Shown here piece by piece: positions 1 through 64,000 of a DNA stretch of 64,000 bases. Source of the DNA: an uncultured Porticoccus sp. Its GTDB lineage: Bacteria; Pseudomonadota; Gammaproteobacteria; Pseudomonadales; Porticoccaceae. The notes beneath the pieces are model-generated. The model searched no databases, was not told the DNA's origin, and saw only the letters and a list, made by a program, of their open reading frames with translations. The stretch's first letter is position 1, and each line of letters begins with the position of its first letter. The translations under genes and the position numbers were made by a program. The stretch is from assembly GCA_947259505.1 (NCBI GenBank), contig CAMYLT010000002.1:392598-456597 (forward strand), given 5' to 3'.

Positions 1-97
1 GGCCATCGATGACGAAAACCAGTTTGAGCTGACAGATCAACGCATCAAAGATTGGTGCCAACAAATTACCCGCGAGTTTGGCCTGACAGACAGCTAG
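1..97 (+). CDS. C-terminal fragment of an unknown protein
   Basis: An open frame enters from the left edge and stops with TAG at 95-97. It gives about 31 residues, ending in REFGLTDS. The fragment is acidic and polar with no motif I recognise. It sits 30 bp before mnmC on the same strand and could be co-transcribed with it. The start and most of the gene lie outside the window, so no function is offered. Confidence 0.5.
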   Translation, partial: AIDDENQFELTDQRIKDWCQQITREFGLTDS

Positions 98-127
98 ACG
101 CTATTGGCCGACACAACTGAGTAGCAC

Positions 128-2188
128 ATGCCAGGCACCTCTACAGACCACATTCACCAAGCTAACGTCCGCTGGGATGAGGATGGCCAGCCCCTGTCTG
201 TCGAATTCGATGATGTGTATTTCTTCAACGACGGCGGCATTGATGAAAGCAGCTATGTGTTCCTCGAACATAATGGACTGCCAGAGCGATGGCGGCATCT
301 GGATCAGCCGATCTTCACCATTGGCGAAACCGGCTTTGGTACGGGCCTTAACTTTCTCATCTCTGCCAATGCCTGGCTGACAGAAGTCCGTGATCCAACT
401 GCCAGGCTGCATTTTGTCTCGGCGGAAAAATACCCCCTCAACCGAGCAGACCTAAAGCAAGCGCTGGCTCGGTGGCCAGAACTGTCTCCCCTAGCCAATG
501 AACTGATTGAACAATATCCTCCAGCCACCGCAGGCATTCACCGCCTCTACCTGGCGGAAAAGAGGATTGTCCTGACCCTTCTGTATGGTGAGGCCAGCAG
601 CATGTTCGCCAGCCTCAAAGGCAGCGACCACCCTTTATTTCACCGCCAGGCCAACCCTCGCATCGATGCCTGGTTTCTGGATGGTTTTGCCCCGGCCAGA
701 AATCCGGACATGTGGACTGAGGCACTTTTCAAAACCATTGCTGACCTGAGTGTTTCGGGCACCACTTTCAGTACGTATACCTCAGCCGGCAGTGTGCGCC
801 GCAACCTGCTTCAAACCGGCTTTACCGTATTGAAGTCTCCCGGATTCGGCCCCAAGCGGGAAATGCTCTACGGACAGATGGCGGAACCCACTCTGGCCCA
901 AACACAGCATACAGACTGGCACCCTGCTGCCTACAATGCCAAACACCAGCCGCCCTGGTACTTACCCTCATCCGCACCCCGTCCCGAGTCAGCTATGGTA
1001 CTTGGCGGCGGTATTGCCGGTTGCACCACCGCACGGGCGCTGGCGGAACGTGGCATCCCTGTTACCCTGATCGAGCGGCATAATGCCTTGGCCCGGGAAG
1101 GGTCCGGTAATCCCCAGGGCATTCTCTACCCCAAGCTCTCCAATAATGCTTCACCCCTTTCACAATTTGGCCTGATGGCGCTGTTGTTTGCCAGTCGCTA
1201 CCACCAGCAATTTCTAAACAGCTTTGGTAACTGCTGCGGTGTACTGGTATTGCCAGAATCAGAAAAAGAGCAGTCGAGCTTCGAACAAATCGCCGCCCAA
1301 TACCCCGTCGAGTTAGTGCGGCTAGTAAGAGATGGGCAGATCACTAACGTAGCCGGGATCACTCTCACCGCCAAGCTAGCACTCTTTTTCCCGCAACTGG
1401 GCTGGATAAATCCCCCCGCTGTTTGCCAAGCGCTGGCCGATCACCCGCTGATTACCGTAGAACAAGCAGAGATCACCAACCTCGACTATCAGGCAGGGAA
1501 ATGGCACGCGCTCGATGACGATAGCAACATCGTCGCCTCGGCCCCGGCGGCGATTCTCGCCAGCGCATTCCATAGCAACCGGTTTGAACAAACCCGTCAC
1601 CTGCCACTAAAGCAGATTCGCGGGCAAATCAGTTGCCTGCCCGCCACTGACACCAGCCTTGCACTGAAAACTGTCATCTGTGGTGAAGGCTATCTGGCGC
1701 CTGCCGAAGATGGCACACACACTCTCGGTGCCACCTATAACATCAATGACACCTGTGGTGAGGTTCGTGAATCTGACCACCTGACCAACCTGCAGCAATT
1801 AGAGAAAACCGATCCCTCTGCAGCGACGTTGTTTAGCGCAGTGAATACCGCAAACCTCGACGGTCGCACGGCCTTCCGCTGTACCACTACCGACTACCTG
1901 CCCATTGCAGGCCCGGCACCAGTGCTGGAGGATTACCAGGAGAACTACGAATTGCTGCGGAAAAATGCCCGCTCCCATATCCCAGTGGCCGGGAGTTACT
2001 GGCCGGGGCTGTACCTAAACTGCGGGCATGGTTCCCGCGGTATGAGCTATGCGCCATTGTGCGCGGAATTGCTTGCCAGTGAGATCTGCGGTGAAGTGCC
2101 GCCGCTGGCGCTAGAACTTCGCCAGGCGGTGCATCCGGGACGGTTTATCATTCGGGATATGAAACGCAATAAAGACTTAAAAAGATAA
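128..2188 (+). CDS. mnmC: Bifunctional tRNA U34 modification enzyme MnmC
   Basis: This cytoplasmic two-domain enzyme completes 5-methylaminomethyl-(2-thio)uridine at the wobble base of several tRNAs. The C-terminal FAD domain removes the carboxymethyl group and the N-terminal domain methylates the resulting amine with SAM. Seen here: a Rossmann methyltransferase motif, GETGFGTGLNF, at about residues 66-76, and the DGFAPARNPDMW block typical of the MnmC methyltransferase half. A dinucleotide-binding motif, VLGGGIAGCTTARAL, follows near residue 290. The C-terminal oxidoreductase contains the conserved GHGSRGMSYAPL segment. The length of 686 residues is normal for the fused enzyme. The start ATG at 128 has only a weak ribosome-binding site. 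The window also carries cmoA/cmoB, a second U34 modification pathway. Confidence 0.95.
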   Translation: MPGTSTDHIHQANVRWDEDGQPLSVEFDDVYFFNDGGIDESSYVFLEHNGLPERWRHLDQPIFTIGETGFGTGLNFLISANAWLTEVRDPTARLHFVSAEKYPLNRADLKQALARWPELSPLANELIEQYPPATAGIHRLYLAEKRIVLTLLYGEASSMFASLKGSDHPLFHRQANPRIDAWFLDGFAPARNPDMWTEALFKTIADLSVSGTTFSTYTSAGSVRRNLLQTGFTVLKSPGFGPKREMLYGQMAEPTLAQTQHTDWHPAAYNAKHQPPWYLPSSAPRPESAMVLGGGIAGCTTARALAERGIPVTLIERHNALAREGSGNPQGILYPKLSNNASPLSQFGLMALLFASRYHQQFLNSFGNCCGVLVLPESEKEQSSFEQIAAQYPVELVRLVRDGQITNVAGITLTAKLALFFPQLGWINPPAVCQALADHPLITVEQAEITNLDYQAGKWHALDDDSNIVASAPAAILASAFHSNRFEQTRHLPLKQIRGQISCLPATDTSLALKTVICGEGYLAPAEDGTHTLGATYNINDTCGEVRESDHLTNLQQLEKTDPSAATLFSAVNTANLDGRTAFRCTTTDYLPIAGPAPVLEDYQENYELLRKNARSHIPVAGSYWPGLYLNCGHGSRGMSYAPLCAELLASEICGEVPPLALELRQAVHPGRFIIRDMKRNKDLKR

Positions 2189-2261
2189 ACAGGGACTCCC
2201 ACAGAAGCCCCGCTCTAGCGTTTTTTTCGCACACTTATCAAATTAAAGAGGCTGTCCACAC

Positions 2262-2713
2262 TCATAATGTTGGTTGATTTACAGCCTCGTAGCTAACCTG
2301 GTATTTCTGAAAAATTTCTTCAATTTCCCCGTCAACTGTCATGCTGGTGATAGCAGCTTCTACCTGCTGCCCTAACGCCTGATTGGTGTTTTTCACTGCG
2401 ATGGCAATATCCCATGCGCGACGTGGCCAAGCCACCAGACTTTCATCGGAAATTGTAATTTGGGCTGACTGCCCAGAAGCGGCAACAGACGGCCCTACCC
2501 GCCATTCAATTTGTCCGCGCATACCGGCCACGGCATCTATTTCCTGGCTTTTCAGGGCATCAACTGCCTCTATGGTGGAAGGGTAATGTCGGCATCTGTG
2601 ACAGGGTTGAAAGACGCGGCATTGCCACTGATGGCAAATGTACTGATTATCGCTGCAGCCAATGCTGAGCGCCCCAACAGCTTATAGGTCGGTCTATCGT
2701 TACGGGATTTCAT
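2262..2713 (-). pseudogene. Decayed family-3 periplasmic solute-binding protein
   Basis: Two pieces of one gene are visible on the minus strand. An ATG at 2713 with a good ribosome-binding site (CAGGAG) opens a typical signal peptide of about 33 residues ending SGNAAS, but this frame hits a TAG near 2580. From there a shifted frame gives a solute-binding C-terminus with the segments EAVDALKSQEIDAVAG, IAVKNTNQALGQQVEAAI and EIEEIFQKYQVS. These match the end of amino-acid-type (SBP_bac_3) binding proteins, which normally have about 250 residues. Here only about 145 remain, so roughly 100 residues of the middle are missing and the frame is broken. A sequencing error could explain the frameshift but not the missing middle. 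No transporter permease or ATPase gene is next to it. Confidence 0.75.
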
Positions 2714-3075
2714 CTCTAGCTCCTGAATCTCTTAGCTTTACAAATATTTTTATATTCGGGTTTAGGCGCGACTGATAACTATCTACAGCTTGTGTCACTT
2801 GGGAACGTCAGGTCTTGAAACAATAAGATTTCCCATACAATCGAGTATCCAACCATGCCGGATATTCAACAATGACACTTGGGAATGAGTTCATGTCGTA
2901 AAAAAGTACCAGACAGGCTGAGCCGAAAATACATTTAGCAATGCAACAAAACACATCGGCAAGATTGCGAATTCAGGGCAATATAAGAGAGAACAACTGG
3001 ACAAGGGGTTACACGAGCGCGTAACCGCCTAAGATAAATGATTTTTAGCCAAATGCTAAAAATGCAAAGAATTAA
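2714..3075. other. Intergenic region without a recognisable gene
   Basis: About 360 bp between the decayed binding-protein gene and the DUF502 gene. I see no convincing ORF, RNA gene or strong hairpin. It presumably holds the old promoter of the pseudogene. Confidence 0.5.
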
Positions 3076-3726
3076 CTAGTCTTCATACTCCGTTAACTTT
3101 TTCTGCGCTTCCCTGGCGTTTTTCGACAGCATTTCTGCCGAACCGGAACCACAGGCGATAATCGTGCGCATCGCCTCTTCCACGGAAACATGGGCTAATA
3201 ATTCAATACAATCTGCCGGTAGATGATAGGTCAATCCAGAAGTCGGAATGGGGGCCGTGGGGACAAACACGGTAAAAGAACCGTTCGGGTGTCGGCTGGT
3301 AACAATCGCCGTCACTGTGACCGGCGATTCCGGCCCGAAGATTTTCGCCAATGCCGTTTGGCCACTGAAGAGAGAAGTTTCGTCACCGACCCCAAGTAGT
3401 TGCGACACCACCTCACGAATCGTGCGATAACCCGGTGCCAATTTCGCCAGCCAGCCATCGACATGGCTATGCATCCAAACACCCAGACGGGTTTTAATCA
3501 GCAGACCAACCAGGAAACAGGCCGACAATATCAACCCGAACACCACCACGAACGCCAAAAACTCATTCAGTGTGGTTTCTTCTCGCAACATGCCCGTCAA
3601 TGGGCTGATCAGTTCAGATATCCCGCCAAACAGCCATACAAAAATCATCGCCAATAATGCAATGGGCAGTACTACCGTCAAACCGCCCAAAATTGTCAGG
3701 GTAAGAAACGAACGAAAGCGTTTCAT
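3076..3726 (-). CDS. DUF502 family inner-membrane protein
   Basis: A 216-residue protein of the DUF502 family, whose function is not established. Two long hydrophobic segments lie at about residues 8-35 (LTILGGLTVVLPIALLAMIF) and 55-78. A soluble C-terminal domain follows, with the family-typical stretches PGYRTIREVVSQLLG and PNGSFTVFVPTAPIPTSG. Length and layout are normal. The start ATG at 3726 is supported by GAGGA about seven bases upstream. It appears to be a single-gene unit. Confidence 0.85.
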   Translation of the reverse strand: MKRFRSFLTLTILGGLTVVLPIALLAMIFVWLFGGISELISPLTGMLREETTLNEFLAFVVVFGLILSACFLVGLLIKTRLGVWMHSHVDGWLAKLAPGYRTIREVVSQLLGVGDETSLFSGQTALAKIFGPESPVTVTAIVTSRHPNGSFTVFVPTAPIPTSGLTYHLPADCIELLAHVSVEEAMRTIIACGSGSAEMLSKNAREAQKKLTEYED

Positions 3727-3846
3727 GGTCTATCCTCAAATGGCTGGAAATTGATGGGGGGAAAACATAAAGTGGTATTGACCACTATCAAATCAGAATT
3801 GCCGTAACACATTTAGACTGACGACTCATTAACGGAGAATGACACT

Positions 3847-4041
3847 ATGAAAGCTAATGTAGGCACTATTGACCGCGTGATTCGCGTTGTTTTGGGACTG
3901 GTGCTGATCGCACTGGTTTTCGTGGGGCCACAAACCCCGTGGGGTTGGGTAGGCGTCATTCCACTGGTTACCGGCCTAATCAGTAATTGCCCTTTGTACA
4001 GCATTTTGGGGCTAAGTACTTGCCCGATGAAAAAACACTGA
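3847..4041 (+). CDS. DUF2892 (YgaP-type) small membrane protein
   Basis: A 64-residue protein with the DUF2892 signature: an N-terminal MKANVGTIDRVIRVVLGLVLIAL, a second hydrophobic segment (WVGVIPLVTGLI), and a C-terminal CPLYSILGLSTC with two cysteines. The same domain forms the membrane tail of rhodanese YgaP in E. coli; alone, its role is unknown. The start is supported by GGAG nine bases before the ATG. It diverges from the DUF502 gene. Confidence 0.85.
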   Translation: MKANVGTIDRVIRVVLGLVLIALVFVGPQTPWGWVGVIPLVTGLISNCPLYSILGLSTCPMKKH

Positions 4042-4160
4042 CCTGATAATTACATCAAACGCTAGAAAACCAAAAAAAGTAGCCACCGGGAAGTTAATAT
4101 TATTAGCTATCCCGCGTGCGCTGCTTTAGCACTAAAAACTGAAGAATTTCTCTCACACAT

Positions 4161-4222
4161 AACACACACAGCAGGGGTGACAAAAAAGTCTCCTTTTCTG
4201 ACGCCCCATAGCTGTGTTTGTT
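4161..4222. repeat. Large imperfect inverted repeat downstream of csp
   Basis: Outer arms AACACACACAGC (4161-4172) and GCTGTGTTTGTT (4211-4222) pair with one mismatch. Inner GGGG (4174-4177) and CCCC (4204-4207) extend the stem. A pyrimidine/purine-rich loop (AAAAAAGTCTCCTTTT) fills the centre. It lies just 3' of the cold-shock gene on its coding strand and could act as its terminator or 3' UTR structure. There is no classic U-run directly after the stem. Confidence 0.45.
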
Positions 4223-4242
4223 ACGAGCTTTTTCGGTATAAC

Positions 4243-4449
4243 TTACAAGGGGCGAACGTTGTTAGCGCATGGACCTTTCTGGCCCTGACCAACTTCAAAC
4301 TCAACTTGTTGACCGTCGTTCAGAGTAGCGTAACCGCCGCCATTCTTGATTTCTGAGTGGTGAACAAACAGGTCTTTTCCGCCATCTTCCGGAGTAATAA
4401 AACCAAAACCTTTGTCTGCGTTAAACCACTTAACTGTACCTTTACTCAT
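4243..4449 (-). CDS. Cold-shock domain protein (CspA family)
   Basis: A 68-residue single cold-shock domain that binds single-stranded RNA or DNA as an RNA chaperone. Both nucleic-acid binding motifs are present: RNP1 as KGFGFI (residues about 13-18) and RNP2 as LFVHHS (about 27-32). KWFNADKG precedes them. The length is standard. The ATG at 4449 follows GAGGG. A 170-bp gap upstream contains an inverted repeat and would allow the long 5' UTR common in this family. The sequence does not show which of the several csp paralogues this is, or whether it is cold induced. Confidence 0.93.
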
Positions 4450-4494
4450 AATACCCTCTACTTTTTACTTTAACTTGGTGAATGATGATAACTC

Positions 4495-4522
4495 TGTTTC
4501 CGGGCTCACCATTCCGGAAACA
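4495..4522. repeat. Inverted repeat upstream of csp
   Basis: Perfect 9-bp arms TGTTTCCGG (4495-4503) and CCGGAAACA (4514-4522) with a 10-nt loop lie 46 bp before the cold-shock start codon. It could be a 5' UTR hairpin or the end of the upstream gene's transcript. No U-run follows. Confidence 0.5.
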
Positions 4523-4618
4523 GACAGCTTAAATCGAAATTTCACAAACGCTTTAGGTAATGGACTCGCAGCGATGGTGCCGTGAAGCGTACCGCCTTTG
4601 GACGAACCTGACCTGTTG

Positions 4619-4912
4619 CTAAATGATGATCCCACTGTTAGTAACCCAAATCTGCCCACCTAGGGCTAAGCAAATTATTAGCCCCCAACCGCCATATAGC
4701 AAGCATCTACGACTGATTACACCGTTTATATGGAGTTTAAAGCCATAAAGGATGCTTGAAGCCACTAAAATCTGCACCACCAAAAGCCCAGCGGCAGCGG
4801 AAATAGAGCCAAATTCGGGTTTTAGGCCTAAAAAAAGCGTTATTAGCCCCACAACGCCGAATGTGAGCAAAAACCAGCTAAATATCTTTAAGTAATTGAG
4901 CATAGTTATCAT
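4619..4912 (-). CDS. Small hypothetical integral membrane protein
   Basis: A 97-residue, very hydrophobic protein with three likely membrane helices: about residues 7-28 (IFSWFLLTFGVVGLITLFLGL), 36-56 and 72-90. I do not recognise the family. The start ATG at 4912 has a good ribosome-binding site (AGGGG, four bases upstream), which supports a real gene. It lies upstream of csp on the same strand, so read-through into csp is possible. Confidence 0.6.
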   Translation of the reverse strand: MITMLNYLKIFSWFLLTFGVVGLITLFLGLKPEFGSISAAAGLLVVQILVASSILYGFKLHINGVISRRCLLYGGWGLIICLALGGQIWVTNSGIII

Positions 4913-5138
4913 TTACCCCTATGCAAGCACGGCATTAAGCACATTCAGTGCACTTGGCACGCGAATCGGGAGCAAGATTAGAGGATAGGCACTTACACCA
5001 CGCCTTCGCCACTGGTGGGAAAATCCACACACTAGGGCAAGATGTGTCATACCCACCAGAGAGCGGCCTGACGTCCTGCAAGGAAATCACCACAGCAGCC
5101 GTTAGACTGCAACGCACACAAGCAGGGCGACTCAAACG

Positions 5139-5420
5139 CTATTTTTCAACCGCATCTGTACCCATCCCCTCGACCAACTCACCAATGATCTTTTTGCCAA
5201 TCTTCTTTTTAATCTCAACCAGTCCCACTTCATCCCGAGCGCCCTTCAAAAAGAAAATCTCGTAATTTTCCTGCGCCTTATAGGCGGCACGCAATTCAGG
5301 GTGTTTTTCGAGGGCAACATTCTTTTCGTCATTCAAAAAGCTGTCCAACAGCTCGGCATATTTTTGTGCTTTCGCTTCGGCAAAAGCTTCTTTTGACTGT
5401 TCCGGTGTGGGTTGGACCAT
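5139..5420 (-). CDS. Conserved-looking small hypothetical protein
   Basis: A 93-residue charged, mostly helical soluble protein (for example EAFAEAKAQKYAELLDSFLN and LVEIKKKIGKKIIGEL). No signal peptide, membrane segment or known motif is visible. AAGG lies eight bases before the ATG. Composition and codon use resemble real genes rather than a shadow frame. Function unknown. Confidence 0.6.
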   Translation of the reverse strand: MVQPTPEQSKEAFAEAKAQKYAELLDSFLNDEKNVALEKHPELRAAYKAQENYEIFFLKGARDEVGLVEIKKKIGKKIIGELVEGMGTDAVEK

Positions 5421-5631
5421 TGTTTAAACCTTGTTAACGATCAGCGTCCCGCGCAGATCCAAAATCTTTAACCTAACGAGGTTGCCAGAATACAACATTT
5501 GCCGCCGTGGCAATAAACACCGCAAAACAACCTTTATACCTCCATAGGGTTAAAGGCTGATCCAGGTCAATCAACCTGACTCCCGGACGGCGCACTATGA
5601 AAAGAGAGAACCCATCAACAGGAATGACTAA

Positions 5632-6108
5632 ATGATTAAATATGTTAAAGGCGACATTCTTCAGAGCGAAGCACAACTGATTGCCCACAGCGTGGCACCG
5701 AATGACAACTTCGGTCAGGGACTGGCCCTGTCCCTGAGAGAACAGTGGCCCGCCATGTACAAGGACTTCCGCCATTTCTGCCAGGTAAATCACCCCAAAT
5801 CAGGTGAGATTTGGCTATGGTCTGGGGCGGGCGGTACACGAATTGCTAATCTGTTGACCCAGGAAGCCGCTTACGGCCACGGCGAAAAGCCGGGGAAATC
5901 CACCCTTGCGAACGTCAATCACAGTCTGCGCGCGCTGCGCCAGGAAATCGAAAAAGAGGGTGTGACCAGCGTCGCCCTGCCCAAACTGGCAACCGGCGTG
6001 GGTGGACTCAACTGGGATGAAGTGAAACCCCTGATTGAGAATCACCTAGGGGATTGTGGTGCCGCGGTTGAGGTCTATGAGACCTATGTCGCCGGGGAAT
6101 CAGTCTGA
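5632..6108 (+). CDS. Macro-domain (ADP-ribose-binding) protein, TARG1/ALC1-like
   Basis: A 158-residue single macro domain. The family binds ADP-ribose or hydrolyses its esters. Seen: KGDIL at residues 6-10, the binding-loop region NFGQGLALSL at 26-35, and LPKLATGVGGLNWDEV at about 116-131. These match the TARG1/ALC1-like branch rather than YmdB. In human TARG1, as I recall it, a lysine and an aspartate are catalytic; the residue aligned with that aspartate is glycine here (about G124), so hydrolase activity is uncertain. AGGA precedes the ATG at 5632. No DarT-type toxin gene is adjacent, so there is no sign of a DarTG pair. The gene ends right beside the cassette block, on the opposite strand. 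Confidence 0.85.
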   Translation: MIKYVKGDILQSEAQLIAHSVAPNDNFGQGLALSLREQWPAMYKDFRHFCQVNHPKSGEIWLWSGAGGTRIANLLTQEAAYGHGEKPGKSTLANVNHSLRALRQEIEKEGVTSVALPKLATGVGGLNWDEVKPLIENHLGDCGAAVEVYETYVAGESV

Positions 6109-6115
6109 TGTAGTT

Positions 6116-6173
6116 ATTAACGCTTCAGGAAGGGACGCTGTTTACGGCGTCCCGCTTGCTTGACTTGTCATAC
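6116..6173 (-). repeat. Degenerate attC-like site at cassette block edge
   Basis: Read on the minus strand, the region runs from TGACAAGTCAAGC through a perfect stem (GGGACGC/GCGTCCC, plus-strand 6132-6138 and 6147-6153, 8-nt loop) to TCCTGAAGCGTTAATA. The layout (outer R-like arms TGAC/GTTA, L-like TCAAG/CTGA boxes, ending in GCGTTA) resembles an integron attC. The outer arms mismatch by one base and the R box is off consensus. The stop codon of the adjacent cassette ORF falls inside it, as in the two better sites. The stem may also end transcription of the macro-domain gene. Confidence 0.4.
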
Positions 6174-6715
6174 TCCGATTCTTGGCTAAAAATCTGATTT
6201 ATCCACTCAGAGCAAATTTGAATATGTCCAACAGCCTTTTGATGAAGATCATCACTCCCGTGAGCAGCCATATTCCTTAGTCCCGGCAAGATCTCTACCA
6301 TTTCTCTGACATATTTAGCAGGATCACCTGGATCTTCCACCACATGCGAGAAACCACTATCTTTAACCCACCCTCTATTTATCGCCTTTTTGATCATCTT
6401 TGGTAGTGGCCAAGTATTTTTCTCAAATTTCACCTTTAGTGCGTGCTCAATAAGGATATAGGTTTTTAGCTGGACCACTGGGTCTAGTGAATATGAGTGC
6501 CACGTATATATTGCAAGATTCTTTGTAACGTTGAATTGGGACTTAATTTCAGGTGGCACCTCATCAATCAGCTTTATTTTCTCTAGCGCCTCGTAGAGCG
6601 ATTCTAATGTAAGAGCTGTTCCTGTGATTTGATCAATGAGGGCATGCCTTACATCGGGATGATTGATTTCTTCAAATTTTTTAAATTCTTCCATAGTTAC
6701 GTTTCTGGAAACCAT
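6125..6715 (-). CDS. Cassette ORF with HEPN-like motif, function unknown
   Basis: About 196 residues from the ATG at 6715, which overlaps the GTTATG end of the upstream attC-like site; an alternative ATG is at 6694 (MEEFKKFEE). Open frame also extends further upstream through the attC and into the next gene, but that part is unlikely to be coding. The protein is soluble and helical. It contains LRNMAAHG, an R-x4-H pattern of the kind found in HEPN domains (often RNases in toxin or defence systems). I do not recognise a named family. Base composition is clearly AT-richer than in the neighbouring chromosomal genes, which suggests acquisition. No ribosome-binding site is evident, as is common in integron cassettes. 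Confidence 0.6.
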   Translation of the reverse strand: MVSRNVTMEEFKKFEEINHPDVRHALIDQITGTALTLESLYEALEKIKLIDEVPPEIKSQFNVTKNLAIYTWHSYSLDPVVQLKTYILIEHALKVKFEKNTWPLPKMIKKAINRGWVKDSGFSHVVEDPGDPAKYVREMVEILPGLRNMAAHGSDDLHQKAVGHIQICSEWINQIFSQESEYDKSSKRDAVNSVPS

Positions 6716-6787
6716 AACGCCGCAAGCTGGGGCTGACTGAAAGGAGGTCCCGACCACTTTACCGCCATATCCGCCTGCTTTGTTATG
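6713..6787 (-). repeat. attC-like integron recombination site (75 bp)
   Basis: On the minus strand it begins CATAAC-AAA-GCAGGC and ends GCTTGC-GGC-GTTATG. Outer arms CATAAC/GTTATG pair perfectly. The inner GCAGGC/GCTTGC arms pair with one G-T wobble. Unpaired spacers AAA and GGC separate outer from inner arms, as in attC sites. The TAA stop of the upstream cassette gene (6783) overlaps the first arm. The start of the next ORF overlaps the last. Orientation equals that of the cassette genes. Confidence 0.7.
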
Positions 6788-7433
6788 AACTTTTTCGTTC
6801 ACGATACTTTTTAATTTGTTTTGGCAGCGTATATAAATACTCAAAGAGATAGTCCATAAAACCAACTATATCCTTTGCATCTTGCGGTGATGTTGGGGGT
6901 TGATCTGGTTTGGGATGAGCAGAATCATTACCCAATTCACGAACATTATGCGCCCAATCTTGCATGATTTTCGGCAGGACTCCTTTGACAGCTAAATCAT
7001 CGATTTCCTGCTTTAGGTTATTACCTTGAGCCTGTTGCTCTCTTAGGGATACTTGTAATGAGCCACGCGCCATTAAAGCTGCGGCATCCCAGTTTTGGTC
7101 TCGGAGATTTCGTTTGGCCTGAAGCCAATATCTGCCTACCGCCTCTGGCCAATGTTCAGGATATTTTTCTAGCTTTTTAATAGGCCAAGGAACAACACGA
7201 TAATCATGATGATGATCGCTTGATGACCAAAACACCATCACGTATGAAGCACAATTGCCGCACTTTAACGTATCAAAATTTAATACCTTGCGGCCATTAG
7301 GTTTCTTTTTTTCAGCGTGGTGCTCGACTTCAAAATTCCCCTTCACAGAGCAGAAGGGACACTCAACTTGATAAAGAGCAAGTGTTTCTCCTGGGTATCC
7401 AGACCCCTCTGACAATTCCCACCAACTATCCAT
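6783..7433 (-). CDS. Zinc-ribbon plus DUF4145 (HEPN-like) protein in a cassette
   Basis: A 216-residue protein from the ATG at 7433 (GGAG nine bases upstream; a TTG one codon earlier is less likely). The N-terminal part has paired cysteines, CPFC (about 25-28) and CGNC (about 59-62), forming a likely zinc ribbon. The C-terminal half carries the DUF4145 signature: ARGSLQVSLREQ, EIDDLAVKGVLP and AHNVRELGNDSAHP. DUF4145 is a HEPN-related fold often found in restriction or defence contexts; the biochemical function is not established. Its stop codon lies in the downstream attC-like site. Confidence 0.75.
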   Translation of the reverse strand: MDSWWELSEGSGYPGETLALYQVECPFCSVKGNFEVEHHAEKKKPNGRKVLNFDTLKCGNCASYVMVFWSSSDHHHDYRVVPWPIKKLEKYPEHWPEAVGRYWLQAKRNLRDQNWDAAALMARGSLQVSLREQQAQGNNLKQEIDDLAVKGVLPKIMQDWAHNVRELGNDSAHPKPDQPPTSPQDAKDIVGFMDYLFEYLYTLPKQIKKYRERKSS

Positions 7434-7452
7434 CAATTCTGCTCCACGTATT

Positions 7453-7507
7453 CATAACGCCTTAATTTGCGGCAAGCAAAGCAAGTCCGCAACATTAATT
7501 TGTTATG
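7453..7507 (-). repeat. attC-like integron recombination site (55 bp)
   Basis: The clearest site. On the minus strand: CATAAC, spacer AAA, TTAAT, a single unpaired G, TTGCGG, a 14-nt terminal loop, CCGCAA, ATTAA, spacer GGC, GTTATG. Every arm pairs perfectly. One extra base lies on the left inner arm, at the place where attC sites carry an extrahelical base. The left half begins with TAACAA and the right ends with GGCGTTA, typical of chromosomal integron sites. The stop of the 140-residue ORF (7495) lies inside it. Confidence 0.8.
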
Positions 7508-7917
7508 ACTTTATCACTTTTTCCCGAGTTTATATGGGCATCCAGTTGTTTCTCTAAGCCAATAACTTTTGTTTCTATGACCCCCACTTTTGAAACTCCA
7601 TCCTCGTTTTTTGCAATATCTCCTTCAGCCCTCGAAAAATCACTCTGCAAATGAGTAAGGTCTGACTTCAAAACCGAGATGTTCTCTCTATTGTTTGATA
7701 TATCGGAGTTAACCGTAATTAAAGTAGAGAAGTAAGTGACCACAGCTGTCAGAACTAAGCCTCCACCAAAAAGAAGAACCTCTTTAGTGGTAAAGCCAGA
7801 GTCACTAGCTTGCGGAGAAGCATAAAGGGAAGAAACGTAATCATGAGGAGCAGTGGGAGCCGATGATGTGCTAACACCTGAATAAGGGGTATTTGTAGAG
7901 GTTGTAGCATTAGTCAT
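7495..7917 (-). CDS. Cassette membrane protein with coiled coil
   Basis: 140 residues: a Ser/Thr/Pro-rich N-terminus (about 1-42), one membrane helix at about 46-66 (VLLFGGGLVLTAVVTYFSTL), then a coiled-coil stretch to about 130 with heptad-like spacing (ISVLKSDLTHLQSDFSRAE). Its ATG overlaps the TGA of the upstream 224-residue gene (ATGA), so the two are translationally coupled and probably form one cassette. I recognise no family. The arrangement (soluble partner plus membrane-anchored coiled-coil partner) is seen in some defence pairs, but this is only suggestive. Confidence 0.6.
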   Translation of the reverse strand: MTNATTSTNTPYSGVSTSSAPTAPHDYVSSLYASPQASDSGFTTKEVLLFGGGLVLTAVVTYFSTLITVNSDISNNRENISVLKSDLTHLQSDFSRAEGDIAKNEDGVSKVGVIETKVIGLEKQLDAHINSGKSDKVITN

Positions 7918-8588
7918 TTCAGCAACCTCTCAATCTCTGTTTCAGAAAGTCTAGGTGCAAATTTCTCAGAGAGTTTCATGAGGGTTGAAAAGTCAAAATG
8001 GCTGCCAGCCTTCGGGATATTATTGATATCGCGAACAACAAGAATACCCTTTTCAGTTATTCCATTTGTCACTGCATCAGCAGCGCTCACTTCAACTATG
8101 TCATTAATTTTAAAGCCAAATGAATCATTTTGTTTGTTAAACCTAAGACTTAGCTCCTCAGAACCTTCGACAATATTTGTAAAATATTTGTTGCGAAGAG
8201 TTCTAACGGCCATATTATCCTTATGAAAGTACCTTGCAATCATCCCAAAACGTACAATTTCTTGCTTTTCTAAGATGTACTTAATCAGTCCAGAAACTTT
8301 TGCATTGAAATCTTTTAATAGATCGCTATTGCTTTTTTCTTCACTAATTCTCGAAAGAGTAAAGTCTATTCTTGAGCGCGAAATGTTACACCCATAACTC
8401 CCGTTTCCTGACCTCAAAATAATTACCGGAACCTCAGGTGGCAACTCCCTCGGGGTAGGTATCATCTGAGGCATTGCATCAAAAATATTCAGGAGCTTCG
8501 AATTCAGATCCCCAAATTCAATATCAGGCCTATCTACGATGTCTTTTAAAAAGAACGCAAATTGCAAGTTCAATATCTTAGTTTTCAT
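7914..8588 (-). CDS. Cassette ORF, hypothetical soluble protein
   Basis: 224 residues with no signal peptide or membrane segment and no motif I recognise. The ATG at 8588 has a good ribosome-binding site (GGAGAAAGA). AT-rich codon use contrasts with the flanking genes. It is the first gene of the coupled pair. No upstream attC could be found in 8589-8834; isolated GTTATG motifs there (minus strand, near 8620 and 8779) lack partners. Confidence 0.6.
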   Translation of the reverse strand: MKTKILNLQFAFFLKDIVDRPDIEFGDLNSKLLNIFDAMPQMIPTPRELPPEVPVIILRSGNGSYGCNISRSRIDFTLSRISEEKSNSDLLKDFNAKVSGLIKYILEKQEIVRFGMIARYFHKDNMAVRTLRNKYFTNIVEGSEELSLRFNKQNDSFGFKINDIVEVSAADAVTNGITEKGILVVRDINNIPKAGSHFDFSTLMKLSEKFAPRLSETEIERLLK

Positions 8589-8834
8589 TCTTTCTCCATG
8601 GCTTAATTCAATTCAGAGGCATAACAGTCTGTTAATGAGGCCTTCTGCTTCACAAGCATTATTTTCGGCGCAACAATTTCTCTGTGATCCAAAAAGGAGG
8701 GGATATGGTGAGCAGGCCGTCCAGTGGTCTCTTTTGAAGGGAAATGCCGCCATTCCTTTGGTCATGACATTGATTAAGCCATAACTCCCGCCCTAGAACA
8801 AAGCCCTTGTGCCCCAACCACCGTGGACGCCTGC

Positions 8835-9755
8835 TTAGTACTCCACAACCTGCTCAATGTCTGTCTGCGGTTTTTTTCTTCTCGCCAACAGTACCCACAA
8901 TTTCTGGTGAATTGCCAGCGCCAGCAGAATCAATCCCGCCCCCAGCATCATCGGCAATGTCACCACTTCATCGACCACCAACACCCCCAGCAGCATGGCC
9001 AGCACCGGGGTGATAAGGGGGATTAGCGACACGGTTTCCACCGTGAGGTGGTTGAGGATGTAGTAGTAGGCGACAAAGCCCACCAGCGAGGCAAACAGCG
9101 CCAGGTACAACAGCGACGCCAGCCCTATTGGGCTGTAATGAATCGGTTCGACACCAAATACCAGCACCCAGGTGATCAACATGCCGGGCAGGGAAAAGGC
9201 CATGGCGCCAAGGGTCTGCTCCAGTGCTGGCACCTTGATGGTTTTACTGAGCCGTTTTACCCACAGGGCACTGCTTGAAAAGGTCACATTGGAGATCAGC
9301 ATTAAACCAATGCCGATGGCACCGCCCTCGCCCACTCTGGCGCGGTCGAAGAAGATACATAGCAGACCGACCATGGCCAGCGAGATGGCCATCAGCTTGC
9401 GCGGTTGCAAGGCGCTTTCCCCGAGGATGGGCCGACTGAGCAATGCCGTGAAAAACGGCGACAGCCCGAACATCAGCGAGATCAGCCCGGAGGAAATATA
9501 GTCTGCCGCCATGTACACCACGGCCATGTTGGGGAACAGGCTGATGGAGGCCGCGGCATAGATTTTCCAGTGGCGACGGATATTCAACCCCGCATAACCG
9601 AACAGGGTGCAGACGATGCTGCCCACCAGAAACGCGAGCATGATCCGCAGGCTCAGGCCCGCCATGGGGCTGAAGGCTTCGCCGCCCAGTTTGATCGACA
9701 GGGGTGTGGTGGCCCAGATCAATATCACCAGCAAATAGGCCAGTTGTACCAGCAT
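8835..9755 (-). CDS. EamA/DMT family transporter
   Basis: 306 residues with about ten hydrophobic helices in two repeats of the EamA domain. The first begins LVILIWATTPLSIKLGGEAFSP; the second covers roughly 150-285 (ISNVTFSSSALWVKRL, PLITPVLAMLLGVLVVDE). These inner-membrane permeases usually export amino acids or other small metabolites; the substrate cannot be read here. The ATG at 9755 follows GGAGA. Upstream lies a possible transcription attenuator. Confidence 0.88.
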   Translation of the reverse strand: MLVQLAYLLVILIWATTPLSIKLGGEAFSPMAGLSLRIMLAFLVGSIVCTLFGYAGLNIRRHWKIYAAASISLFPNMAVVYMAADYISSGLISLMFGLSPFFTALLSRPILGESALQPRKLMAISLAMVGLLCIFFDRARVGEGGAIGIGLMLISNVTFSSSALWVKRLSKTIKVPALEQTLGAMAFSLPGMLITWVLVFGVEPIHYSPIGLASLLYLALFASLVGFVAYYYILNHLTVETVSLIPLITPVLAMLLGVLVVDEVVTLPMMLGAGLILLALAIHQKLWVLLARRKKPQTDIEQVVEY

Positions 9756-9808
9756 GGTATTCTCCGAATACTCACCGCGACATCTGAAAACCTGTGACCT
9801 GAAACGAG

Positions 9809-9839
9809 AAAGGCCGCAGAGGAGATGTCTGCGGCCTTT
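9809..9839 (-). terminator. GC-rich hairpin in the EamA leader (terminator or attenuator)
   Basis: Perfect 12-bp arms AAAGGCCGCAGA (9809-9820) and TCTGCGGCCTTT (9828-9839) with a 7-nt loop. On the minus strand it is followed by a T-biased stretch (CTTTCTCGTTTC) and lies about 55 bp before the EamA start codon. Upstream, TGCGGC near 9876-9881 (as read on the minus strand) could pair with the first arm and block the hairpin. Confidence 0.45.
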
Positions 9840-9865
9840 GAAAAAGAGGGTTTGTTTTTTCTAGC

Positions 9866-9952
9866 TCATTTTTCTGCCGCACAACGTCGCGCCCAGCGCA
9901 CTGCATGATTGCGCTTTGCCACGAGTGGTTTGACAGAAAACATAAAATTCAT
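9866..9952 (-). other. Possible leader peptide in the 9756-10142 intergenic region
   Basis: A 28-codon frame on the minus strand runs from ATG at 9952 to TGA at 9866, just before the hairpin at 9809-9839. It contains one Trp and one Cys (RWARRCAAEK end). No good ribosome-binding site is visible and there is no run of one regulatory amino acid, so a leader role is tentative. The remainder of this ~390-bp gap between EamA and AEC genes shows nothing else I can name. Confidence 0.2.
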
Positions 9953-10142
9953 ATTTATTAATTAATCGTTGTTGATACGTTGTTTGGAATGTTGATAAAC
10001 AGTGGCCTAACTATACCCAGACCCTTCCGACCAGAACAAGCGGCAATCGCAAAAAAATGACGGGCGACCGAGAAATACACCAGACATATTTTCACGGCAG
10101 GCGGGCTGGTATGATGGCGGCCTGTTTTTTCGACCTGTAGTT

Positions 10143-11105
10143 ATGAACGAATCCACCCCCCTCGGGCTATTTGCCTTTGCCCTGTCCATTACCGGCCCCA
10201 TCTTCCTGGTGGTATTGCTGGGGCTGTTCCTGAAACGCATCGGCCAGGTGCCCGCGGAATTTGTGAGGCCCGCCTCCAACCTGGTATTTAACGTCGGTTT
10301 ACCGGTGGTGCTGTTTCTCAGCATCTATCGGGCGGATCTGACCAACTTCGTGATGGGTGTACCGCTGCTGGTGGCCCTGCCCCTGACCCTGCTGCTGTTT
10401 GCGCTGTCGTGGCCTGTCGGAAAATGGCTGACCGGCAATGCGGCAGAGCAGGGCATTTTTGTGCAGGGAGCCTTTCGCGGCAATCTGGCGGTGATCGGGC
10501 TGGCATTTTGTAACAATGCCTACGGCCAGGTGGGGCTGGCGACAGCGGCAGTGCCCATCGCCCTGCTGACGGTGCTCTACAATGTGTTGGCAGTGGTGGC
10601 GCTGAATCCGCTCCAGACCGGCGACGGCCAGTCTCCGCTGCGGCGCATGCTGCGCAATACCCTGCGCAACCCGCTGCTGATCAGTATCGTGCTGGGATTT
10701 TTGATGAAGTTCAGCGGCCTGGCGCTGCCGAAATTACTGGAGGACACGGGTAATTACTTTGCCCAGATGACCCTGCCGCTGGCACTGCTGTGTATCGGCG
10801 CCTCCATGAATTTGAGTGCACTGAAACACTCTGGGGCCAGTACGCTGGGCACGTCGTTGATCAAACTGGTGGCGACGCCGCTGCTGATTGTCGGCACGGC
10901 AGCCTGGCTCGGGGTGAATGGTATGGCGTTGGGAATTCTGTTTTTCCTGACCTCTTCGCCCACCGCAGTGGCCAGCTTTATTCAGGTCAGGGCGATGGGT
11001 GGCAATGGTGAGCTGGCAGCGAACATGGTGGTGCTGTCTACCCTGCTGGGCATATTAACGGTGACCGGCGGGCTGCTGACCCTAAAAGCCCTGGGCCTGG
11101 TCTAG
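10143..11105 (+). CDS. AEC (auxin efflux carrier) family permease
   Basis: 320 residues and about ten membrane helices arranged as two five-helix halves. Family-typical segments include the N-terminal SITGPIFLVVLLGLFLKRIG, NLVFNVGLPVVLF, and FRGNLAVIGLAFCNNAYG. Bacterial members move malate, malonate and other organic anions; the substrate is unknown here. It starts at ATG 10143. Its 3' end overlaps the convergent hemerythrin gene by 24 bp. Confidence 0.88.
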   Translation: MNESTPLGLFAFALSITGPIFLVVLLGLFLKRIGQVPAEFVRPASNLVFNVGLPVVLFLSIYRADLTNFVMGVPLLVALPLTLLLFALSWPVGKWLTGNAAEQGIFVQGAFRGNLAVIGLAFCNNAYGQVGLATAAVPIALLTVLYNVLAVVALNPLQTGDGQSPLRRMLRNTLRNPLLISIVLGFLMKFSGLALPKLLEDTGNYFAQMTLPLALLCIGASMNLSALKHSGASTLGTSLIKLVATPLLIVGTAAWLGVNGMALGILFFLTSSPTAVASFIQVRAMGGNGELAANMVVLSTLLGILTVTGGLLTLKALGLV

Positions 11106-11522
11106 GTCGTCGTGACGAACCCGGTGGATATAGGTGGCACTGACGGTATCCATGTTCACCAGGTGGTTCATCAGCCAGTGAGGGAACACATTCAGCACAT
11201 AATCCCTCGCCCGCGCCAGGTCACGTGTGCGGAGCCAATGCTGTAGCTCCTTGTCCATGCCAGAAAGCAGGTGCTGATGCTCCGCCAAGTGCAGCTCGTA
11301 AGCGGGAAACCCGTATCTCTCCATTTCCCGGTTTTCGTGTTCAAAATGTGTGTGGTGATGGTTCAGCAGTTCGAAAAATGCCCCATCAATGGCGGCAATC
11401 TGATCCTCGGGGCCGCTCCCCGTCAGCAATTCTTCCAACCGATTGGTGATCACCAGGGTTTCCTGATGATCGTGGTTCACAAATTCCAGGTCTACTTGGG
11501 GAATATGATGGTGGTCGAGCAT
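11082..11522 (-). CDS. Bacteriohemerythrin-like protein
   Basis: A hemerythrin domain that binds a non-heme di-iron centre and O2. From the ATG at 11522 it has 146 residues; GAGGG seven bases upstream favours this over the ATG at 11540. Ligand pattern seen: an early histidine region (NHDHQETL), HTHFEHE at about 57-63, HLAEHQH at about 78-84, and the late FPHWLMNHLVNMD. This matches the H-HxxxE-HxxxH-HxxxxD order. The protein is soluble. Likely oxygen sensing, storage or delivery. Confidence 0.85.
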   Translation of the reverse strand: MLDHHHIPQVDLEFVNHDHQETLVITNRLEELLTGSGPEDQIAAIDGAFFELLNHHHTHFEHENREMERYGFPAYELHLAEHQHLLSGMDKELQHWLRTRDLARARDYVLNVFPHWLMNHLVNMDTVSATYIHRVRHDDLDQAQGF

Positions 11523-11678
11523 AACGGCACCCTCTCGCATTGGCGCATGAAACTAAGCCATGAACAGGAAAATCTACATTGATAATAATCAACTGTAGTC
11601 CATTTTTTGCGGACGTGGCGAAGCACGGAAGCCACGGGTAGAATACCGCTTTGCCCGAACACCCGATTGAGGTCTGCT

Positions 11679-14597
11679 ATGAGTGTACAGGCACATCCTG
11701 CCTTTGAATTTCTGCGTACTGAGCGCGTAGAGTCCCTGAATATTGATGTCGCGGAATACCGCCACCGCAAGACTGGCGCCCAGCATATTCATATCAGCGC
11801 CGACAACCCGGAAAACGTGTTTCTGGTGGCCCTGCGCACGGTGCCCCACGATTCCACCGGGGTCGCCCACATCCTCGAGCACACGGCGCTGTGCGGCAGT
11901 GAAAAATACCCGGTGCGGGACCCGTTCTTCATGATGATTCGGCGCTCGCTGAACACCTTCATGAACGCCTTTACCAGTTCCGACTGGACCGCCTACCCCT
12001 TCGCCAGCCAGAACCGCAAAGATTTCAACAATCTGCTGGATGTGTATCTGGACGCGGTGTTCTTCTCGCGACTCGATGAAATGGATTTCGCTCAGGAAGG
12101 CCATCGGGTGGAGTTTGCCGAACCGGAAGACCCCCAATCACCGCTGGTCTACAAGGGCGTGGTGTACAACGAGATGAAGGGCGCCATGAGTTCGGTGCCG
12201 TCCACCCTGTGGCATACCCTGTGCGAATACCTCTATCCCACCACCACCTATCACTACAACAGCGGCGGTGACCCGGCCTGTATTCCGGACCTGACCTACC
12301 AGCAGCTGAAAAGCTTCTATAAAACCCATTACCACCCGTCCAATGCGATTTTCATGACTTTTGGCGATATCCCGGCGGCGCAGTTGCAGGCGGACTTTGA
12401 AAGCCACGCCCTGAGCCGCTTCGACCCGCTCGATGTCAATATCGCCGTGCCCGATGAAAAGCGTTACAGCGAACCGATGGCGGTGGAACGGCCCTACGCC
12501 TTTAACGAGGAGGGCGAAACCGACAACAAGACCCATATCATCATGGGTTGGCTGCTGGGTAAGGCTACCGATCTGGAAGCCAGCATGGAAGCAAACCTGT
12601 TGTGCAGCGTGCTGCTCGACAACAGCGCCTCACCGCTGCAAAAAGCCCTGGAAACCACCGAACTGGGTTCCGCGCCCTCTCCCCTCTGTGGCCTGGATGA
12701 CTCCCAGCGGGAATTGTGTTTTGTCTGCGGTATTGAAGGCAGTGAGGCAGATCGCGCTGAAGACCTGGAACAACTGATTCTGGATGTGTTGCGTGATGTG
12801 GTGGAAAACGGCATTCCCCAGGAGCAACTGGAAGCCTCACTGCATCAACTGGAATTGCAACAGCGGGAAATTGGCGGCGATGGCCACCCTTACGGCCTGC
12901 AACTGATTCTGACCGCACTGACCAGCGCCACCCATCGCGGTGACCCTATTGCCCTGCTGAACCTCGATCCGGTGCTGGACAAGCTGCGCGCCGAGATTAA
13001 GGACCCGGACTACATCAAACGTCTGGCCCGCAATCTGCTGCTCGATAATCCTCACCGGGTGCGGCTCACCATGGTGCCAGATACCCAGTTGTCGGCACAG
13101 CGCGAAGCAGAAGAGGCCAAGAAACTGGCCGCCATCAAGGACAGCTTCGACGAAATGGGCAAACAGGCGGTCATTGAACGGGCCAAAACCCTGAAGCAGC
13201 GCCAGGAGAAAAAAGACGACGAGTCCATTCTGCCAAAAGTGGGACTGGAAGACGTGCCGCCGGAAATGGCGTATGTGAATGCCACCGAAAGGCAGTCCAG
13301 TCCGCTACCCCTCACCAGCTACGGTGCTGGCACCAACGGGCTGGTGTATCAACAGATGATTCTGCCGATGCCCGCCCTGAGTGACGAGCAGCTCGACCTG
13401 CTGCCGATCTATTGCCAGAGCCTCACCGAACTGGGGGTTGGCGACAAGGATTACCTAGCGACACAACTGTGGCAATCCCGCGTCTGCGGCAGCATTCATG
13501 CCTACGCCAGTGTGCGCGGCAAACCGGATAACGAGCAGATACTGTCTGGCCATATGACCCTGTCCGCCAAGGGTCTGACCCGCAATCAGGGCGAATTGAG
13601 CGACCTGATGCAGGCCACACTGGAGCAGGTCCGTTTTGACGAACTGTCGAGAATTCGTGAACTGATCGCCCAGACCCGCGCCCGCCGCGAGACCAGTGTC
13701 ACCGGCAGCGGCCACAGTCTGGCCATGGCAGCAGCTGCCAGTGGCATCAGCCCCGGGGCAAGGCTCGCTCACCATTGGGCTGGCTTGTCAGGCATCCGCC
13801 AGATCAAACAACTGGATGCGGCACTGGCCGATAAAGCCAAGTTGGCCGATTTGGCAGAGCAACTGGCCGGACTCCATCAGCTGATGCTAAAAACGCCACG
13901 GCAATATTTACTGGTGGGCGAACATGACAAACTGGCCGACTACCAACAGGTGCTTCAGCAGCATTTTGCCTCAGTGACAGGTACGGATTTCCAACCTTTT
14001 AGCCAGCCAGAGGTACACCAGCAGGTGGCCGCACTTTGGAAGACCAGCACCCAGGTGAATTTCTGCGCCAAGGCCTACCCTACAGTGCCGCTGTCTCACC
14101 CGGATGCCGCACCGCTTACGGTGTTGGGTGGCTTCCTGCGCAATGGCTATCTGCACAGGGCTATCCGCGAACAGGGCGGCGCCTATGGCGGTGGTGCCAG
14201 CCAGGAGAACAACATTGCAGCGTTCCGCTTCTTCTCTTATCGCGATCCGCGCATCGAAGGCACGCTGAACGACTTTGATGCCGCCCTCCAGTGGCTACAC
14301 AATGAACCCCATGAGTGGCGACAGGTGGAAGAGGCCATCCTTGGGGTGATCGGCTCCCTCGACAAACCCGGTTCTCCGGCGGGCGAAGCCAAGGAAACCT
14401 TCCATGCTGAACTGTACGGTCGCAGCCACGAGGTGCGGGAAACCTTCCGCAACCGAATTCGCCAGGTCACGCTGGACGACCTGAAGCGGGTGGCCGCCAC
14501 CTATCTGATCCCGGAGCGGGCCAGCACGGCTGTGGTTACCAATCCCGACCAGGCCAAGCTGGCCGAGATCCTCAAACTGACGCCGGAATCCCTCTAG
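11679..14597 (+). CDS. M16C metallopeptidase (PreP/presequence-protease type)
   Basis: A 972-residue insulinase-family zinc protease that degrades small unfolded peptides in a closed chamber. The inverted zinc motif HILEH is at residues 64-68, followed by LCGSEKYPVRDPFF and the FMNAFTSSDWTAYPFAS block characteristic of the PreP/Cym1 branch. The inactive C-terminal half contains REQGGAYGGGA, the substrate-closing region. The length (about 970) is normal for single-chain M16C. The start at 11679 is preferred over an upstream frame extension to 11607 because it has GAGG upstream and restores the family N-terminus. No signal peptide. The gene overlaps the following thioesterase gene by one base. 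Confidence 0.93.
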   Translation: MSVQAHPAFEFLRTERVESLNIDVAEYRHRKTGAQHIHISADNPENVFLVALRTVPHDSTGVAHILEHTALCGSEKYPVRDPFFMMIRRSLNTFMNAFTSSDWTAYPFASQNRKDFNNLLDVYLDAVFFSRLDEMDFAQEGHRVEFAEPEDPQSPLVYKGVVYNEMKGAMSSVPSTLWHTLCEYLYPTTTYHYNSGGDPACIPDLTYQQLKSFYKTHYHPSNAIFMTFGDIPAAQLQADFESHALSRFDPLDVNIAVPDEKRYSEPMAVERPYAFNEEGETDNKTHIIMGWLLGKATDLEASMEANLLCSVLLDNSASPLQKALETTELGSAPSPLCGLDDSQRELCFVCGIEGSEADRAEDLEQLILDVLRDVVENGIPQEQLEASLHQLELQQREIGGDGHPYGLQLILTALTSATHRGDPIALLNLDPVLDKLRAEIKDPDYIKRLARNLLLDNPHRVRLTMVPDTQLSAQREAEEAKKLAAIKDSFDEMGKQAVIERAKTLKQRQEKKDDESILPKVGLEDVPPEMAYVNATERQSSPLPLTSYGAGTNGLVYQQMILPMPALSDEQLDLLPIYCQSLTELGVGDKDYLATQLWQSRVCGSIHAYASVRGKPDNEQILSGHMTLSAKGLTRNQGELSDLMQATLEQVRFDELSRIRELIAQTRARRETSVTGSGHSLAMAAAASGISPGARLAHHWAGLSGIRQIKQLDAALADKAKLADLAEQLAGLHQLMLKTPRQYLLVGEHDKLADYQQVLQQHFASVTGTDFQPFSQPEVHQQVAALWKTSTQVNFCAKAYPTVPLSHPDAAPLTVLGGFLRNGYLHRAIREQGGAYGGGASQENNIAAFRFFSYRDPRIEGTLNDFDAALQWLHNEPHEWRQVEEAILGVIGSLDKPGSPAGEAKETFHAELYGRSHEVRETFRNRIRQVTLDDLKRVAATYLIPERASTAVVTNPDQAKLAEILKLTPESL

Positions 14598-15016
14598 TGT
14601 TTGAATTTCGCCTTGAACCGCGGTTTTCCGAAACCGATGCCTTGGGCCACATCAACAATGCGGTGTTGCCAGTGTGGTTCGAGGCGGCACGGGCGGACAT
14701 TTTTCGGTTGGTGCATCCCCGTCTGACACGGGACGACTGGCCGATGATTCTGGCCGGCATCCAGATCGATTTTATCGACCAGATTCACCTGGGCAGCGAA
14801 GTCACCATCACCACCGGCATCCGCAAAATCGGTACCAAGTCCTTTACCGTGGGCCAGCAGGCTTACCAAAATGGTAAGCGGGTGGCCCGTGGCGAAGCAG
14901 TGCTGGTGTGGTTCGACTACCAGCAGCAGGCCTCCCAGCCAATTCCGGATGAGGTACGCGCACTGCTCGGCGAACACTTGCTGGAAGCGCACTCGCAGGA
15001 AAACAGCGACCGATGA
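14597..15016 (+). CDS. YbgC/FadM-type acyl-CoA thioesterase (4HBT fold)
   Basis: 139 residues, starting with GTG at 14597 inside the stop of the upstream protease gene (TAGTG), which implies translational coupling. The hot-dog thioesterase signature is present: RFSETDALGHINNAVLPVWFEAAR, with D14 and H18 in the catalytic loop. The length is usual. It hydrolyses acyl-CoA thioesters; the chain preference is unknown. The stop overlaps the cmoA start. Confidence 0.9.
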   Translation: MFEFRLEPRFSETDALGHINNAVLPVWFEAARADIFRLVHPRLTRDDWPMILAGIQIDFIDQIHLGSEVTITTGIRKIGTKSFTVGQQAYQNGKRVARGEAVLVWFDYQQQASQPIPDEVRALLGEHLLEAHSQENSDR

Positions 15017-15744
15017 GCCGCAGCAAAGATAATCTCTACTCTGCGCCACAACTCAGTATTGCGGGATTCCGCTTTGACCGGGCAGTGGCGTCGGTCTTTC
15101 CCGACATGATCAAGCGCTCGGTGCCCGGCTACGAGACCATCATCGCCATGACCGGCACTCTGGCAGAGCGCTACGCGCAGCCGGGTAGCCGCTGTTACGA
15201 CCTGGGCTGTTCGCTGGGCGCTTCCACCATCGCCATGCGCCACCACATTGCCCACGACGACTGCCGTATTGTCGCGGTGGATAACAGTGAGGCAATGCTG
15301 GCCCAGTGCCGCGCCATCCTCGAGCAGGACGATGGCCAGATTCCGGTGGAACTGGTCTGCGACGACGTGCAGAACGTTGAGGTCAGCGACGCCTCTATGG
15401 CGGTACTGAATTTCACCCTGCAATTCATTCCCGTGCCCCAGCGCCGCGAACTGTTACACCATATCGCCGACGGACTGCGACCGGGCGGCGTGCTGGTGCT
15501 CTCGGAGAAAGTCGCTTTTGAAGACCCGCAACACCAGCAGCTGATGATTGAGTTGCACCACAATTTCAAACGCGCCAACGGCTATAGCGATCTGGAAATC
15601 AGCCAGAAGCGCTCCGCCCTTGAAGATGTGCTGATTCCCGAAACACTGGCTGTGCATCGCCAGCGATTGCGCGACGCCGGTTTCAGTAGCGTCGATGTCT
15701 GGTTCCAGTGCTTTAACTTCGCCTCGCTGATCGCCATCAAATAA
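15013..15744 (+). CDS. cmoA: Carboxy-S-adenosyl-L-methionine synthase CmoA
   Basis: 243 residues. It converts SAM and prephenate into carboxy-SAM, the donor used by CmoB. The N-terminus KDNLYSAPQLSIAGFRFDRAVASVFPDMI (in two overlapping conserved blocks) and the SAM motif CYDLGCSLGAST at residues 61-72 are diagnostic. It overlaps the thioesterase stop (ATGA) and is followed two bases later by cmoB, forming a clear operon. Confidence 0.96.
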   Translation: MSRSKDNLYSAPQLSIAGFRFDRAVASVFPDMIKRSVPGYETIIAMTGTLAERYAQPGSRCYDLGCSLGASTIAMRHHIAHDDCRIVAVDNSEAMLAQCRAILEQDDGQIPVELVCDDVQNVEVSDASMAVLNFTLQFIPVPQRRELLHHIADGLRPGGVLVLSEKVAFEDPQHQQLMIELHHNFKRANGYSDLEISQKRSALEDVLIPETLAVHRQRLRDAGFSSVDVWFQCFNFASLIAIK

Positions 15745-15746
15745 CC

Positions 15747-16715
15747 ATGATCAACTATTCCGATTTAATTGCCGAACTGGCCAGCGGCCCCCTTGCCCGG
15801 TGGGCAGAACTGCTGCCGCAACAGGTTGCCGAGGGCATGGCAGTGGAGCGCTGGGGCGACCTGCCGGACTGGCAGGTGGTACTGCAACGGTTGCCACCAT
15901 TAACCCCGTCTCAAATCGACCTGAAAGATGGTGTCACCATCGGCAGCGCCGAAGACTGCAACGACGCCAGCCGCCAGCATTTGCGTCAGGTATTGATGGG
16001 GCTACACCCTTGGCGCAAGGGCCCTTACGATCTGTTCGGCCTGCACCTCGATACCGAGTGGCGCTCGGACTGGAAATGGGATCGGGTAGCACCCCACTTG
16101 GCGCCGCTGCAAGACCGGCTGGTACTGGATGTGGGCTGCGGCAACGGCTACCACTGCTGGCGCATGCTCGGCGCGGGCGCCAAACGGGTGATTGGCATCG
16201 ACCCCTCCTGCAAGTTCGTGCACCAGTTCTATGCCCTGAAACACTATATGGGTGAGCTACCGGTGGACGTATTGCCGGTGGGCATTGAACAGATTCCGCC
16301 AGAGTTACAGGCTTTTGACACGGTTTTTTCCATGGGGGTGTTCTACCATCGCCGCTCGCCAATGGATCACCTGCGGGAACTGAAAGATTGCCTGCGCCCG
16401 GACGGCCAACTGGTCTTGGAAACACTGGTGATCGAAGGAGCCTTGGGGGAAGTGCTGGTGCCGGAAGGTCGTTACGCGAAGATGCGCAATGTGTGGTTTC
16501 TGCCCAGTCCCGACACCATGCTGTCCTGGCTGCGCAAATGTGGTTTTAAAAACCCGCGCATGGTGGACTGCACTCGTACAACGGTAGATGAGCAACGTTC
16601 CACAGAGTGGATGACCTTTGAATCACTGCCGGATTTTCTTGATCCGACCGATAGCAGCCACACGTTTGAAGGTCATCCGGGGCCGATCAGAGCCGTTTTT
16701 CTCGCCGAGGCCTAG
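15747..16715 (+). CDS. cmoB: tRNA U34 carboxymethyltransferase CmoB
   Basis: 322 residues. It transfers the carboxymethyl group from carboxy-SAM to 5-hydroxyuridine at tRNA position 34, giving cmo5U. Seen: the family N-terminal region with RKGPYDLFGLHLDTEWRSDW cut by the conserved WKWDRV, and the cofactor motif LVLDVGCGNGYHCWRML near residues 124-140. MGVFYHRRSPMDHL follows. Length and cmoA partnership are typical. Confidence 0.97.
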   Translation: MINYSDLIAELASGPLARWAELLPQQVAEGMAVERWGDLPDWQVVLQRLPPLTPSQIDLKDGVTIGSAEDCNDASRQHLRQVLMGLHPWRKGPYDLFGLHLDTEWRSDWKWDRVAPHLAPLQDRLVLDVGCGNGYHCWRMLGAGAKRVIGIDPSCKFVHQFYALKHYMGELPVDVLPVGIEQIPPELQAFDTVFSMGVFYHRRSPMDHLRELKDCLRPDGQLVLETLVIEGALGEVLVPEGRYAKMRNVWFLPSPDTMLSWLRKCGFKNPRMVDCTRTTVDEQRSTEWMTFESLPDFLDPTDSSHTFEGHPGPIRAVFLAEA

Positions 16716-16784
16716 AAAAACTAGCCGCGTTGCCATCACGGCGTTAAAAAGCTCCTCGAATCGTTCATTTATACCGCTGGAGTA

Positions 16785-17357
16785 TCAGTCGTCCAGTTCG
16801 ATCACTGGGGTATCGAGCCCGAACTCATCGTGAATCTGCGCACACCAGCGATTGAGACGGTCGGCAGTCAGTTCAGATTGCTGGTCCTCGTCGATGGCCA
16901 GCCCCACAAACAGTTTCTGTCCGGGAACCTCGGCCTTGGAGGCATCGTAATCGTACCCTTCTGTAGGCCAGTATCCGACGACCTTATCGGCACTGGTAAT
17001 GACGACGTCATGCAACATGCCCATGGCATCGAGAAAGAAATCCCCGTAACCAAACTGATCGCCAAGGCCCACAAAGGCCACGGTCTTACCGGAAAAATCG
17101 ATGGCTTCCACGTCTTCCCAAAAATCTTCCCAGTCGGACTGGATTTGACCGAAATCCCAGGTGGGAATACCGAGGATCAGTTTGTCGTAATTCAGGAATT
17201 CCAGCTGGGTGACGTCACCGATATCGTGGATGTCCACCGCGCCCTCACCGAGACGACGGGCGATACGGTGGGCGATAGACTCGGTGTTACCTTCGTCGCT
17301 GCCGAAAAACAAACCGATTTTAGACAATGTACTTTCTGACACGGCAGCCTCAAACAT
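16785..17357 (-). CDS. fldB: Long-chain flavodoxin, FldB type
   Basis: 190 residues. An FMN electron carrier. The phosphate-binding loop FFGSDEGNTESIA starts near residue 17. The blocks LILGIPTWDFGQIQSDW, GLGDQFGYGDFFLDA and VGYWPTEGYDY identify the long-chain class and resemble E. coli FldB closely. The N-terminus is about 11 residues longer than usual when starting at ATG 17357; a GTG at residue 7 or TTG at residue 11 would give the standard start. Convergent with cmoB. Confidence 0.88.
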   Translation of the reverse strand: MFEAAVSESTLSKIGLFFGSDEGNTESIAHRIARRLGEGAVDIHDIGDVTQLEFLNYDKLILGIPTWDFGQIQSDWEDFWEDVEAIDFSGKTVAFVGLGDQFGYGDFFLDAMGMLHDVVITSADKVVGYWPTEGYDYDASKAEVPGQKLFVGLAIDEDQQSELTADRLNRWCAQIHDEFGLDTPVIELDD

Positions 17358-17489
17358 TCAAATCAGATAAAAATTGCGCTGAAAACAGCAGCGCGAATTC
17401 TCCCAGCTTAGGTATCAGGAAACAACTGCCAGCCAGCAGATAACGGGGAGGTATAACGTGGGAACGCAGGGGTAATTCGGATTAACCCA

Positions 17490-18710
17490 TCAAAAATAAC
17501 GACTGAGTTGCAGTTGGATGTAATCATCTCGGCTAAAGGAATAAAGCGGCTCATCCTGCTCGGAATTGGTGATAGCCCGAAGGCGCAATTCCAGGAAAAC
17601 GCTGTCACCAAAACGCCGCTCAGCCTCCAGATTAAAGAATGTTTCAGAGGTTTTTTTATCGACCACAACGCCCGCCAAAACAGCGGTATCCTGTGCATCG
17701 TTTAAGGACCAGCGTACCCCCGCAAACACATCATTATCTGCAGTGGTCAATGGCTCCTGAGAGGAACGCTCATCGTATTGGTATTCCAGCAAAACGCCGA
17801 TATCGGCATCGGACTCATTCACCTGGTAAAAGGTGTACTCAAAACCCGCCACACTGGCCATGAACGTTTCATCGAAGCCATCTCTGAGGATGGCTTCCAG
17901 CTTCCATAACCAGGCATCCTGGGTGTATTGGAGATCCAATCCCACCTGATCAATCTGATCGTAAAACGGTTTCAATTCGCGGCCATTGTCGGCCAGCAGT
18001 AATCGGGGTTCACGACTGGTGCCGTGAAAATAGTAAAGCCCCACATCCACATCGCCAAAATAGTGGCTGTAGCGCAATGCCATATCCACATGCTTGTCTT
18101 TCGCGCCGGATTCGTAGTCTGCATCATCCCAATCTACCGGTAAGGGCGCACGAAAACGACCATCCAGACCGGGGAAGGTACGCTCCCTAAAGTAGGGCAG
18201 CACGTAGAGCGTTATGAGCCCCCAGTCTTGCTGCACGGCGAGGTTAACCATGGGTTGCCCCAGCTTGTCTTCCTGATCAATATCTTCTACCAGATCGGTC
18301 TGATTGATGATGTCTACGAGGTGAACCGATTCTGTGACACCCCAGAACACCTTGTTGATACCCACCAGAAGTTCAAATGGATCGCCCTCATAGGCCCAGT
18401 AGGCTTCACGAAGATCCAGATGCGTTCGTTCCTCGTCGTTCTCATCCCAGCGGGCAAAGGGGATAAAAGAGGCCCTCTGATCGCCATCATCACTGCGCCA
18501 GCGCACTTCCCATTCGCCAGAGACAGAAACCTCTGCATCACTGCTATTTTGCTCAGGCCACAGGGCATCTTGCGCAAAACCGCGCAACTGGAGCGCGGTA
18601 TTGCCGGAAAAATCCCACCCGGAATCAGCCGCCATGGCATTACCCGCACCAGCGACCAGTATCAGGGCAGGCAACCACCCCAGGATCAATTGACGAACCG
18701 TGTCTTTCAC
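17490..18710 (-). CDS. Outer-membrane beta-barrel protein of an RND (MMPL) operon
   Basis: 406 residues with a signal peptide ending near residue 27 (GNAMAA). It is rich in alternating aromatic/polar strands and ends in an aromatic residue (LQLSRYF), as in outer-membrane barrels. The segment LLVGINKVFWGVTESVHLVDIINQTD corresponds in position and style to the WGE(S)DFFQAMDVV block of DUF1302 proteins, so it may be a distant relative. It is the last gene of the TetR-RND-LolA-like-barrel unit, 5 bp after the LolA-like gene. Likely the outer-membrane element of an envelope lipid or hydrophobe transport route; substrate unknown. Confidence 0.75.
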   Translation of the reverse strand: MKDTVRQLILGWLPALILVAGAGNAMAADSGWDFSGNTALQLRGFAQDALWPEQNSSDAEVSVSGEWEVRWRSDDGDQRASFIPFARWDENDEERTHLDLREAYWAYEGDPFELLVGINKVFWGVTESVHLVDIINQTDLVEDIDQEDKLGQPMVNLAVQQDWGLITLYVLPYFRERTFPGLDGRFRAPLPVDWDDADYESGAKDKHVDMALRYSHYFGDVDVGLYYFHGTSREPRLLLADNGRELKPFYDQIDQVGLDLQYTQDAWLWKLEAILRDGFDETFMASVAGFEYTFYQVNESDADIGVLLEYQYDERSSQEPLTTADNDVFAGVRWSLNDAQDTAVLAGVVVDKKTSETFFNLEAERRFGDSVFLELRLRAITNSEQDEPLYSFSRDDYIQLQLSRYF

Positions 18711-18715
18711 TTAAA

Positions 18716-19519
18716 TTATCTCAAACGGGACAAACGACCTTTTACAAAATCGTTATCGGTTAAGCCGACACCAAACTTGTACTCACCGTAGACCAAATCT
18801 GTACTCTTATTAGTCTGCAGGTTTTTCATGGAAAGACGATGAGCGCGCCAGAATTTATCGTCATATTTTCTGTAATCTTCAAACACCAGCTCTTTGAGCA
18901 GGCTGTCGCGGCGGTCATAAAATTCAATTTTTCGAATCTGATACTCCGTGGTATCCACCCAGGAAATCTGTTTGGTATAGCCAGAGTTTTCATAACGCGG
19001 GTAACGCTCAACCACATCACACTGCAGGTCTCCACAGGGTTCTTCGCGCAGGTATTTGTAACTGAATTTATTTAATTCACTGGCAGTAAAATCTTCAAAT
19101 GCAAACTCTGAGCCGACAAAAGGACCAGATTTATTTTTGGAAGAGATTCTTTTGACGCGCTTTAGTGCCGGCAGATAAAGCCACTGATCATCCGGGTCAA
19201 GGATTTTTGCATGGGAGAGTAATGCTGTGCCCTCAATGTCTTTCGGTGTTGAAAACAACACCAGGCTTTTGTCGCCCACTGATTCATCTGGTATTTCGAG
19301 CGTGCTGAAATACATGCTCCGAGATGATTCCTGACCAGCCGCATTGCGCAGGACCATGGTCATTTCCGCTTCGCTGTCACCAAAGCCTCTGTCTGAACGA
19401 TCCGAACGTGCCGCCACGTCGAACCCTTTCTCTTCAGGCGTCTGGGAAAAAGCCGGCAAGGCACCCAACAAACTTACCACTGATAATACTGTGGCACCGA
19501 ATATCTGTAGCTGTGTCAT
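18716..19519 (-). CDS. LolA-like outer-membrane lipoprotein-sorting family protein
   Basis: 267 residues with a signal peptide (cleavage near FSQ, residue 26). The core matches the 'outer membrane lipoprotein-sorting protein' family often encoded next to MMPL transporters: DSEAEMTMVLRNAAGQESSR, SHAKILDPDDQWLYLPALKRVKRI and GSEFAFEDFTASELNKF. These are thought to be periplasmic carriers with a half-barrel LolA fold. It lies 59 bp after the RND gene and 5 bp before the barrel gene. Confidence 0.85.
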   Translation of the reverse strand: MTQLQIFGATVLSVVSLLGALPAFSQTPEEKGFDVAARSDRSDRGFGDSEAEMTMVLRNAAGQESSRSMYFSTLEIPDESVGDKSLVLFSTPKDIEGTALLSHAKILDPDDQWLYLPALKRVKRISSKNKSGPFVGSEFAFEDFTASELNKFSYKYLREEPCGDLQCDVVERYPRYENSGYTKQISWVDTTEYQIRKIEFYDRRDSLLKELVFEDYRKYDDKFWRAHRLSMKNLQTNKSTDLVYGEYKFGVGLTDNDFVKGRLSRLR

Positions 19520-19578
19520 ATCTCTTCCTTCGAATTTTTGTCTTCACAAGCAGACAGTTTGCTTTTCCAGAGCCAGTC

Positions 19579-21933
19579 CTAAGATGGCTCTGCTACAGGT
19601 TGAACATCTTCCGTAATGACCCTTTTCTTCTCCATTACCAACAACAAGGCGGGAAGGAAAAGGAAATCGAGAACCAGGGCAAACAGAATAGATAAGATGG
19701 TCATTAACCCCATATCCACGTTCATTTTGAATGCTGATGTCGTTAGAACGAGGAACCCGACAATCAAGATAATCGTGTTTACCAGGATGGCCATCCCAAC
19801 ATTCCGGAAGGCATAGCGGATGGAATCCTCAACCGAAAAGCCGTTTTCATTCCTTGCCCGCACAAATTTGGAAAGGAAGTGCACGGTATCGTCCACAATG
19901 ATACCCAATGAAATTGACGCTACCGTTGCCACGGAAAAACCAACCTCGCCAATTAACACAGCCCAGGCGCCAAAGGTCATTAATAGCGGCAATCCGTTGG
20001 GTATCATACTTAGCAGCCCCAACCTGACACTGCGCAAAGCCAGAATCATGATCAGCGCAATAGCAACAATCGCCACCAATGTCCCACTAATCATATTGTG
20101 AATATTGCGGTCTGTAATATACGTAAACATGACCTGGGCGCTGGTCGGTTGAGCCTGCATATATTCAGGCCAGCTCTCAGCCATCCACTGTTTCGTATCG
20201 GTCAGGAAGGTTTTAGTCTCTGCGGTCGTTACTTTGCGCAACATGGCTGTCACTCGTGTCGCAGATTTATCCACGTTGATACGATCATTCAAATCAAGCC
20301 CATAGGGTAAAGAGAGTTCATAGAGCAGCAAATACTGGGCAGACAACTCCCTGTTTTTGGGTATGTGATAAAAAGCCTGATCGTCGCCATGCATGTTTTT
20401 GTTGAGGCGCTTCATGATATCCGAGATGGAATACACATGTATGACCTCAGGTCTTGTGCGCAAGTAGTCCACAAATTTTTCCAGATTCTCCAGGTACTCC
20501 GGTTCACTGACACCACCAGGATTTAACGCAGGCACTGAATATTCAATGGGATACATTCCAAAATGCTTTAGGGCTTTATCAGAATCCGTGCGAAATTCGA
20601 CTCTCTCGTCAAAATACTCAACCCACTGATCATTGAAGGTCATCATCGGGATACACGCTATGAACGCGACAACCACAAGGCATATTCCCACCAACAACTT
20701 TCGATAATTCGCAATCACCAGATCGGCAAGTCGCGTCATCGCTATGTGAGACCATTCACGCCCATGTATCTTTTTCACTCTTACCGGTAGCAGGCTCATG
20801 AGTGCTGGCAATAATGTCAGCGAAAACAACCAGGCTGCGGCAATGCCCGTTGCCGTGATATTGCCCAAGTGCCAAAAAGGTGGCGAATCGGAAAAGTTCA
20901 GCGCAAGAAATCCCACAACCGTGGTGACCGATGTAATCGTCACCGGCATAAAGTTCAGACGTACAGCCTCAGCAATTGCATCAACCTTAGACAATCCTTC
21001 CCGCAACAAACTGCGCAGGGAAATCAGGATATGAATCGAGTCAGCCACAGCAAGAGTCAGGATAACCGTCGTCGCACTCATGGATATTGGCGTCAGTTTT
21101 ATGGCAAAAAAACCTGCTATACCCATGCCCACAATGCTGGAAAATAGAATCACCAACAAAACAGAAATGGTGCCTGCCAAAGAGCGAAGAATGAGCCAGG
21201 TCATCACCAGGATCACCAGAAACATCAATGGCGTTAGCGTTCCGGCATCGATCATGCCGACTTCAGAAAAGCTATTGTTTAGCATCGAGACGCCCGTCAA
21301 GGAAATATCAATGCCGGGGAATTCAGAACTGATACGATCGCGCAATAGTCTGGCCGCATTCACCGCATCGGGTACTTCTGAGAGACTTTTCTCCGGGTAC
21401 TGCAACACCACATTGATGGCGGTCACGGTGCCTGTCGGTGTCACCAACTGATTCGCCAACAGCGGTTCAGCCAATGAAATTTCCCTGCGTGACTGCAATT
21501 CCTCCCGGGTAAGATCTTTTGCATCGATGATCAGATCTTCTACGATCAGGTCATCTTCAATGGCCTTGGTATATTGAAAATTGCTGATGGAATCGACCCG
21601 GATAGCATAGGGAATTTTCCATGCCTCAGCAGTGAGAGCTTCTACTGCGGCCAACGTATTATTGGTAAAGGCCGTTTCTTCAGCAGGCTCCAGTACAAAC
21701 AAAATATTGTCATTTTTGGTGTAGGTGGCCTGAAGATTCTCAAAAGCAGCCAGTTCAGGGTTTTCATCAGAAAAAAACGTCCGGTAGTTCGAGGCAAACT
21801 CCAGCCGAGACATGCCTGTCCCGATACCCATAGTCATGACTACGACCGCAATCAGCACTAGCCAGCGATATTGGATAATGGCTCGCGTCATCTGTGTAGA
21901 AAACCTGTCTATCGCTTCAAAATACCGATCCAT
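19579..21933 (-). CDS. RND superfamily (MMPL-type) exporter
   Basis: About 784 residues and twelve predicted membrane helices in two repeats. Each half has one periplasmic loop after helix 1 or 7 and a five-helix bundle (for example LTPLMFLVILVMTWLILRSLAG and the second-half TLVAIVAIALIMILALRS). The GIIVDDTVHFLSKF block carries the paired aspartates of RND proteins. The start is ATG 21933, with GGAGAGGGG upstream; open frame extends to a TTG inside the operator, which is unlikely to be used. MMPL-type proteins move lipids, hopanoids, steroids and other hydrophobes. The substrate is unknown. Confidence 0.88.
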   Translation of the reverse strand: MDRYFEAIDRFSTQMTRAIIQYRWLVLIAVVVMTMGIGTGMSRLEFASNYRTFFSDENPELAAFENLQATYTKNDNILFVLEPAEETAFTNNTLAAVEALTAEAWKIPYAIRVDSISNFQYTKAIEDDLIVEDLIIDAKDLTREELQSRREISLAEPLLANQLVTPTGTVTAINVVLQYPEKSLSEVPDAVNAARLLRDRISSEFPGIDISLTGVSMLNNSFSEVGMIDAGTLTPLMFLVILVMTWLILRSLAGTISVLLVILFSSIVGMGIAGFFAIKLTPISMSATTVILTLAVADSIHILISLRSLLREGLSKVDAIAEAVRLNFMPVTITSVTTVVGFLALNFSDSPPFWHLGNITATGIAAAWLFSLTLLPALMSLLPVRVKKIHGREWSHIAMTRLADLVIANYRKLLVGICLVVVAFIACIPMMTFNDQWVEYFDERVEFRTDSDKALKHFGMYPIEYSVPALNPGGVSEPEYLENLEKFVDYLRTRPEVIHVYSISDIMKRLNKNMHGDDQAFYHIPKNRELSAQYLLLYELSLPYGLDLNDRINVDKSATRVTAMLRKVTTAETKTFLTDTKQWMAESWPEYMQAQPTSAQVMFTYITDRNIHNMISGTLVAIVAIALIMILALRSVRLGLLSMIPNGLPLLMTFGAWAVLIGEVGFSVATVASISLGIIVDDTVHFLSKFVRARNENGFSVEDSIRYAFRNVGMAILVNTIILIVGFLVLTTSAFKMNVDMGLMTILSILFALVLDFLFLPALLLVMEKKRVITEDVQPVAEPS

Positions 21934-21950
21934 GACCCCTCTCCAGTTAA

Positions 21951-21964
21951 TTACCAATTGGTAA
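21951..21964. promoter_or_regulatory. TetR operator candidate before the RND gene
   Basis: A perfect 14-bp palindrome, TTACCAATTGGTAA, 18 bp upstream of the RND start codon. A close relative lies in front of the TetR gene (22702-22719), which supports both being sites for that repressor. Confidence 0.65.
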
Positions 21965-22087
21965 ATAATTTAATATAAATGCAGTGATTCACCACACTCA
22001 AACTGTTTTCAACGACTTTATTAGCAACTTCTCGCCGCTATTATCAGGGCGGAGTTGATCCGACAACTTCACACTTTTTCTAATTAA

Positions 22088-22687
22088 CTATGCCCAGGAA
22101 CTCAACACATCCTCTAACACATGATGTATATGATCAGTGTTCGAAAAACCTTTTATCGTTGCCGCAATCCCGGCCAGGGTCACCATGAGTACGGCGGCAA
22201 GTCTCTCTGGCTCCTGCTTGATGGTAATTTCTCCAGCACGTTGGGCCCTATCGATCAGGTCTGCCAAAAAACGCTGTTTGATGGTATAGCTGCGATCAAT
22301 CATTTCCTTGACTTCTGGATCATGAGGCGCCATTTCTACCAATGAATTCAGTATCATACAACCTTCACCCTCTATACATAGAGCAGTGATTTTATGTAGT
22401 AGTGAGCGGAGATTTTCCATCGGAGAATCATGTAAATAGGCACTGGCTGCCACATCTTTAAATGACTTTTCCATGTAATAACCAAGGGACTTCAGGAATA
22501 ACTGATGCTTGTCACCAAAAGCTTGATACAAACTTCCCTTGTGCAGGCCGGTTACCAGACATAAATCTTTTAATGATGTGCCTTCGTAACCTTTTTCCCA
22601 AAAGGTGTTCATCACCACCTCAAGCACTCTGTCCTCCTCAAACCCTCGAGGACGACCCACACTTTTATTTTTTCCTGCCTGACTCAT
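22088..22687 (-). CDS. TetR/AcrR family transcriptional regulator
   Basis: 199 residues. The N-terminal helix-turn-helix (about 12-60) has the pattern RGFEEDRVLEVVMNTFWEKGYEGTS cut by SLKDLCLVTGLHKGSLYQAFGDKHQLF, a typical TetR recognition helix with YxAFGDK. The C-terminal ligand domain is unspecific. It is transcribed toward the RND gene with a 154-bp gap that carries a palindrome. It probably represses itself and the RND-LolA-barrel genes until a hydrophobic ligand is bound. Confidence 0.9.
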   Translation of the reverse strand: MSQAGKNKSVGRPRGFEEDRVLEVVMNTFWEKGYEGTSLKDLCLVTGLHKGSLYQAFGDKHQLFLKSLGYYMEKSFKDVAASAYLHDSPMENLRSLLHKITALCIEGEGCMILNSLVEMAPHDPEVKEMIDRSYTIKQRFLADLIDRAQRAGEITIKQEPERLAAVLMVTLAGIAATIKGFSNTDHIHHVLEDVLSSWA

Positions 22688-22701
22688 TGAGCTACCAATT
22701 C

Positions 22702-22719
22702 TTTACCGATTGGACAAAT
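22702..22719. promoter_or_regulatory. Second TetR operator candidate (autoregulation)
   Basis: TTTACCGATTGGACAAAT, 15 bp upstream of the TetR start codon, shares TTTACC-ATTGG with the palindrome at 21951-21964. A further CCAAT at 22695-22699 gives an inverted CCAAT-N9-ATTGG pair. Confidence 0.5.
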
Positions 22720-22937
22720 ATAGGCCATCATCTAGCCCCCTGTCCAGTTTTCAGGCAAACCCGTCGTTACACATTGGAAGTCGACCTAAACAGGATTTTT
22801 AGATTGCCGAGTATTTAGGACTGACCGGGGAGGACAGTACGAAGTAACCCTTAAATGAAATGTCACAGAAAAATTAGCGCGGGCTTTCCACCCCCCCTCT
22901 TTCCACACAGCTCGGTGGTGGCCCTCTGTGGGCAGCT

Positions 22938-24053
22938 CTATATTTTAAGTGCCTCAAATGGGTCGACATACGGGTACCCAAGGGATTCCGCCACCCCCCT
23001 GTGGGTAACCTGTCCCGAATGGATGTTCAGGCCATTGCGCAGGTTTTCATCCTGGAACAGTGCTCCGGTCGAGCTTTCCGCCAGCCTCATCACATAGGGC
23101 AAGGTGACGTTGTTCAGTGCCTGTGTGGCCGTGCGGGCCACACCGCCTGGCATATTGGCCACACAGTAGTGAACCACCCCGTCCACTACAAAAGTGGGCT
23201 GCTGGTGGGTGGTTGGCCGAGATGTTTCAAAACAACCGCCTTGATCGATGGCCACATCCACCACCACCGAACCGGGAATCATTCCCCGGATCATTTCCCG
23301 AGTCACCAGTTTCGGGGTGGAGGCACCCGGCACCAGCACGGCACCGATCACCAGATCGGCGTGGCTTACAGCATCTTCAATCGCCGATGTGGTGGCGAAC
23401 AGGGTGGTCACACAGCCGTCAAATTGCTGCTCCAGTTCCCGCAGTCGATCCACCGAACGATCAAAAATAGTCACACTGGCCCCCAGTCCCACAGCCACCT
23501 TGGTGGCATTGGCACCCACCACGCCACCACCGAGGATAACCACCCGTCCAGGACCGACACCGGGCACGCCGCCCAATAATACCCCGCGGCCACCCTGGGC
23601 TTTTTCAAGATGATGAGCACCGGCCTGAACCGACATCCGTCCCGCCACCTCTGACATCGGAGCCAACAGCGGTAGTCGGCCCCGGTTGTCGGTGACCGTT
23701 TCATAGGCGATGCAAATAGCGCCGGAATCAATCAGTAGTTTCGTCCCTTCAGCCGAGGCTGCCAGATGAAGATAGGTAAACAGCACCTGACCCGGACGCA
23801 GCATCCGACATTCCTCTGTCTGCGGCTCCTTGACCTTTATGATCATTTCGCACTGGCTGTAAACCTCTGCGGCCGACCCGGTAATCACGGCTCCCGCAGC
23901 CTGGTATGCCTGGTCTGTATAATCGATGGCCGCCCCCGCATCCCGCTCAACCAACACCTGATGTCCAGCCGACACCAGCTCGCGCACCGATACCGGATTC
24001 AGTCCCACCCGGTATTCATGATTTTTCACTTCCCTGGGAACACCAATACGCAT
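22938..24053 (-). CDS. ald: Alanine dehydrogenase
   Basis: 371 residues. An NAD-dependent interconversion of L-alanine with pyruvate and ammonium. Seen: N-terminal [18 protein letters not shown], catalytic K75 in IKVKEP, H96 in FTYLHLA, the nucleotide-binding [21 protein letters not shown] cut at the GxGxxG, and [15 protein letters not shown] with the active-site aspartate. Length and motifs are complete. It appears monocistronic. A neighbouring Lrp-type regulator, common for ald, is absent. Confidence 0.96.
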
Positions 24054-24259
24054 ACCACCTCCCCTTTTCAGGCCTCCGCCAGCGTCTAAACATATACCAG
24101 GCGAAAGTCCTTCTAATCAGCCATCTCCGTCTTGAGTATAGATAAAAGGCCCTTTTGTACCGCAGGAAACCACCCCGTGGTTCCGACTATTTAGGGCAAC
24201 GGCAAGTTCAGCGGTGTATCATGAACCTCTGATATCTGTACCGTCCGGAATGCCCAATC

Positions 24260-26041
24260 TTGCTCAACCTTTACCCAGCACAGACATTATTTATCCGGAA
24301 TGCGCGACGCCGGATTGGCTACTGCAAGGCTCTTTTGTTGTCCGCCATGCTGCTCTTCTGTTGCCGTGATGCGCTGGCGCAACCCCATCCTACCGTCACC
24401 ATCGACAACGTCCCCGAGCCGGTAGCAGACAATATTCGCCAGCACCTTTCCCTGTCTGATGAGCAGTGCCAGATAAGTGCACGGCGCCGACAAACACTGA
24501 CCAGCACCGCCGCAGACAAAGTCCGTACCGCTATGCAGGCATTGGGGTATTACCAGGCAACCTGGGAAATACAATCACTCACCACTGACAGCTGCTGGGG
24601 ACTGGCCATCAATGTAGAACCTGGCCCACCGGTCATGCTGGATCAGGTTGAGGTCAGCCTGAGCGGAGAGGCAGAAACCGATACCCGATTTATTCGATTG
24701 ATTGAACGCATGTCACCACAAATGGGAGAACAGCTAAACCATGGGCGCTACGACAGTTTAAAAACAGCCCTGTTAAAGCTCGCCCAGCAACGCGGGTATG
24801 CGGAAGCACAATTCACCCGCCAACAACTGCTGATCAACGTGGCAGAGAACCAGGCGGATATCTTTCTCAGCTTCAGTAGTGGTCCCCGTTATCGATTTGG
24901 GCCACTCCAATTAGACCAGAACATTTTCGACGAAGCGTTCCTGAAACGTTTTGTCCCCTTCGAGAATGACACACCGTTTAATGCGAGCCTGCTGGGACAG
25001 TTTCAGCAAGTGTTGATTAACACACGCTATTTTGATCAGGTGAGCGTTACACCTTTGACCCCGGACTCGACCGCCAAGTTGATTCCGGTTCGCGTTGTAT
25101 TGACGCCGGGCGCCCGATACAGCACGTCACTGGGCATTGGCATTGCTACCGACACCGGCCCCCGGACCAGTGTCGCTTTCCGCAATAACCGGGCGAACCA
25201 GCAGGGACATCGCTACGGTGCCGATGCGCAGCTTTCCAGCCTCCTCTACAACGTCAATATGGATTACCAGATTCCTCTGGATAAGCCTGCTTCCGAGTTG
25301 CTGACCCTGAAAGGCGGCTGGGAGAAAGAAGATACAGACTCGGCCAAGAGTGAAACCTGGGTTGCCGGAATCTCACATACCAAGACCCAAAAAAACCAGT
25401 GGATTCGCTCACTGGATCTGGTCTATCAGGTGGAATCTTTCGAAGTAGCGGATGAGGAGCATGACAGCGAGCTGATCATTCCCGGCATTGGCTGGCAGCG
25501 CAGCTGGATGGACAATCCTGTCCATCCCAACCGGGGCTGGCGATTGCAGTTCAGTCTGCGGGGCGCCGAAGAATCCCTGGGATCTGACATTTCCTTCCTG
25601 CAGCTGCGCGGCGCTGGCAAATATATCTACCCGCTGATGGGCGGGAGGTTGCTGGGACGGCTGGATGCCGGTAGCAGTGCCGTCAATCATTTTGAAGAGA
25701 TGCCGGCCACCTTACGCTTTTTTGCCGGTGGCGATAACAGTGTCCGCGGCTATGACTACGAAGAACTGGGTCCGACCAATAATGCAGGGGAAGTGCTGGG
25801 TGGCCGACACCTATTGGCCACCTCGCTGGAATATGATTACCCCATTTACAAGGACTACTCCCTGGCCGTTTTTTATGATGCGGGTAACGCCTTCGATACC
25901 GGCAACTTCACCCTGAAACGCAGTATGGGCGTCGGGGTCCGCTGGCGTTCGCCACTAGGCCCCATTCGCGTCGACATCGCCTTCCCTGAAGATTCAGATG
26001 AGACATTCCGGCTGCACCTGTCCATGGGGCCAGACCTGTGA
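24260..26041 (+). CDS. tamA: Translocation and assembly module outer-membrane subunit TamA
   Basis: Up to 593 residues. An Omp85-family outer-membrane protein that works with TamB in outer-membrane biogenesis. It has a hydrophobic export signal ending near DALA-QP (residue 40), POTRA-like repeats through about residue 250, and a C-terminal 16-strand barrel with the Omp85 motif GGDNSVRGYDYEELGP. The protein ends HLSMGPDL. No ATG fits the signal peptide, so the start must be TTG 24260 or another non-ATG codon; the exact start is uncertain. The 3' end overlaps tamB by four bases. Confidence 0.9.
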   Translation: MLNLYPAQTLFIRNARRRIGYCKALLLSAMLLFCCRDALAQPHPTVTIDNVPEPVADNIRQHLSLSDEQCQISARRRQTLTSTAADKVRTAMQALGYYQATWEIQSLTTDSCWGLAINVEPGPPVMLDQVEVSLSGEAETDTRFIRLIERMSPQMGEQLNHGRYDSLKTALLKLAQQRGYAEAQFTRQQLLINVAENQADIFLSFSSGPRYRFGPLQLDQNIFDEAFLKRFVPFENDTPFNASLLGQFQQVLINTRYFDQVSVTPLTPDSTAKLIPVRVVLTPGARYSTSLGIGIATDTGPRTSVAFRNNRANQQGHRYGADAQLSSLLYNVNMDYQIPLDKPASELLTLKGGWEKEDTDSAKSETWVAGISHTKTQKNQWIRSLDLVYQVESFEVADEEHDSELIIPGIGWQRSWMDNPVHPNRGWRLQFSLRGAEESLGSDISFLQLRGAGKYIYPLMGGRLLGRLDAGSSAVNHFEEMPATLRFFAGGDNSVRGYDYEELGPTNNAGEVLGGRHLLATSLEYDYPIYKDYSLAVFYDAGNAFDTGNFTLKRSMGVGVRWRSPLGPIRVDIAFPEDSDETFRLHLSMGPDL

Positions 26042-29000
26042 AACGGCGGCTGACAATTACGCTATTGCTGATTGGCGGGCTACTGGCCACCACGGTAACC
26101 GGAGGCTATCTGCTCCTCGCCACCCCCGGCGGCAGTCAGTGGCTGATCGAGCGAGTCGTCGCCCGCACAGAGGCCGAAATACGCTGGCAGAGCATGACCG
26201 GCACTCTGCTGAACGGACTCCACATCCGTGCGCTGACCATCAAACAGCCCGCGTTAACTATCTCCGTTGGCGACCTCAGTGGACGCTGGCAGCTGCTCCA
26301 ATTGCTAGGCGGCTCTATTGATATTGGGCAATTGCAACTGGAGCAGTTGTTCATTGAACAAACGCCTACTAGCGAAGAGAGTGCTTCTCCGCCGTGGCCT
26401 TCACTATCCAGCACCCTACCGATCCACTTGGGAGAACTGGCAATCCACCAGTTGCACTATCAGGACGCTGATCAGCAGATTACCCTGGACCGGCTAACCG
26501 CCTCCGGCACCATTAATCTGCTGGGTATTCAGCTCCAGCAACTGACGCTGGTCCAGCCGGGTCGACAGTTAAGCATCAAGGGGAAACTGGGAGGGCAGCC
26601 ACCCTATCGCCTAAATCTGACCGCCGAATGGCAGATGGCACTACCCGACCAGCCGACCTATGCAGGCAATCTGGCTATCGATGGAAACCTGGCCAGCATC
26701 AAGCTGCAACATCAACTACTGACACCCTATGCCTTCAGAAGCGAAGGCACGCTGAAAACCGGGTTCGACCGCCAGCAGGCAGGACTCGATCCCGCCCTAT
26801 TCAATGCCAGTCTGGACCATCACTGGCGGCTGGAAAACACACTGCTGCCAGGATGGGATCAAGCTGTCTCCTCCGTGGGAAGCCTGACCAGCAGCGGCTC
26901 ATTAACGGCTTACCAATTGCTCGGGCAGTTTCAGTTAAGCCTGCCGACACAGCCAATAGTGCCCGCATTGCAAATATCTCTTTCTGGTCACGGCAATCCC
27001 GATAGCCTCAGCATTGAACAACTGACGCTTGCCACTGAGGCCGGAACCGTCCATGTCGCAGGAGATGTGCAATGGCATGAAGCGCCCAGCGGCTCCTTAC
27101 AGATTGATATGGAGCAGCTAGCCCCCGGCCATTTCACCGACAAGCTCAATGGCGAACTGAGCGGACGGTTACTTCTGGATGGCCGTTATGCTGGACAGCA
27201 GCTAACGCTGCACACAACGGTTGAGCAGCTATCTGGCAACCTCAATGGCTATCCCCTCAATCTCAAAGGCCAGCTGGGCTATCAGAATGGTGAGTTTTCC
27301 AGTAAAGGCCTCAACTTGCGGGTCGGTGAGAATCACCTCATGCTGAAAGGCACCGCGGCTGAGCAAATACAATTGCACTGGCAACTTGATGCGCCGAACC
27401 TTGCCGCGCTTTACCCTCCGCTGACAGGACAACTGCAATCGGATGGCCAGCTCACCGGCAGCCGGGACAACCCGTTGCTCCAGGGAAAGATAAATGGCCA
27501 TCAATTGGCCATTGCAGACCAGCACGTAGAGCGGCTCGAAGCCAGCTTTTTACGGCAACAAGATGGCCAGCAACAGCTTCAGCTAAGTGCCCAAGACATC
27601 GAACTAACAGGGGCTCACCTCGACAAGTTGAACCTGAAAGCCACTGGCCAGCTGGACGACCATCGATACCAATTCACGCTCAATCACCCTGAGGGAACAC
27701 TGAAACTCAAGGGTACCGGACACTATAGAGAGGATCATTGGCAGACGCAGTTGTTGTCTGGCGATATCCAGTCCTCCTCCTTTGGCGCATGGCAACTGGC
27801 AGCACCCTTCGAAAGCGAATTCTCTCTGACCGAGTCAAGCCTGGAGCGACATTGCTGGCAGCAGCAGAGCGGCCAAATTTGTGCGGCGTTGAAATGGGCT
27901 CAGCAGCCGGGGATAGCCCTCAACGTTGAGATTCAGCAGCTACCCGGCAGCCTGTTGCAGACCTGGCTGCCTCAACACAGCACCCTGTCTGGAACAGCAG
28001 ACGGCGAGCTGGAACTGAGCGGCCAGCCGGATGACCTGCGCGGACAGTGGTCGCTGCGGGCACCGCTGCTGCTAGTGCGACTGGAAGAGCAGCCCCCACG
28101 CGAACTGGAACTGAGGGAGAGCAACATTCATGGCTCACTGCAACAACAGGTGATGCAGCTCAGCGCACAATCCCGATTACTGGGCAGCGGGCAAATCGAC
28201 GGTTCCTTGCAGTGGCCTCTTCAGCCAGGACCGGTATCCGGCAAGGTAAACCTGCATTTCAGCACACTGGATTGGCTGGACCCTTTTGTCCTTTATCTGG
28301 ACGATCTAAATGGACAGGCAGATGGCACTGTCGACCTATCTGGGACTTCGGATGATCCAAAGTTTACTGGCGGAATCCGGTTGTCCTCACTATCTGCCTA
28401 TGTCCCGGAGCTGGGGATTACTCTGCACAACGGTGCATTGAATCTGACACACCAGCAACAGCAGGAATGGCAAATCAGTGGCAAACTGGATTCCGGCGAG
28501 GGCGCACTGGCCGTGGCAGGTTCCCTGGCATTCAATCAAGCGGATGACTGGCACAGCCAACTGGACATCACCGGCCATGATGTTGAGGTCCTGGATCTGG
28601 AGACAATCAGCGCCAGCCTCAGCCCGACTCTCAAGCTCGCAGTCACACCCGGTCGATTGGACGTGACCGGTGACGTCGTCGTGCCCTCGGCGGAGATTCG
28701 TCTTAAAGAGTTGCCAGAGAGCGCCATCACCGTCTCAGAAGACCAGATCATCATCGATGGTCCTGTGGCCACGGAAAGCAAACCGTCACGGCAGGCCGTA
28801 CACACCAATATCAATCTTATCTTGGGAGAACAGGTTCAGTTCAGCGGTTTTGGTATCAAGGGTCGCCTCAGCGGCAAATTGAACATAGAGGAACAGCCTG
28901 GGCAACCCAACAGCGCCAAAGGCATATTGGTGATCCATGATGGCAGCTACCGCACCTATGGTCAGAGACTCCGCATCGATTCTGGACGTTTGATCTTCCA

Positions 29001-29499
29001 GGGTGACCCCGATCACCCCCTGATCCACATGAGCGCCTCCCGCACAGTGGGCAATACACTGGTAGGAATACGCATAGATGGTATGCCAGACAGTCTTTCC
29101 AGCGACGTGTTCTCAACCCCTTCTCTGCCGCAAACAGAGGCCATGGCTTTACTGATGACCGGTAAGTCTCTGGCCAGTGCATCCCAGAAAGATGCTGCAA
29201 CACTGACCAGCGCCGCCACGGCATTGGGTTTCAGCCAGAGCGAGGGACTGACCCAACAACTGCAGAATTATTTGGGACTGGATACGCTGTCTGTCTCCAG
29301 TGAATCGGGGATCAAGGAGAGCGCCCTTACCGTTGGCAAGTACCTGACTCCCCGCCTCTATGTGGGCTATATCCAGGACATTATGTCGCCCAACGCCGGT
29401 ATCGAACTGGAGTACTCCATTTCTGAAAGGCTGAAGATCAAGGCAGAGTCCGGAGAAACCCAGAGTATGGACGTGTTGCTGCGACTCGATCAGCAATAG
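26038..29499 (+). CDS. tamB: Translocation and assembly module inner-membrane subunit TamB
   Basis: 1153 residues beginning with GTG at 26038 in the tamA stop (GTGA), so translation is coupled. One N-terminal signal anchor (ITLLLIGGLLATTVTGGYLLL) is followed by a very long beta-rich AsmA-like bridge. The conserved C-terminal TamB (DUF490) domain from about residue 800 contains GRLSGKLNI, DGSYRTYGQRLRIDSGRL and the final YVGYIQDIMSPNAGIELEYSI cut by SERLKIKAESGE. It spans the periplasm as a likely phospholipid conduit. The length is normal. Confidence 0.94.
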   Translation: MKRRLTITLLLIGGLLATTVTGGYLLLATPGGSQWLIERVVARTEAEIRWQSMTGTLLNGLHIRALTIKQPALTISVGDLSGRWQLLQLLGGSIDIGQLQLEQLFIEQTPTSEESASPPWPSLSSTLPIHLGELAIHQLHYQDADQQITLDRLTASGTINLLGIQLQQLTLVQPGRQLSIKGKLGGQPPYRLNLTAEWQMALPDQPTYAGNLAIDGNLASIKLQHQLLTPYAFRSEGTLKTGFDRQQAGLDPALFNASLDHHWRLENTLLPGWDQAVSSVGSLTSSGSLTAYQLLGQFQLSLPTQPIVPALQISLSGHGNPDSLSIEQLTLATEAGTVHVAGDVQWHEAPSGSLQIDMEQLAPGHFTDKLNGELSGRLLLDGRYAGQQLTLHTTVEQLSGNLNGYPLNLKGQLGYQNGEFSSKGLNLRVGENHLMLKGTAAEQIQLHWQLDAPNLAALYPPLTGQLQSDGQLTGSRDNPLLQGKINGHQLAIADQHVERLEASFLRQQDGQQQLQLSAQDIELTGAHLDKLNLKATGQLDDHRYQFTLNHPEGTLKLKGTGHYREDHWQTQLLSGDIQSSSFGAWQLAAPFESEFSLTESSLERHCWQQQSGQICAALKWAQQPGIALNVEIQQLPGSLLQTWLPQHSTLSGTADGELELSGQPDDLRGQWSLRAPLLLVRLEEQPPRELELRESNIHGSLQQQVMQLSAQSRLLGSGQIDGSLQWPLQPGPVSGKVNLHFSTLDWLDPFVLYLDDLNGQADGTVDLSGTSDDPKFTGGIRLSSLSAYVPELGITLHNGALNLTHQQQQEWQISGKLDSGEGALAVAGSLAFNQADDWHSQLDITGHDVEVLDLETISASLSPTLKLAVTPGRLDVTGDVVVPSAEIRLKELPESAITVSEDQIIIDGPVATESKPSRQAVHTNINLILGEQVQFSGFGIKGRLSGKLNIEEQPGQPNSAKGILVIHDGSYRTYGQRLRIDSGRLIFQGDPDHPLIHMSASRTVGNTLVGIRIDGMPDSLSSDVFSTPSLPQTEAMALLMTGKSLASASQKDAATLTSAATALGFSQSEGLTQQLQNYLGLDTLSVSSESGIKESALTVGKYLTPRLYVGYIQDIMSPNAGIELEYSISERLKIKAESGETQSMDVLLRLDQQ

Positions 29500-29588
29500 C
29501 TGCCATTTCAGCAGCGCTATCACCCATTGGCGAGATATGCGAAAGTAGCCAATGCTGGCTATAGCAATCTCAGGCTAAGGGTATTCGA

Positions 29589-32907
<3,319 letters not shown>

Positions 32908-32924
<17 letters not shown>

Positions 32925-33177
32925 ACTGAGAAGGCAGGTGGAACGCCAGGTCAGGCGCATGAAAAAAGCCGAGCGGGAAAAACCAACACTGCTCGGCCAG
33001 ACGGTATACATCGGCACGCTGGGACTGTTGTTTGTGCTGCCAATGGTCGGCGGCGCCTACCTGGGCCAATGGCTCGACAGTCTGGCCTCGGCCTACTCCA
33101 GCCGCTGGACCGTAAGCCTGATTCTGGTCGGTGTGATGATCGGCGCCCTCAACGTCTACCTGTTCATCCGGGAATAG
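32908..33177 (+). CDS. atpQ: N-type ATPase accessory subunit AtpQ (AtpI/AtpZ-like)
   Basis: 89 residues: a basic N-terminus (RRQVERQVRRMKKAEREKP), then two membrane helices at about 33-52 and 67-86 with PMVGGAYLGQWLDS between, the layout of AtpI/AtpZ-like 'gene 1' proteins. It starts inside the end of atpC. In most N-ATPase operons a second small membrane gene, atpR, follows; here atpB begins only 4 bp later, so atpR is missing. Confidence 0.8.
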
Positions 33178-33181
33178 CCAC

Positions 33182-34166
<985 letters not shown>

Positions 34167-34214
34167 CCGGGACAATCACGCCATGCAACCACTTGATCAA
34201 CAAGGAAACTGTCC

Positions 34215-34961
34215 GTGGAATTAAGTTGGTCCACCTTTCTGCTCGAGATCATCAACTTTCTGGTGCTGATCTGGATTCTCAAGCACTTTCTCTATAAGCC
34301 GGTGCTGGCCGTCATCGCCAAGCGTCAGGAGGGAGTCGAAAAAACCCTCGGTGAGGCCAAAGCCTTGCACGATGATGCCGACAAATTGAAACAACAGTAT
34401 GAGGCGCGCCTGGAACACTGGCAGCAGGAGCGCCAGCAAGCCCGTGATGCCCTGAATCGGGAGCTGGATACCGAGCGTTCACAAAAACTGTCCGCGTTGC
34501 GAAATACCCTGGAGCAGGAACGGGAAAAAGTGCGTGTTGCCGAGTCCCGCCGCCAGGCGGATGCACAACGCAAAGTAGAGGAAAGCGCGCTCGCTCAGGG
34601 GGCTCGTTTTGCCGGAAAATTACTGGCTCAGGTGGCGTGCCCAGAAACCGAAAAACGGCTAGTTGAACTGACCATCAACGAATTGGAGCAATTGCCACCA
34701 GAACGGCTGGCGGCATTCTTTACCCACAATGGCGCTTCCTCTGACATCATTACCGTAGTGAGCGCCTATCCGCTGGCAGAACTGCAACGCCAGCAGCTAC
34801 AGCAAGCACTTAGCCACAATGGTTGGACGGCGACACTGCAGTTCCAGCAGGATCCCACACTACTCGCTGGCTTGCATATCACTATGGGTGCATGGGTGTT
34901 GGCGGCCAATTTGCGCGATGAATTACGCGGCTTCTCGGAGCTGACCCACCATGAGCAGTAG
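34215..34961 (+). CDS. atpF: N-type ATPase fused b-delta stator subunit
   Basis: 248 residues, much longer than a plain b subunit (about 160). One N-terminal membrane helix (about 8-26), a long charged coiled coil (about 35-130), then a delta-like C-terminal domain ending [22 protein letters not shown]. The operon has no separate atpH, consistent with the b-delta fusion known for N-ATPases. It starts with GTG 34215. It overlaps atpA by 11 bases. Confidence 0.88.
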
Positions 34962-36483
34962 CGCCAACAAAATTAACAACGGTCTTGGTGATAGCCCCAT
35001 CCTGGAAACCGGCCTGCTTCAACGCCAAACAAGATGGCTGGACAGTTACCAGCCCCATCTACGCATCCAGGAACAAGGAGCCGTGGTCTCCGTGGGGGAT
35101 GGCATTGCCTGGATCGTCGGCTTACCGTCGGCAGCCATGGATGACGTATTGCTGTTTGCCGATGGCAGTCGCGGCATGGTGTTTGATCTCAACGAGAACA
35201 TGATAGGAGCCATTCTGCTGCTGGAGACGGAAACGCTGACCTCCGGAACCACTGTGCAGCGTTCGGGACACCCCCTCAGTGTGCCGGTGGGTGATGCACT
35301 GCTCGGCAGGACAATAGATCCACTGGGGCGACCTTTGGATGGTGGTGAGCCGCCAGCCCATACTTGCTGGCAGACGCTGGAAGCGCTTTCGCCACCCATT
35401 GTGGCCAGAGATTTTGTTCACAAGCCACTGTATTCCGGTATCAAAATTATCGACACCATGATTCCTATCGGCCGGGGACAGCGCCAACTGTTAATTGGAG
35501 ATGAGGGGTTGGGACGCAGCTCTGTGGCCATCGATACAGTGATTAATCAACGGGGGCAAGATGTCTACTGCGTCTACGTACTGATCGGCCAAAAACGTTC
35601 CACCGTGGTTAACGTGATGGAAACCCTGAAAGAGTTCGGCGCGCTTGACTACACCACACTCGTGGTAGCTGAGGCAACTGGACTGCCGGGACTGCAACAG
35701 CTGGCTCCATTTGCCGGCTGCGCCATCGCGGAATTCTGGATGCATCAAGGTCGCGATGTATTGGTGATCTATGACGACCTTTCCACCCATGCCCGCACCT
35801 ATCGGGAACTGTCGCTGTTATTGCGCCGACCACCTGGACGGGAGGCCTATCCCGGTGATATTTTTTCCGTTCACGCACGACTGCTAGAGCGGGCAACCAG
35901 CCTGAATGCCAACCACGGTGGCGGCAGTATGACGGCACTGCCCATTGTGGAAACCCAACTCGGCGAAATTGCTGCCTATATCCCCACCAATCTGATTTCC
36001 ATTACCGACGGCCAGGTGTATCTGGATCGCAACCTGTTTGCCGGGGGCTTTCGACCAGCCATTGATATCGGCCTGTCGGTCTCCCGCATCGGTGGCCAGG
36101 CACAGCATCCCCGCATCAAGGATGAAGCTGGACGGATGAAACTGGACTACCTGCAGTTCCAAGAGCTAGAGGTCTTCACTCGCTTTGGCGCACGGCTTGA
36201 GGCTTCTATGGAGGCCGCCATCCGCCGCGGCCAACTGCTAAGGGAAATCCTCAAACAGGATCGGCTATGCCCCCTGCCAGCCACTGCTCAGATGGCCTGG
36301 CTGGTAGCGTTTAATGACCACTTGCTCGATAAATTGGAACTACAGCAAATCGCCACATATCTGAGTCGACTTCAGGAAGGCGCTCGCACAAGCAATCTGA
36401 CGCTGGACAACCCGAGGGATGACTGGCAGACCGCTGTGGCCGACTGGCTAAGTGCGGATGCGGATACGGATACGACTGAATGA
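34951..36483 (+). CDS. atpA: N-type ATPase alpha subunit with degenerate P-loop
   Basis: 510 residues of the non-catalytic nucleotide-binding alpha type. The Walker A position reads GDEGLGRSS (residues 183-191), where alpha subunits normally have GDRxTGKT; the P-loop lysine is Arg189 and Thr is Ser. Other alpha features are intact: [36 protein letters not shown] (in consecutive blocks) and the arginine finger region [10 protein letters not shown]. The altered P-loop should weaken nucleotide binding in the non-catalytic sites. ATG 34951 overlaps atpF, and the stop overlaps atpG. Confidence 0.93.
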
Positions 36484-37361
36484 GCCGTCGACGCAGCCTT
36501 GAACAGCACCGGCGCAGTCTGGGGGAAATCCAGGAAATCATGAACTCCATGAAAACTCTGGCCTATATGGAAACCCGCAAACTAACCCGCTTCCTGGATG
36601 CCCAGCAGCAAGTGGTCGAGAGCATTGAGCATACAGCAACGGATCTACTGCACTTCTACCCTGAGATCCTGCCCGATAGTGAGAATTTACCAACGATCTG
36701 TTTGTTGGTTGGTTCAGAGAGAGGGTTTTGTGGTGATTTTAATCATGTCCTGTTGGAGCATCTGGCGAATGAACCACAGTATTCTCAGGCCGGGATTATC
36801 GCGGTGGGACACAAGCTCTGTACCTTACTGGACGATGATCCGCGAATACTCTTGGCTCTGGATGGCGCAGGCATCGCAGAGGAAGCAACCCCTCTGCTGA
36901 ACCGCCTGGTCAGCAAGCTGAGCACGCTGGAGAAAACTCGCGGCCCCTTGTCACTGGTGTGTCTCTACCACGAGTCCCCCGAACAGATTCGGGAACAAAG
37001 ACTACTACCGCCTTTCCGCACTTTGCCCATGCTCTCTGCGGGAGCTGGAGCAGCTCTAAGCAGCCCGCCATTACTTCATCAATCACCCCGCGAACTCCTG
37101 CTTGAGCTGACGGAACATTACCTCTTTGCAGTACTGTTCGAGATGCTCTACACCTCCCTAATGGCTGAGAACCATCACCGGGTAGCGCACCTGGAAAGTG
37201 CCGTCAGGCATCTGAATGACGAATCGGCCGAACTGGCGCGATCCTGCAACGTTCTAAGACAGGAAGAAATCACCGAAGAGATTGAAGTCATCCTGCTCGG
37301 TGCCGAAAATTTAGCTCAACAAACAATCACGGCCCACCCGGAGAAAACAAAAAATCCGTAA
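36480..37361 (+). CDS. atpG: N-type ATPase gamma subunit
   Basis: 293 residues. The N-terminal helix ([20 protein letters not shown], then [15 protein letters not shown]) and the C-terminal helix with [16 protein letters not shown] form the rotor coiled coil. The middle has [11 protein letters not shown], the conserved Rossmann-like segment. Last gene of the operon; it overlaps atpA by four bases. Confidence 0.92.
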
Positions 37362-37483
37362 CCATCATCTTCGGATTCAACGGAGAGATGACCGAACAAA
37401 CTGCCTGACATAGCCCTAGCCGGGACCGGCAGGCACAAACGAACTACCGCGAGGGCGGCTTCTTTATTTGTGGGACACTCAAG

Positions 37484-37571
37484 AGGATTATTCGGCGCCA
37501 TGCGCCTCACCCTACGGGTCGCCGCCTACTGGCGGCGCTGTCTCGCACCAGTGGTGCTCGGCTCGAACCTG
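37484..37571 (-). repeat. 88-bp repeat, copy A (tRNA-associated)
   Basis: Identical over 88 bp to 37754-37841. On the minus strand the repeat runs into AATAATCCTC and then TTGAGTGTCCCACA, a degenerate version of the tRNA-Arg 3' end found after copy B, followed by an imperfect hairpin. The 37362-37902 stretch holds only these repeats, terminators and tRNA-like remnants (for example a GGTTCGA-containing arm near 37665-37690); I see no protein gene in it. Confidence 0.85.
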
Positions 37572-37710
37572 TGAGGAGGATTGACTCAAAACGGCCTGTC
37601 GCCATTTTGCCCCCTGTGGGGTTGCGCAACTTGCAGTTGCTGGATCCAACTTCCTGACGGAAATTGTCGAACCTCTGACGGTTCGAACTCTGTCGGGGAA
37701 CCATAAATAA

Positions 37711-37735
37711 AAAAACCACCGCGTGGGTGGTTTTT
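37711..37735 (-). terminator. Rho-independent terminator after repeat copy B
   Basis: AAAAACCACC and GGTGGTTTTT arms around a 5-nt loop. Read on the minus strand, GGTGG is followed by seven T. It lies directly after the tRNA-like 3' end that closes copy B. Confidence 0.75.
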
Positions 37736-37737
37736 AT

Positions 37738-37841
37738 ATATGGCGCACTCGGGAGGATTATTCGGCGCCATGCGCCTCACCCTACGGGTCGCCGCCTACT
37801 GGCGGCGCTGTCTCGCACCAGTGGTGCTCGGCTCGAACCTG
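37738..37841 (-). repeat. 88-bp repeat, copy B, ending in a tRNA-Arg 3' end
   Basis: Contains the second identical 88-bp copy (37754-37841). On the minus strand it continues into ATCCTCCCGAGTGCGCCA, the exact 3' end (including CCA) of the neighbouring tRNA-Arg, and then a terminator. It therefore resembles a tRNA 3' half joined to unrelated DNA, like the repeats with a tRNA 3' end downstream of tRNA-Tyr in the E. coli tyrT operon. Confidence 0.85.
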
Positions 37842-37870
37842 AGGAGGTTCTCACCTCCTCTCACACACAT

Positions 37871-37896
37871 AAAAAACCCGGCACAAGGCCGGGTTT
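37871..37896 (-). terminator. Rho-independent terminator of tRNA-Arg
   Basis: Arms AAACCCGGC (37874-37882) and GCCGGGTTT (37888-37896), 5-nt loop. On the minus strand the second arm is followed by a run of T. It lies 7 bp after the tRNA 3' end. Confidence 0.85.
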
Positions 37897-37902
37897 ATTT
37901 TA

Positions 37903-37979
37903 TGGCGCACTCGGGAGGATTCGAACCTCCGACCGCTCGGTTCGTAGCCGAGTACTCTATCCAGCTGAGCTACGAGTGC
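37903..37979 (-). tRNA. tRNA-Arg (anticodon ACG)
   Basis: A 77-nt cloverleaf on the minus strand: acceptor GCACTCG/CGAGTGC, anticodon stem CTCGG/CCGAG around the loop CTACGAA (anticodon ACG), T-stem GGAGG/CCTCC with TTCGAAT loop, discriminator G and encoded CCA. The D-stem closes with a G-U pair. ACG is read as ICG and decodes CGU/CGC/CGA. Confidence 0.97.
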
Positions 37980-37991
37980 GTGAGGTCGCGT

Positions 37992-38020
37992 AATATATTG
38001 AAGTGGCTGGTGCTAGTCAA
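37992..38020 (-). promoter_or_regulatory. Sigma-70 promoter of tRNA-Arg
   Basis: On the minus strand: -35 TTGACT (38020-38015), 17-bp spacer, -10 TATATT (37997-37992), then a GC-rich discriminator (ACGCGACC) before the tRNA. GC-rich discriminators are typical of stringently controlled stable-RNA promoters. Confidence 0.85.
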
Positions 38021-38173
38021 GTCGAAACGCCCTTTTCAGAGATGATTTTCGAGTTGTATCGGTTGAAATAAATTTTTCTGCCAGTGGGGGACTTCTCAGT
38101 CTTGTTGTGCTCAAATTAAGGAAAGCACTCAACATCAGGTTATTCAAGAAGTGCATCAAGAAGGGGTAATAAA

Positions 38174-39178
38174 ATGATCCGCATTGCAATCAATGGCTAT
38201 GGCCGTATCGGAAGAAATATCCTCAGGGCATTTTATGAACGTCCGGAGCTAAGAAAAGACATGGAGATTGTCGCGATAAATGATCAGGGCGATGTATCTA
38301 TTAATGCCCATTTGACCCAGTATGACAGCGTCCACGGGCGCTTCCACCAGCAAGTAAGTCACGATGAGGAAACCATCATTGTTGGCGAAGACCACATACT
38401 GGTGCTGACAGAAAAAGACCCTGCCAAACTCCCCTGGAAAGACCTGAAAATCGACATTGTTTTCGAGTGCACCGGATTATTTACAGACCGGGCAAAGGCT
38501 GCCGGACACCTGTCTGCCGGGGCCGGCAAGGTATTGATCTCTGCACCCGGGAAAGATGTGGATGCCACTATCGTTTACGGGGTAAACCATCAAATGTTGC
38601 AACCTGAGCATCAGGTTGTCTCCAACGCGTCCTGCACCACCAATTGCCTCGCGCCTGTCGTTCTACCCCTGCAGGAGACGATGGGAATAGAGACAGGTTT
38701 TATGACCACCATCCACGCTTACACCAACGATCAGCATTTGGTGGATGTCTATCACCCTGACGTTTATCGTGCCCGTTCTGCTACCCTATCCATGATTCCC
38801 ACCAAGACAGGTGCCGCAAAGGCCATCGGTCTGGTGCTACCGGAACTGGTGGGGCGACTGGATGGCATAGCCGTGCGCGTGCCCACGGCCAACGTCTCTT
38901 TGGTGGATTTCACCTTCACGGCGAAACGCGATTCCACCGCAGAGGAAGTCAACCAGATCATGCAGGCTGCAGCGCAGGGATCACTATCAGGCGTTCTCGC
39001 TTACACAGAAGAGCCACTGGTTTCAGTGGACTTTAATCATACGACCTACTCAAGTATCTTTGATGGAACACATACCCGCGCCCAAGGCAGGATGGTGAAA
39101 GTCCTCGCCTGGTATGACAATGAATGGGGCTTTTCCAACCGGATGCTCGATACTTGCCTTGTCATGTTTCAAAACTAG
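38174..39178 (+). CDS. gap: Glyceraldehyde-3-phosphate dehydrogenase, type I
   Basis: 334 residues. It oxidises glyceraldehyde 3-phosphate to 1,3-bisphosphoglycerate. NAD motif [10 protein letters not shown] at 5-14, catalytic C154 in SNASCTTNC, the phosphate-binding region [21 protein letters not shown] (split around TKTGAA), and [12 protein letters not shown]. Erythrose-4-phosphate dehydrogenase (Epd) is the main alternative; the CTTNCLAPV context favours GAPDH. The next gene is pgi, so two central carbon genes are adjacent, but a 240-bp gap with a hairpin separates them. Confidence 0.92.
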
Positions 39179-39344
39179 AAGCCTGTTACTGCACGAGAAT
39201 TAAAATATTGTTAACCTACTGTGTGTGCAGGGCTGACTAGTGCCCGGTATTGTACCGTCTGCATCATTCGCTTATTGAAATAATGCGATCATTTTTGTGT
39301 CGTATAAACAAAGCCTGACCTAGATGCACAGGGAAGTAACAGAA

Positions 39345-39387
39345 GCATCCTCCTTGTTATCGTCCACCCGGACGATAACATTGATGC
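39345..39387 (+). promoter_or_regulatory. Long hairpin in the pgi leader
   Basis: Perfect 11-bp arms TGTTATCGTCC (39355-39365) and GGACGATAACA (39370-39380) with a 4-nt loop. Outer GCATC (39345-39349) and GATGC (39383-39387) extend the stem across a small internal loop. It ends 38 bp before the pgi ATG and is not followed by a T-run, so it is more likely an operator or 5' UTR element than a terminator. Confidence 0.7.
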
Positions 39388-39425
39388 AATGCTCAGGAAT
39401 TTACATAGCAGACTATTAATTGACC

Positions 39426-41036
39426 ATGAATCAATTGGATATACCCCCCACCTCTCTTCCCGCATGGACTGAGCTAGAAAATCTGGCTGACTCAAGTTCT
39501 GACTGCAGTATTAGCCGTTTTTTCAACAAAGACCCAGACCGTGCCAGTCGTTTTTCCATCCAGCATGACGGGCTGTTTCTCGACTACTCCAAAAACCGTG
39601 TGGATGATCTGATCATGCACAGCCTGCTGTCACTGGCTGAACAATCATCGTTACAATCACGCATAGTAGCTATGTTTAGTGGCCAGCCGATCAATACCAC
39701 TGAAAACAAGGCTGTGTTACATACGGCACTCCGCGGCAGACCTGAGGACGACTTCCGCCAAAGCGGCATGGCGGTTCATGGCTTGGTTGCTGAAGCTCTC
39801 GCCAAGATGGCCGAGATTAGCGAACAAGTTAGAGAGGGAAAGTGGTTAGGCTCAACCGGTAAAATGATCACAGATGTGATCAATATCGGTATAGGTGGGT
39901 CAGACCTCGGACCCAGAATGGTCTGCGAAGCCCTCGGCCAATATGCTCATCCACAGCTTGTATTGCATTTTGTCTCCGATGTAGATGCTACCGAGATACT
40001 TGGTACGCTAAAAAAAGTCGATCCAGAAACCACTTTGGTGATCGTTTCCAGCAAAGGCTTTACCACACAAGAGACGCTACTAAATACTCGAACCACATTA
40101 GGCTGGTTCGAAGAAAAGCTGGGACTGCCCCAAGCTCAAGCAACCTCTCACTTCATTGCTGTCACGGCCCACCGAGCCAACGCAGAGGCCTTCGGTATTC
40201 ATCCATCGCGCATTCTGGAGTTTCAGGATTGGGTTGGAGGGCGCTATTCGCTATGGTCAAGCATAGGCTTGGCGATAGCCATCTGTATCGGCCAGCGCAA
40301 TTTCGAAGCCATGCTCGACGGGGCCAGGAAGATGGACCAGCACTTCCAAACCATGCCCTACGAAAAAAATATGCCGGTGATCCTCGGGCTATTAGGCATC
40401 TGGTACAACAATTTTCTGCACGCAGAAACAACTGCCATCATTCCATACTGTGAACGCTTGAATCTTCTCCCCGCCTACTTGCAGCAATTAGATATGGAAA
40501 GTAACGGTAAGAGTGTTTCCATTTCGGGAGAATCACTCGGATACCCTACCGCTCCCATCGTCTGGGGGCAAACAGGGACTAATGGACAACATGCCTTTTT
40601 CCAATTATTGCACCAAGGCTCTCATCTAGTACCCACTGATTTCATCGCAATCGTAAAAGATCCTCTCAGTCCCACAGAACACCATCGTTTCTTACTGGGC
40701 AGCATGTTGGCGCAAGGCGCTGCACTGATGGCCGGCCAGACTGAAGAAAATACGCCACCCTATAAGATTTACCCCGGCAACAAGCCCTCCAACACCCTGT
40801 TAATCGATGAACTAACCCCTCACAATCTCGGGTCGATGATCGCACTCTATGAACACAAAGTTTTTGTTCAAGGGTCTATATGGAACATTAATTCCTTTGA
40901 TCAATGGGGTGTAGAACTCGGTAAGCACATTGCCTCAAGCTTAATTTCAGAAAAACCCAAAAAAGGTTGTCAGTTAGACCCCTCAACCAAACAACTTTAT
41001 GACCTCATCAACCAGAAGAATGGACTTTTTGAATAA
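39426..41036 (+). CDS. pgi: Glucose-6-phosphate isomerase
   Basis: 536 residues from ATG 39426 (a TTG two codons earlier is unlikely). It interconverts glucose 6-phosphate and fructose 6-phosphate. Seen: INIGIGGSDLGPRMV, the PGI signature region DWVGGRYSLWSSIGL, the catalytic glutamate/histidine segments GQTGTNGQHAFFQLLHQGS (in part) and the final helix with ELGKHIA. The length is typical. No strong ribosome-binding site is visible. Confidence 0.95.
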   Translation: MNQLDIPPTSLPAWTELENLADSSSDCSISRFFNKDPDRASRFSIQHDGLFLDYSKNRVDDLIMHSLLSLAEQSSLQSRIVAMFSGQPINTTENKAVLHTALRGRPEDDFRQSGMAVHGLVAEALAKMAEISEQVREGKWLGSTGKMITDVINIGIGGSDLGPRMVCEALGQYAHPQLVLHFVSDVDATEILGTLKKVDPETTLVIVSSKGFTTQETLLNTRTTLGWFEEKLGLPQAQATSHFIAVTAHRANAEAFGIHPSRILEFQDWVGGRYSLWSSIGLAIAICIGQRNFEAMLDGARKMDQHFQTMPYEKNMPVILGLLGIWYNNFLHAETTAIIPYCERLNLLPAYLQQLDMESNGKSVSISGESLGYPTAPIVWGQTGTNGQHAFFQLLHQGSHLVPTDFIAIVKDPLSPTEHHRFLLGSMLAQGAALMAGQTEENTPPYKIYPGNKPSNTLLIDELTPHNLGSMIALYEHKVFVQGSIWNINSFDQWGVELGKHIASSLISEKPKKGCQLDPSTKQLYDLINQKNGLFE

Positions 41037-41350
41037 ACGACCATAACCATGATTTACCTTTTCCCCAAAAGAAATACGGGGTCGTTTAAAAAAATTATCG
41101 TCTCGGAATGAGCAGTTATACCACGCCTTAATGATGAGGCTACCCAGCCAACATTTACCGCAGTCTCTATAGCTGATGCCCCGCAATACACAAAAATATA
41201 CCTATTGGCCCATATCTACGCAGTTAAATCTTACTCATGTCACTGGCCTGCAGTGAAGAATCTGTTAGGTATGAGTTATCTCTGAGTTCAGATATGGTGG
41301 GGGGAAGGTTACGATTCTGTTCAAAATCGTTTCAACGTGGTGACACAAAC
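41037..41350. other. Intergenic region after pgi
   Basis: About 310 bp with no gene I can support. A weak inverted pair, TAAACGACC (41034-41042) and GGTCGTTTA (41080-41088), followed by seven A, could mark the end of the pgi transcript, but its loop is long. Confidence 0.4.
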
Positions 41351-41379
41351 AAAAACAAGGCCCGAGGGGCCTTGTTTTT
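41351..41379. terminator. Bidirectional rho-independent terminator
   Basis: Perfect 13-bp arms AAAAACAAGGCCC and GGGCCTTGTTTTT around GAG. It carries A-runs and T-runs on both sides, so it can end transcripts from either direction, chiefly the long minus-strand RND operon ending at 41411. Confidence 0.9.
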
Positions 41380-41410
41380 GTAATCGTTAGACTAAATTGC
41401 TAGAGGTAAC

Positions 41411-43750
41411 TTATTCATCACCAAAGATAAATCTTGGCTTAAACATATAGGCCAATGCCGGCATCAGGAACAGTGCACTCAGTGCAGATACTGCCAACCA
41501 AAGACCAATCAGCATGCCCATCTCTGCCTGGAAGCGAAGAGACGAGAACAGCCAAACACAGACGCTTGCAGTGAGTACCAGAGCAGTAACCAATACACCA
41601 CGACCAGCACAGTGCAGGGATACCGAGATAGCTTCCAGATGCGACTTACCTTGACGGTACTCACCTTGGATCCGGTCACAAATGTACAACGCATAGTCCA
41701 CACCGAGGCCAATACCCAGGGCCGCGACAGGAACCGTGTTGATGTTCATACCAATGTTCTGCCATGACATGAATGCGAAGGTCACCAGGTTAGACAGAAC
41801 CACAGGCACCATGAAGAACATACCTGCAATGCTGGAACGGTAAACCACGATACACATCATCACTAGAATGAACAGTGCCAACGCGATGGACTGAATCTGA
41901 CCTGAAAGGATCACTTCGTTCACCGCAGCAATAACACCAATAATACCGCCAGCCAAGTGAATGTTGAGCCCTTCAACTTTCATGCCTTTCGCAAACTCTT
42001 TAACACGCGCGACGGCTGTTGAGATCGTATCTCCCTGACGGTCGGTGAAAAAGAGGGTGACAGAAGCATTGGTTTGTTTGACGTCAGTAAAGCGAGTCAA
42101 GTCACCCGGCTCCGCTGCACGTTCAAACATGTAGATCAATTCCGCGTTATTGGTAGTGGTTTCACCCAGCTCAACGTAACGAAAATTACCTTCACGCAGT
42201 GTTTGGTTAACAGATGGAAGAATGTCAGCAAGCGACAAACTGCCACCAATCTCCTCCTGTGATTCCATATAACGCTGGAAGCGCAACATGCTATCAAGAA
42301 CATCAACGTCCTTGATCAAACCTTCCTGATCAAGGGTTTCGTTTCCAAACACAACGAACATCCTGTCTGCACCGGGAAACTCTTTGTTAATCGCAGCAGA
42401 ATCTTCGTTATAACGCGCTTCAGGCCACAAAATGGGTGAGCCTGGGTTGGCATCACCGACCTTGAGATCAACCGCGTAGAAACCACAAACAATAAACAGT
42501 GCTGTAGCAATACCCACCACAACATAGCGAGCACGGGTATCAACCAGATGAACACACATGTTCAGGAATGGACGAATTACCAGCAAGTCGAGGTTGAGCG
42601 GGTGTGCATAGGATTTGGGTTTTCTTACCCAAGACAGTAGCACTGGGGTAATGATAATAGAGCTTACTGCAACTGTACCTACCCATACCACGGCGAGAAC
42701 AACCAATTTTTGCAGCAGGGGGATAGGACTGATGGCTACCACAGTTACACAGCCAGCGTCAGTACCAATACCAAGCAGTCCAGGGCGAAGTAGATCTTTA
42801 AGGGTCAAGCGTGCAGCTTCAGTAGAGCAAAGATCTACACCCTCTTCCATCTTGTCGATTTCTTCGTGGAAACGCGTGATCATCTGTACAGAGTGTGAGA
42901 CCGCTCTTGCTGTGATCAGCATTGCCACTACGACAACCAGTGGATCAAAGTGGATACCACAAAGATGAGCAACACCCAAAGCCCAGGTTGCGCTGATACC
43001 ACCGGCTAGCATCGGGAGAAGCGTACCGCGCCAAGTTCTGTTGATGAGAAACAACAGTACGAGGAAGATCAGCGCGGCCACCATAATCAAGCGCATGGTT
43101 TCAGGCAGGTAGTGGTTTACCCAACCATACAGAATTGGGTTGCCGTTAAGGCTAATGTCCACAGTATCGTCGTCCAGACGCTCAGCCAGAGCATAGGCTT
43201 GCTCATACGCCAAGTTGTAATCCAGCAGATTATCAAAGAAGTCCACAGTCACCAATGTGGCTGTCAGGTCTTTTGATACGTAAGGACCATAGACCAAGGG
43301 ACTACGCAGGATAGCTTCCCGGAGGTAGTCAATGTCTGCCTGATTTTCTGGCAAGTTTGGCCACATGTAGGGGAAGCTTTCGATACCTTCAGTTGACGCG
43401 CGAACCTCTTTCAGCTTTTTACCCGCTATAGAGTAAATTTGAAATTCGTTAATAGCGTCAATTTTATAAAGGCCTTGCGTCAGATCCTGGATTTTCTCCA
43501 ACACAGGCATCTGGAAGATATCACCTTCCTCAGCCTTGATCATGAAGGTGATAATGTTGGTACCACCAAAAGTTTCCTTATATTCATTGTGAATCTTAAT
43601 ATAAGGATGCGATGAGGGCATCAAATCATCAAATACAGTTTTAACTTCAATGTTCTGGGCAAAATATGCAAAAACGCATGTCAGCGCTAGAACAACAGCC
43701 AGAACAATTTTTCTGAATTTAATGCAGCCAAGTGCGAAATTTTCTAACAT
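41411..43750 (-). CDS. RND superfamily (MMPL-type) transporter of the ketone locus
   Basis: About 779 residues from ATG 43750 (GGAGGATAGA upstream; open frame reaches 43765 but with no better start). Twelve helices in two repeats. ALGIGLGVDYALYICDRIQGE carries the RND aspartate, cut in the second-half helix bundle. It is the last gene of the DUF1302-DUF1329-YCF48-RND block. Such quartets occur in hydrocarbon-, steroid- and aromatic-degrading proteobacteria, where a role in moving hydrophobic compounds across the envelope is proposed but not proven. Confidence 0.88.
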   Translation of the reverse strand: MLENFALGCIKFRKIVLAVVLALTCVFAYFAQNIEVKTVFDDLMPSSHPYIKIHNEYKETFGGTNIITFMIKAEEGDIFQMPVLEKIQDLTQGLYKIDAINEFQIYSIAGKKLKEVRASTEGIESFPYMWPNLPENQADIDYLREAILRSPLVYGPYVSKDLTATLVTVDFFDNLLDYNLAYEQAYALAERLDDDTVDISLNGNPILYGWVNHYLPETMRLIMVAALIFLVLLFLINRTWRGTLLPMLAGGISATWALGVAHLCGIHFDPLVVVVAMLITARAVSHSVQMITRFHEEIDKMEEGVDLCSTEAARLTLKDLLRPGLLGIGTDAGCVTVVAISPIPLLQKLVVLAVVWVGTVAVSSIIITPVLLSWVRKPKSYAHPLNLDLLVIRPFLNMCVHLVDTRARYVVVGIATALFIVCGFYAVDLKVGDANPGSPILWPEARYNEDSAAINKEFPGADRMFVVFGNETLDQEGLIKDVDVLDSMLRFQRYMESQEEIGGSLSLADILPSVNQTLREGNFRYVELGETTTNNAELIYMFERAAEPGDLTRFTDVKQTNASVTLFFTDRQGDTISTAVARVKEFAKGMKVEGLNIHLAGGIIGVIAAVNEVILSGQIQSIALALFILVMMCIVVYRSSIAGMFFMVPVVLSNLVTFAFMSWQNIGMNINTVPVAALGIGLGVDYALYICDRIQGEYRQGKSHLEAISVSLHCAGRGVLVTALVLTASVCVWLFSSLRFQAEMGMLIGLWLAVSALSALFLMPALAYMFKPRFIFGDE

Positions 43751-43829
43751 TCTATCCTCCACCAACCACCCGTAATCGTATGGATGGGCGACTTTTTAAT
43801 AGTTGATTGGTTCTTTTTTATGTCTATTT

Positions 43830-44987
43830 CTATTCGTGCAACAGAGCCCAAGTCTTTGTTTTCAAATCCATATAACCTTCTGTCTCACCAACAGCGATAA
43901 ACCCATCTCCTACGAGCGCCATTTCTGAGTGAGAGGTAAAGTCTTTAGTGGAGAGGTTTTGGGTTTCGAAATCACTCATATCGGGTGAAAAAGTAATCCA
44001 TTTACCTTTATTACCGATGCCGACCCACTCATTTAGCTCTTCAGACCAAGCAACATCCATCAAGTGTTCCGTCATACCAGAAACTTTACTTCCATAGAAT
44101 GTCCATGTATTACCGCCATCACGAGTAGCAACAATAGCACCAGCCAATCCGACTGCTACGCCATCTTGTGCATTTCTAAATTTAATCGCGGTAAAACTGT
44201 TAGGACTGTCTGTGTAGATTGTTTCCCAAGTTTGGCCATTATCAACTGACTTATAAATACGCGCGGAAATTCTTGCGCCTGTTGTGGCATCTAAAACTTC
44301 TTCATTTTCACCAGCTATCTCGCCATCATACTCAGTCACTTCTCGGGCTTCAGCAGAAACCATGATGGTATTTTCATCAACACGTACAATATCGTTCATG
44401 AAAATATCTTCTTCTTCGCGAAGACGCTCCCATGTATTACCGTAATCAGTAGTACGCAGAATCATACCCATTTCGCCAACAGCCAGTGCTTCGCCGCCAG
44501 CGTACGTATGAACACGAATAAGTTTGTTTGAGATGTCAGACTTAGGGGCTGTAACTTCTTTCCAAGTTGCACCGCCATCAGCCGTCACAACCACGCGGCC
44601 CAGATTACCAACTGCTACAGCATGTTGCTCGTCCCAAGAATCAATATCCTGAATGTGCGTTTCGATAGTTGAATCTTGTACGGCCCATGTGTGTCCCTTA
44701 TCTTCAGATATAACGATTTTCCCGTAATTGCCAGCGGCAAGGTAGGTGTCATCGTTTACGTGGGCAGCACCAAGAAGGATGTCCCTGCGGTCAATCGCAT
44801 GGGGTACTACTTGTTCAATTACGGGTGTTGGCTTGATAAAAAGGCCTGCATACAAAAGCACGCCAACGATGGCCCAAGGCATAATCGATAAAACAAGAGC
44901 TACAAATTTTTGACTTGCTGTTTTTTCTATCGTGCCTGCAGAGTCAGACATATTGTTTTCAGCAAGGTTTTGTCCAGCAACGTTCAT
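43830..44987 (-). CDS. YCF48/BNR-repeat protein, membrane anchored
   Basis: About 385 residues from ATG 44987 (GGGGG upstream); the frame extends further but without support. A cytoplasmic N-terminus is followed by one membrane helix near 35-55 (ALVLSIMPWAIVGVLLYAGLF cut). A periplasmic beta-propeller follows with repeated D-x-G-x-T-W motifs (EDKGHTWAV, ADGGATWKEV, TDYGNTWERL, VDNGQTWETI, RDGGNTWTFY). YCF48 (HCF136) propellers act as assembly factors in photosystem II; next to MMPL proteins their role is unknown, probably a periplasmic partner. Confidence 0.85.
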   Translation of the reverse strand: MNVAGQNLAENNMSDSAGTIEKTASQKFVALVLSIMPWAIVGVLLYAGLFIKPTPVIEQVVPHAIDRRDILLGAAHVNDDTYLAAGNYGKIVISEDKGHTWAVQDSTIETHIQDIDSWDEQHAVAVGNLGRVVVTADGGATWKEVTAPKSDISNKLIRVHTYAGGEALAVGEMGMILRTTDYGNTWERLREEEDIFMNDIVRVDENTIMVSAEAREVTEYDGEIAGENEEVLDATTGARISARIYKSVDNGQTWETIYTDSPNSFTAIKFRNAQDGVAVGLAGAIVATRDGGNTWTFYGSKVSGMTEHLMDVAWSEELNEWVGIGNKGKWITFSPDMSDFETQNLSTKDFTSHSEMALVGDGFIAVGETEGYMDLKTKTWALLHE

Positions 44988-45090
44988 AAAACCCCCAAAG
45001 AATCCTAAATGGCAGTAAGCGCCACCTTTACAACCCAAATACTAAACGCTCTATTTATTTAATAATTTTTCTAAAACATCCCAAGACAAA

Positions 45091-45125
45091 GCTGCCAGAG
45101 AAAACAAAACTGTTTTTCTGGCAGC
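45091..45125 (-). terminator. Hairpin between DUF1329 and YCF48 genes
   Basis: GCTGCCAG (45091-45098) pairs with CTGGCAGC (45118-45125), extended by AGAAAACA/TGTTTTTCT with one bulge. It sits in the 163-bp gap between two genes of one operon. It may reduce read-through or protect the upstream mRNA, giving more DUF1302/DUF1329 than YCF48/RND protein. Confidence 0.55.
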
Positions 45126-45150
45126 CATGCCTAGGAACGGATCTAGCAAA

Positions 45151-46632
45151 TTACCGAGCCAGAGCAATCAACGTTTTCAGTGAAACGTCTGTCTCTTCTA
45201 CACCTTCTGGATTCGCCTTCATATTTGAAGACCAAGTGGTGGAGAACTCAGCTTTCCAGTCAATGATGTGACCAACAACGGGCATGATAGCTTTGTATCC
45301 GTCATCACCGATATCAGCACGGTTCTGGAAGATAAAGGCTTTCCACAGCTTGCCGTTTTTGTCGTATCCCTCACCCTGGTAAGGACGGGGGTAGTCAACT
45401 TCCATATAAACGACTTTCTTACTGTAGGGGTGCTCGTCAGGCGGAGTACCTTCAATGGTGAATACTTCACGCGGCTCCCACTGAACCTGAGGTGCAGGGA
45501 AGAAGTGTGGAGCATTATCCATATCTACTGCAGGGAACTCTTCTCTGGTGTTCTTGTAGCGCAGGTCTACAGTCATAAGAGGAGCGTGAGCAATAGCGAA
45601 GATCCAGCGCTTGTTGATCAGGGTTACGTCTTTGTACTTGGTTGGTACCGCATCCCAGATATCCCAGTCATCATACAACTGTACAGTACCACCGATGGGG
45701 TCCATCCAGGCGTTACCAGACAGACGACGCGCGCGACGTACTGACTTCAGGTAGGCCCAAACGTCATCAGGCGTTTTTGCACTGGGGTCGTTGTAACGAG
45801 TAGAGAAAATACCAATACCCTTAATATCCTGAGGATAAATCGCTACCAGTACAGTCTTCTGGAGAATAGTGCCATCACCTTCAGACACTGGACCACCGTC
45901 AAGACGGCCTTCCATGTAGTAACGACGTGCCCACCAACGCTGGATACGCTCAATACCTTTCTCAGCATCGAGGAATACCCAAGAGATGTGACGCAAATCC
46001 ATGGTCGCACCGTAGGTAGGTGAACGCAGGTTCCAGATCAGCTTGTCACCGGCATGTGGATCAGTACTTTTGCCATCGGGACCAATGGTCTTCAGGATGT
46101 CTTGCGGATCGAAGAACATACCTGCAGTCCAGTTGCCCACTTCACGAGTAGCAGGATCAAAGGTTACTTTGCCCTTGCCATCTTGTGTAGCTTGCATGTA
46201 CTTGGGATCCATCTCGATAAACTCTGAATGACGAATATTCATCTTCAGACCTTTATCGCGAATCATCCACTCAGTGTTTTCAGTGATCATGTCGCCAACA
46301 CGCTTTCCTTCGAAATACATGTCTTTAACCTGATCGAAGTTGGCAGCACTGATAACTGTGCCTTCCTTCATCACCTGAGCTTCAGTTACACCGGCAGGCA
46401 GTGCTTCCACTGGCTGAGGTGTTCCGTCCCAACGACCGGCGGCCGGCGGATCTCCGTAGTACAAGGGGTTAGGTTTCTCACCCCATGCAGTTGGCTGAAC
46501 ATAGCCAGCATCGCGGTCGGTCGCGTAAATACGCGCATCGACCTCAGCCTTGTCGGCTGCTGTAGCTGTCAACGGGGCCCCCACCAGCAACCCCACTGAA
46601 ACTACTGACGTAGTCAATAACTTCTTATACAT
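45151..46632 (-). CDS. DUF1329 family periplasmic protein (LolA-like fold)
   Basis: 493 residues with a clear signal peptide (cleavage near ATAADK, residue 26). DUF1329 features include PTAWGEKPNPLYYGDPPAAGRWDG in its N-terminal third, WNLRSPTYGATMDLRHISW, and DWDIWDAVPTKYKDVTLINKRW cut around the conserved aromatic core. The family is related in fold to outer-membrane lipoprotein-sorting proteins. It sits 87 bp after the DUF1302 gene. Confidence 0.9.
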   Translation of the reverse strand: MYKKLLTTSVVSVGLLVGAPLTATAADKAEVDARIYATDRDAGYVQPTAWGEKPNPLYYGDPPAAGRWDGTPQPVEALPAGVTEAQVMKEGTVISAANFDQVKDMYFEGKRVGDMITENTEWMIRDKGLKMNIRHSEFIEMDPKYMQATQDGKGKVTFDPATREVGNWTAGMFFDPQDILKTIGPDGKSTDPHAGDKLIWNLRSPTYGATMDLRHISWVFLDAEKGIERIQRWWARRYYMEGRLDGGPVSEGDGTILQKTVLVAIYPQDIKGIGIFSTRYNDPSAKTPDDVWAYLKSVRRARRLSGNAWMDPIGGTVQLYDDWDIWDAVPTKYKDVTLINKRWIFAIAHAPLMTVDLRYKNTREEFPAVDMDNAPHFFPAPQVQWEPREVFTIEGTPPDEHPYSKKVVYMEVDYPRPYQGEGYDKNGKLWKAFIFQNRADIGDDGYKAIMPVVGHIIDWKAEFSTTWSSNMKANPEGVEETDVSLKTLIALAR

Positions 46633-46719
46633 AGTTATACTCCCAGTTAATAAAATGAGTCTTATTTGCGACTTTTTTATTAGTTAAAAGTTTCGCAAAT
46701 ATACTTATTATCTGTTTGT

Positions 46720-48432
46720 TTAGAACTGACGAGTCAGTTTGACAACAACCTGGTTGTCTTCAGCGAACCAGTCCATCAGACCAGCACTGTGCTCTCTCTT
46801 ACCGAGCAAACCAAATGCGTCGCTGTTTCCTGCAGCATAACAGCCGCTACCAGCCGGACAGTTCTTCTTGGTATCGCCTTCGTTCCACCACAGGTCAGCT
46901 TCCACCTTCAGACGCCAGTCATCACCCCAAACGAACTCAACTGCAGGGATAGCAAAGCCACCGCCATTGGTCGCATCGGTACCGATCACAAAGGACGGGT
47001 TGATGGTGTCACGATTGAAGTTCAACAGAGTGAACAGAGTGACGTAGACGGTGTGTTCTTTCTTAGGGGACGCGAAGGACGCGAACTCGACGATTTCATC
47101 GTCGTCGTCATAGCCGAGAATAATGGTATCAAAAATCTGGATACTGGAAAGCGAGGGACGGTGAGTGCCCAGTGTTTCCATCCATTTGAACTCTTTATCG
47201 ATACGCAGCATCACGTTCAATACGTCTTTTTCACGAATGCCAGCCCAACCAGGAAGATCAGATTGCAACTGACCATAGTTGAACGGCTTGTTCGGCACAT
47301 AGGCAATTTCCGCACTCAGGGTAGAGTCCATCGCCATGCTGAAGTAGTTGACCGTCAAACCGAAGACATCAATTTCCGGGTAGATCCAGTCGCCCAGCAA
47401 CTTACCGCTATCCGCAGCTTCACCACCGTAGGAAGTGAATCCCTGGACTTGGTCCAGGTGGAACAAATCACCTGTAGCAGGGACACCTAGGGCTGCGCCA
47501 TTCGGGTTAATTACTGGTGTGGCATTAAAGGTTTTCAAGTAGGCAAGAGAGTAGCCCACTGAACCCCAGGTGCCGTTCCAGCGGATACCGTAGGTCATAT
47601 CATCCCAGTCAGCGCTGCGATGGCCTGTGTCATAGGCATCAGTAAACTGGGTAAAGTCAACACCGCGATAGGGGTGCGGAATCCAGCGACCACCTTCGAT
47701 GTTGTAACTGCTACCCATATCTTCATCACGATCCCAGCCCGGACGGATAAACCAGTTCAATGAACCGCCGTACTCAGCCAGATCCAGGTTGAAGTTGAAC
47801 AACATCAAAGGCTTGCGCCATTCTTCGTTGTTCTCATAAAACAGACGACCGCGGTAGTCATAACCGTGTACTACGTCCATTGCCTGGAAGAAGTCAGACT
47901 CACCCCACACCAACTGCTGACGACCAATACGCACAAACAAGCGATCGGTGACGTTGTAGTCAAAGTAGATTTCACGAATGATATCCATTGGCTCATCAAG
48001 GGTGTTGTACTGATTCATGTAATCACCCCCATCTGAACCGCCGTTAGTGAAGTTACCAACAAACGGGTTCGGACCGCCCAACAGATCAGCTGAGCGCTCT
48101 TCCAAGTCGTCCAGATAGTCGGTTTGTGCTTCCTCCTCAAAACGGGTCACTACTTTCCAGTTCAGCGGTCCGGTTTTGATATCCCAGTCGATGTTTAATG
48201 TCGCCCTGGCTTGAGTCAGGCGGTATTTGTCATCCGCAGGGGTTTCATCGTGATCCTGTAGGCTCATGCCCATGGTTGCACGCGCATAACCACTGTAGCG
48301 GATTTCAAATTCAGGTCCGTCACCATAGTTAAGGTCTACAGCTAACGCCGGAGCGCTGGCGGCCAGAAGCCCCCCAAACCCCAACAGAAAGCCACCAACT
48401 TTCTTAATGCTGGTGTTATTTTTTTTCACCAT
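46720..48432 (-). CDS. DUF1302 family outer-membrane protein
   Basis: 570 residues. The signal peptide ends at about residue 32 (APALAV). DUF1302 blocks include REIYFDYNVTDRLFVRIGRQ followed by LVWGESDFFQAMDVVHGYDYR, and the protein ends with aromatic F (VVKLTRQF), as outer-membrane barrels do. First gene of the minus-strand quartet and directly behind a sigma-54 promoter. Probably the outer-membrane channel or adaptor for a hydrophobic substrate. Confidence 0.92.
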   Translation of the reverse strand: MVKKNNTSIKKVGGFLLGFGGLLAASAPALAVDLNYGDGPEFEIRYSGYARATMGMSLQDHDETPADDKYRLTQARATLNIDWDIKTGPLNWKVVTRFEEEAQTDYLDDLEERSADLLGGPNPFVGNFTNGGSDGGDYMNQYNTLDEPMDIIREIYFDYNVTDRLFVRIGRQQLVWGESDFFQAMDVVHGYDYRGRLFYENNEEWRKPLMLFNFNLDLAEYGGSLNWFIRPGWDRDEDMGSSYNIEGGRWIPHPYRGVDFTQFTDAYDTGHRSADWDDMTYGIRWNGTWGSVGYSLAYLKTFNATPVINPNGAALGVPATGDLFHLDQVQGFTSYGGEAADSGKLLGDWIYPEIDVFGLTVNYFSMAMDSTLSAEIAYVPNKPFNYGQLQSDLPGWAGIREKDVLNVMLRIDKEFKWMETLGTHRPSLSSIQIFDTIILGYDDDDEIVEFASFASPKKEHTVYVTLFTLLNFNRDTINPSFVIGTDATNGGGFAIPAVEFVWGDDWRLKVEADLWWNEGDTKKNCPAGSGCYAAGNSDAFGLLGKREHSAGLMDWFAEDNQVVVKLTRQF

Positions 48433-48540
48433 TTTCTTCTCCCACTTATAGTTGGATATTTATTTTTGCCGCCGCACATTTAGCACAGCAATGCGCAATA
48501 TAAACAGCTTACACCCCCACGGCAACAACAGATTTGCTAC

Positions 48541-48555
48541 GCAAGCACCATGCCA
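48541..48555 (-). promoter_or_regulatory. Sigma-54 (-24/-12) promoter of the DUF1302 operon
   Basis: On the minus strand: TGGCAT-GGTGC-TTGC, an excellent match to TGGCAC-N5-TTGC with the invariant GG and GC. It is about 109 bp before the DUF1302 start. The gene for a sigma-54 activator lies just beyond, in the opposite direction. Confidence 0.85.
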
Positions 48556-48559
48556 GCGA

Positions 48560-48581
48560 CCTAAAAACGACCGTTTTTAGG
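48560..48581. promoter_or_regulatory. Inverted repeat next to the -24 element
   Basis: Perfect 9-bp arms CCTAAAAAC (48560-48568) and GTTTTTAGG (48573-48581), 4-bp spacer, 4 bp upstream of the -24 box. Possible site for an additional regulator; too close for a classical enhancer. Confidence 0.55.
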
Positions 48582-48650
48582 TAATTCCTACTGTATTTGA
48601 GCTTGTTTCGCTTCTCTAGACATATGGGTTTTTGTTAAGACCGTTTTATT

Positions 48651-48681
48651 ATCGTACGGCTTCGCATGTGAATCGTATGAT
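48651..48681. promoter_or_regulatory. Candidate activator (enhancer) site
   Basis: ATCGTACG (48651-48658) and CGTATGAT (48674-48681) form an inverted repeat with one mismatch and a 15-bp spacer, about 100 bp upstream of the -24 box, the usual distance for sigma-54 activator binding. The rest of the 48433-49005 gap holds no gene; it must also contain the promoter of the activator gene. Confidence 0.45.
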
Positions 48682-49005
48682 TAAAGAAAAAACATAGCAA
48701 CCCTTATCTTCCTACTATCCTCCTACCAAACAGGGCCCGTAACCCTCTCGCTCATGTGCGACTCTACACCCATTTTGGCTTGACATCGGGATATTACCAC
48801 CACTCAAAAACCCCGGAACAACACACCCGCCACCGGCAAAGTTGAGTCGATTGTGGGCCCTATAGCGCGCGTGTTATGATCGGCCAGGATTCGCCTTGGA
48901 TGTTTTACCGGCATTTTGGTGGACCGATAACAACTATAATAAAAGACAGGTTTCGCTCACCAAGACACTCATCGCGAGAGACATATTATTAGGGGGTATA
49001 GGACG

Positions 49006-51021
49006 TTGAGGGGCTCTGATCCTAAAAAGCTGAGTTTGCGCTCGAATACCGATCTCACATCCCAAAAAGGGATTGATCACGCATGGGAAAAGTTCCTATG
49101 CACGGGCGGTCATGCCGAAGGACTTCCTATCCGCGATGTGATTGCCAGCTCATGGGAACGCTGCCTGTCCCAAGGAGTAAATCCTGAGCAAAAAGCTGCG
49201 CCCCTGCTGGCCTCCGAATCCAACCTATATAACTTCCGCTTAAAAAATTCCGACCTTATTGATTGCGCTCGCCCGGTTATTCAGCAAGCCAGCCTATTTC
49301 TTCAAGACCTTGAGACCATCCTGTTTCTCACCGACTACCAAGGGCTCAACCTGCAAATCGTGGGCGATCCTCGCACGCTGGATGACGCAAACACCATTGG
49401 TCTTGTTGAAGGCAGCGGCTGGAACGAGGTGGTCTCCGGTTCCAATGCTGTCGGCACATCCATGGCGACACGTCGTCCAACTCAGGTTCATGGCGAAGAG
49501 CACTACTGCCAGGGATTCAAGCCCTGGACTTGCACTGCAGCCGTTATTGCCGACCCCTACGATAACCAGATGATGGGCGTTATCGACCTGTCTGGCCTCT
49601 GCAGCATGTACGACAAGTTCCACATTCCTTTGGTGGTTGCCTGGGCGAGCCAAATACAAGCAGGACTCGCTCGCAAAACCTCCGAACAATGGAGCTCTAT
49701 CATTGAACACAGCAACAGCAGTTTTGGCCGGTTTAGAAACTCTGGAAAACTGCTGCTCGACAAGAAAGGCCGACTGATCAATTTTTCCTCCAACGCCAGT
49801 GCCGCTTTGGATGCACTCGGCATAGATTACGACCCTGACTCTAAACGCCGCCTTTCAATGGAGCGTTTCGGGGGAGAAACTATTGTTTATCCCCACGACG
49901 AAGGTTCGTGGATCTCAGAAGACTGGGTGGAACCCATTCGCCGTAACGACGAACTCATCGGCTTTCAGGTGTTGGTCCCGGCTGGTCGCATCAACACACA
50001 TCGAATGACTCACACACAAGAATCTACTCCTCCTCTGAAACCAGGCTTCGACCCCTTCAAGGAAATCTACGGAGAAAGCGCCTCATTCAAGTCAAGTGCC
50101 GACAAAGCGCGCCGGGCTGCAAGCACCCCGCTGCCCGTACTCATTCTGGGTGACACCGGGGTAGGCAAAGAAGTCTTTGCAAAAGCAATTCACGACAGCA
50201 GCAACTATGCTGACGGCCCCTTTATAGACCTTAACTGTGGCGCTTTTACAAAAGACATCCTTAGCAGCGAGCTGTTTGGCCACGTGGAGGGAGCCTTTAC
50301 TGGGTCGAAGAAAGGTGGATTGATCGGCAAGATAGAGGCTGCTAACGGCGGCACATTGTTTCTCGATGAAATCGGAGAAATGCCATTAGAATTACAACCC
50401 ATCTTCCTGAGAGTTCTCCAAGAGAAAAAAATCTACCGAGTGGGCGACATCAAACCCATCCCCGTTGACTTCCGTTTAATTGCCGCAACAAACTGCGACC
50501 TGAAAAGCGCCGTCAATGAAGGGCTATTCCGCAAGGACCTTTATTTCCGGCTATCTACTGTAACCATCAGCCTTGACCCCCTCTCCGGGAGAAAAGACGA
50601 CATCGAAGGCATTGCCAAGCTTGTTCTAGATCGCATTCGGGAGGAAAACAATGGTCAGATATCTGCACGACGCTTTTCCCCCGCTCTGTTAACCGCCTTA
50701 AAAACGCGTGAATGGCCTGGCAATATCCGCGAGCTGGTAAACGTTGTGGAGTGCATGTGTTTTATGTCTCCGAACGAAACACTCACAATTGATGACCTGC
50801 CCGACGGTTATCGACGCGGCGAGAGCAGCCTGCAAACGGAATTCTATAATACTGTCCTGACTCAACCACATGGCAATCTGGACATTGCGGAAAAAGCCAC
50901 TATAGAAGCGGCCATCAAACAGTCCGAGGGTAATATGACCCAGGCCGCCAAACAATTGGGCATTGCCAAAAGCACGCTCTATCAGAAAATGAAGAAGTAT
51001 GGCCTGAAGAAGCCACAGTAA
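49006..51021 (+). CDS. AcoR-type sigma-54-dependent transcriptional activator
   Basis: Up to 671 residues. An N-terminal GAF-like sensory region (about 30-220, with IASSWERCLSQGV and SGWNEVVSGSNAVGTSMATRR split at the AcoR-type core) is followed by a linker. The AAA+ domain has Walker A GDTGVGKE (about 382) and Walker B GGTLFLDEIGEMP. A C-terminal Fis-type helix-turn-helix (NMTQAAKQLGIAKSTLYQKM) closes the protein. The loop that contacts sigma-54 reads GAFTGS rather than GAFTGA, a tolerated variant in some activators. No ATG fits; TTG 49006 with AGGGGG upstream is the likely start. Similar regulators control acetoin, acetone and acetophenone genes. Confidence 0.92.
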   Translation: MRGSDPKKLSLRSNTDLTSQKGIDHAWEKFLCTGGHAEGLPIRDVIASSWERCLSQGVNPEQKAAPLLASESNLYNFRLKNSDLIDCARPVIQQASLFLQDLETILFLTDYQGLNLQIVGDPRTLDDANTIGLVEGSGWNEVVSGSNAVGTSMATRRPTQVHGEEHYCQGFKPWTCTAAVIADPYDNQMMGVIDLSGLCSMYDKFHIPLVVAWASQIQAGLARKTSEQWSSIIEHSNSSFGRFRNSGKLLLDKKGRLINFSSNASAALDALGIDYDPDSKRRLSMERFGGETIVYPHDEGSWISEDWVEPIRRNDELIGFQVLVPAGRINTHRMTHTQESTPPLKPGFDPFKEIYGESASFKSSADKARRAASTPLPVLILGDTGVGKEVFAKAIHDSSNYADGPFIDLNCGAFTKDILSSELFGHVEGAFTGSKKGGLIGKIEAANGGTLFLDEIGEMPLELQPIFLRVLQEKKIYRVGDIKPIPVDFRLIAATNCDLKSAVNEGLFRKDLYFRLSTVTISLDPLSGRKDDIEGIAKLVLDRIREENNGQISARRFSPALLTALKTREWPGNIRELVNVVECMCFMSPNETLTIDDLPDGYRRGESSLQTEFYNTVLTQPHGNLDIAEKATIEAAIKQSEGNMTQAAKQLGIAKSTLYQKMKKYGLKKPQ

Positions 51022-51047
51022 CCTGAAAACAAAAATAATCTGACAAC

Positions 51048-51079
51048 AAAAAAGCCCCTGGATATCCAGGGGCTTTTTT
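51048..51079. terminator. Bidirectional terminator between activator and reductase
   Basis: A-run, GCCCCTGG, ATAT, CCAGGGGC, T-run: a perfect palindromic stem that can stop both converging transcripts. Confidence 0.92.
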
Positions 51080-51158
51080 ACGAGTAAGGCTTAGAAAACT
51101 AAAACCTTTCAATACTCCCACCACACAATGAAATGAGAAAAGGCGTACTGGGAGCGCC

Positions 51159-51881
51159 TTAATACATGTGTTGGCCGCCATTAATAGACAGTGTCGAGCC
51201 AGTGATAAAGCCACCCTCGTCTGACACCAGGAATAAAATGCCCCGAGCAATGTCATGAGCTGTACCCAAACGCCCTACAGGAATTTTAGCCACAATCTTT
51301 TCCAATACATCTGTAGGCACATTACGCACCATATCTGTATCCACATAGCCTGGCGCTACGGCATTAACAGTAATACCAAAAGCGGCACTTTCCAGGGCTA
51401 GCGCCTTGGTGAAGCCATGGATGCCCGACTTAGCCGCGGCATAGTTAACCTGGCCATATTGACCCGCCTGACCATTTAATGAACCCACGTTCACAATGCG
51501 GCCAAATTTACGCTCCCGCATACCTTCAATCACATTTCGGCACATGTTAAAACAGGAGCCAAGGTTTGTGTCGAGCACATCCTGCCACATGTCATGAGTC
51601 ATCTTATGCATGGTACGGTCACGAGTGATGCCCGCATTATTAATCAATACTGAAATAGGCCCTACTTCGCGTTCAATGCGCTCAATCCCTTCTTGGCATA
51701 CCCCGAAGTCTGACACATCAAATTTATAGACAGGAATTCCCGTGCGCTCATGGAACTCTCTGGCACGCTCATCATTACCGCCATAGTTTGCAACCGTATC
51801 GTAACCTGCCTCCTTCAGCTCGATAGCAATTGCCTCACCAATACCCCTTGTTCCCCCAGTTACCAATGCCACTTTAGACAT
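51159..51881 (-). CDS. PhaB-like acetoacetyl-CoA / 3-oxoacyl-CoA reductase (SDR)
   Basis: 240 residues of the short-chain dehydrogenase family. Cofactor motif TGGTRGIG at 8-15, NNAG at 81-84, catalytic S134, Y147 and K151 (YAAAK). The C-terminus INGGQHMY and the interior GSLNGQAGQYGQVNY are typical of PhaB, the NADPH-dependent reductase that makes (R)-3-hydroxyacyl-CoA. Good ribosome-binding site (AGGAG). It is separated from the thiolase operon by a strong terminator and a 350-bp gap, so it has its own promoter. It could send acetoacetyl-CoA to polyhydroxyalkanoate, or reduce another 3-oxoacyl-CoA. Confidence 0.88.
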   Translation of the reverse strand: MSKVALVTGGTRGIGEAIAIELKEAGYDTVANYGGNDERAREFHERTGIPVYKFDVSDFGVCQEGIERIEREVGPISVLINNAGITRDRTMHKMTHDMWQDVLDTNLGSCFNMCRNVIEGMRERKFGRIVNVGSLNGQAGQYGQVNYAAAKSGIHGFTKALALESAAFGITVNAVAPGYVDTDMVRNVPTDVLEKIVAKIPVGRLGTAHDIARGILFLVSDEGGFITGSTLSINGGQHMY

Positions 51882-52181
51882 ATTACATCTCCTGCTTTAT
51901 TTGACTACCAATACACTGCACATCATTGCACTTGCTGACGCCTATCAATCCCACAATCAGAATCACAATGAACATACCTTCAACTCAGTTTTCTCAGAGT
52001 AGATGTTATAGATGCGGTAGTGAATTCGACTTTTAGCGAACAATTTAAAAACACCTGCCACAAATTTTATTCTTATGGGTTAATAGATATACCAGCACGG
52101 AGAAAAATACAAATGCTATTCACCACAACTGGAAAATGTGAGTAAAAAAATGAGATGGTAGGGCAATGAAGGGGGATAAAG
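51882..52181. other. Intergenic region upstream of the PhaB-like gene
   Basis: About 300 bp, AT-rich, presumably carrying the reductase promoter. I found no -24/-12 element of the quality seen at the two operon promoters; TGGCAG near 52058 lacks the -12 GC. Confidence 0.4.
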
Positions 52182-52221
52182 CAGACAGGGCGCAACAGGA
52201 AATCCTGTTGCGCCCTGTCTG
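52182..52221 (-). terminator. Very long perfect hairpin ending the carboxylase operon
   Basis: Two perfectly complementary 19-bp arms (52182-52200 and 52203-52221) separated by only AA, starting 14 bp after the thiolase stop. GC-rich core GGGCGCAACAGG. The T-run after it is weak (CTTTAT). It acts as terminator or 3' mRNA-stabilising structure. Confidence 0.85.
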
Positions 52222-52234
52222 AAACAGCAGATTA

Positions 52235-53500
52235 TTATTTGAGGCGGCGCATTACCGTCACACAGTTAGTGACACCAGAACCACCAATGTTAACCGTCAT
52301 AGCAACTTCTGGATTACCTTTTGCCGCAACACCGATTGGCTGACCAATCAGTTGTTTATATGCTAAGGCGTGCATGGACGCCCCAGTAGCACCGACCGGG
52401 TGTCCTTTGGACTTCAGACCGCCTGAAAGGTTGATGGGACAGTCGCCGTCCACATCATATTTACCTGTCATAAAGTCATAGCCAGCACGACCTGTCTCAG
52501 ACAAACCGATCGCCTCTGTACAGAGAATCTGATTGACGGTAAAGCAATCATGCACTTCTGCCAGATCAAGATCAGCTACCGTAGCGCCCGCCTCATCCAG
52601 CGCAAGCTTTACCGCATGACGGGTAGCCTGCAGTTCATGCAAACGCCCCGCGCGCGCCTTGAGGCTCATACGGTCAGTCACATGGCCAATACCTGACAAC
52701 TCAACCGCATTCTTGAAATTTACTTGCGCATTATCAGAAGAGGTCAGCACTACCGCTGCCGCACCATCTGTGATCAAAGAACAATCGTGCAAACGCAGTG
52801 GTGGCGCAATCATCGGATTGCTACCCTTGCCTGATTCCGGCAGGTTCAGAATTGCTTCCGGAGTGATCAGCTGGTTTTTGTCCGGAATACTACCAGGGCC
52901 AAAATGGGCAAGAGGGTTCTGAATACCATTGCGGTAATTCAGTGCAGAAACGTGCGCCAGCATAATTCGCAGTTGCTCATCTGTCAGCTCATGTGTCGCT
53001 TGATAAGCTTTACCCAATTCCGCAAAAAGACCGGGGAACGTCATTCCCAGGGCGCCCTCTTCCGGCCAGTATGAACAGCAGGCCAGTGCGTGGGTGACAC
53101 CCGCAGTATCCAGGGTATTCATCTTCTCAACACCGATAGCCAGCACATTCTTGAAACGGCCAGAGGCCACAGCATAAGCAGCATTATAGATTGCCAGCGA
53201 TGACGTCGCGCAGGCGCCTTCTGTACGAGTGGTTGGCTTCAGCAGCAATCCGACCGGATCTATCTCAAGCGCCAGAGGGCCAACATGCTCTTGGTTGACA
53301 AACATGGAAGGTGAACATGAGCCCACCCATATGGCATCAATGTCTTTGGCTTCGAGACCGGCATCGGCGATCGCACCTGCACCAGCCTCTTCCAGCAACT
53401 CGTAGAACGATTTGAGGTCTTCTATCACTCCGGTTTCACGATCGCGCTTCACAAAAGCGCCAAATTGGGTGTTATAAGCACCGACAATACTGACCTTCAC
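52235..53500 (-). CDS. SCP-x-type thiolase / acetyl-CoA acetyltransferase
   Basis: 421 residues starting with GTG 53500 (GAGGA upstream). Nucleophilic Cys97 lies in EGACATSS. CFTVNQILCTEAIGLS and GHPVGATGASMHALAY carry the further active-site histidine, and NIGGSGVTNCVTVM closes the protein. This is the SCP-2/thiolase branch rather than FadA/PhaA. Position after a CoA ligase suggests it cleaves the 3-oxoacyl-CoA made from the carboxylated ketone into acetyl-CoA and a shorter acyl-CoA (or two acetyl-CoA). Confidence 0.88.
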   Translation of the reverse strand: MKVSIVGAYNTQFGAFVKRDRETGVIEDLKSFYELLEEAGAGAIADAGLEAKDIDAIWVGSCSPSMFVNQEHVGPLALEIDPVGLLLKPTTRTEGACATSSLAIYNAAYAVASGRFKNVLAIGVEKMNTLDTAGVTHALACCSYWPEEGALGMTFPGLFAELGKAYQATHELTDEQLRIMLAHVSALNYRNGIQNPLAHFGPGSIPDKNQLITPEAILNLPESGKGSNPMIAPPLRLHDCSLITDGAAAVVLTSSDNAQVNFKNAVELSGIGHVTDRMSLKARAGRLHELQATRHAVKLALDEAGATVADLDLAEVHDCFTVNQILCTEAIGLSETGRAGYDFMTGKYDVDGDCPINLSGGLKSKGHPVGATGASMHALAYKQLIGQPIGVAAKGNPEVAMTVNIGGSGVTNCVTVMRRLK

Positions 53501-53563
53501 GGCATATTCCTCGCTTGGGTGGTTAAACGTTAAAGATAGAGATGAAAGCGGGAAGCGCTTACA

Positions 53564-55126
53564 TCAGATATTACGACCGGCATCCTGCCAGAAGACTTTC
53601 CGGATCTCTTTTTTCAATACCTTGCCCACAGGGCTTCGCGGTAATTCATCCCAGAAAAATACTTGTTTGGGCGCTTTGACACTCCCAAGCTTGTTTTTGC
53701 AGTACTGGATTATCTCCTGTGCATCGGGCTGTTTCATATTAGCCTTAAGTTCAACGACAGCAGTAACCTGTTCACCCCATTTTTCGTCAGGAATCCCGAC
53801 CACTGCGCAATCATTGATGGCCGGATGCGCCCATAGCAGTTGTTCAATCTCACTAGGATAGACGTTAAAACCACCCGAAATAATCATGTCCCGCTTGCGA
53901 TCAACAATAGACAGGTACCCATCTTTATCCAGTACACCGATGTCTCCGGTGCGCTGCCAGCCATCTTTCCGAATCTCGGCAGTGGCCTCTGGATTTCGAT
54001 AGTAACTACGCATCAGCAAGTTACCGCGAACGGCGATCTCTCCCTCTGCTCCGATGGGCAATGGCTGCCAGTCATCGTCCAGGATGGCCAACTCGACATG
54101 AGGCGAGACTTTGCCACAGGAACGCAGAATTTCCGGACGATTATGCTCAAGTGCATAGACATGATCCGTGGCAGATAAAAACGTGCAGATCATTGGCGCT
54201 TCCGCCTGGCCGTAACTCTGCACCATGACCGGCCCAAAGGCATCAATGGCTTCCTTGAGTTTTTCCACTGACATCGGCGCCGCAGCGTACCAGAAGTAGC
54301 GCAGGCTGGAGTAATCATAAGACTTGATCGACTCGTGGGCCAACAGCATATAAATGGCCGTCGGCGGCATGAACAGATGTGTAACCTGATACCGCTCAAT
54401 GGTTTCGAGCAGCCTCTCCGGCACCATGCCATCCATCACAATCACCGATGCCCCCTGTCGAATGGTGGCAAACGATGCCACACCCGCCGCATGGGTCATA
54501 GGTGCAGAAACAAGGTAGCTACCAGGGATATCTGGTATCGGCATCAACTCATTCTGGATGGATGTCAGTGTTTTCCAACTACGGCTACTCCACTCAGCCA
54601 GCTTGGAATCACCAGTAGTGCCTCCCGTGGCAAAGAGATTGAGCAGGGGATCAGGCCCCTCAGGCACGACATCAATGGCAAGCTCACCGGGCAACTCATC
54701 GGCCAGCGCCACGAGCTCGACACCCACCACTTGGCGGCCATCAAACTTCAGCAACTGTTCTTCAGGGAAGACCTCGGCAATCTGAGGCATGGAGGCGACG
54801 ATGCTGTCATCTACAAAAAATTTGACGGCACCGGACTTGATAATCTGCTTCTGGTTCGCTTCGAATGTGTTACGAACATTGAGCGGCAACCAAACGGCAC
54901 CCAATCGGGATATGGCAAAAATACAGCAATAGGCAGCAACGGAGTTAGGGGCATAAGTCGCGACCACATCCTGCGACCTCACCCCCTTCTGCCGTAACAC
55001 CTCTGCTATCTGAACAGAGGCATTAACCATCTGCCGGTAACTGAGAGACAAGCCATTATCTAAATCAACAAACTCCGCTTCACCCGACAATGCCGGACTA
55101 TTATCAAGAAAGTCGACAAGACGCAT
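53564..55126 (-). CDS. AMP-forming acyl-CoA ligase, candidate 3-oxoacid activating
   Basis: 520 residues from ATG 55126, which has AAGGAG upstream; the frame extends 12 codons further without support. ANL-superfamily motifs in order: LFATGGTTGDSKLAEWS (P-loop), SYGQAEAP, QRTGDIGVLDKDGYLSIVDR, DMIISGGFNVYPSEIE and the catalytic lysine in PRSPVGKVLKKE. In the acetophenone pathway the carboxylase is followed by a benzoylacetate-CoA ligase; this gene has the same position, so the substrate is probably the 3-oxoacid released by the carboxylase. Confidence 0.88.
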   Translation of the reverse strand: MRLVDFLDNSPALSGEAEFVDLDNGLSLSYRQMVNASVQIAEVLRQKGVRSQDVVATYAPNSVAAYCCIFAISRLGAVWLPLNVRNTFEANQKQIIKSGAVKFFVDDSIVASMPQIAEVFPEEQLLKFDGRQVVGVELVALADELPGELAIDVVPEGPDPLLNLFATGGTTGDSKLAEWSSRSWKTLTSIQNELMPIPDIPGSYLVSAPMTHAAGVASFATIRQGASVIVMDGMVPERLLETIERYQVTHLFMPPTAIYMLLAHESIKSYDYSSLRYFWYAAAPMSVEKLKEAIDAFGPVMVQSYGQAEAPMICTFLSATDHVYALEHNRPEILRSCGKVSPHVELAILDDDWQPLPIGAEGEIAVRGNLLMRSYYRNPEATAEIRKDGWQRTGDIGVLDKDGYLSIVDRKRDMIISGGFNVYPSEIEQLLWAHPAINDCAVVGIPDEKWGEQVTAVVELKANMKQPDAQEIIQYCKNKLGSVKAPKQVFFWDELPRSPVGKVLKKEIRKVFWQDAGRNI

Positions 55127-55158
55127 AATCGTCTCCTTACTACCGAACGTTTTAAGGC

Positions 55159-56019
55159 TCAACCTTTGATGGTTGCTAACGTATCCAGCACTTCTTCCGG
55201 TTTGGCATCCGCAGGAATGGTCAAATAGTAAAAACCATTTGTTGCCGGCAGTGCTTCGCCAGCCTTGTCACCCCAGAGCATATCAGTGATCTCAATGCCT
55301 TTCGATTTGGCCGCGGTAGGAGAACCCGCAGGCGCGATCGCAAAATTGATATCAGCCGGAACGTCATAGTCTGTATCAGCCGATGGCAAATACACACCAA
55401 CAGACCAACGGTAGTGCTTGGCCACATTATAGATGGGTTGGTACCAGCTGAGCTCCTCACCATTGGCAGGCATTAACTCAGGGTCTTCAACCAACATCAC
55501 ACCGGACAAATCAGTTTCACTGAAATAACGCAGGAAGTCTGCCATGTACATTGCGGCAGTATCGACGTTCATTTCATCGGGCTCTGCCGCCTCACCATTG
55601 GCTGCCTGGTGAGCTTTTACCAGCAGCGAACGGGGTGACGGAATTACCAGCACCATCGGCGTAGATGAACCGTAATTGTTACCCAGCGCAGTGATGACTT
55701 CAGCCAACAATTCGCGAGGAGCAAACGCTTCCAACATGGTTTTCAGGGCGACGGTCACCCGACGCTTACCGGCCATGGAAGGAAGCGCATCTGCGTCTTC
55801 TTTCATCCAGTGTTGAAACAAGTCCCATACATCCAGAACCACAACCTGAGCTTTCACCAGGCCATGTGCCTGTCCGTAAAAGGACATATAGGAAGCCGGC
55901 GTGGTCCAGGGATTCTCATCCTTGCCCAACAACAGCTTCTTGGTGTAGTCGTTAAAATTAATCCAAAGCCGGGGGGGTTCCCCCCCGGCTGCCAGATAGG
56001 ACGTCAAATCAACAGCCAT
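55159..56019 (-). CDS. Acetophenone-carboxylase-like epsilon subunit (ApcE-like)
   Basis: 286 residues (about 31 kDa). No signal peptide, membrane helix or catalytic motif that I recognise. The assignment rests on position (after the HyuB-like gene, before the ligase) and on size, because acetophenone carboxylase has a fifth subunit of about 34 kDa with no analogue in acetone carboxylase. Segments such as AQVVVLDVWDLFQHWMKED and NYGSSTPMVLVIPSP may help find homologues. ATG 56019 with AAGGA; the upstream stop is one base away. Confidence 0.65.
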   Translation of the reverse strand: MAVDLTSYLAAGGEPPRLWINFNDYTKKLLLGKDENPWTTPASYMSFYGQAHGLVKAQVVVLDVWDLFQHWMKEDADALPSMAGKRRVTVALKTMLEAFAPRELLAEVITALGNNYGSSTPMVLVIPSPRSLLVKAHQAANGEAAEPDEMNVDTAAMYMADFLRYFSETDLSGVMLVEDPELMPANGEELSWYQPIYNVAKHYRWSVGVYLPSADTDYDVPADINFAIAPAGSPTAAKSKGIEITDMLWGDKAGEALPATNGFYYLTIPADAKPEEVLDTLATIKG

Positions 56020-56020
56020 A

Positions 56021-58297
56021 CTATTTCCTTTCGTTTGCAGGAGGCAGGCCGGCTTGTTTTCTCACTTCAACAAGCTCGGCTTCAAGCTCGGAGATTCTAA
56101 CATCTTTAGGATGAGTCACATAAATGGGACCCGGGTTTTTGGCATCGCGCTTGTCGTGGATACTACCCGCGTAAACGCTATCCAGGTCATCGTTCCATGA
56201 ACCATAGAAGGGGATGTTTTCCGGAGGAGTATCCTTGACATGGCTCTTCACGAATTCCGCATAAGGCACACCCTGCTTCTTGCGCAGTGCACGGTATTCA
56301 GCACGAAGCTTTTCAGTGGCTTCAGCGTCAACCACTAGGGTTTGTTCATTGAATTCCACTTTGTACAACTTCTTCGCCCAGTCAGCCGTGATCAGGCCTT
56401 CCTCAATATCCATGATCACATAGGTGGGATCACGCTCGAGGGGGTCACCATAACCGCCGCCAGAACCCTGGGAGATCATGTACAGCTCACCGCGCTTGGA
56501 GATGTCGAAGCCCATACCCATGTGGTGAGTAGAGTACTTGGCACCCGGGAACGGTTGCTCATTCATGATTTCGTGGATGCTGTGCTTAAACATCTCAGGC
56601 GTTTTCAGCAAGATGTCATAAACATCCATTCCCTGAACCTTACACAGTGGGTAGGAACCACCCGCGTAACCACCAAAAAGGCCCTGAATAGTAGGTACTT
56701 TTGAACCCTGGGTGGTGGTCATAAAGCCCCACTGATCACTGTCTTTAGTCGCTGCGATCATGGTGTAACCCATACCACCGCGGTATTTTCCAGGTGCTTG
56801 AGTGTTAGTGGTCATTTTCTTGGAAACCAACTGCAGGAATGGTACTTCTTCCTCGTTCATTTCCTGCTCACCGATATCCGCCATGGTGGCAAAGATCGGA
56901 GACAGCGCGTGCTCACCATCGCGGTCCATACGAGCACCACCACCCATACCGTTCAAGTCGGCACAGAGGTTACCCAGAGTTTCACCATGCTGGTTAACAC
57001 CACCCCAGATGAAGGTGTTGATCATGTTGTGCCAGGGTGCAAGAACACGTGTGTACTTGTCTGGACAGCTGTACAGGAACTTGGCCGTCGCATGCTGAGC
57101 CACAGTGAAGCTGTGGAAGATGGACATCAAGCTCTGGGAGTTTGGCGCTGCGTAAGAACAGTCAACCAATGTGCCTTGCTGAGTCACAAACTCAACCGGA
57201 GACAGACCGGCTTGACCACGAGGCAGGTCAGGCCAAATGTGATTCATAAACGCCTGGCCCACCATGCCTTTCATACCCGGCAACTGGGTATTGATGGCTC
57301 GGTTGGTCAACTCCGGGCTGGTACCGGTGAAGTCAAAGATCAGACGATTGCCTTTTTTGGTCACAGCCAGGTTGATTTTCAGCAAGGCATTTTCACGCAG
57401 GGTGCTGTCCATAATGGTTTGAGTGCGCACAGTCATGTCAGGCCACTCGGAGATACGACGACGAACTTCAGTCACCACGCTCTCGTTGGTGTAGCGCAGA
57501 CATGCAGTCAGGGCATCAGGGCCATCAGCAGCCAGCACTTCCTTGATACGCTTTTCGAGACGCATACAGGCAAACAGTTTTACCTTCATGTCCTCGTACT
57601 GCAGCTTCGGCTCACGTACAGAGTTTTGCAGGAAGGTCAGCAGGTCTTTCTTGATCTCATAGTTTTCCACCACTTTGAACGGAGACATTTTCAGGCCTTC
57701 GTCAAAAGAGGTTTCCGCCATGGAGGGCATGCCGCCCGGCTCAATTGCACCGTTCTCACCTTCGTGTACGGTAGATGCCACCCAGCAAACCAGCTGGCCT
57801 TCGTGGAATACCGGCACGATCATGCTCTGGTCAGTGTTGTGCACGTTACCGTAGCGTGAGTCGTTGTGGATGAAGCCGTCACCTTCGCTAACACCTACCG
57901 TTTTTTCTTCGATCCAGTTCTTGATGATGAACTTGATAGGGTGGTGAACCAATGCAGAGAAGATCAGTACACCGCCAGCACTACCAATGGTCAGGTCACC
58001 TGACGCAGAGTAAATGCCGGTGATGATGTCACCCCACTTCGCACCGGGTGCTGCACCCATCTGCTCAACCATTTCAAAACCTTCTTCACACGCGGACTGC
58101 AAGCGTTCACGAATGGAAGCGATCTGGTTAAGATCAGTGAATTTTTCCATGCAGCGATCTTCATCAGCCGAACGCGGCATGATGCTGTGGTCACGCATGA
58201 TATCCGGATCGGGACCCAGAAACAGGGTGGTTTCCTTGAGGAATTTTGCAATCAGCTCCTGATCTTCCAGAGCCTGGTTGGTTGTTTCGTTATTCAT
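56021..58297 (-). CDS. HyuB-like ketone carboxylase subunit (ApcC-like)
   Basis: About 758 residues of the hydantoinase-B / acetone carboxylase alpha family. Seen: GDIITGIYSASGDLTIGSAGG cut near the N-terminus, HNDSRYGNVHNTDQ, IFDFTGTSPELTNRAINT and the glycine-rich SQGSGGGYGDPLERDPTYV typical of HyuB C-termini. This subunit carboxylates the activated enol(phosphate) in the known complexes. ATG 58297 is preferred over TTG 58303. It follows the HyuA-like gene by 22 bp. Confidence 0.88.
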   Translation of the reverse strand: MNNETTNQALEDQELIAKFLKETTLFLGPDPDIMRDHSIMPRSADEDRCMEKFTDLNQIASIRERLQSACEEGFEMVEQMGAAPGAKWGDIITGIYSASGDLTIGSAGGVLIFSALVHHPIKFIIKNWIEEKTVGVSEGDGFIHNDSRYGNVHNTDQSMIVPVFHEGQLVCWVASTVHEGENGAIEPGGMPSMAETSFDEGLKMSPFKVVENYEIKKDLLTFLQNSVREPKLQYEDMKVKLFACMRLEKRIKEVLAADGPDALTACLRYTNESVVTEVRRRISEWPDMTVRTQTIMDSTLRENALLKINLAVTKKGNRLIFDFTGTSPELTNRAINTQLPGMKGMVGQAFMNHIWPDLPRGQAGLSPVEFVTQQGTLVDCSYAAPNSQSLMSIFHSFTVAQHATAKFLYSCPDKYTRVLAPWHNMINTFIWGGVNQHGETLGNLCADLNGMGGGARMDRDGEHALSPIFATMADIGEQEMNEEEVPFLQLVSKKMTTNTQAPGKYRGGMGYTMIAATKDSDQWGFMTTTQGSKVPTIQGLFGGYAGGSYPLCKVQGMDVYDILLKTPEMFKHSIHEIMNEQPFPGAKYSTHHMGMGFDISKRGELYMISQGSGGGYGDPLERDPTYVIMDIEEGLITADWAKKLYKVEFNEQTLVVDAEATEKLRAEYRALRKKQGVPYAEFVKSHVKDTPPENIPFYGSWNDDLDSVYAGSIHDKRDAKNPGPIYVTHPKDVRISELEAELVEVRKQAGLPPANERK

Positions 58298-58319
58298 AAT
58301 CAAATACCCCTATATCTAC

Positions 58320-60470
58320 TTAATTCTTTGAATCGACGCGGAAGAACCAAACAGCGCCCTGCTCAGCAGAGACATACTTCCAGCCCGGCTCGATCAAGTA
58401 GGTTGTTACGTCGGAAGCCACGAGACCTGGCCCCACAATCTCAGTTCCTGGAGGAATGTCGCTTTTGCGCCATACCGGAGTTTCGATACCTTTTGAACCA
58501 GTGCTAACAAAGTAACAGGTACGTGTGGTATTCGGAGCCGGCGGAGCAATACGCTCGCCCTCAGAAACAGGTTTGATATGTTTGAAATGAACAGTGTCAT
58601 GCTCAACAAAGGATGCAACGCGGATGGTATTGATACGAATACCTGCTTCCGGCGCCTGGCTACCTTCACCAAAGCGGTGACCATAGTCAGAAGAGAATTG
58701 CTGCAGGATATTCATTACATCAATGGCTGTGTTCAGAGTGTGCTTGGAAATAACAACAGTGGTTTGTACCAGCTGGTTACCGTAGCGCATATCCAGTTCC
58801 AGCGAGTGCTTAATGGCAGAGGCATCAGCACCCTGACGCAGCAGGTCATTTTTTCCGCGCTCACTCAATTCAGCAACGATATCGTTGAAGCGCTTGTAAT
58901 CATCGAACACTTTACGGGTGTTTGAATCGTACAGCACCAGGAACAGGGACATTTCGTGAATGTGCATCTGGTGCATGTTGCCAGCACCCAGCGCAGAGAA
59001 CACGGAACTCATCGGCGGAGCCAGAATCTTGTCGATGTTCAGGTTGCTGGCGATACCACAGCAGTGCAGCGGACCGTTACCACCGTAAGCCAACATGGTG
59101 AAGTCTTCAGGGTCATAACCACGTACACGCAACTCGGTGTGCAGGCCATTCGCCATGTTGCTGTCCACTTTCTCTTTGATCAGCAGCGCAGCTTCAACCG
59201 GCTCACAATCCAGGTCATCACAAAGAGTTTCTTCGATAGCAAACACGGAACGCTTGGGGTTCAAAGGAATGTGGCCACCGGCGTAGTTCTTCGGATCCAG
59301 ATAACCTAACACCAAGTCAGCATCGGTCACGGTTGGATTCATACCACCACGGTCATAACAGGCTGGGCCTGGATCAGAACCGGCACTCTTCGGACCAACA
59401 GCAACAGCGTTGTACATACGGTCAAAAGAAGCGATAGAACCACCACCAGCACCAAGGGTTACCAGGTGAACCATGGGCACAGAAACCAACCAACGGTCAA
59501 TAACCGGGTTGAAGTCATAGTGCTTGATACCACCTTCTACCACGATACCGATGTCGTAAGAGGTACCGCCCATATCGGTAGCAACAACGCTACCCAGGTC
59601 AGCTTCTTTCGCCAAGTGTTCCGCCGCACTGATACCGGAAACCGGACCAGAGTGGATGGTTTGCAGGGCATCAGTTGAGTTCAGCTGAGCCATACCACCG
59701 GAGTTGTGGATCACCAGCATCGGCTTGGAGTAAGAGTTGGCGCGCAGGTTCTGCTCCAACTGGCTCATAGCGTGGTACATGGTGGAGTGCAGATAACCGT
59801 CCACAATCGCGGAAGTTGCACGAACGTACTCGCCTTTACGACCCGCTACACGGTGAGACAGGATCGTTGGGATAGAACCTAACAGGTGAGAGGGGTACTC
59901 ATCCAGCAGGATCTGCTCGATGCGCTTCTCGTGATCGGGGTTAACCACGGAGTTAACCAGACAAACTACGATAGCCTGAGCACCTTTATCCACCAGAGAG
60001 CGGATCTTGTTGCGAACGTCTTTCTCATCCAGCGGCATGACCAGCTCGCCCTGATAACCAAGACGCTCACGAATGCCTTCGATCATGTGAGGCAGAACAA
60101 GAGGGGCAGGACGCTGCGCATCAGGCAGGTTCTGTTTGCCCAGCTCATCCAGACCTTCACCGTAACCACGGCCACGGCTCAGAGGAACCATTGCCTCGTA
60201 ACCGGCAGTAACGAGCATACCGATACGCGGACCATTATGTTCGATCAGGGCATTGGTACCCAAAGTGGTTGCGTAACGCACGGAGTCAACACCACCCAGG
60301 ATTTCTTCCATGGTGATGCCCAACTCAGTGTATGCCTTTTCAACGGCTTCGTTAAAACCGAGCGCCAAGTTGTGGTGAGTGGTCAGTGCCTTGGTTTCGA
60401 TGTACTTGCCGTCCCACACGGTAAAGCAATCGGTGAAAGTACCACCGATATCTACTGATATACGTTTCAT
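58320..60470 (-). CDS. HyuA-like ketone carboxylase subunit (ApcD-like)
   Basis: 716 residues of the hydantoinase-A family with an ASKHA-type ATP-binding fold. N-terminal phosphate-binding motif DIGGTFTDCF at 7-16, then RYATTLGTNALIEHNGPRIG split at the conserved GTNA, VVATDMGGTSYDIGIV, and LGAGGGSIASFD with GPKSAGSDPGPACYDRGG following in two blocks. Complete motifs suggest it binds and splits ATP. Second HyuA-type protein of the operon, as in acetophenone carboxylase (two different HyuA subunits) and unlike acetone carboxylase (one). Confidence 0.9.
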   Translation of the reverse strand: MKRISVDIGGTFTDCFTVWDGKYIETKALTTHHNLALGFNEAVEKAYTELGITMEEILGGVDSVRYATTLGTNALIEHNGPRIGMLVTAGYEAMVPLSRGRGYGEGLDELGKQNLPDAQRPAPLVLPHMIEGIRERLGYQGELVMPLDEKDVRNKIRSLVDKGAQAIVVCLVNSVVNPDHEKRIEQILLDEYPSHLLGSIPTILSHRVAGRKGEYVRATSAIVDGYLHSTMYHAMSQLEQNLRANSYSKPMLVIHNSGGMAQLNSTDALQTIHSGPVSGISAAEHLAKEADLGSVVATDMGGTSYDIGIVVEGGIKHYDFNPVIDRWLVSVPMVHLVTLGAGGGSIASFDRMYNAVAVGPKSAGSDPGPACYDRGGMNPTVTDADLVLGYLDPKNYAGGHIPLNPKRSVFAIEETLCDDLDCEPVEAALLIKEKVDSNMANGLHTELRVRGYDPEDFTMLAYGGNGPLHCCGIASNLNIDKILAPPMSSVFSALGAGNMHQMHIHEMSLFLVLYDSNTRKVFDDYKRFNDIVAELSERGKNDLLRQGADASAIKHSLELDMRYGNQLVQTTVVISKHTLNTAIDVMNILQQFSSDYGHRFGEGSQAPEAGIRINTIRVASFVEHDTVHFKHIKPVSEGERIAPPAPNTTRTCYFVSTGSKGIETPVWRKSDIPPGTEIVGPGLVASDVTTYLIEPGWKYVSAEQGAVWFFRVDSKN

Positions 60471-60521
60471 AACCTTATATTCCTAATCAGTCCTAATTCA
60501 TTCACAGACAACAAGCAGATA

Positions 60522-60926
60522 TCAGTGCTTGTGCGTGTGACAGCGGTCTACCAGAACGTTGGGGCCTTTTATCGGCTCGAGAATTTCTTCCCGCTGGCTC
60601 CATTGCTCTTTCAGGGCATCCACATCCACTTCCATATCGTAAAGCGGTGCGTGGTTGGGGAACGTGTATTCCACCTCCACTTGAGTACCGCAGGACGGAC
60701 AGTAGAACTCGTAGATGTTTACCCACTCTCTGTCAGGACAGAAGGTGAAACGGTATTTGTCCGGGTCAATGATGGATGGGTGAATATCAGCAGGGTCACG
60801 GTTATATACCAGCAGACCTTCTTTATAGTTACCACGGGCAGAACCAACTACGTGGTCACACACACGGCATTCCCAATTTTCCGTCTCCAGATCGATGCGG
60901 AGATACTCAGTCATCAATACTTTCAT
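60522..60926 (-). CDS. Small zinc-binding carboxylase subunit (ApcB / acetone carboxylase gamma-like)
   Basis: 134 residues (15 kDa). Cysteine pairs CRVCDH (about 20-25) and CPSCG (about 72-76) form a probable zinc site; ENWECRVCDHVVGSARGNYK and PDREWVNIYEFYCPSC are typical of the gamma subunit family. The C-terminus is His-rich (RCHTHKH). The start overlaps the stop of the upstream HyuA-like gene (TAATG). Confidence 0.88.
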   Translation of the reverse strand: MKVLMTEYLRIDLETENWECRVCDHVVGSARGNYKEGLLVYNRDPADIHPSIIDPDKYRFTFCPDREWVNIYEFYCPSCGTQVEVEYTFPNHAPLYDMEVDVDALKEQWSQREEILEPIKGPNVLVDRCHTHKH

Positions 60927-62860
60927 TATTTTTCCCCCTTCGTCAGGCGGATATCGCCCAGTTCAGTTACAACGAATTCCCAACCTTCGTGAACCAGACA
61001 GGTAAAGAACTCTTCTTCGATTACAGCAGGACCAGCGCCATAAACACCGGGCTCCATGAAGTTCACTTCGTAAACGGGCACATCTTGCCAACCGGCATCA
61101 CCCATAAAGAGAGAACGGTTTTTAGTCGCCTTGGCCGGATTACCTTTCTTCACACCCGCATGGGTGTTGCTCTCGGTTTTCAGGTTCTTGCGTACGGACA
61201 CTTCCAGAGTGATCGCGTCGGCTTTAGCCATTTCCTGAGGAATGGCAACAGCACCGTCTATTTTGTGAGACAGTTCAACACCGTCTTTCTCACCGATCAG
61301 ACGAGCCTCAAAAGCGTATTCGCCCTTGCTGTAGCCTTCCGCAAACATGTCACGCTCACCGCGCTCCATCAGATTCACATAGGCACCTTCCAGAGAAGCC
61401 TGACGGTCGCCTTTCAGAACAACTGAGTAGCTCTGACCGATGTCACAGGAACCGATACCGAAGGCACTGAAGACTGCCGCCATTTTCGGTACATATACTG
61501 TGGAAATACCAGATTTGTCCGCTGCACCACAGGCGTTCATTGGGCCGGCGCCACCGAAAGCCATCAGGACAGTATCCGCATCAATCGTGCCGTGTGCTTG
61601 CAGTTCATTTGCAACTTTCTGCTCTACCGCATCGCGCATCTTGAACAGGGCTTCATCAACGGAAATCCCCAGCGGAGTAGCGACATTGTCTGCAATGGCT
61701 GTGCGGGCACGGTCAGCATCCAGCGCCAAGCCGCCACCGAAATAGGTGGTAGGATCAAGCAGACCCAGCAGCAAGTTCACATCGGTGATGGTGGCGTTTT
61801 TACCACCGCGACCGAAACAAGCCGGCCCGGGTACTGCGCCAACACTCTCAGGACCTACCTGAATAGCACCGTCTTTAACTGCCAGAATGGAGCTTCCGCC
61901 CACACCAGGGCTGGCAATTTCACAAAGACCGAAGGAAATTGGCACACCTTCCACCAGACCGCGGCGATCTTCCTGAACGTTGCCATTAACCACCTGTCCG
62001 ATATCCGTAGTGGTTCCACCGACATCCATGAACAGAACATTTTTCAGGTTGTACTGCTTGCTAAAGGTTTTCACCCCTTCCATACCACCGCGGGGACCGG
62101 AACTGTATGTTTTCAACGCGATAGTCTTGGCCACGCGGGATGCGTCACCGTCGTTGCGGAAGATCAACAGTGGGTTCTTGGTGCGATATTCACGCAGACG
62201 GTTTTCTGCGTTGTACAGGAAGCTTTCCATCGCCGGATGCAAGAAGGAGTTGATCATCGCAGACCAAGCGCGACGCTCGGTGGACACATCATCTACCAGT
62301 TCACTTGCAAACAACATCGGCACAGCACCCAGCAGGTGACGGGGATAGTTGTCGAATGCCAGACGCTTGAATTGCGCTTCGAATTCGCTGGCCTTGTCAC
62401 TCTCAAAACAAACCACGATACGGTTAGCGCCAATGGACGTCAGGCGCGTAATTACCGCAGTGGTTTCAGCTCCTTTGGCTTCATCGTCAAGAGCGTGCAG
62501 ATCGACTTCTGCAACTCTGTTACCCACAAAGAAGTCGTAAAGTTCCACATCCAGCCCACGCAAGCGAGCAGGCAGGTCAGAACCTTTGTTAACCACCAAA
62601 CCCAGGCGTGGACCTTTGCGTTCCACAATTGCGTTGGTACCTTGGGTGGTGGAGTAGCGGATGTGATCCACTTCTGCCAGCAGGCGGGCAACATCCTCCT
62701 GCCCATAGACTGCTTCGGAGATTTTACGCAAACCATCGAAGAAGCACTTACTCAGATCGTAAGGCGTTGTCAGGGTTTTAGTCTTATAAGAGTTATTGTC
62801 CTTGAGCAAACAGATATCTGTCAGCGTTCCGCCGTTATCGATATTTATCAGCATTCCCAT
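60926..62860 (-). CDS. HyuA-like ketone carboxylase subunit, first gene (ApcA-like)
   Basis: 644 residues (about 69 kDa). Divergent HyuA: the phosphate motif reads DNGGTLTD (about 8-15) instead of DIGGTFTD, and the protein is about 70 residues shorter than its partner at 58320-60470. Other family blocks are present: STTQGTNAIVERKGPRLG, FMDVGGTTTDIGQVV, GVGGSSILAVKDG, GPACFGRGGKN and AFGGAGPMNACG. It heads the operon, 114 bp after a sigma-54 promoter. In known complexes two HyuA-type subunits, one HyuB-type and one small subunit form the carboxylase core. Confidence 0.88.
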   Translation of the reverse strand: MGMLINIDNGGTLTDICLLKDNNSYKTKTLTTPYDLSKCFFDGLRKISEAVYGQEDVARLLAEVDHIRYSTTQGTNAIVERKGPRLGLVVNKGSDLPARLRGLDVELYDFFVGNRVAEVDLHALDDEAKGAETTAVITRLTSIGANRIVVCFESDKASEFEAQFKRLAFDNYPRHLLGAVPMLFASELVDDVSTERRAWSAMINSFLHPAMESFLYNAENRLREYRTKNPLLIFRNDGDASRVAKTIALKTYSSGPRGGMEGVKTFSKQYNLKNVLFMDVGGTTTDIGQVVNGNVQEDRRGLVEGVPISFGLCEIASPGVGGSSILAVKDGAIQVGPESVGAVPGPACFGRGGKNATITDVNLLLGLLDPTTYFGGGLALDADRARTAIADNVATPLGISVDEALFKMRDAVEQKVANELQAHGTIDADTVLMAFGGAGPMNACGAADKSGISTVYVPKMAAVFSAFGIGSCDIGQSYSVVLKGDRQASLEGAYVNLMERGERDMFAEGYSKGEYAFEARLIGEKDGVELSHKIDGAVAIPQEMAKADAITLEVSVRKNLKTESNTHAGVKKGNPAKATKNRSLFMGDAGWQDVPVYEVNFMEPGVYGAGPAVIEEEFFTCLVHEGWEFVVTELGDIRLTKGEK

Positions 62861-62973
62861 ATCGAGTTACCTTAGTAGTTAAGTTTCTTTCTAGCCTAGA
62901 TTCATTTGGGTTATAAACTTCACTGCAACGCGTCCGACAGATCGAACACACCTCAGAGAGCTATCAGTAATAA

Positions 62974-62988
62974 GCAATATGCATGCCA
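62974..62988 (-). promoter_or_regulatory. Sigma-54 (-24/-12) promoter of the ketone carboxylase operon
   Basis: On the minus strand: TGGCAT-GCATA-TTGC followed by T, a near-perfect -24/-12 promoter about 114 bp before the first carboxylase gene. It shares TGGCAT-N5-TTGC and a similar leader length with the DUF1302 promoter at 48541-48555. Confidence 0.88.
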
Positions 62989-63003
62989 AGAGACATGTAG
63001 TTC

Positions 63004-63048
63004 AACTATGAATTCTATCTATCTGTTTTATATTAAAATTTCATAGTT
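63004..63048. promoter_or_regulatory. Inverted repeat upstream of the carboxylase promoter
   Basis: Perfect 9-bp arms AACTATGAA (63004-63012) and TTCATAGTT (63040-63048), 27-bp AT-rich spacer, 16 bp upstream of the -24 box. Candidate regulator or bending-protein region. An isolated ATACGA at 63168-63173, about 180 bp upstream, resembles half of the candidate enhancer at 48674-48681. No gene is present in 62861-63252. Confidence 0.45.
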
Positions 63049-63252
63049 CGTGAAATGGAACAACCAAGGTGGACACCTGACCGGAAATCATTCACCTGTT
63101 TCAAATCACTATATACCCGGGGTTTGGTATACAGTTCGCAATACTCGCAGCAGCCCAGATTAAGGCGATACGACCATTACCGTTCAAGGAGTATAGTCAG
63201 GATGCTGTTTTGGTGTGAAAAAATGCAGACCGGTGTCAAAGCCCGACCCTCG

Positions 63253-63720
63253 TCAGGCTGAGTAGTACTCAACATAGAATGCCACGTCCCCCATGGCAGG
63301 ACTCAGACTATGGGGCAGCTCAGGAGCCATCACCCCGGCAAACAGTGGATCAAGAAGAAAACCTCGGCTGGCATTGCCGCCTGGCTCGACCACAAACTGC
63401 AACATCCCCTCTTTCACCACCACTTTGCCCCAGACTCCCTCTGGCGTAGCAAAGTCGGTCGCCATACTGTCCGGGAAATGGTTACGGTCGTAGGTGGGAC
63501 TTGTCTCGGTAAGTTTCAGGCCTTCAGGCATTTTCGGCATGTCACAGTCCACACATTCGACATTATCCCCGATATGCTCCTCACGCCCCTTGCCGATTCC
63601 GATCCAGGGACACTCCATATACGGGGGGTTATGCCGCATCTTCAGCTTATGACCACATTCAAGATCTGCCACCCATTCCTGAAAACGGTCCATATGAAAA
63701 CCTGTGATCGCCCGTTTCAT
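63253..63720 (-). CDS. DUF3565-DUF1971 (TehB/YeaR-like) fusion protein
   Basis: 155 residues. The N-terminus MKRAITGFHMDRFQEWVADL, then ECGHKLKMRHNPP, matches DUF3565, a short Cys/His domain (C22, further Cys near 37, 55 and 58). The second half (from about 65: PEGLKLTETSPTYDRNHFPD, GVWGKVVVKEGMLQFVVEPGG) matches the cupin-like DUF1971/TehB-N/YeaR family linked to tellurite or nitrate stress. It is soluble. GGGAG precedes the ATG. It is not the acetone carboxylase gamma subunit despite its position. It lies upstream of the sigma-54 promoter, so it is a separate unit. Confidence 0.75.
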   Translation of the reverse strand: MKRAITGFHMDRFQEWVADLECGHKLKMRHNPPYMECPWIGIGKGREEHIGDNVECVDCDMPKMPEGLKLTETSPTYDRNHFPDSMATDFATPEGVWGKVVVKEGMLQFVVEPGGNASRGFLLDPLFAGVMAPELPHSLSPAMGDVAFYVEYYSA

Positions 63721-63939
63721 TATTTACTCCCTCTAGATTTGCTCATGCTGGCCACCTTCTTATTCTGGCACCAACATTGATTTCCAGCTAACCCACCGGA
63801 CAGCATCCGCTAACAGCTCACTGTATATTTAAAAATACATGGATGCTAAATTGACCTGACAGATATAAAGCATTGCTCGCAACAGCGTTCACCAACACAT
63901 GCCGCCGACCTAACCATAGAAAGCAATCAACGCCATCGC

Positions 63940-64000
63940 ATGAAATACTTTAACAGCCTGCTCCTGGCCCTGATGCCGCTTCTGTCCCTAGCCGAAGATG
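63940..64000 (+). CDS. Start of a putative secreted protein (truncated by window)
   Basis: From ATG 63940, 20 codons encode a typical signal peptide (MKYF, then a Leu-rich core, then SLAED) before the window ends. No strong ribosome-binding site. Only the export signal can be inferred. Confidence 0.35.
   Translation, partial: MKYFNSLLLALMPLLSLAED

Follow-up and report, generated by a model that had tools for sequence, protein, structure and literature searches.

Gene content of the locus

The window, which is the whole 64,000-nucleotide stretch of DNA that was analysed, carries on its minus strand, as read from its sequence, an operon in which homologs of apcA, apcB, apcC, apcD, and apcE are followed by genes for an acyl-CoA ligase, an SCP-x-type thiolase, and a PhaB-type reductase (Table 1). 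Gene calls and domain searches confirmed the genes, sizes, and strand given in the original prediction. As called, the A and B genes overlap by 1 bp and the E and ligase genes by 4 bp, while the remaining intergenic gaps from A through the thiolase are 1–63 bp, with the reductase gene 353 bp further on. The genome is Porticoccus-like, and the host is a marine bacterium with oil degraders among its relatives.

Table 1. Predicted genes and promoter-like sites in the analysed window
Feature	Coordinates	Strand	Evidence
AmeD-like RND/MMPL transporter, 784 aa	41411..43765	-	PF03176
AmeC-like BNR/YCF48 protein, 402 aa	43830..45038	-	PF14870
AmeB-like periplasmic protein (DUF1329), 493 aa	45151..46632	-	PF07044, 168 bits
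AmeA-like outer-membrane protein (DUF1302), 570 aa	46720..48432	-	PF06980
Sigma-54-like site TGGCATGGTGCTTGC, weak	48541..48555	-	108 bp before ameA-like gene
Sigma-54-dependent activator, GAF + Fis HTH, 671 aa	49006..51021	+	PF00158, PF01590, PF02954
Acetoacetyl-CoA-reductase-type (PhaB-type) SDR, 240 aa	51159..51881	-	TIGR01829, 338 bits, over cut-off 302.1
SCP-x-type thiolase, 421 aa	52235..53500	-	PF22691/PF00108; PRK07516, 334 bits, under cut-off 412; motifs CATSS, HDCF, GHPVGATG
Acyl-CoA ligase, AMP-dependent, 532 aa as called, predicted 3-oxoacid activation	53564..55162	-	PF00501/PF13193; PRK06187, 375 bits, under cut-off 476
ApcE-like (epsilon) subunit, 286 aa	55159..56019	-	Remote profile match to NF042977-type ApcE (hhalign with controls)
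ApcD-like (beta) HyuB-type subunit, 758 aa from ATG or 760 aa from TTG two codons earlier	56021..58303	-	NF042976, 331 bits; 5l9w_A, E 1e-85; metal-ligand residues D92 H155 D158 H180
ApcC-like (alpha) HyuA-type ketone-kinase subunit, 716 aa	58320..60470	-	NF042975, 587 bits; 5l9w_B, E 4e-161, 38% identity
ApcB-like (gamma) small Zn subunit, 134 aa	60522..60926	-	PF08882, 118.6 bits; 5l9w_C, E 1e-27; Cys 20/23/76/79
ApcA-like (alpha') HyuA-type kinase subunit, 644 aa	60926..62860	-	NF042960, 347 bits; 5l9w_b, E 2e-88, 32% identity; motifs DNGGTLTD, DVGGTTTD, GAVPGP
Sigma-54-type -24/-12 site TGGCATGCATATTGC	62974..62988	-	Predicted; 113 bp before apcA

For comparison, we used the best 80 of 383 related stretches from one genome scan, all 80 of which contain the clade described below. 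Sites of the TGGCATGCATATTGC type, with up to two mismatches, occurred at 51 of 67 related loci versus 125 of 800 random segments. The end point of the original prediction, 62988, coincides with this site. The PhaB-like reductase mentioned there as a neighbor is indeed present, but it is mainly a local feature, found in 7 of the best 80 of 383.

The operon and the activator gene are adjoined by a cassette resembling AmeABCD, the apolar-monoterpene efflux cassette of Castellaniella defragrans, of the HAE3 RND lineage (PMC6394551); this likeness is one of Pfam domains and gene order alone. With up to two mismatches, the TGGCATGGTGCTTGC site recurred at 3 of 15 related loci and at none of three further congener loci. 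As it is mostly unconserved, we dropped the idea of a common sigma-54 promoter for the cassette.

Subunit homology and active-site residues

In profile and PDB searches, the best match of each core subunit was its positional namesake, from A to ApcA through D to ApcD. Apc (acetophenone carboxylase) is encoded in the order apcABCD(E), corresponding to alpha', gamma, alpha, beta, and epsilon (PMC5214803). By homology the present order is therefore colinear with apcABCDE, and the earlier claim that the two large later subunits are swapped was wrong; what differs is the relative length of C and D (716 and 758 aa here vs 733 and 685 aa in the models). Among the best 80 of 383 related stretches, 66 have all five genes, in the same A–E order in every case (66/66); of the 64 loci that leave enough space on either side, 62 have all five. 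Since this order is kept across related loci, the arrangement is not a matter of chance.

The four core subunits fell short of the NCBIfam equivalog cut-offs, reaching 22–48% of these scores (A, 347 of 1250 bits; B, 119.5 of 250; C, 587 of 1500; D, 331 of 1500). The gamma length of 134 aa fits the short gamma of Apc. The beta subunit has 758 aa, as compared to 685 aa in the Apc model and 776 aa in the PDB chain of acetone carboxylase (Acx), Apc beta subunits being expected to be about 50 aa shorter than those of Acx.

The 286-residue protein had no BLAST, Pfam, NCBIfam, or PDB match, and the NCBIfam ApcE model (cut-off 450) gave none at E ≤ 10. When a profile of 14 diverse rows was compared with NF042977-type ApcE, hhalign returned 91–92% (score 51–54), whereas 21 control families reached at most 0.7% and a score of 21.4; the value was 47–66% with 49 pooled rows and fell to 5.5% when the profile was narrowed to 36 close rows. 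At the profile level only, the protein is a remote ApcE homolog, so the relationship on which the original prediction had staked itself was found. The E proteins of two Apc-type loci match PF01208. A UROD-like fold for the E protein of the window was unsupported, as hhalign against 21 HemE sequences scored 15–23, no better than controls. The fifth gene is nearly constant and adds a large set of new sequences for epsilon, a subunit that has been elusive.

The ASKHA ATP motifs are kept in alpha and alpha', as are the predicted metal ligands in beta. The small protein, predicted to have four cysteines, has six (20, 23, 63, 76, 79, and 129), of which 20, 23, 76, and 79 align with the four residues described as Zn ligands in Apc. 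The predicted acetophenone pocket (L81, F281, N282, P285, I333, Q344, T345) reads T, I, H, P, I, H, and L in the window and thus differs at five of seven positions. At positions 81, 281, 282, 344, and 345, the clade has T, I or V, H, H or Y, and L (with single exceptions), while the enzyme of known structure has L, F, N, Q, and T. The alpha fingerprint R/KERiDsxG reads RERLGYQG in the window, and other clade rows range from fit to partial fit.

Two of the three proposed bicarbonate residues of ApcA, Glu248 and Lys281, are replaced by Ser and Asp. This change would be in line with an ATP-dependent hydrolase or another enzyme on the same kinase scaffold; the family also takes in hydantoinases and lactamases (PMC5214803). 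We regard such a function as highly improbable, given the paired HyuA proteins, the gamma subunit, the epsilon homolog, and the ligase and thiolase genes downstream.

A separate clade with a broad range

In a HyuA tree of 41 rows, the window falls inside a 17-row clade with support of 100/100. The Apc chain 5l9w_B and loci L061–L064 form another clade (100/100), which joins L065 and L066 at 88/93 only. The catalytic HyuA of the window is thus placed by sequence in a fully supported clade apart from the characterised acetophenone carboxylase, and the clade appears to be a widespread, uncharacterised sister group of that enzyme. The tree also puts the window outside the hydantoinase and 5-oxoprolinase references (one reference each, on long branches), where the original prediction would have failed; together with the presence of gamma, which hydantoinases, encoded by two genes (hydAB), do not have (PMC5214803), this led us to reject both identities. 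Acetone carboxylase was rejected on the basis of five genes with two HyuA proteins, the place in the tree, and the location of the genome's Acx at a different locus (L042).

The clade rows come from Proteobacteria, Rhodococcus, one haloarchaeon, and one contig labelled Verrucomicrobia, and carriers include Azotobacter (A. vinelandii), Xanthobacter, Zoogloea, Aromatoleum, Rhodococcus plasmids, and a haloarchaeal plasmid. The expectation that this operon would broaden the range of the type was not borne out, because clade membership is already broad and a Rhodococcus cluster is named acetophenone carboxylase in a published paper (PMC6498646). Where annotation was seen in relatives, it read hydantoinase/oxoprolinase and acetone carboxylase gamma. 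As of 2017, the Apc branch counted a single characterised enzyme (PMC5214803), and our search of open-licence papers found no characterised enzyme of the clade.

The original prediction, which leaned towards a true acetophenone or aryl-ketone carboxylase, is supported in part: by sequence, the operon encodes a five-subunit ketone carboxylase of the Apc type, accompanied by a ligase and a thiolase. The resemblance does not extend to identity with the characterised enzyme. Five subunits in colinear order, a downstream ligase as in apc-bal, Apc as the best characterised homolog of all four core subunits, and an aromatic-hydrocarbon degrader in the genus (PMC4472908) agree with an aryl substrate, and in L039, a relative of the same family, a ring-hydroxylating dioxygenase pair lies directly upstream of the operon, hinting at aromatic substrates there. 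Against it stand the low scores of A–D and the lack of an NCBIfam match for E, the separate clade, the altered pocket, and the occurrence of clade-type and Apc-type operons together in four of six matching genomes (G148, G177, G269, and G370). Neither BoxB nor a ring-hydroxylating dioxygenase alpha subunit (PF00848), with which benzoyl-CoA could be used, was matched in the window's genome (94% complete), and this also argues against an acetophenone enzyme. Taken together, we consider an aryl-ketone carboxylase improbable.

Candidate substrate and relation to known systems

The genome-wide check for aromatic and alkane pathways called for by the original prediction also gave no P450 or FA_desaturase/AlkB-type match in the 94%-complete genome, and the dioxygenase alpha domain was found in none of five Porticoccus genomes searched. 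PF02332 (soluble di-iron monooxygenase) had no match in 17 genomes of the genus or in control genomes and is uninformative. The AcxA encoded at L042 is 67.5% identical to 5svb_B, so acetone is already served.

We think it probable that the operon encodes an ATP-dependent five-subunit carboxylase from a separate clade within the Apc branch, whose most likely substrate is a non-aromatic hydrophobic methyl ketone. This reading is favored by the subunit homology, the colinearity, the kept motifs, the presence of gamma, the separate clade, the altered pocket, the genome's own AcxA, the lack of aromatic or alkane oxygenase matches, the adjoining Ame-type cassette, and the AmeD-like genes near some related loci. 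From the subunit homology, operon, motifs, clade, and neighbors present in the sequence, we infer carboxylation, the substrate, and every catalytic step as follows. ApcC would phosphorylate the enol of a ketone R-CO-CH3 and ApcA would phosphorylate bicarbonate, with ApcE coupling both kinase reactions, ApcD holding the metal site, and ApcB having a structural role. The ligase would then join CoA to the product, R-CO-CH2-COOH, which the thiolase would split into R-CO-CoA and acetyl-CoA, and the position of both genes directly downstream supports this sequence of CoA activation and thiolysis. The hydrophobic ketone would be handled together with the adjoining AmeABCD-type transporter, with the sigma-54 activator in control. 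Counting against this reading are the changed ApcA bicarbonate residues, the dioxygenase pair in L039, and the minority of loci with an AmeD-like gene nearby (11 of the best 80 of 383).

Some relatives have CoA-transferase genes nearby (A-type at 10 and B-type at 8 of the best 80 of 383), which would suit acetoacetate as well and speak for a second carboxylase for acetone, butanone, or a similar short-chain ketone, differing from the genome's own Acx in affinity or cost. The activator of the window shares 40% identity with the regulator next to that Acx, regulators of its type occur near 45 of the best 80 of 383, and Xanthobacter strains carry the clade, X. autotrophicus Py2 being a known source of acetone carboxylase (PMC5543143). 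The clear Acx already in the genome and the adjoining Ame-type hydrophobe cassette speak against a short-chain substrate, which we consider rather unlikely.

Beyond the hydrophobic methyl ketone proposed for the window, we tentatively suggest that the clade might serve generally to carboxylate large, hydrophobic methyl ketones of the alkyl or isoprenoid kind (e.g., phytol-derived 6,10,14-trimethylpentadecan-2-one), working with an AmeABCD-type transporter and providing a main carbon entry route in Porticoccus. A 1997 paper reportedly offers a lead for isoprenoid-ketone carboxylation. That paper is cited as a degradation study in PMC3660661. The cultured relative of Porticoccus is a phytoplankton-associated hydrocarbon degrader.

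The clade is present in tractable organisms (Azotobacter vinelandii, Xanthobacter, and Zoogloea), and one Rhodococcus jostii RHA1 plasmid carries it too. Identifying its substrate would allow many operons to be annotated correctly and could provide genes for the carboxylation of ketones in the sea. The operon also bears on the way of life of Porticoccus, which has been described as using little else than polycyclic aromatics (PMC4472908) and yet has no ring-hydroxylating dioxygenase that could be detected.

The five subunit types and their order are alike in the window and in Apc of Aromatoleum aromaticum (PDB 5l9w; NF042960, NF042974–NF042977), and the ATP motifs, Zn cysteines, beta metal ligands, and downstream ligase are common to both. 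However, A and C are 32% and 38% identical to Apc and D 31% to the Apc-type ApcD of L061, beta is 73 aa longer than the Apc model, the ketone pocket is changed, the clade is separate, epsilon is detectable by profile only, and the window adds the SCP-x thiolase, the sigma-54 regulator, and the Ame cassette alongside. Acx (PDB 5svb, 5m45) has homologous HyuA, HyuB, and gamma subunits, but it is encoded by three genes, acxABC, with one HyuA and a longer gamma, in contrast to five genes and two HyuA proteins here; the genome's own Acx also adjoins a sigma-54 activator, as the window operon does. The cassette shares with AmeABCD of C. defragrans the DUF1302, DUF1329, BNR/COG4447-type, and RND components in the same order and similar sizes, while it differs in adjoining a ketone carboxylase operon, where it is predicted to transport hydrophobes. 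The clusters of R. jostii RHA1 pRHL2, Neorhizobium petrolearium, and Halorientalis marina, which carry the annotations hydantoinase/oxoprolinase and acetone carboxylase gamma, have a C subunit in the clade of the window, the same five-gene order, and an ApcD 42–70% identical to that of the window, whereas their neighbors differ: Neorhizobium has CoA-transferase A and B, a sigma-54 factor, and a GTP-binding protein, and Halorientalis has two AMP-binding proteins together with a thiolase.

Subunit identities and gene order

The genome that carries the window comprises 2.46 Mb in 8 contigs and is 94%-complete. Of the products of the eight-gene operon, Pfam and NCBIfam assigned two to the HyuA type and one each to the acetone-carboxylase gamma subunits (PF08882), the HyuB type, the AMP ligases, the thiolases, and the acetoacetyl-CoA-reductase-type SDRs; the SDR exceeded its NCBIfam cut-off. 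Gene calls placed the genes on the minus strand, in line with the original prediction. Among solved structures, the first four proteins (A–D) best matched acetophenone carboxylase (Apc) of Aromatoleum aromaticum, namely 5l9w_b for A (2e-88), 5l9w_C for B (1e-27), 5l9w_B for C (4e-161), and 5l9w_A for D (1e-85). According to PMC5214803, the products of apcABCDE are, in order, alpha', gamma, alpha, beta, and epsilon. Since each core subunit best matches its positional counterpart in 5l9w, the gene order is the same as in apcABCDE. The swapped order of the two large subunits proposed earlier was wrong, because protein sizes had misled it.

Coordinates of the operon and of other features in the window and in loci from other genomes
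Feature	Location	Strand	Remark
ATP synthase genes	window 34215-37361		alpha and gamma preceded by a fused b/delta (OSCP) subunit of 248 aa; may be a second F-type ATPase
Two RtT RNA matches	window 37487-37979		adjoin a tRNA
Eight-gene operon	window 62860 down to 51159	minus	
Apc-type E proteins	L063:9230-9955; L064:9255-10046		match URO-D (PF01208), 8.8e-6 and 1.5e-5, barely over gathering score; weak matches to MtaA methyltransferases too
Ring-hydroxylating dioxygenase alpha and beta pair	L039:988-2660		immediately precedes the five-gene set; the genome belongs to the same family

Position within the acetophenone carboxylase branch

Four residues of the Apc beta subunit, Asp65, His123, Asp126, and His148, are named in PMC5214803, and they correspond to D92, H155, D158, and H180 of D, which were invariant in 13 of 13 aligned rows, the window included. 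The last three coincide in the alignment with the Mn ligands of acetone carboxylase given in PMC5543143, namely His150, Asp153, and His175. Scores of A, B, C, and D reached 28, 48, 39, and 22% of the NCBIfam Apc cut-offs.

In a 41-row HyuA tree, C and 16 relatives formed one group (100/100), and 5l9w_B fell in a separate five-row group (100/100); these two and a third small group were joined at 88/93. Acetone carboxylase, hydantoinase, and oxoprolinase all lay outside, so the placement among hydantoinases or oxoprolinases that would have spoken against the prediction was not seen with the one reference of each, their long branches being flagged. In the predicted ketone pocket, Thr81 and His282 are found in 17 of 17 rows of the window's clade, together with Ile/Val281 (one Met), His/Tyr344, and Leu345 (one Met); Apc has Leu, Phe, Asn, Gln, and Thr at positions 81, 281, 282, 344, and 345. 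Two of the three ApcA residues proposed for bicarbonate are changed in the window (Glu248 to Ser, Lys281 to Asp), which counts against a simple reading.

Distribution and the fifth protein

One scan of the contigs of the genome collection gave 482 pattern matches and 383 stretches encoding ApcD relatives, of which the best 80 (ApcD 59–91% identical) were kept. All five genes were present in 66 of these 80, in the same order in all 66. Of the 64 loci with enough flanking sequence on either side, 62 had the full set; the other two (L093, L151) are without a BLAST-detectable fifth protein (E), and none was seen in L070, a locus from another search. Carriers among the best 80 include Azotobacter vinelandii, Xanthobacter, Zoogloea, Aromatoleum diolicum, Acinetobacter populi, Ciceribacter naphthalenivorans, Novosphingobium naphthalenivorans, and contigs labelled Geobacter and Verrucomicrobia; the operon is plasmid-borne in Neorhizobium petrolearium, Rhodococcus jostii RHA1, Cupriavidus necator N-1, and Halorientalis marina. 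Within the window's genus, PF08882 matches and fetched loci place the clade in 13 of 17 genomes (the window's own and 12 others). Among the closest named loci are three Porticoccus-labelled MAGs (L073, L075, L078; ApcD 90–91% identical), and the operon also occurs in congener G008 (ApcC 91% identical). In another congener MAG (L034, G015:C43), tblastn found ApcC and ApcD each split in two pieces, by decay or assembly error. A Rhodococcus ruber apc1-4 cluster with a Fis-family regulator is listed as acetophenone carboxylase in PMC6498646, and therefore annotation-level sightings already exist; the range, which the original prediction expected to broaden, is already broad.

The 286-residue E protein had no match in Pfam, NCBIfam, or PDB, even at E up to 10. 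Authentic ApcE was sought through an ApcD model search of 369 genomes of the class, in which six genomes, the window's among them, matched at 1e-60 and none exceeded the cut-off. Four genomes from this search (G148, G177, G269, G370) each carry both an Apc-type and a window-clade operon; therefore the two types are not simply interchangeable. The E proteins of L061 and L062, loci whose ApcC is 78% identical to 5l9w_B, scored 301 and 314 bits against the ApcE model NF042977 (cut-off 450). Comparing profiles of 14 diverse window-clade E proteins and four Apc-type ones gave 92% probability (E 6e-7, 176 columns) and 91% in reverse, against at most 0.7% for 21 control families (score 21.4 versus 53.7) and 0.2% for reversed profiles. 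With 49 rows pooled, the probability was 47% or 66% depending on direction (scores 37 and 41, compared with no more than 20.5 for controls against window-clade E, 22.3 for controls against Apc-type E, and 21.0 for reversed profiles), and a narrower profile of 36 close rows gave just 5.5%. We conclude from these profiles that E is a remote homologue of ApcE beyond BLAST detection; a lack of such homology had been named as a ground for rejecting the prediction. ApcE may be a uroporphyrinogen-decarboxylase-type barrel, for which hhalign against 21 HemE sequences gave no support.

Genomic setting and candidate substrate

Among the best 80 of 383 loci, the sigma-54 regulator lies nearby in at least 45, a thiolase in 29, a CobW-type GTPase (a metallochaperone family) in 29, a ligase in 23, DUF1302 in 15, MMPL in 11, CoA-transferase A in 10 and B in 8, BNR in 10, DUF1329 in 9, RpoN in 9, and a ZIP transporter in 6, all lower bounds because many loci end early; several families were named from one representative each. 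In L043, L094, L116, and L134, an RpoN paralogue adjoins the operon, at times with CoA-transferase genes. In the window, apcA is preceded at 113 bp by a -24/-12-type site, and such sites with at most 2 mismatches occur in 51 of 67 relatives (kin, not independent) versus 125 of 800 random segments; the whole window has no excess (91 observed, 84 expected), and the site before the ameA-like gene is mostly unconserved.

In the window, DUF1302, DUF1329, BNR, and MMPL genes are consecutive on the minus strand, the same composition and order as in AmeABCD of Castellaniella defragrans (PMC6394551). DUF1302 comes next after the regulator in all seven congener loci reaching there (12 fetched with the operon), and in G008 the start of DUF1329 follows. 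More distant MMPL and BNR genes (27–30% identical) adjoin the operon in L067–L069. The dioxygenase pair of L039 hints at an aromatic link in that lineage and counts against the hydrophobe-transporter association. In congeners G006 and G016 (L026, L036), a different acetone-carboxylase-like set is accompanied by ligase-like and SDR-like genes and by others that lack annotation; that of L036 (HyuB 735, gamma 187, HyuA 722 aa) is preceded by a DUF1329 gene.

As part of the originally suggested genome-wide check for aromatic or alkane pathways, profile searches of the 94%-complete genome gave no BoxB, ring-hydroxylating dioxygenase alpha (PF00848), P450, or FA_desaturase match, with a control panel positive for all four (BoxB in one genome, below its cut-off). 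These negative results argue against acetophenone, since its product, benzoyl-CoA, would require an outlet, and equally against a ketone supply by AlkB or P450 alkane oxidation. Porticoccus hydrocarbonoclasticus has been described as degrading polycyclic aromatics obligately (PMC4472908), yet PF00848 had no match in the window's genome or in congeners G005, G007, G008, and G010. Known polycyclic-aromatic pathways are likewise reported missing from a naphthalene-enriched Porticoccus MAG (PMC8125074). The other HyuB locus of the window's genome is a classical acetone carboxylase (AcxA 67.5% identical to 5svb_B) with its own adjoining sigma-54 regulator.

In the best-supported reading, the operon encodes a ketone carboxylase of the Apc branch that would pass its product to the ligase and then to the thiolase. 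Its substrate would be a ketone other than acetophenone, probably also other than acetone, and a hydrophobic methyl ketone is favoured because of the changed pocket and the Ame-like cassette. The literature searched yielded no characterised enzyme of this clade. Judged by sequence, the operon is a widespread variant of the known Apc-type system. The likeness to Apc first proposed stands in part: the operon is colinear with apcABCDE and keeps the ATP motifs, the Zn cysteines, and the beta-subunit residues, but it differs from Apc in its low model scores, its separate HyuA clade, and its predicted pocket.
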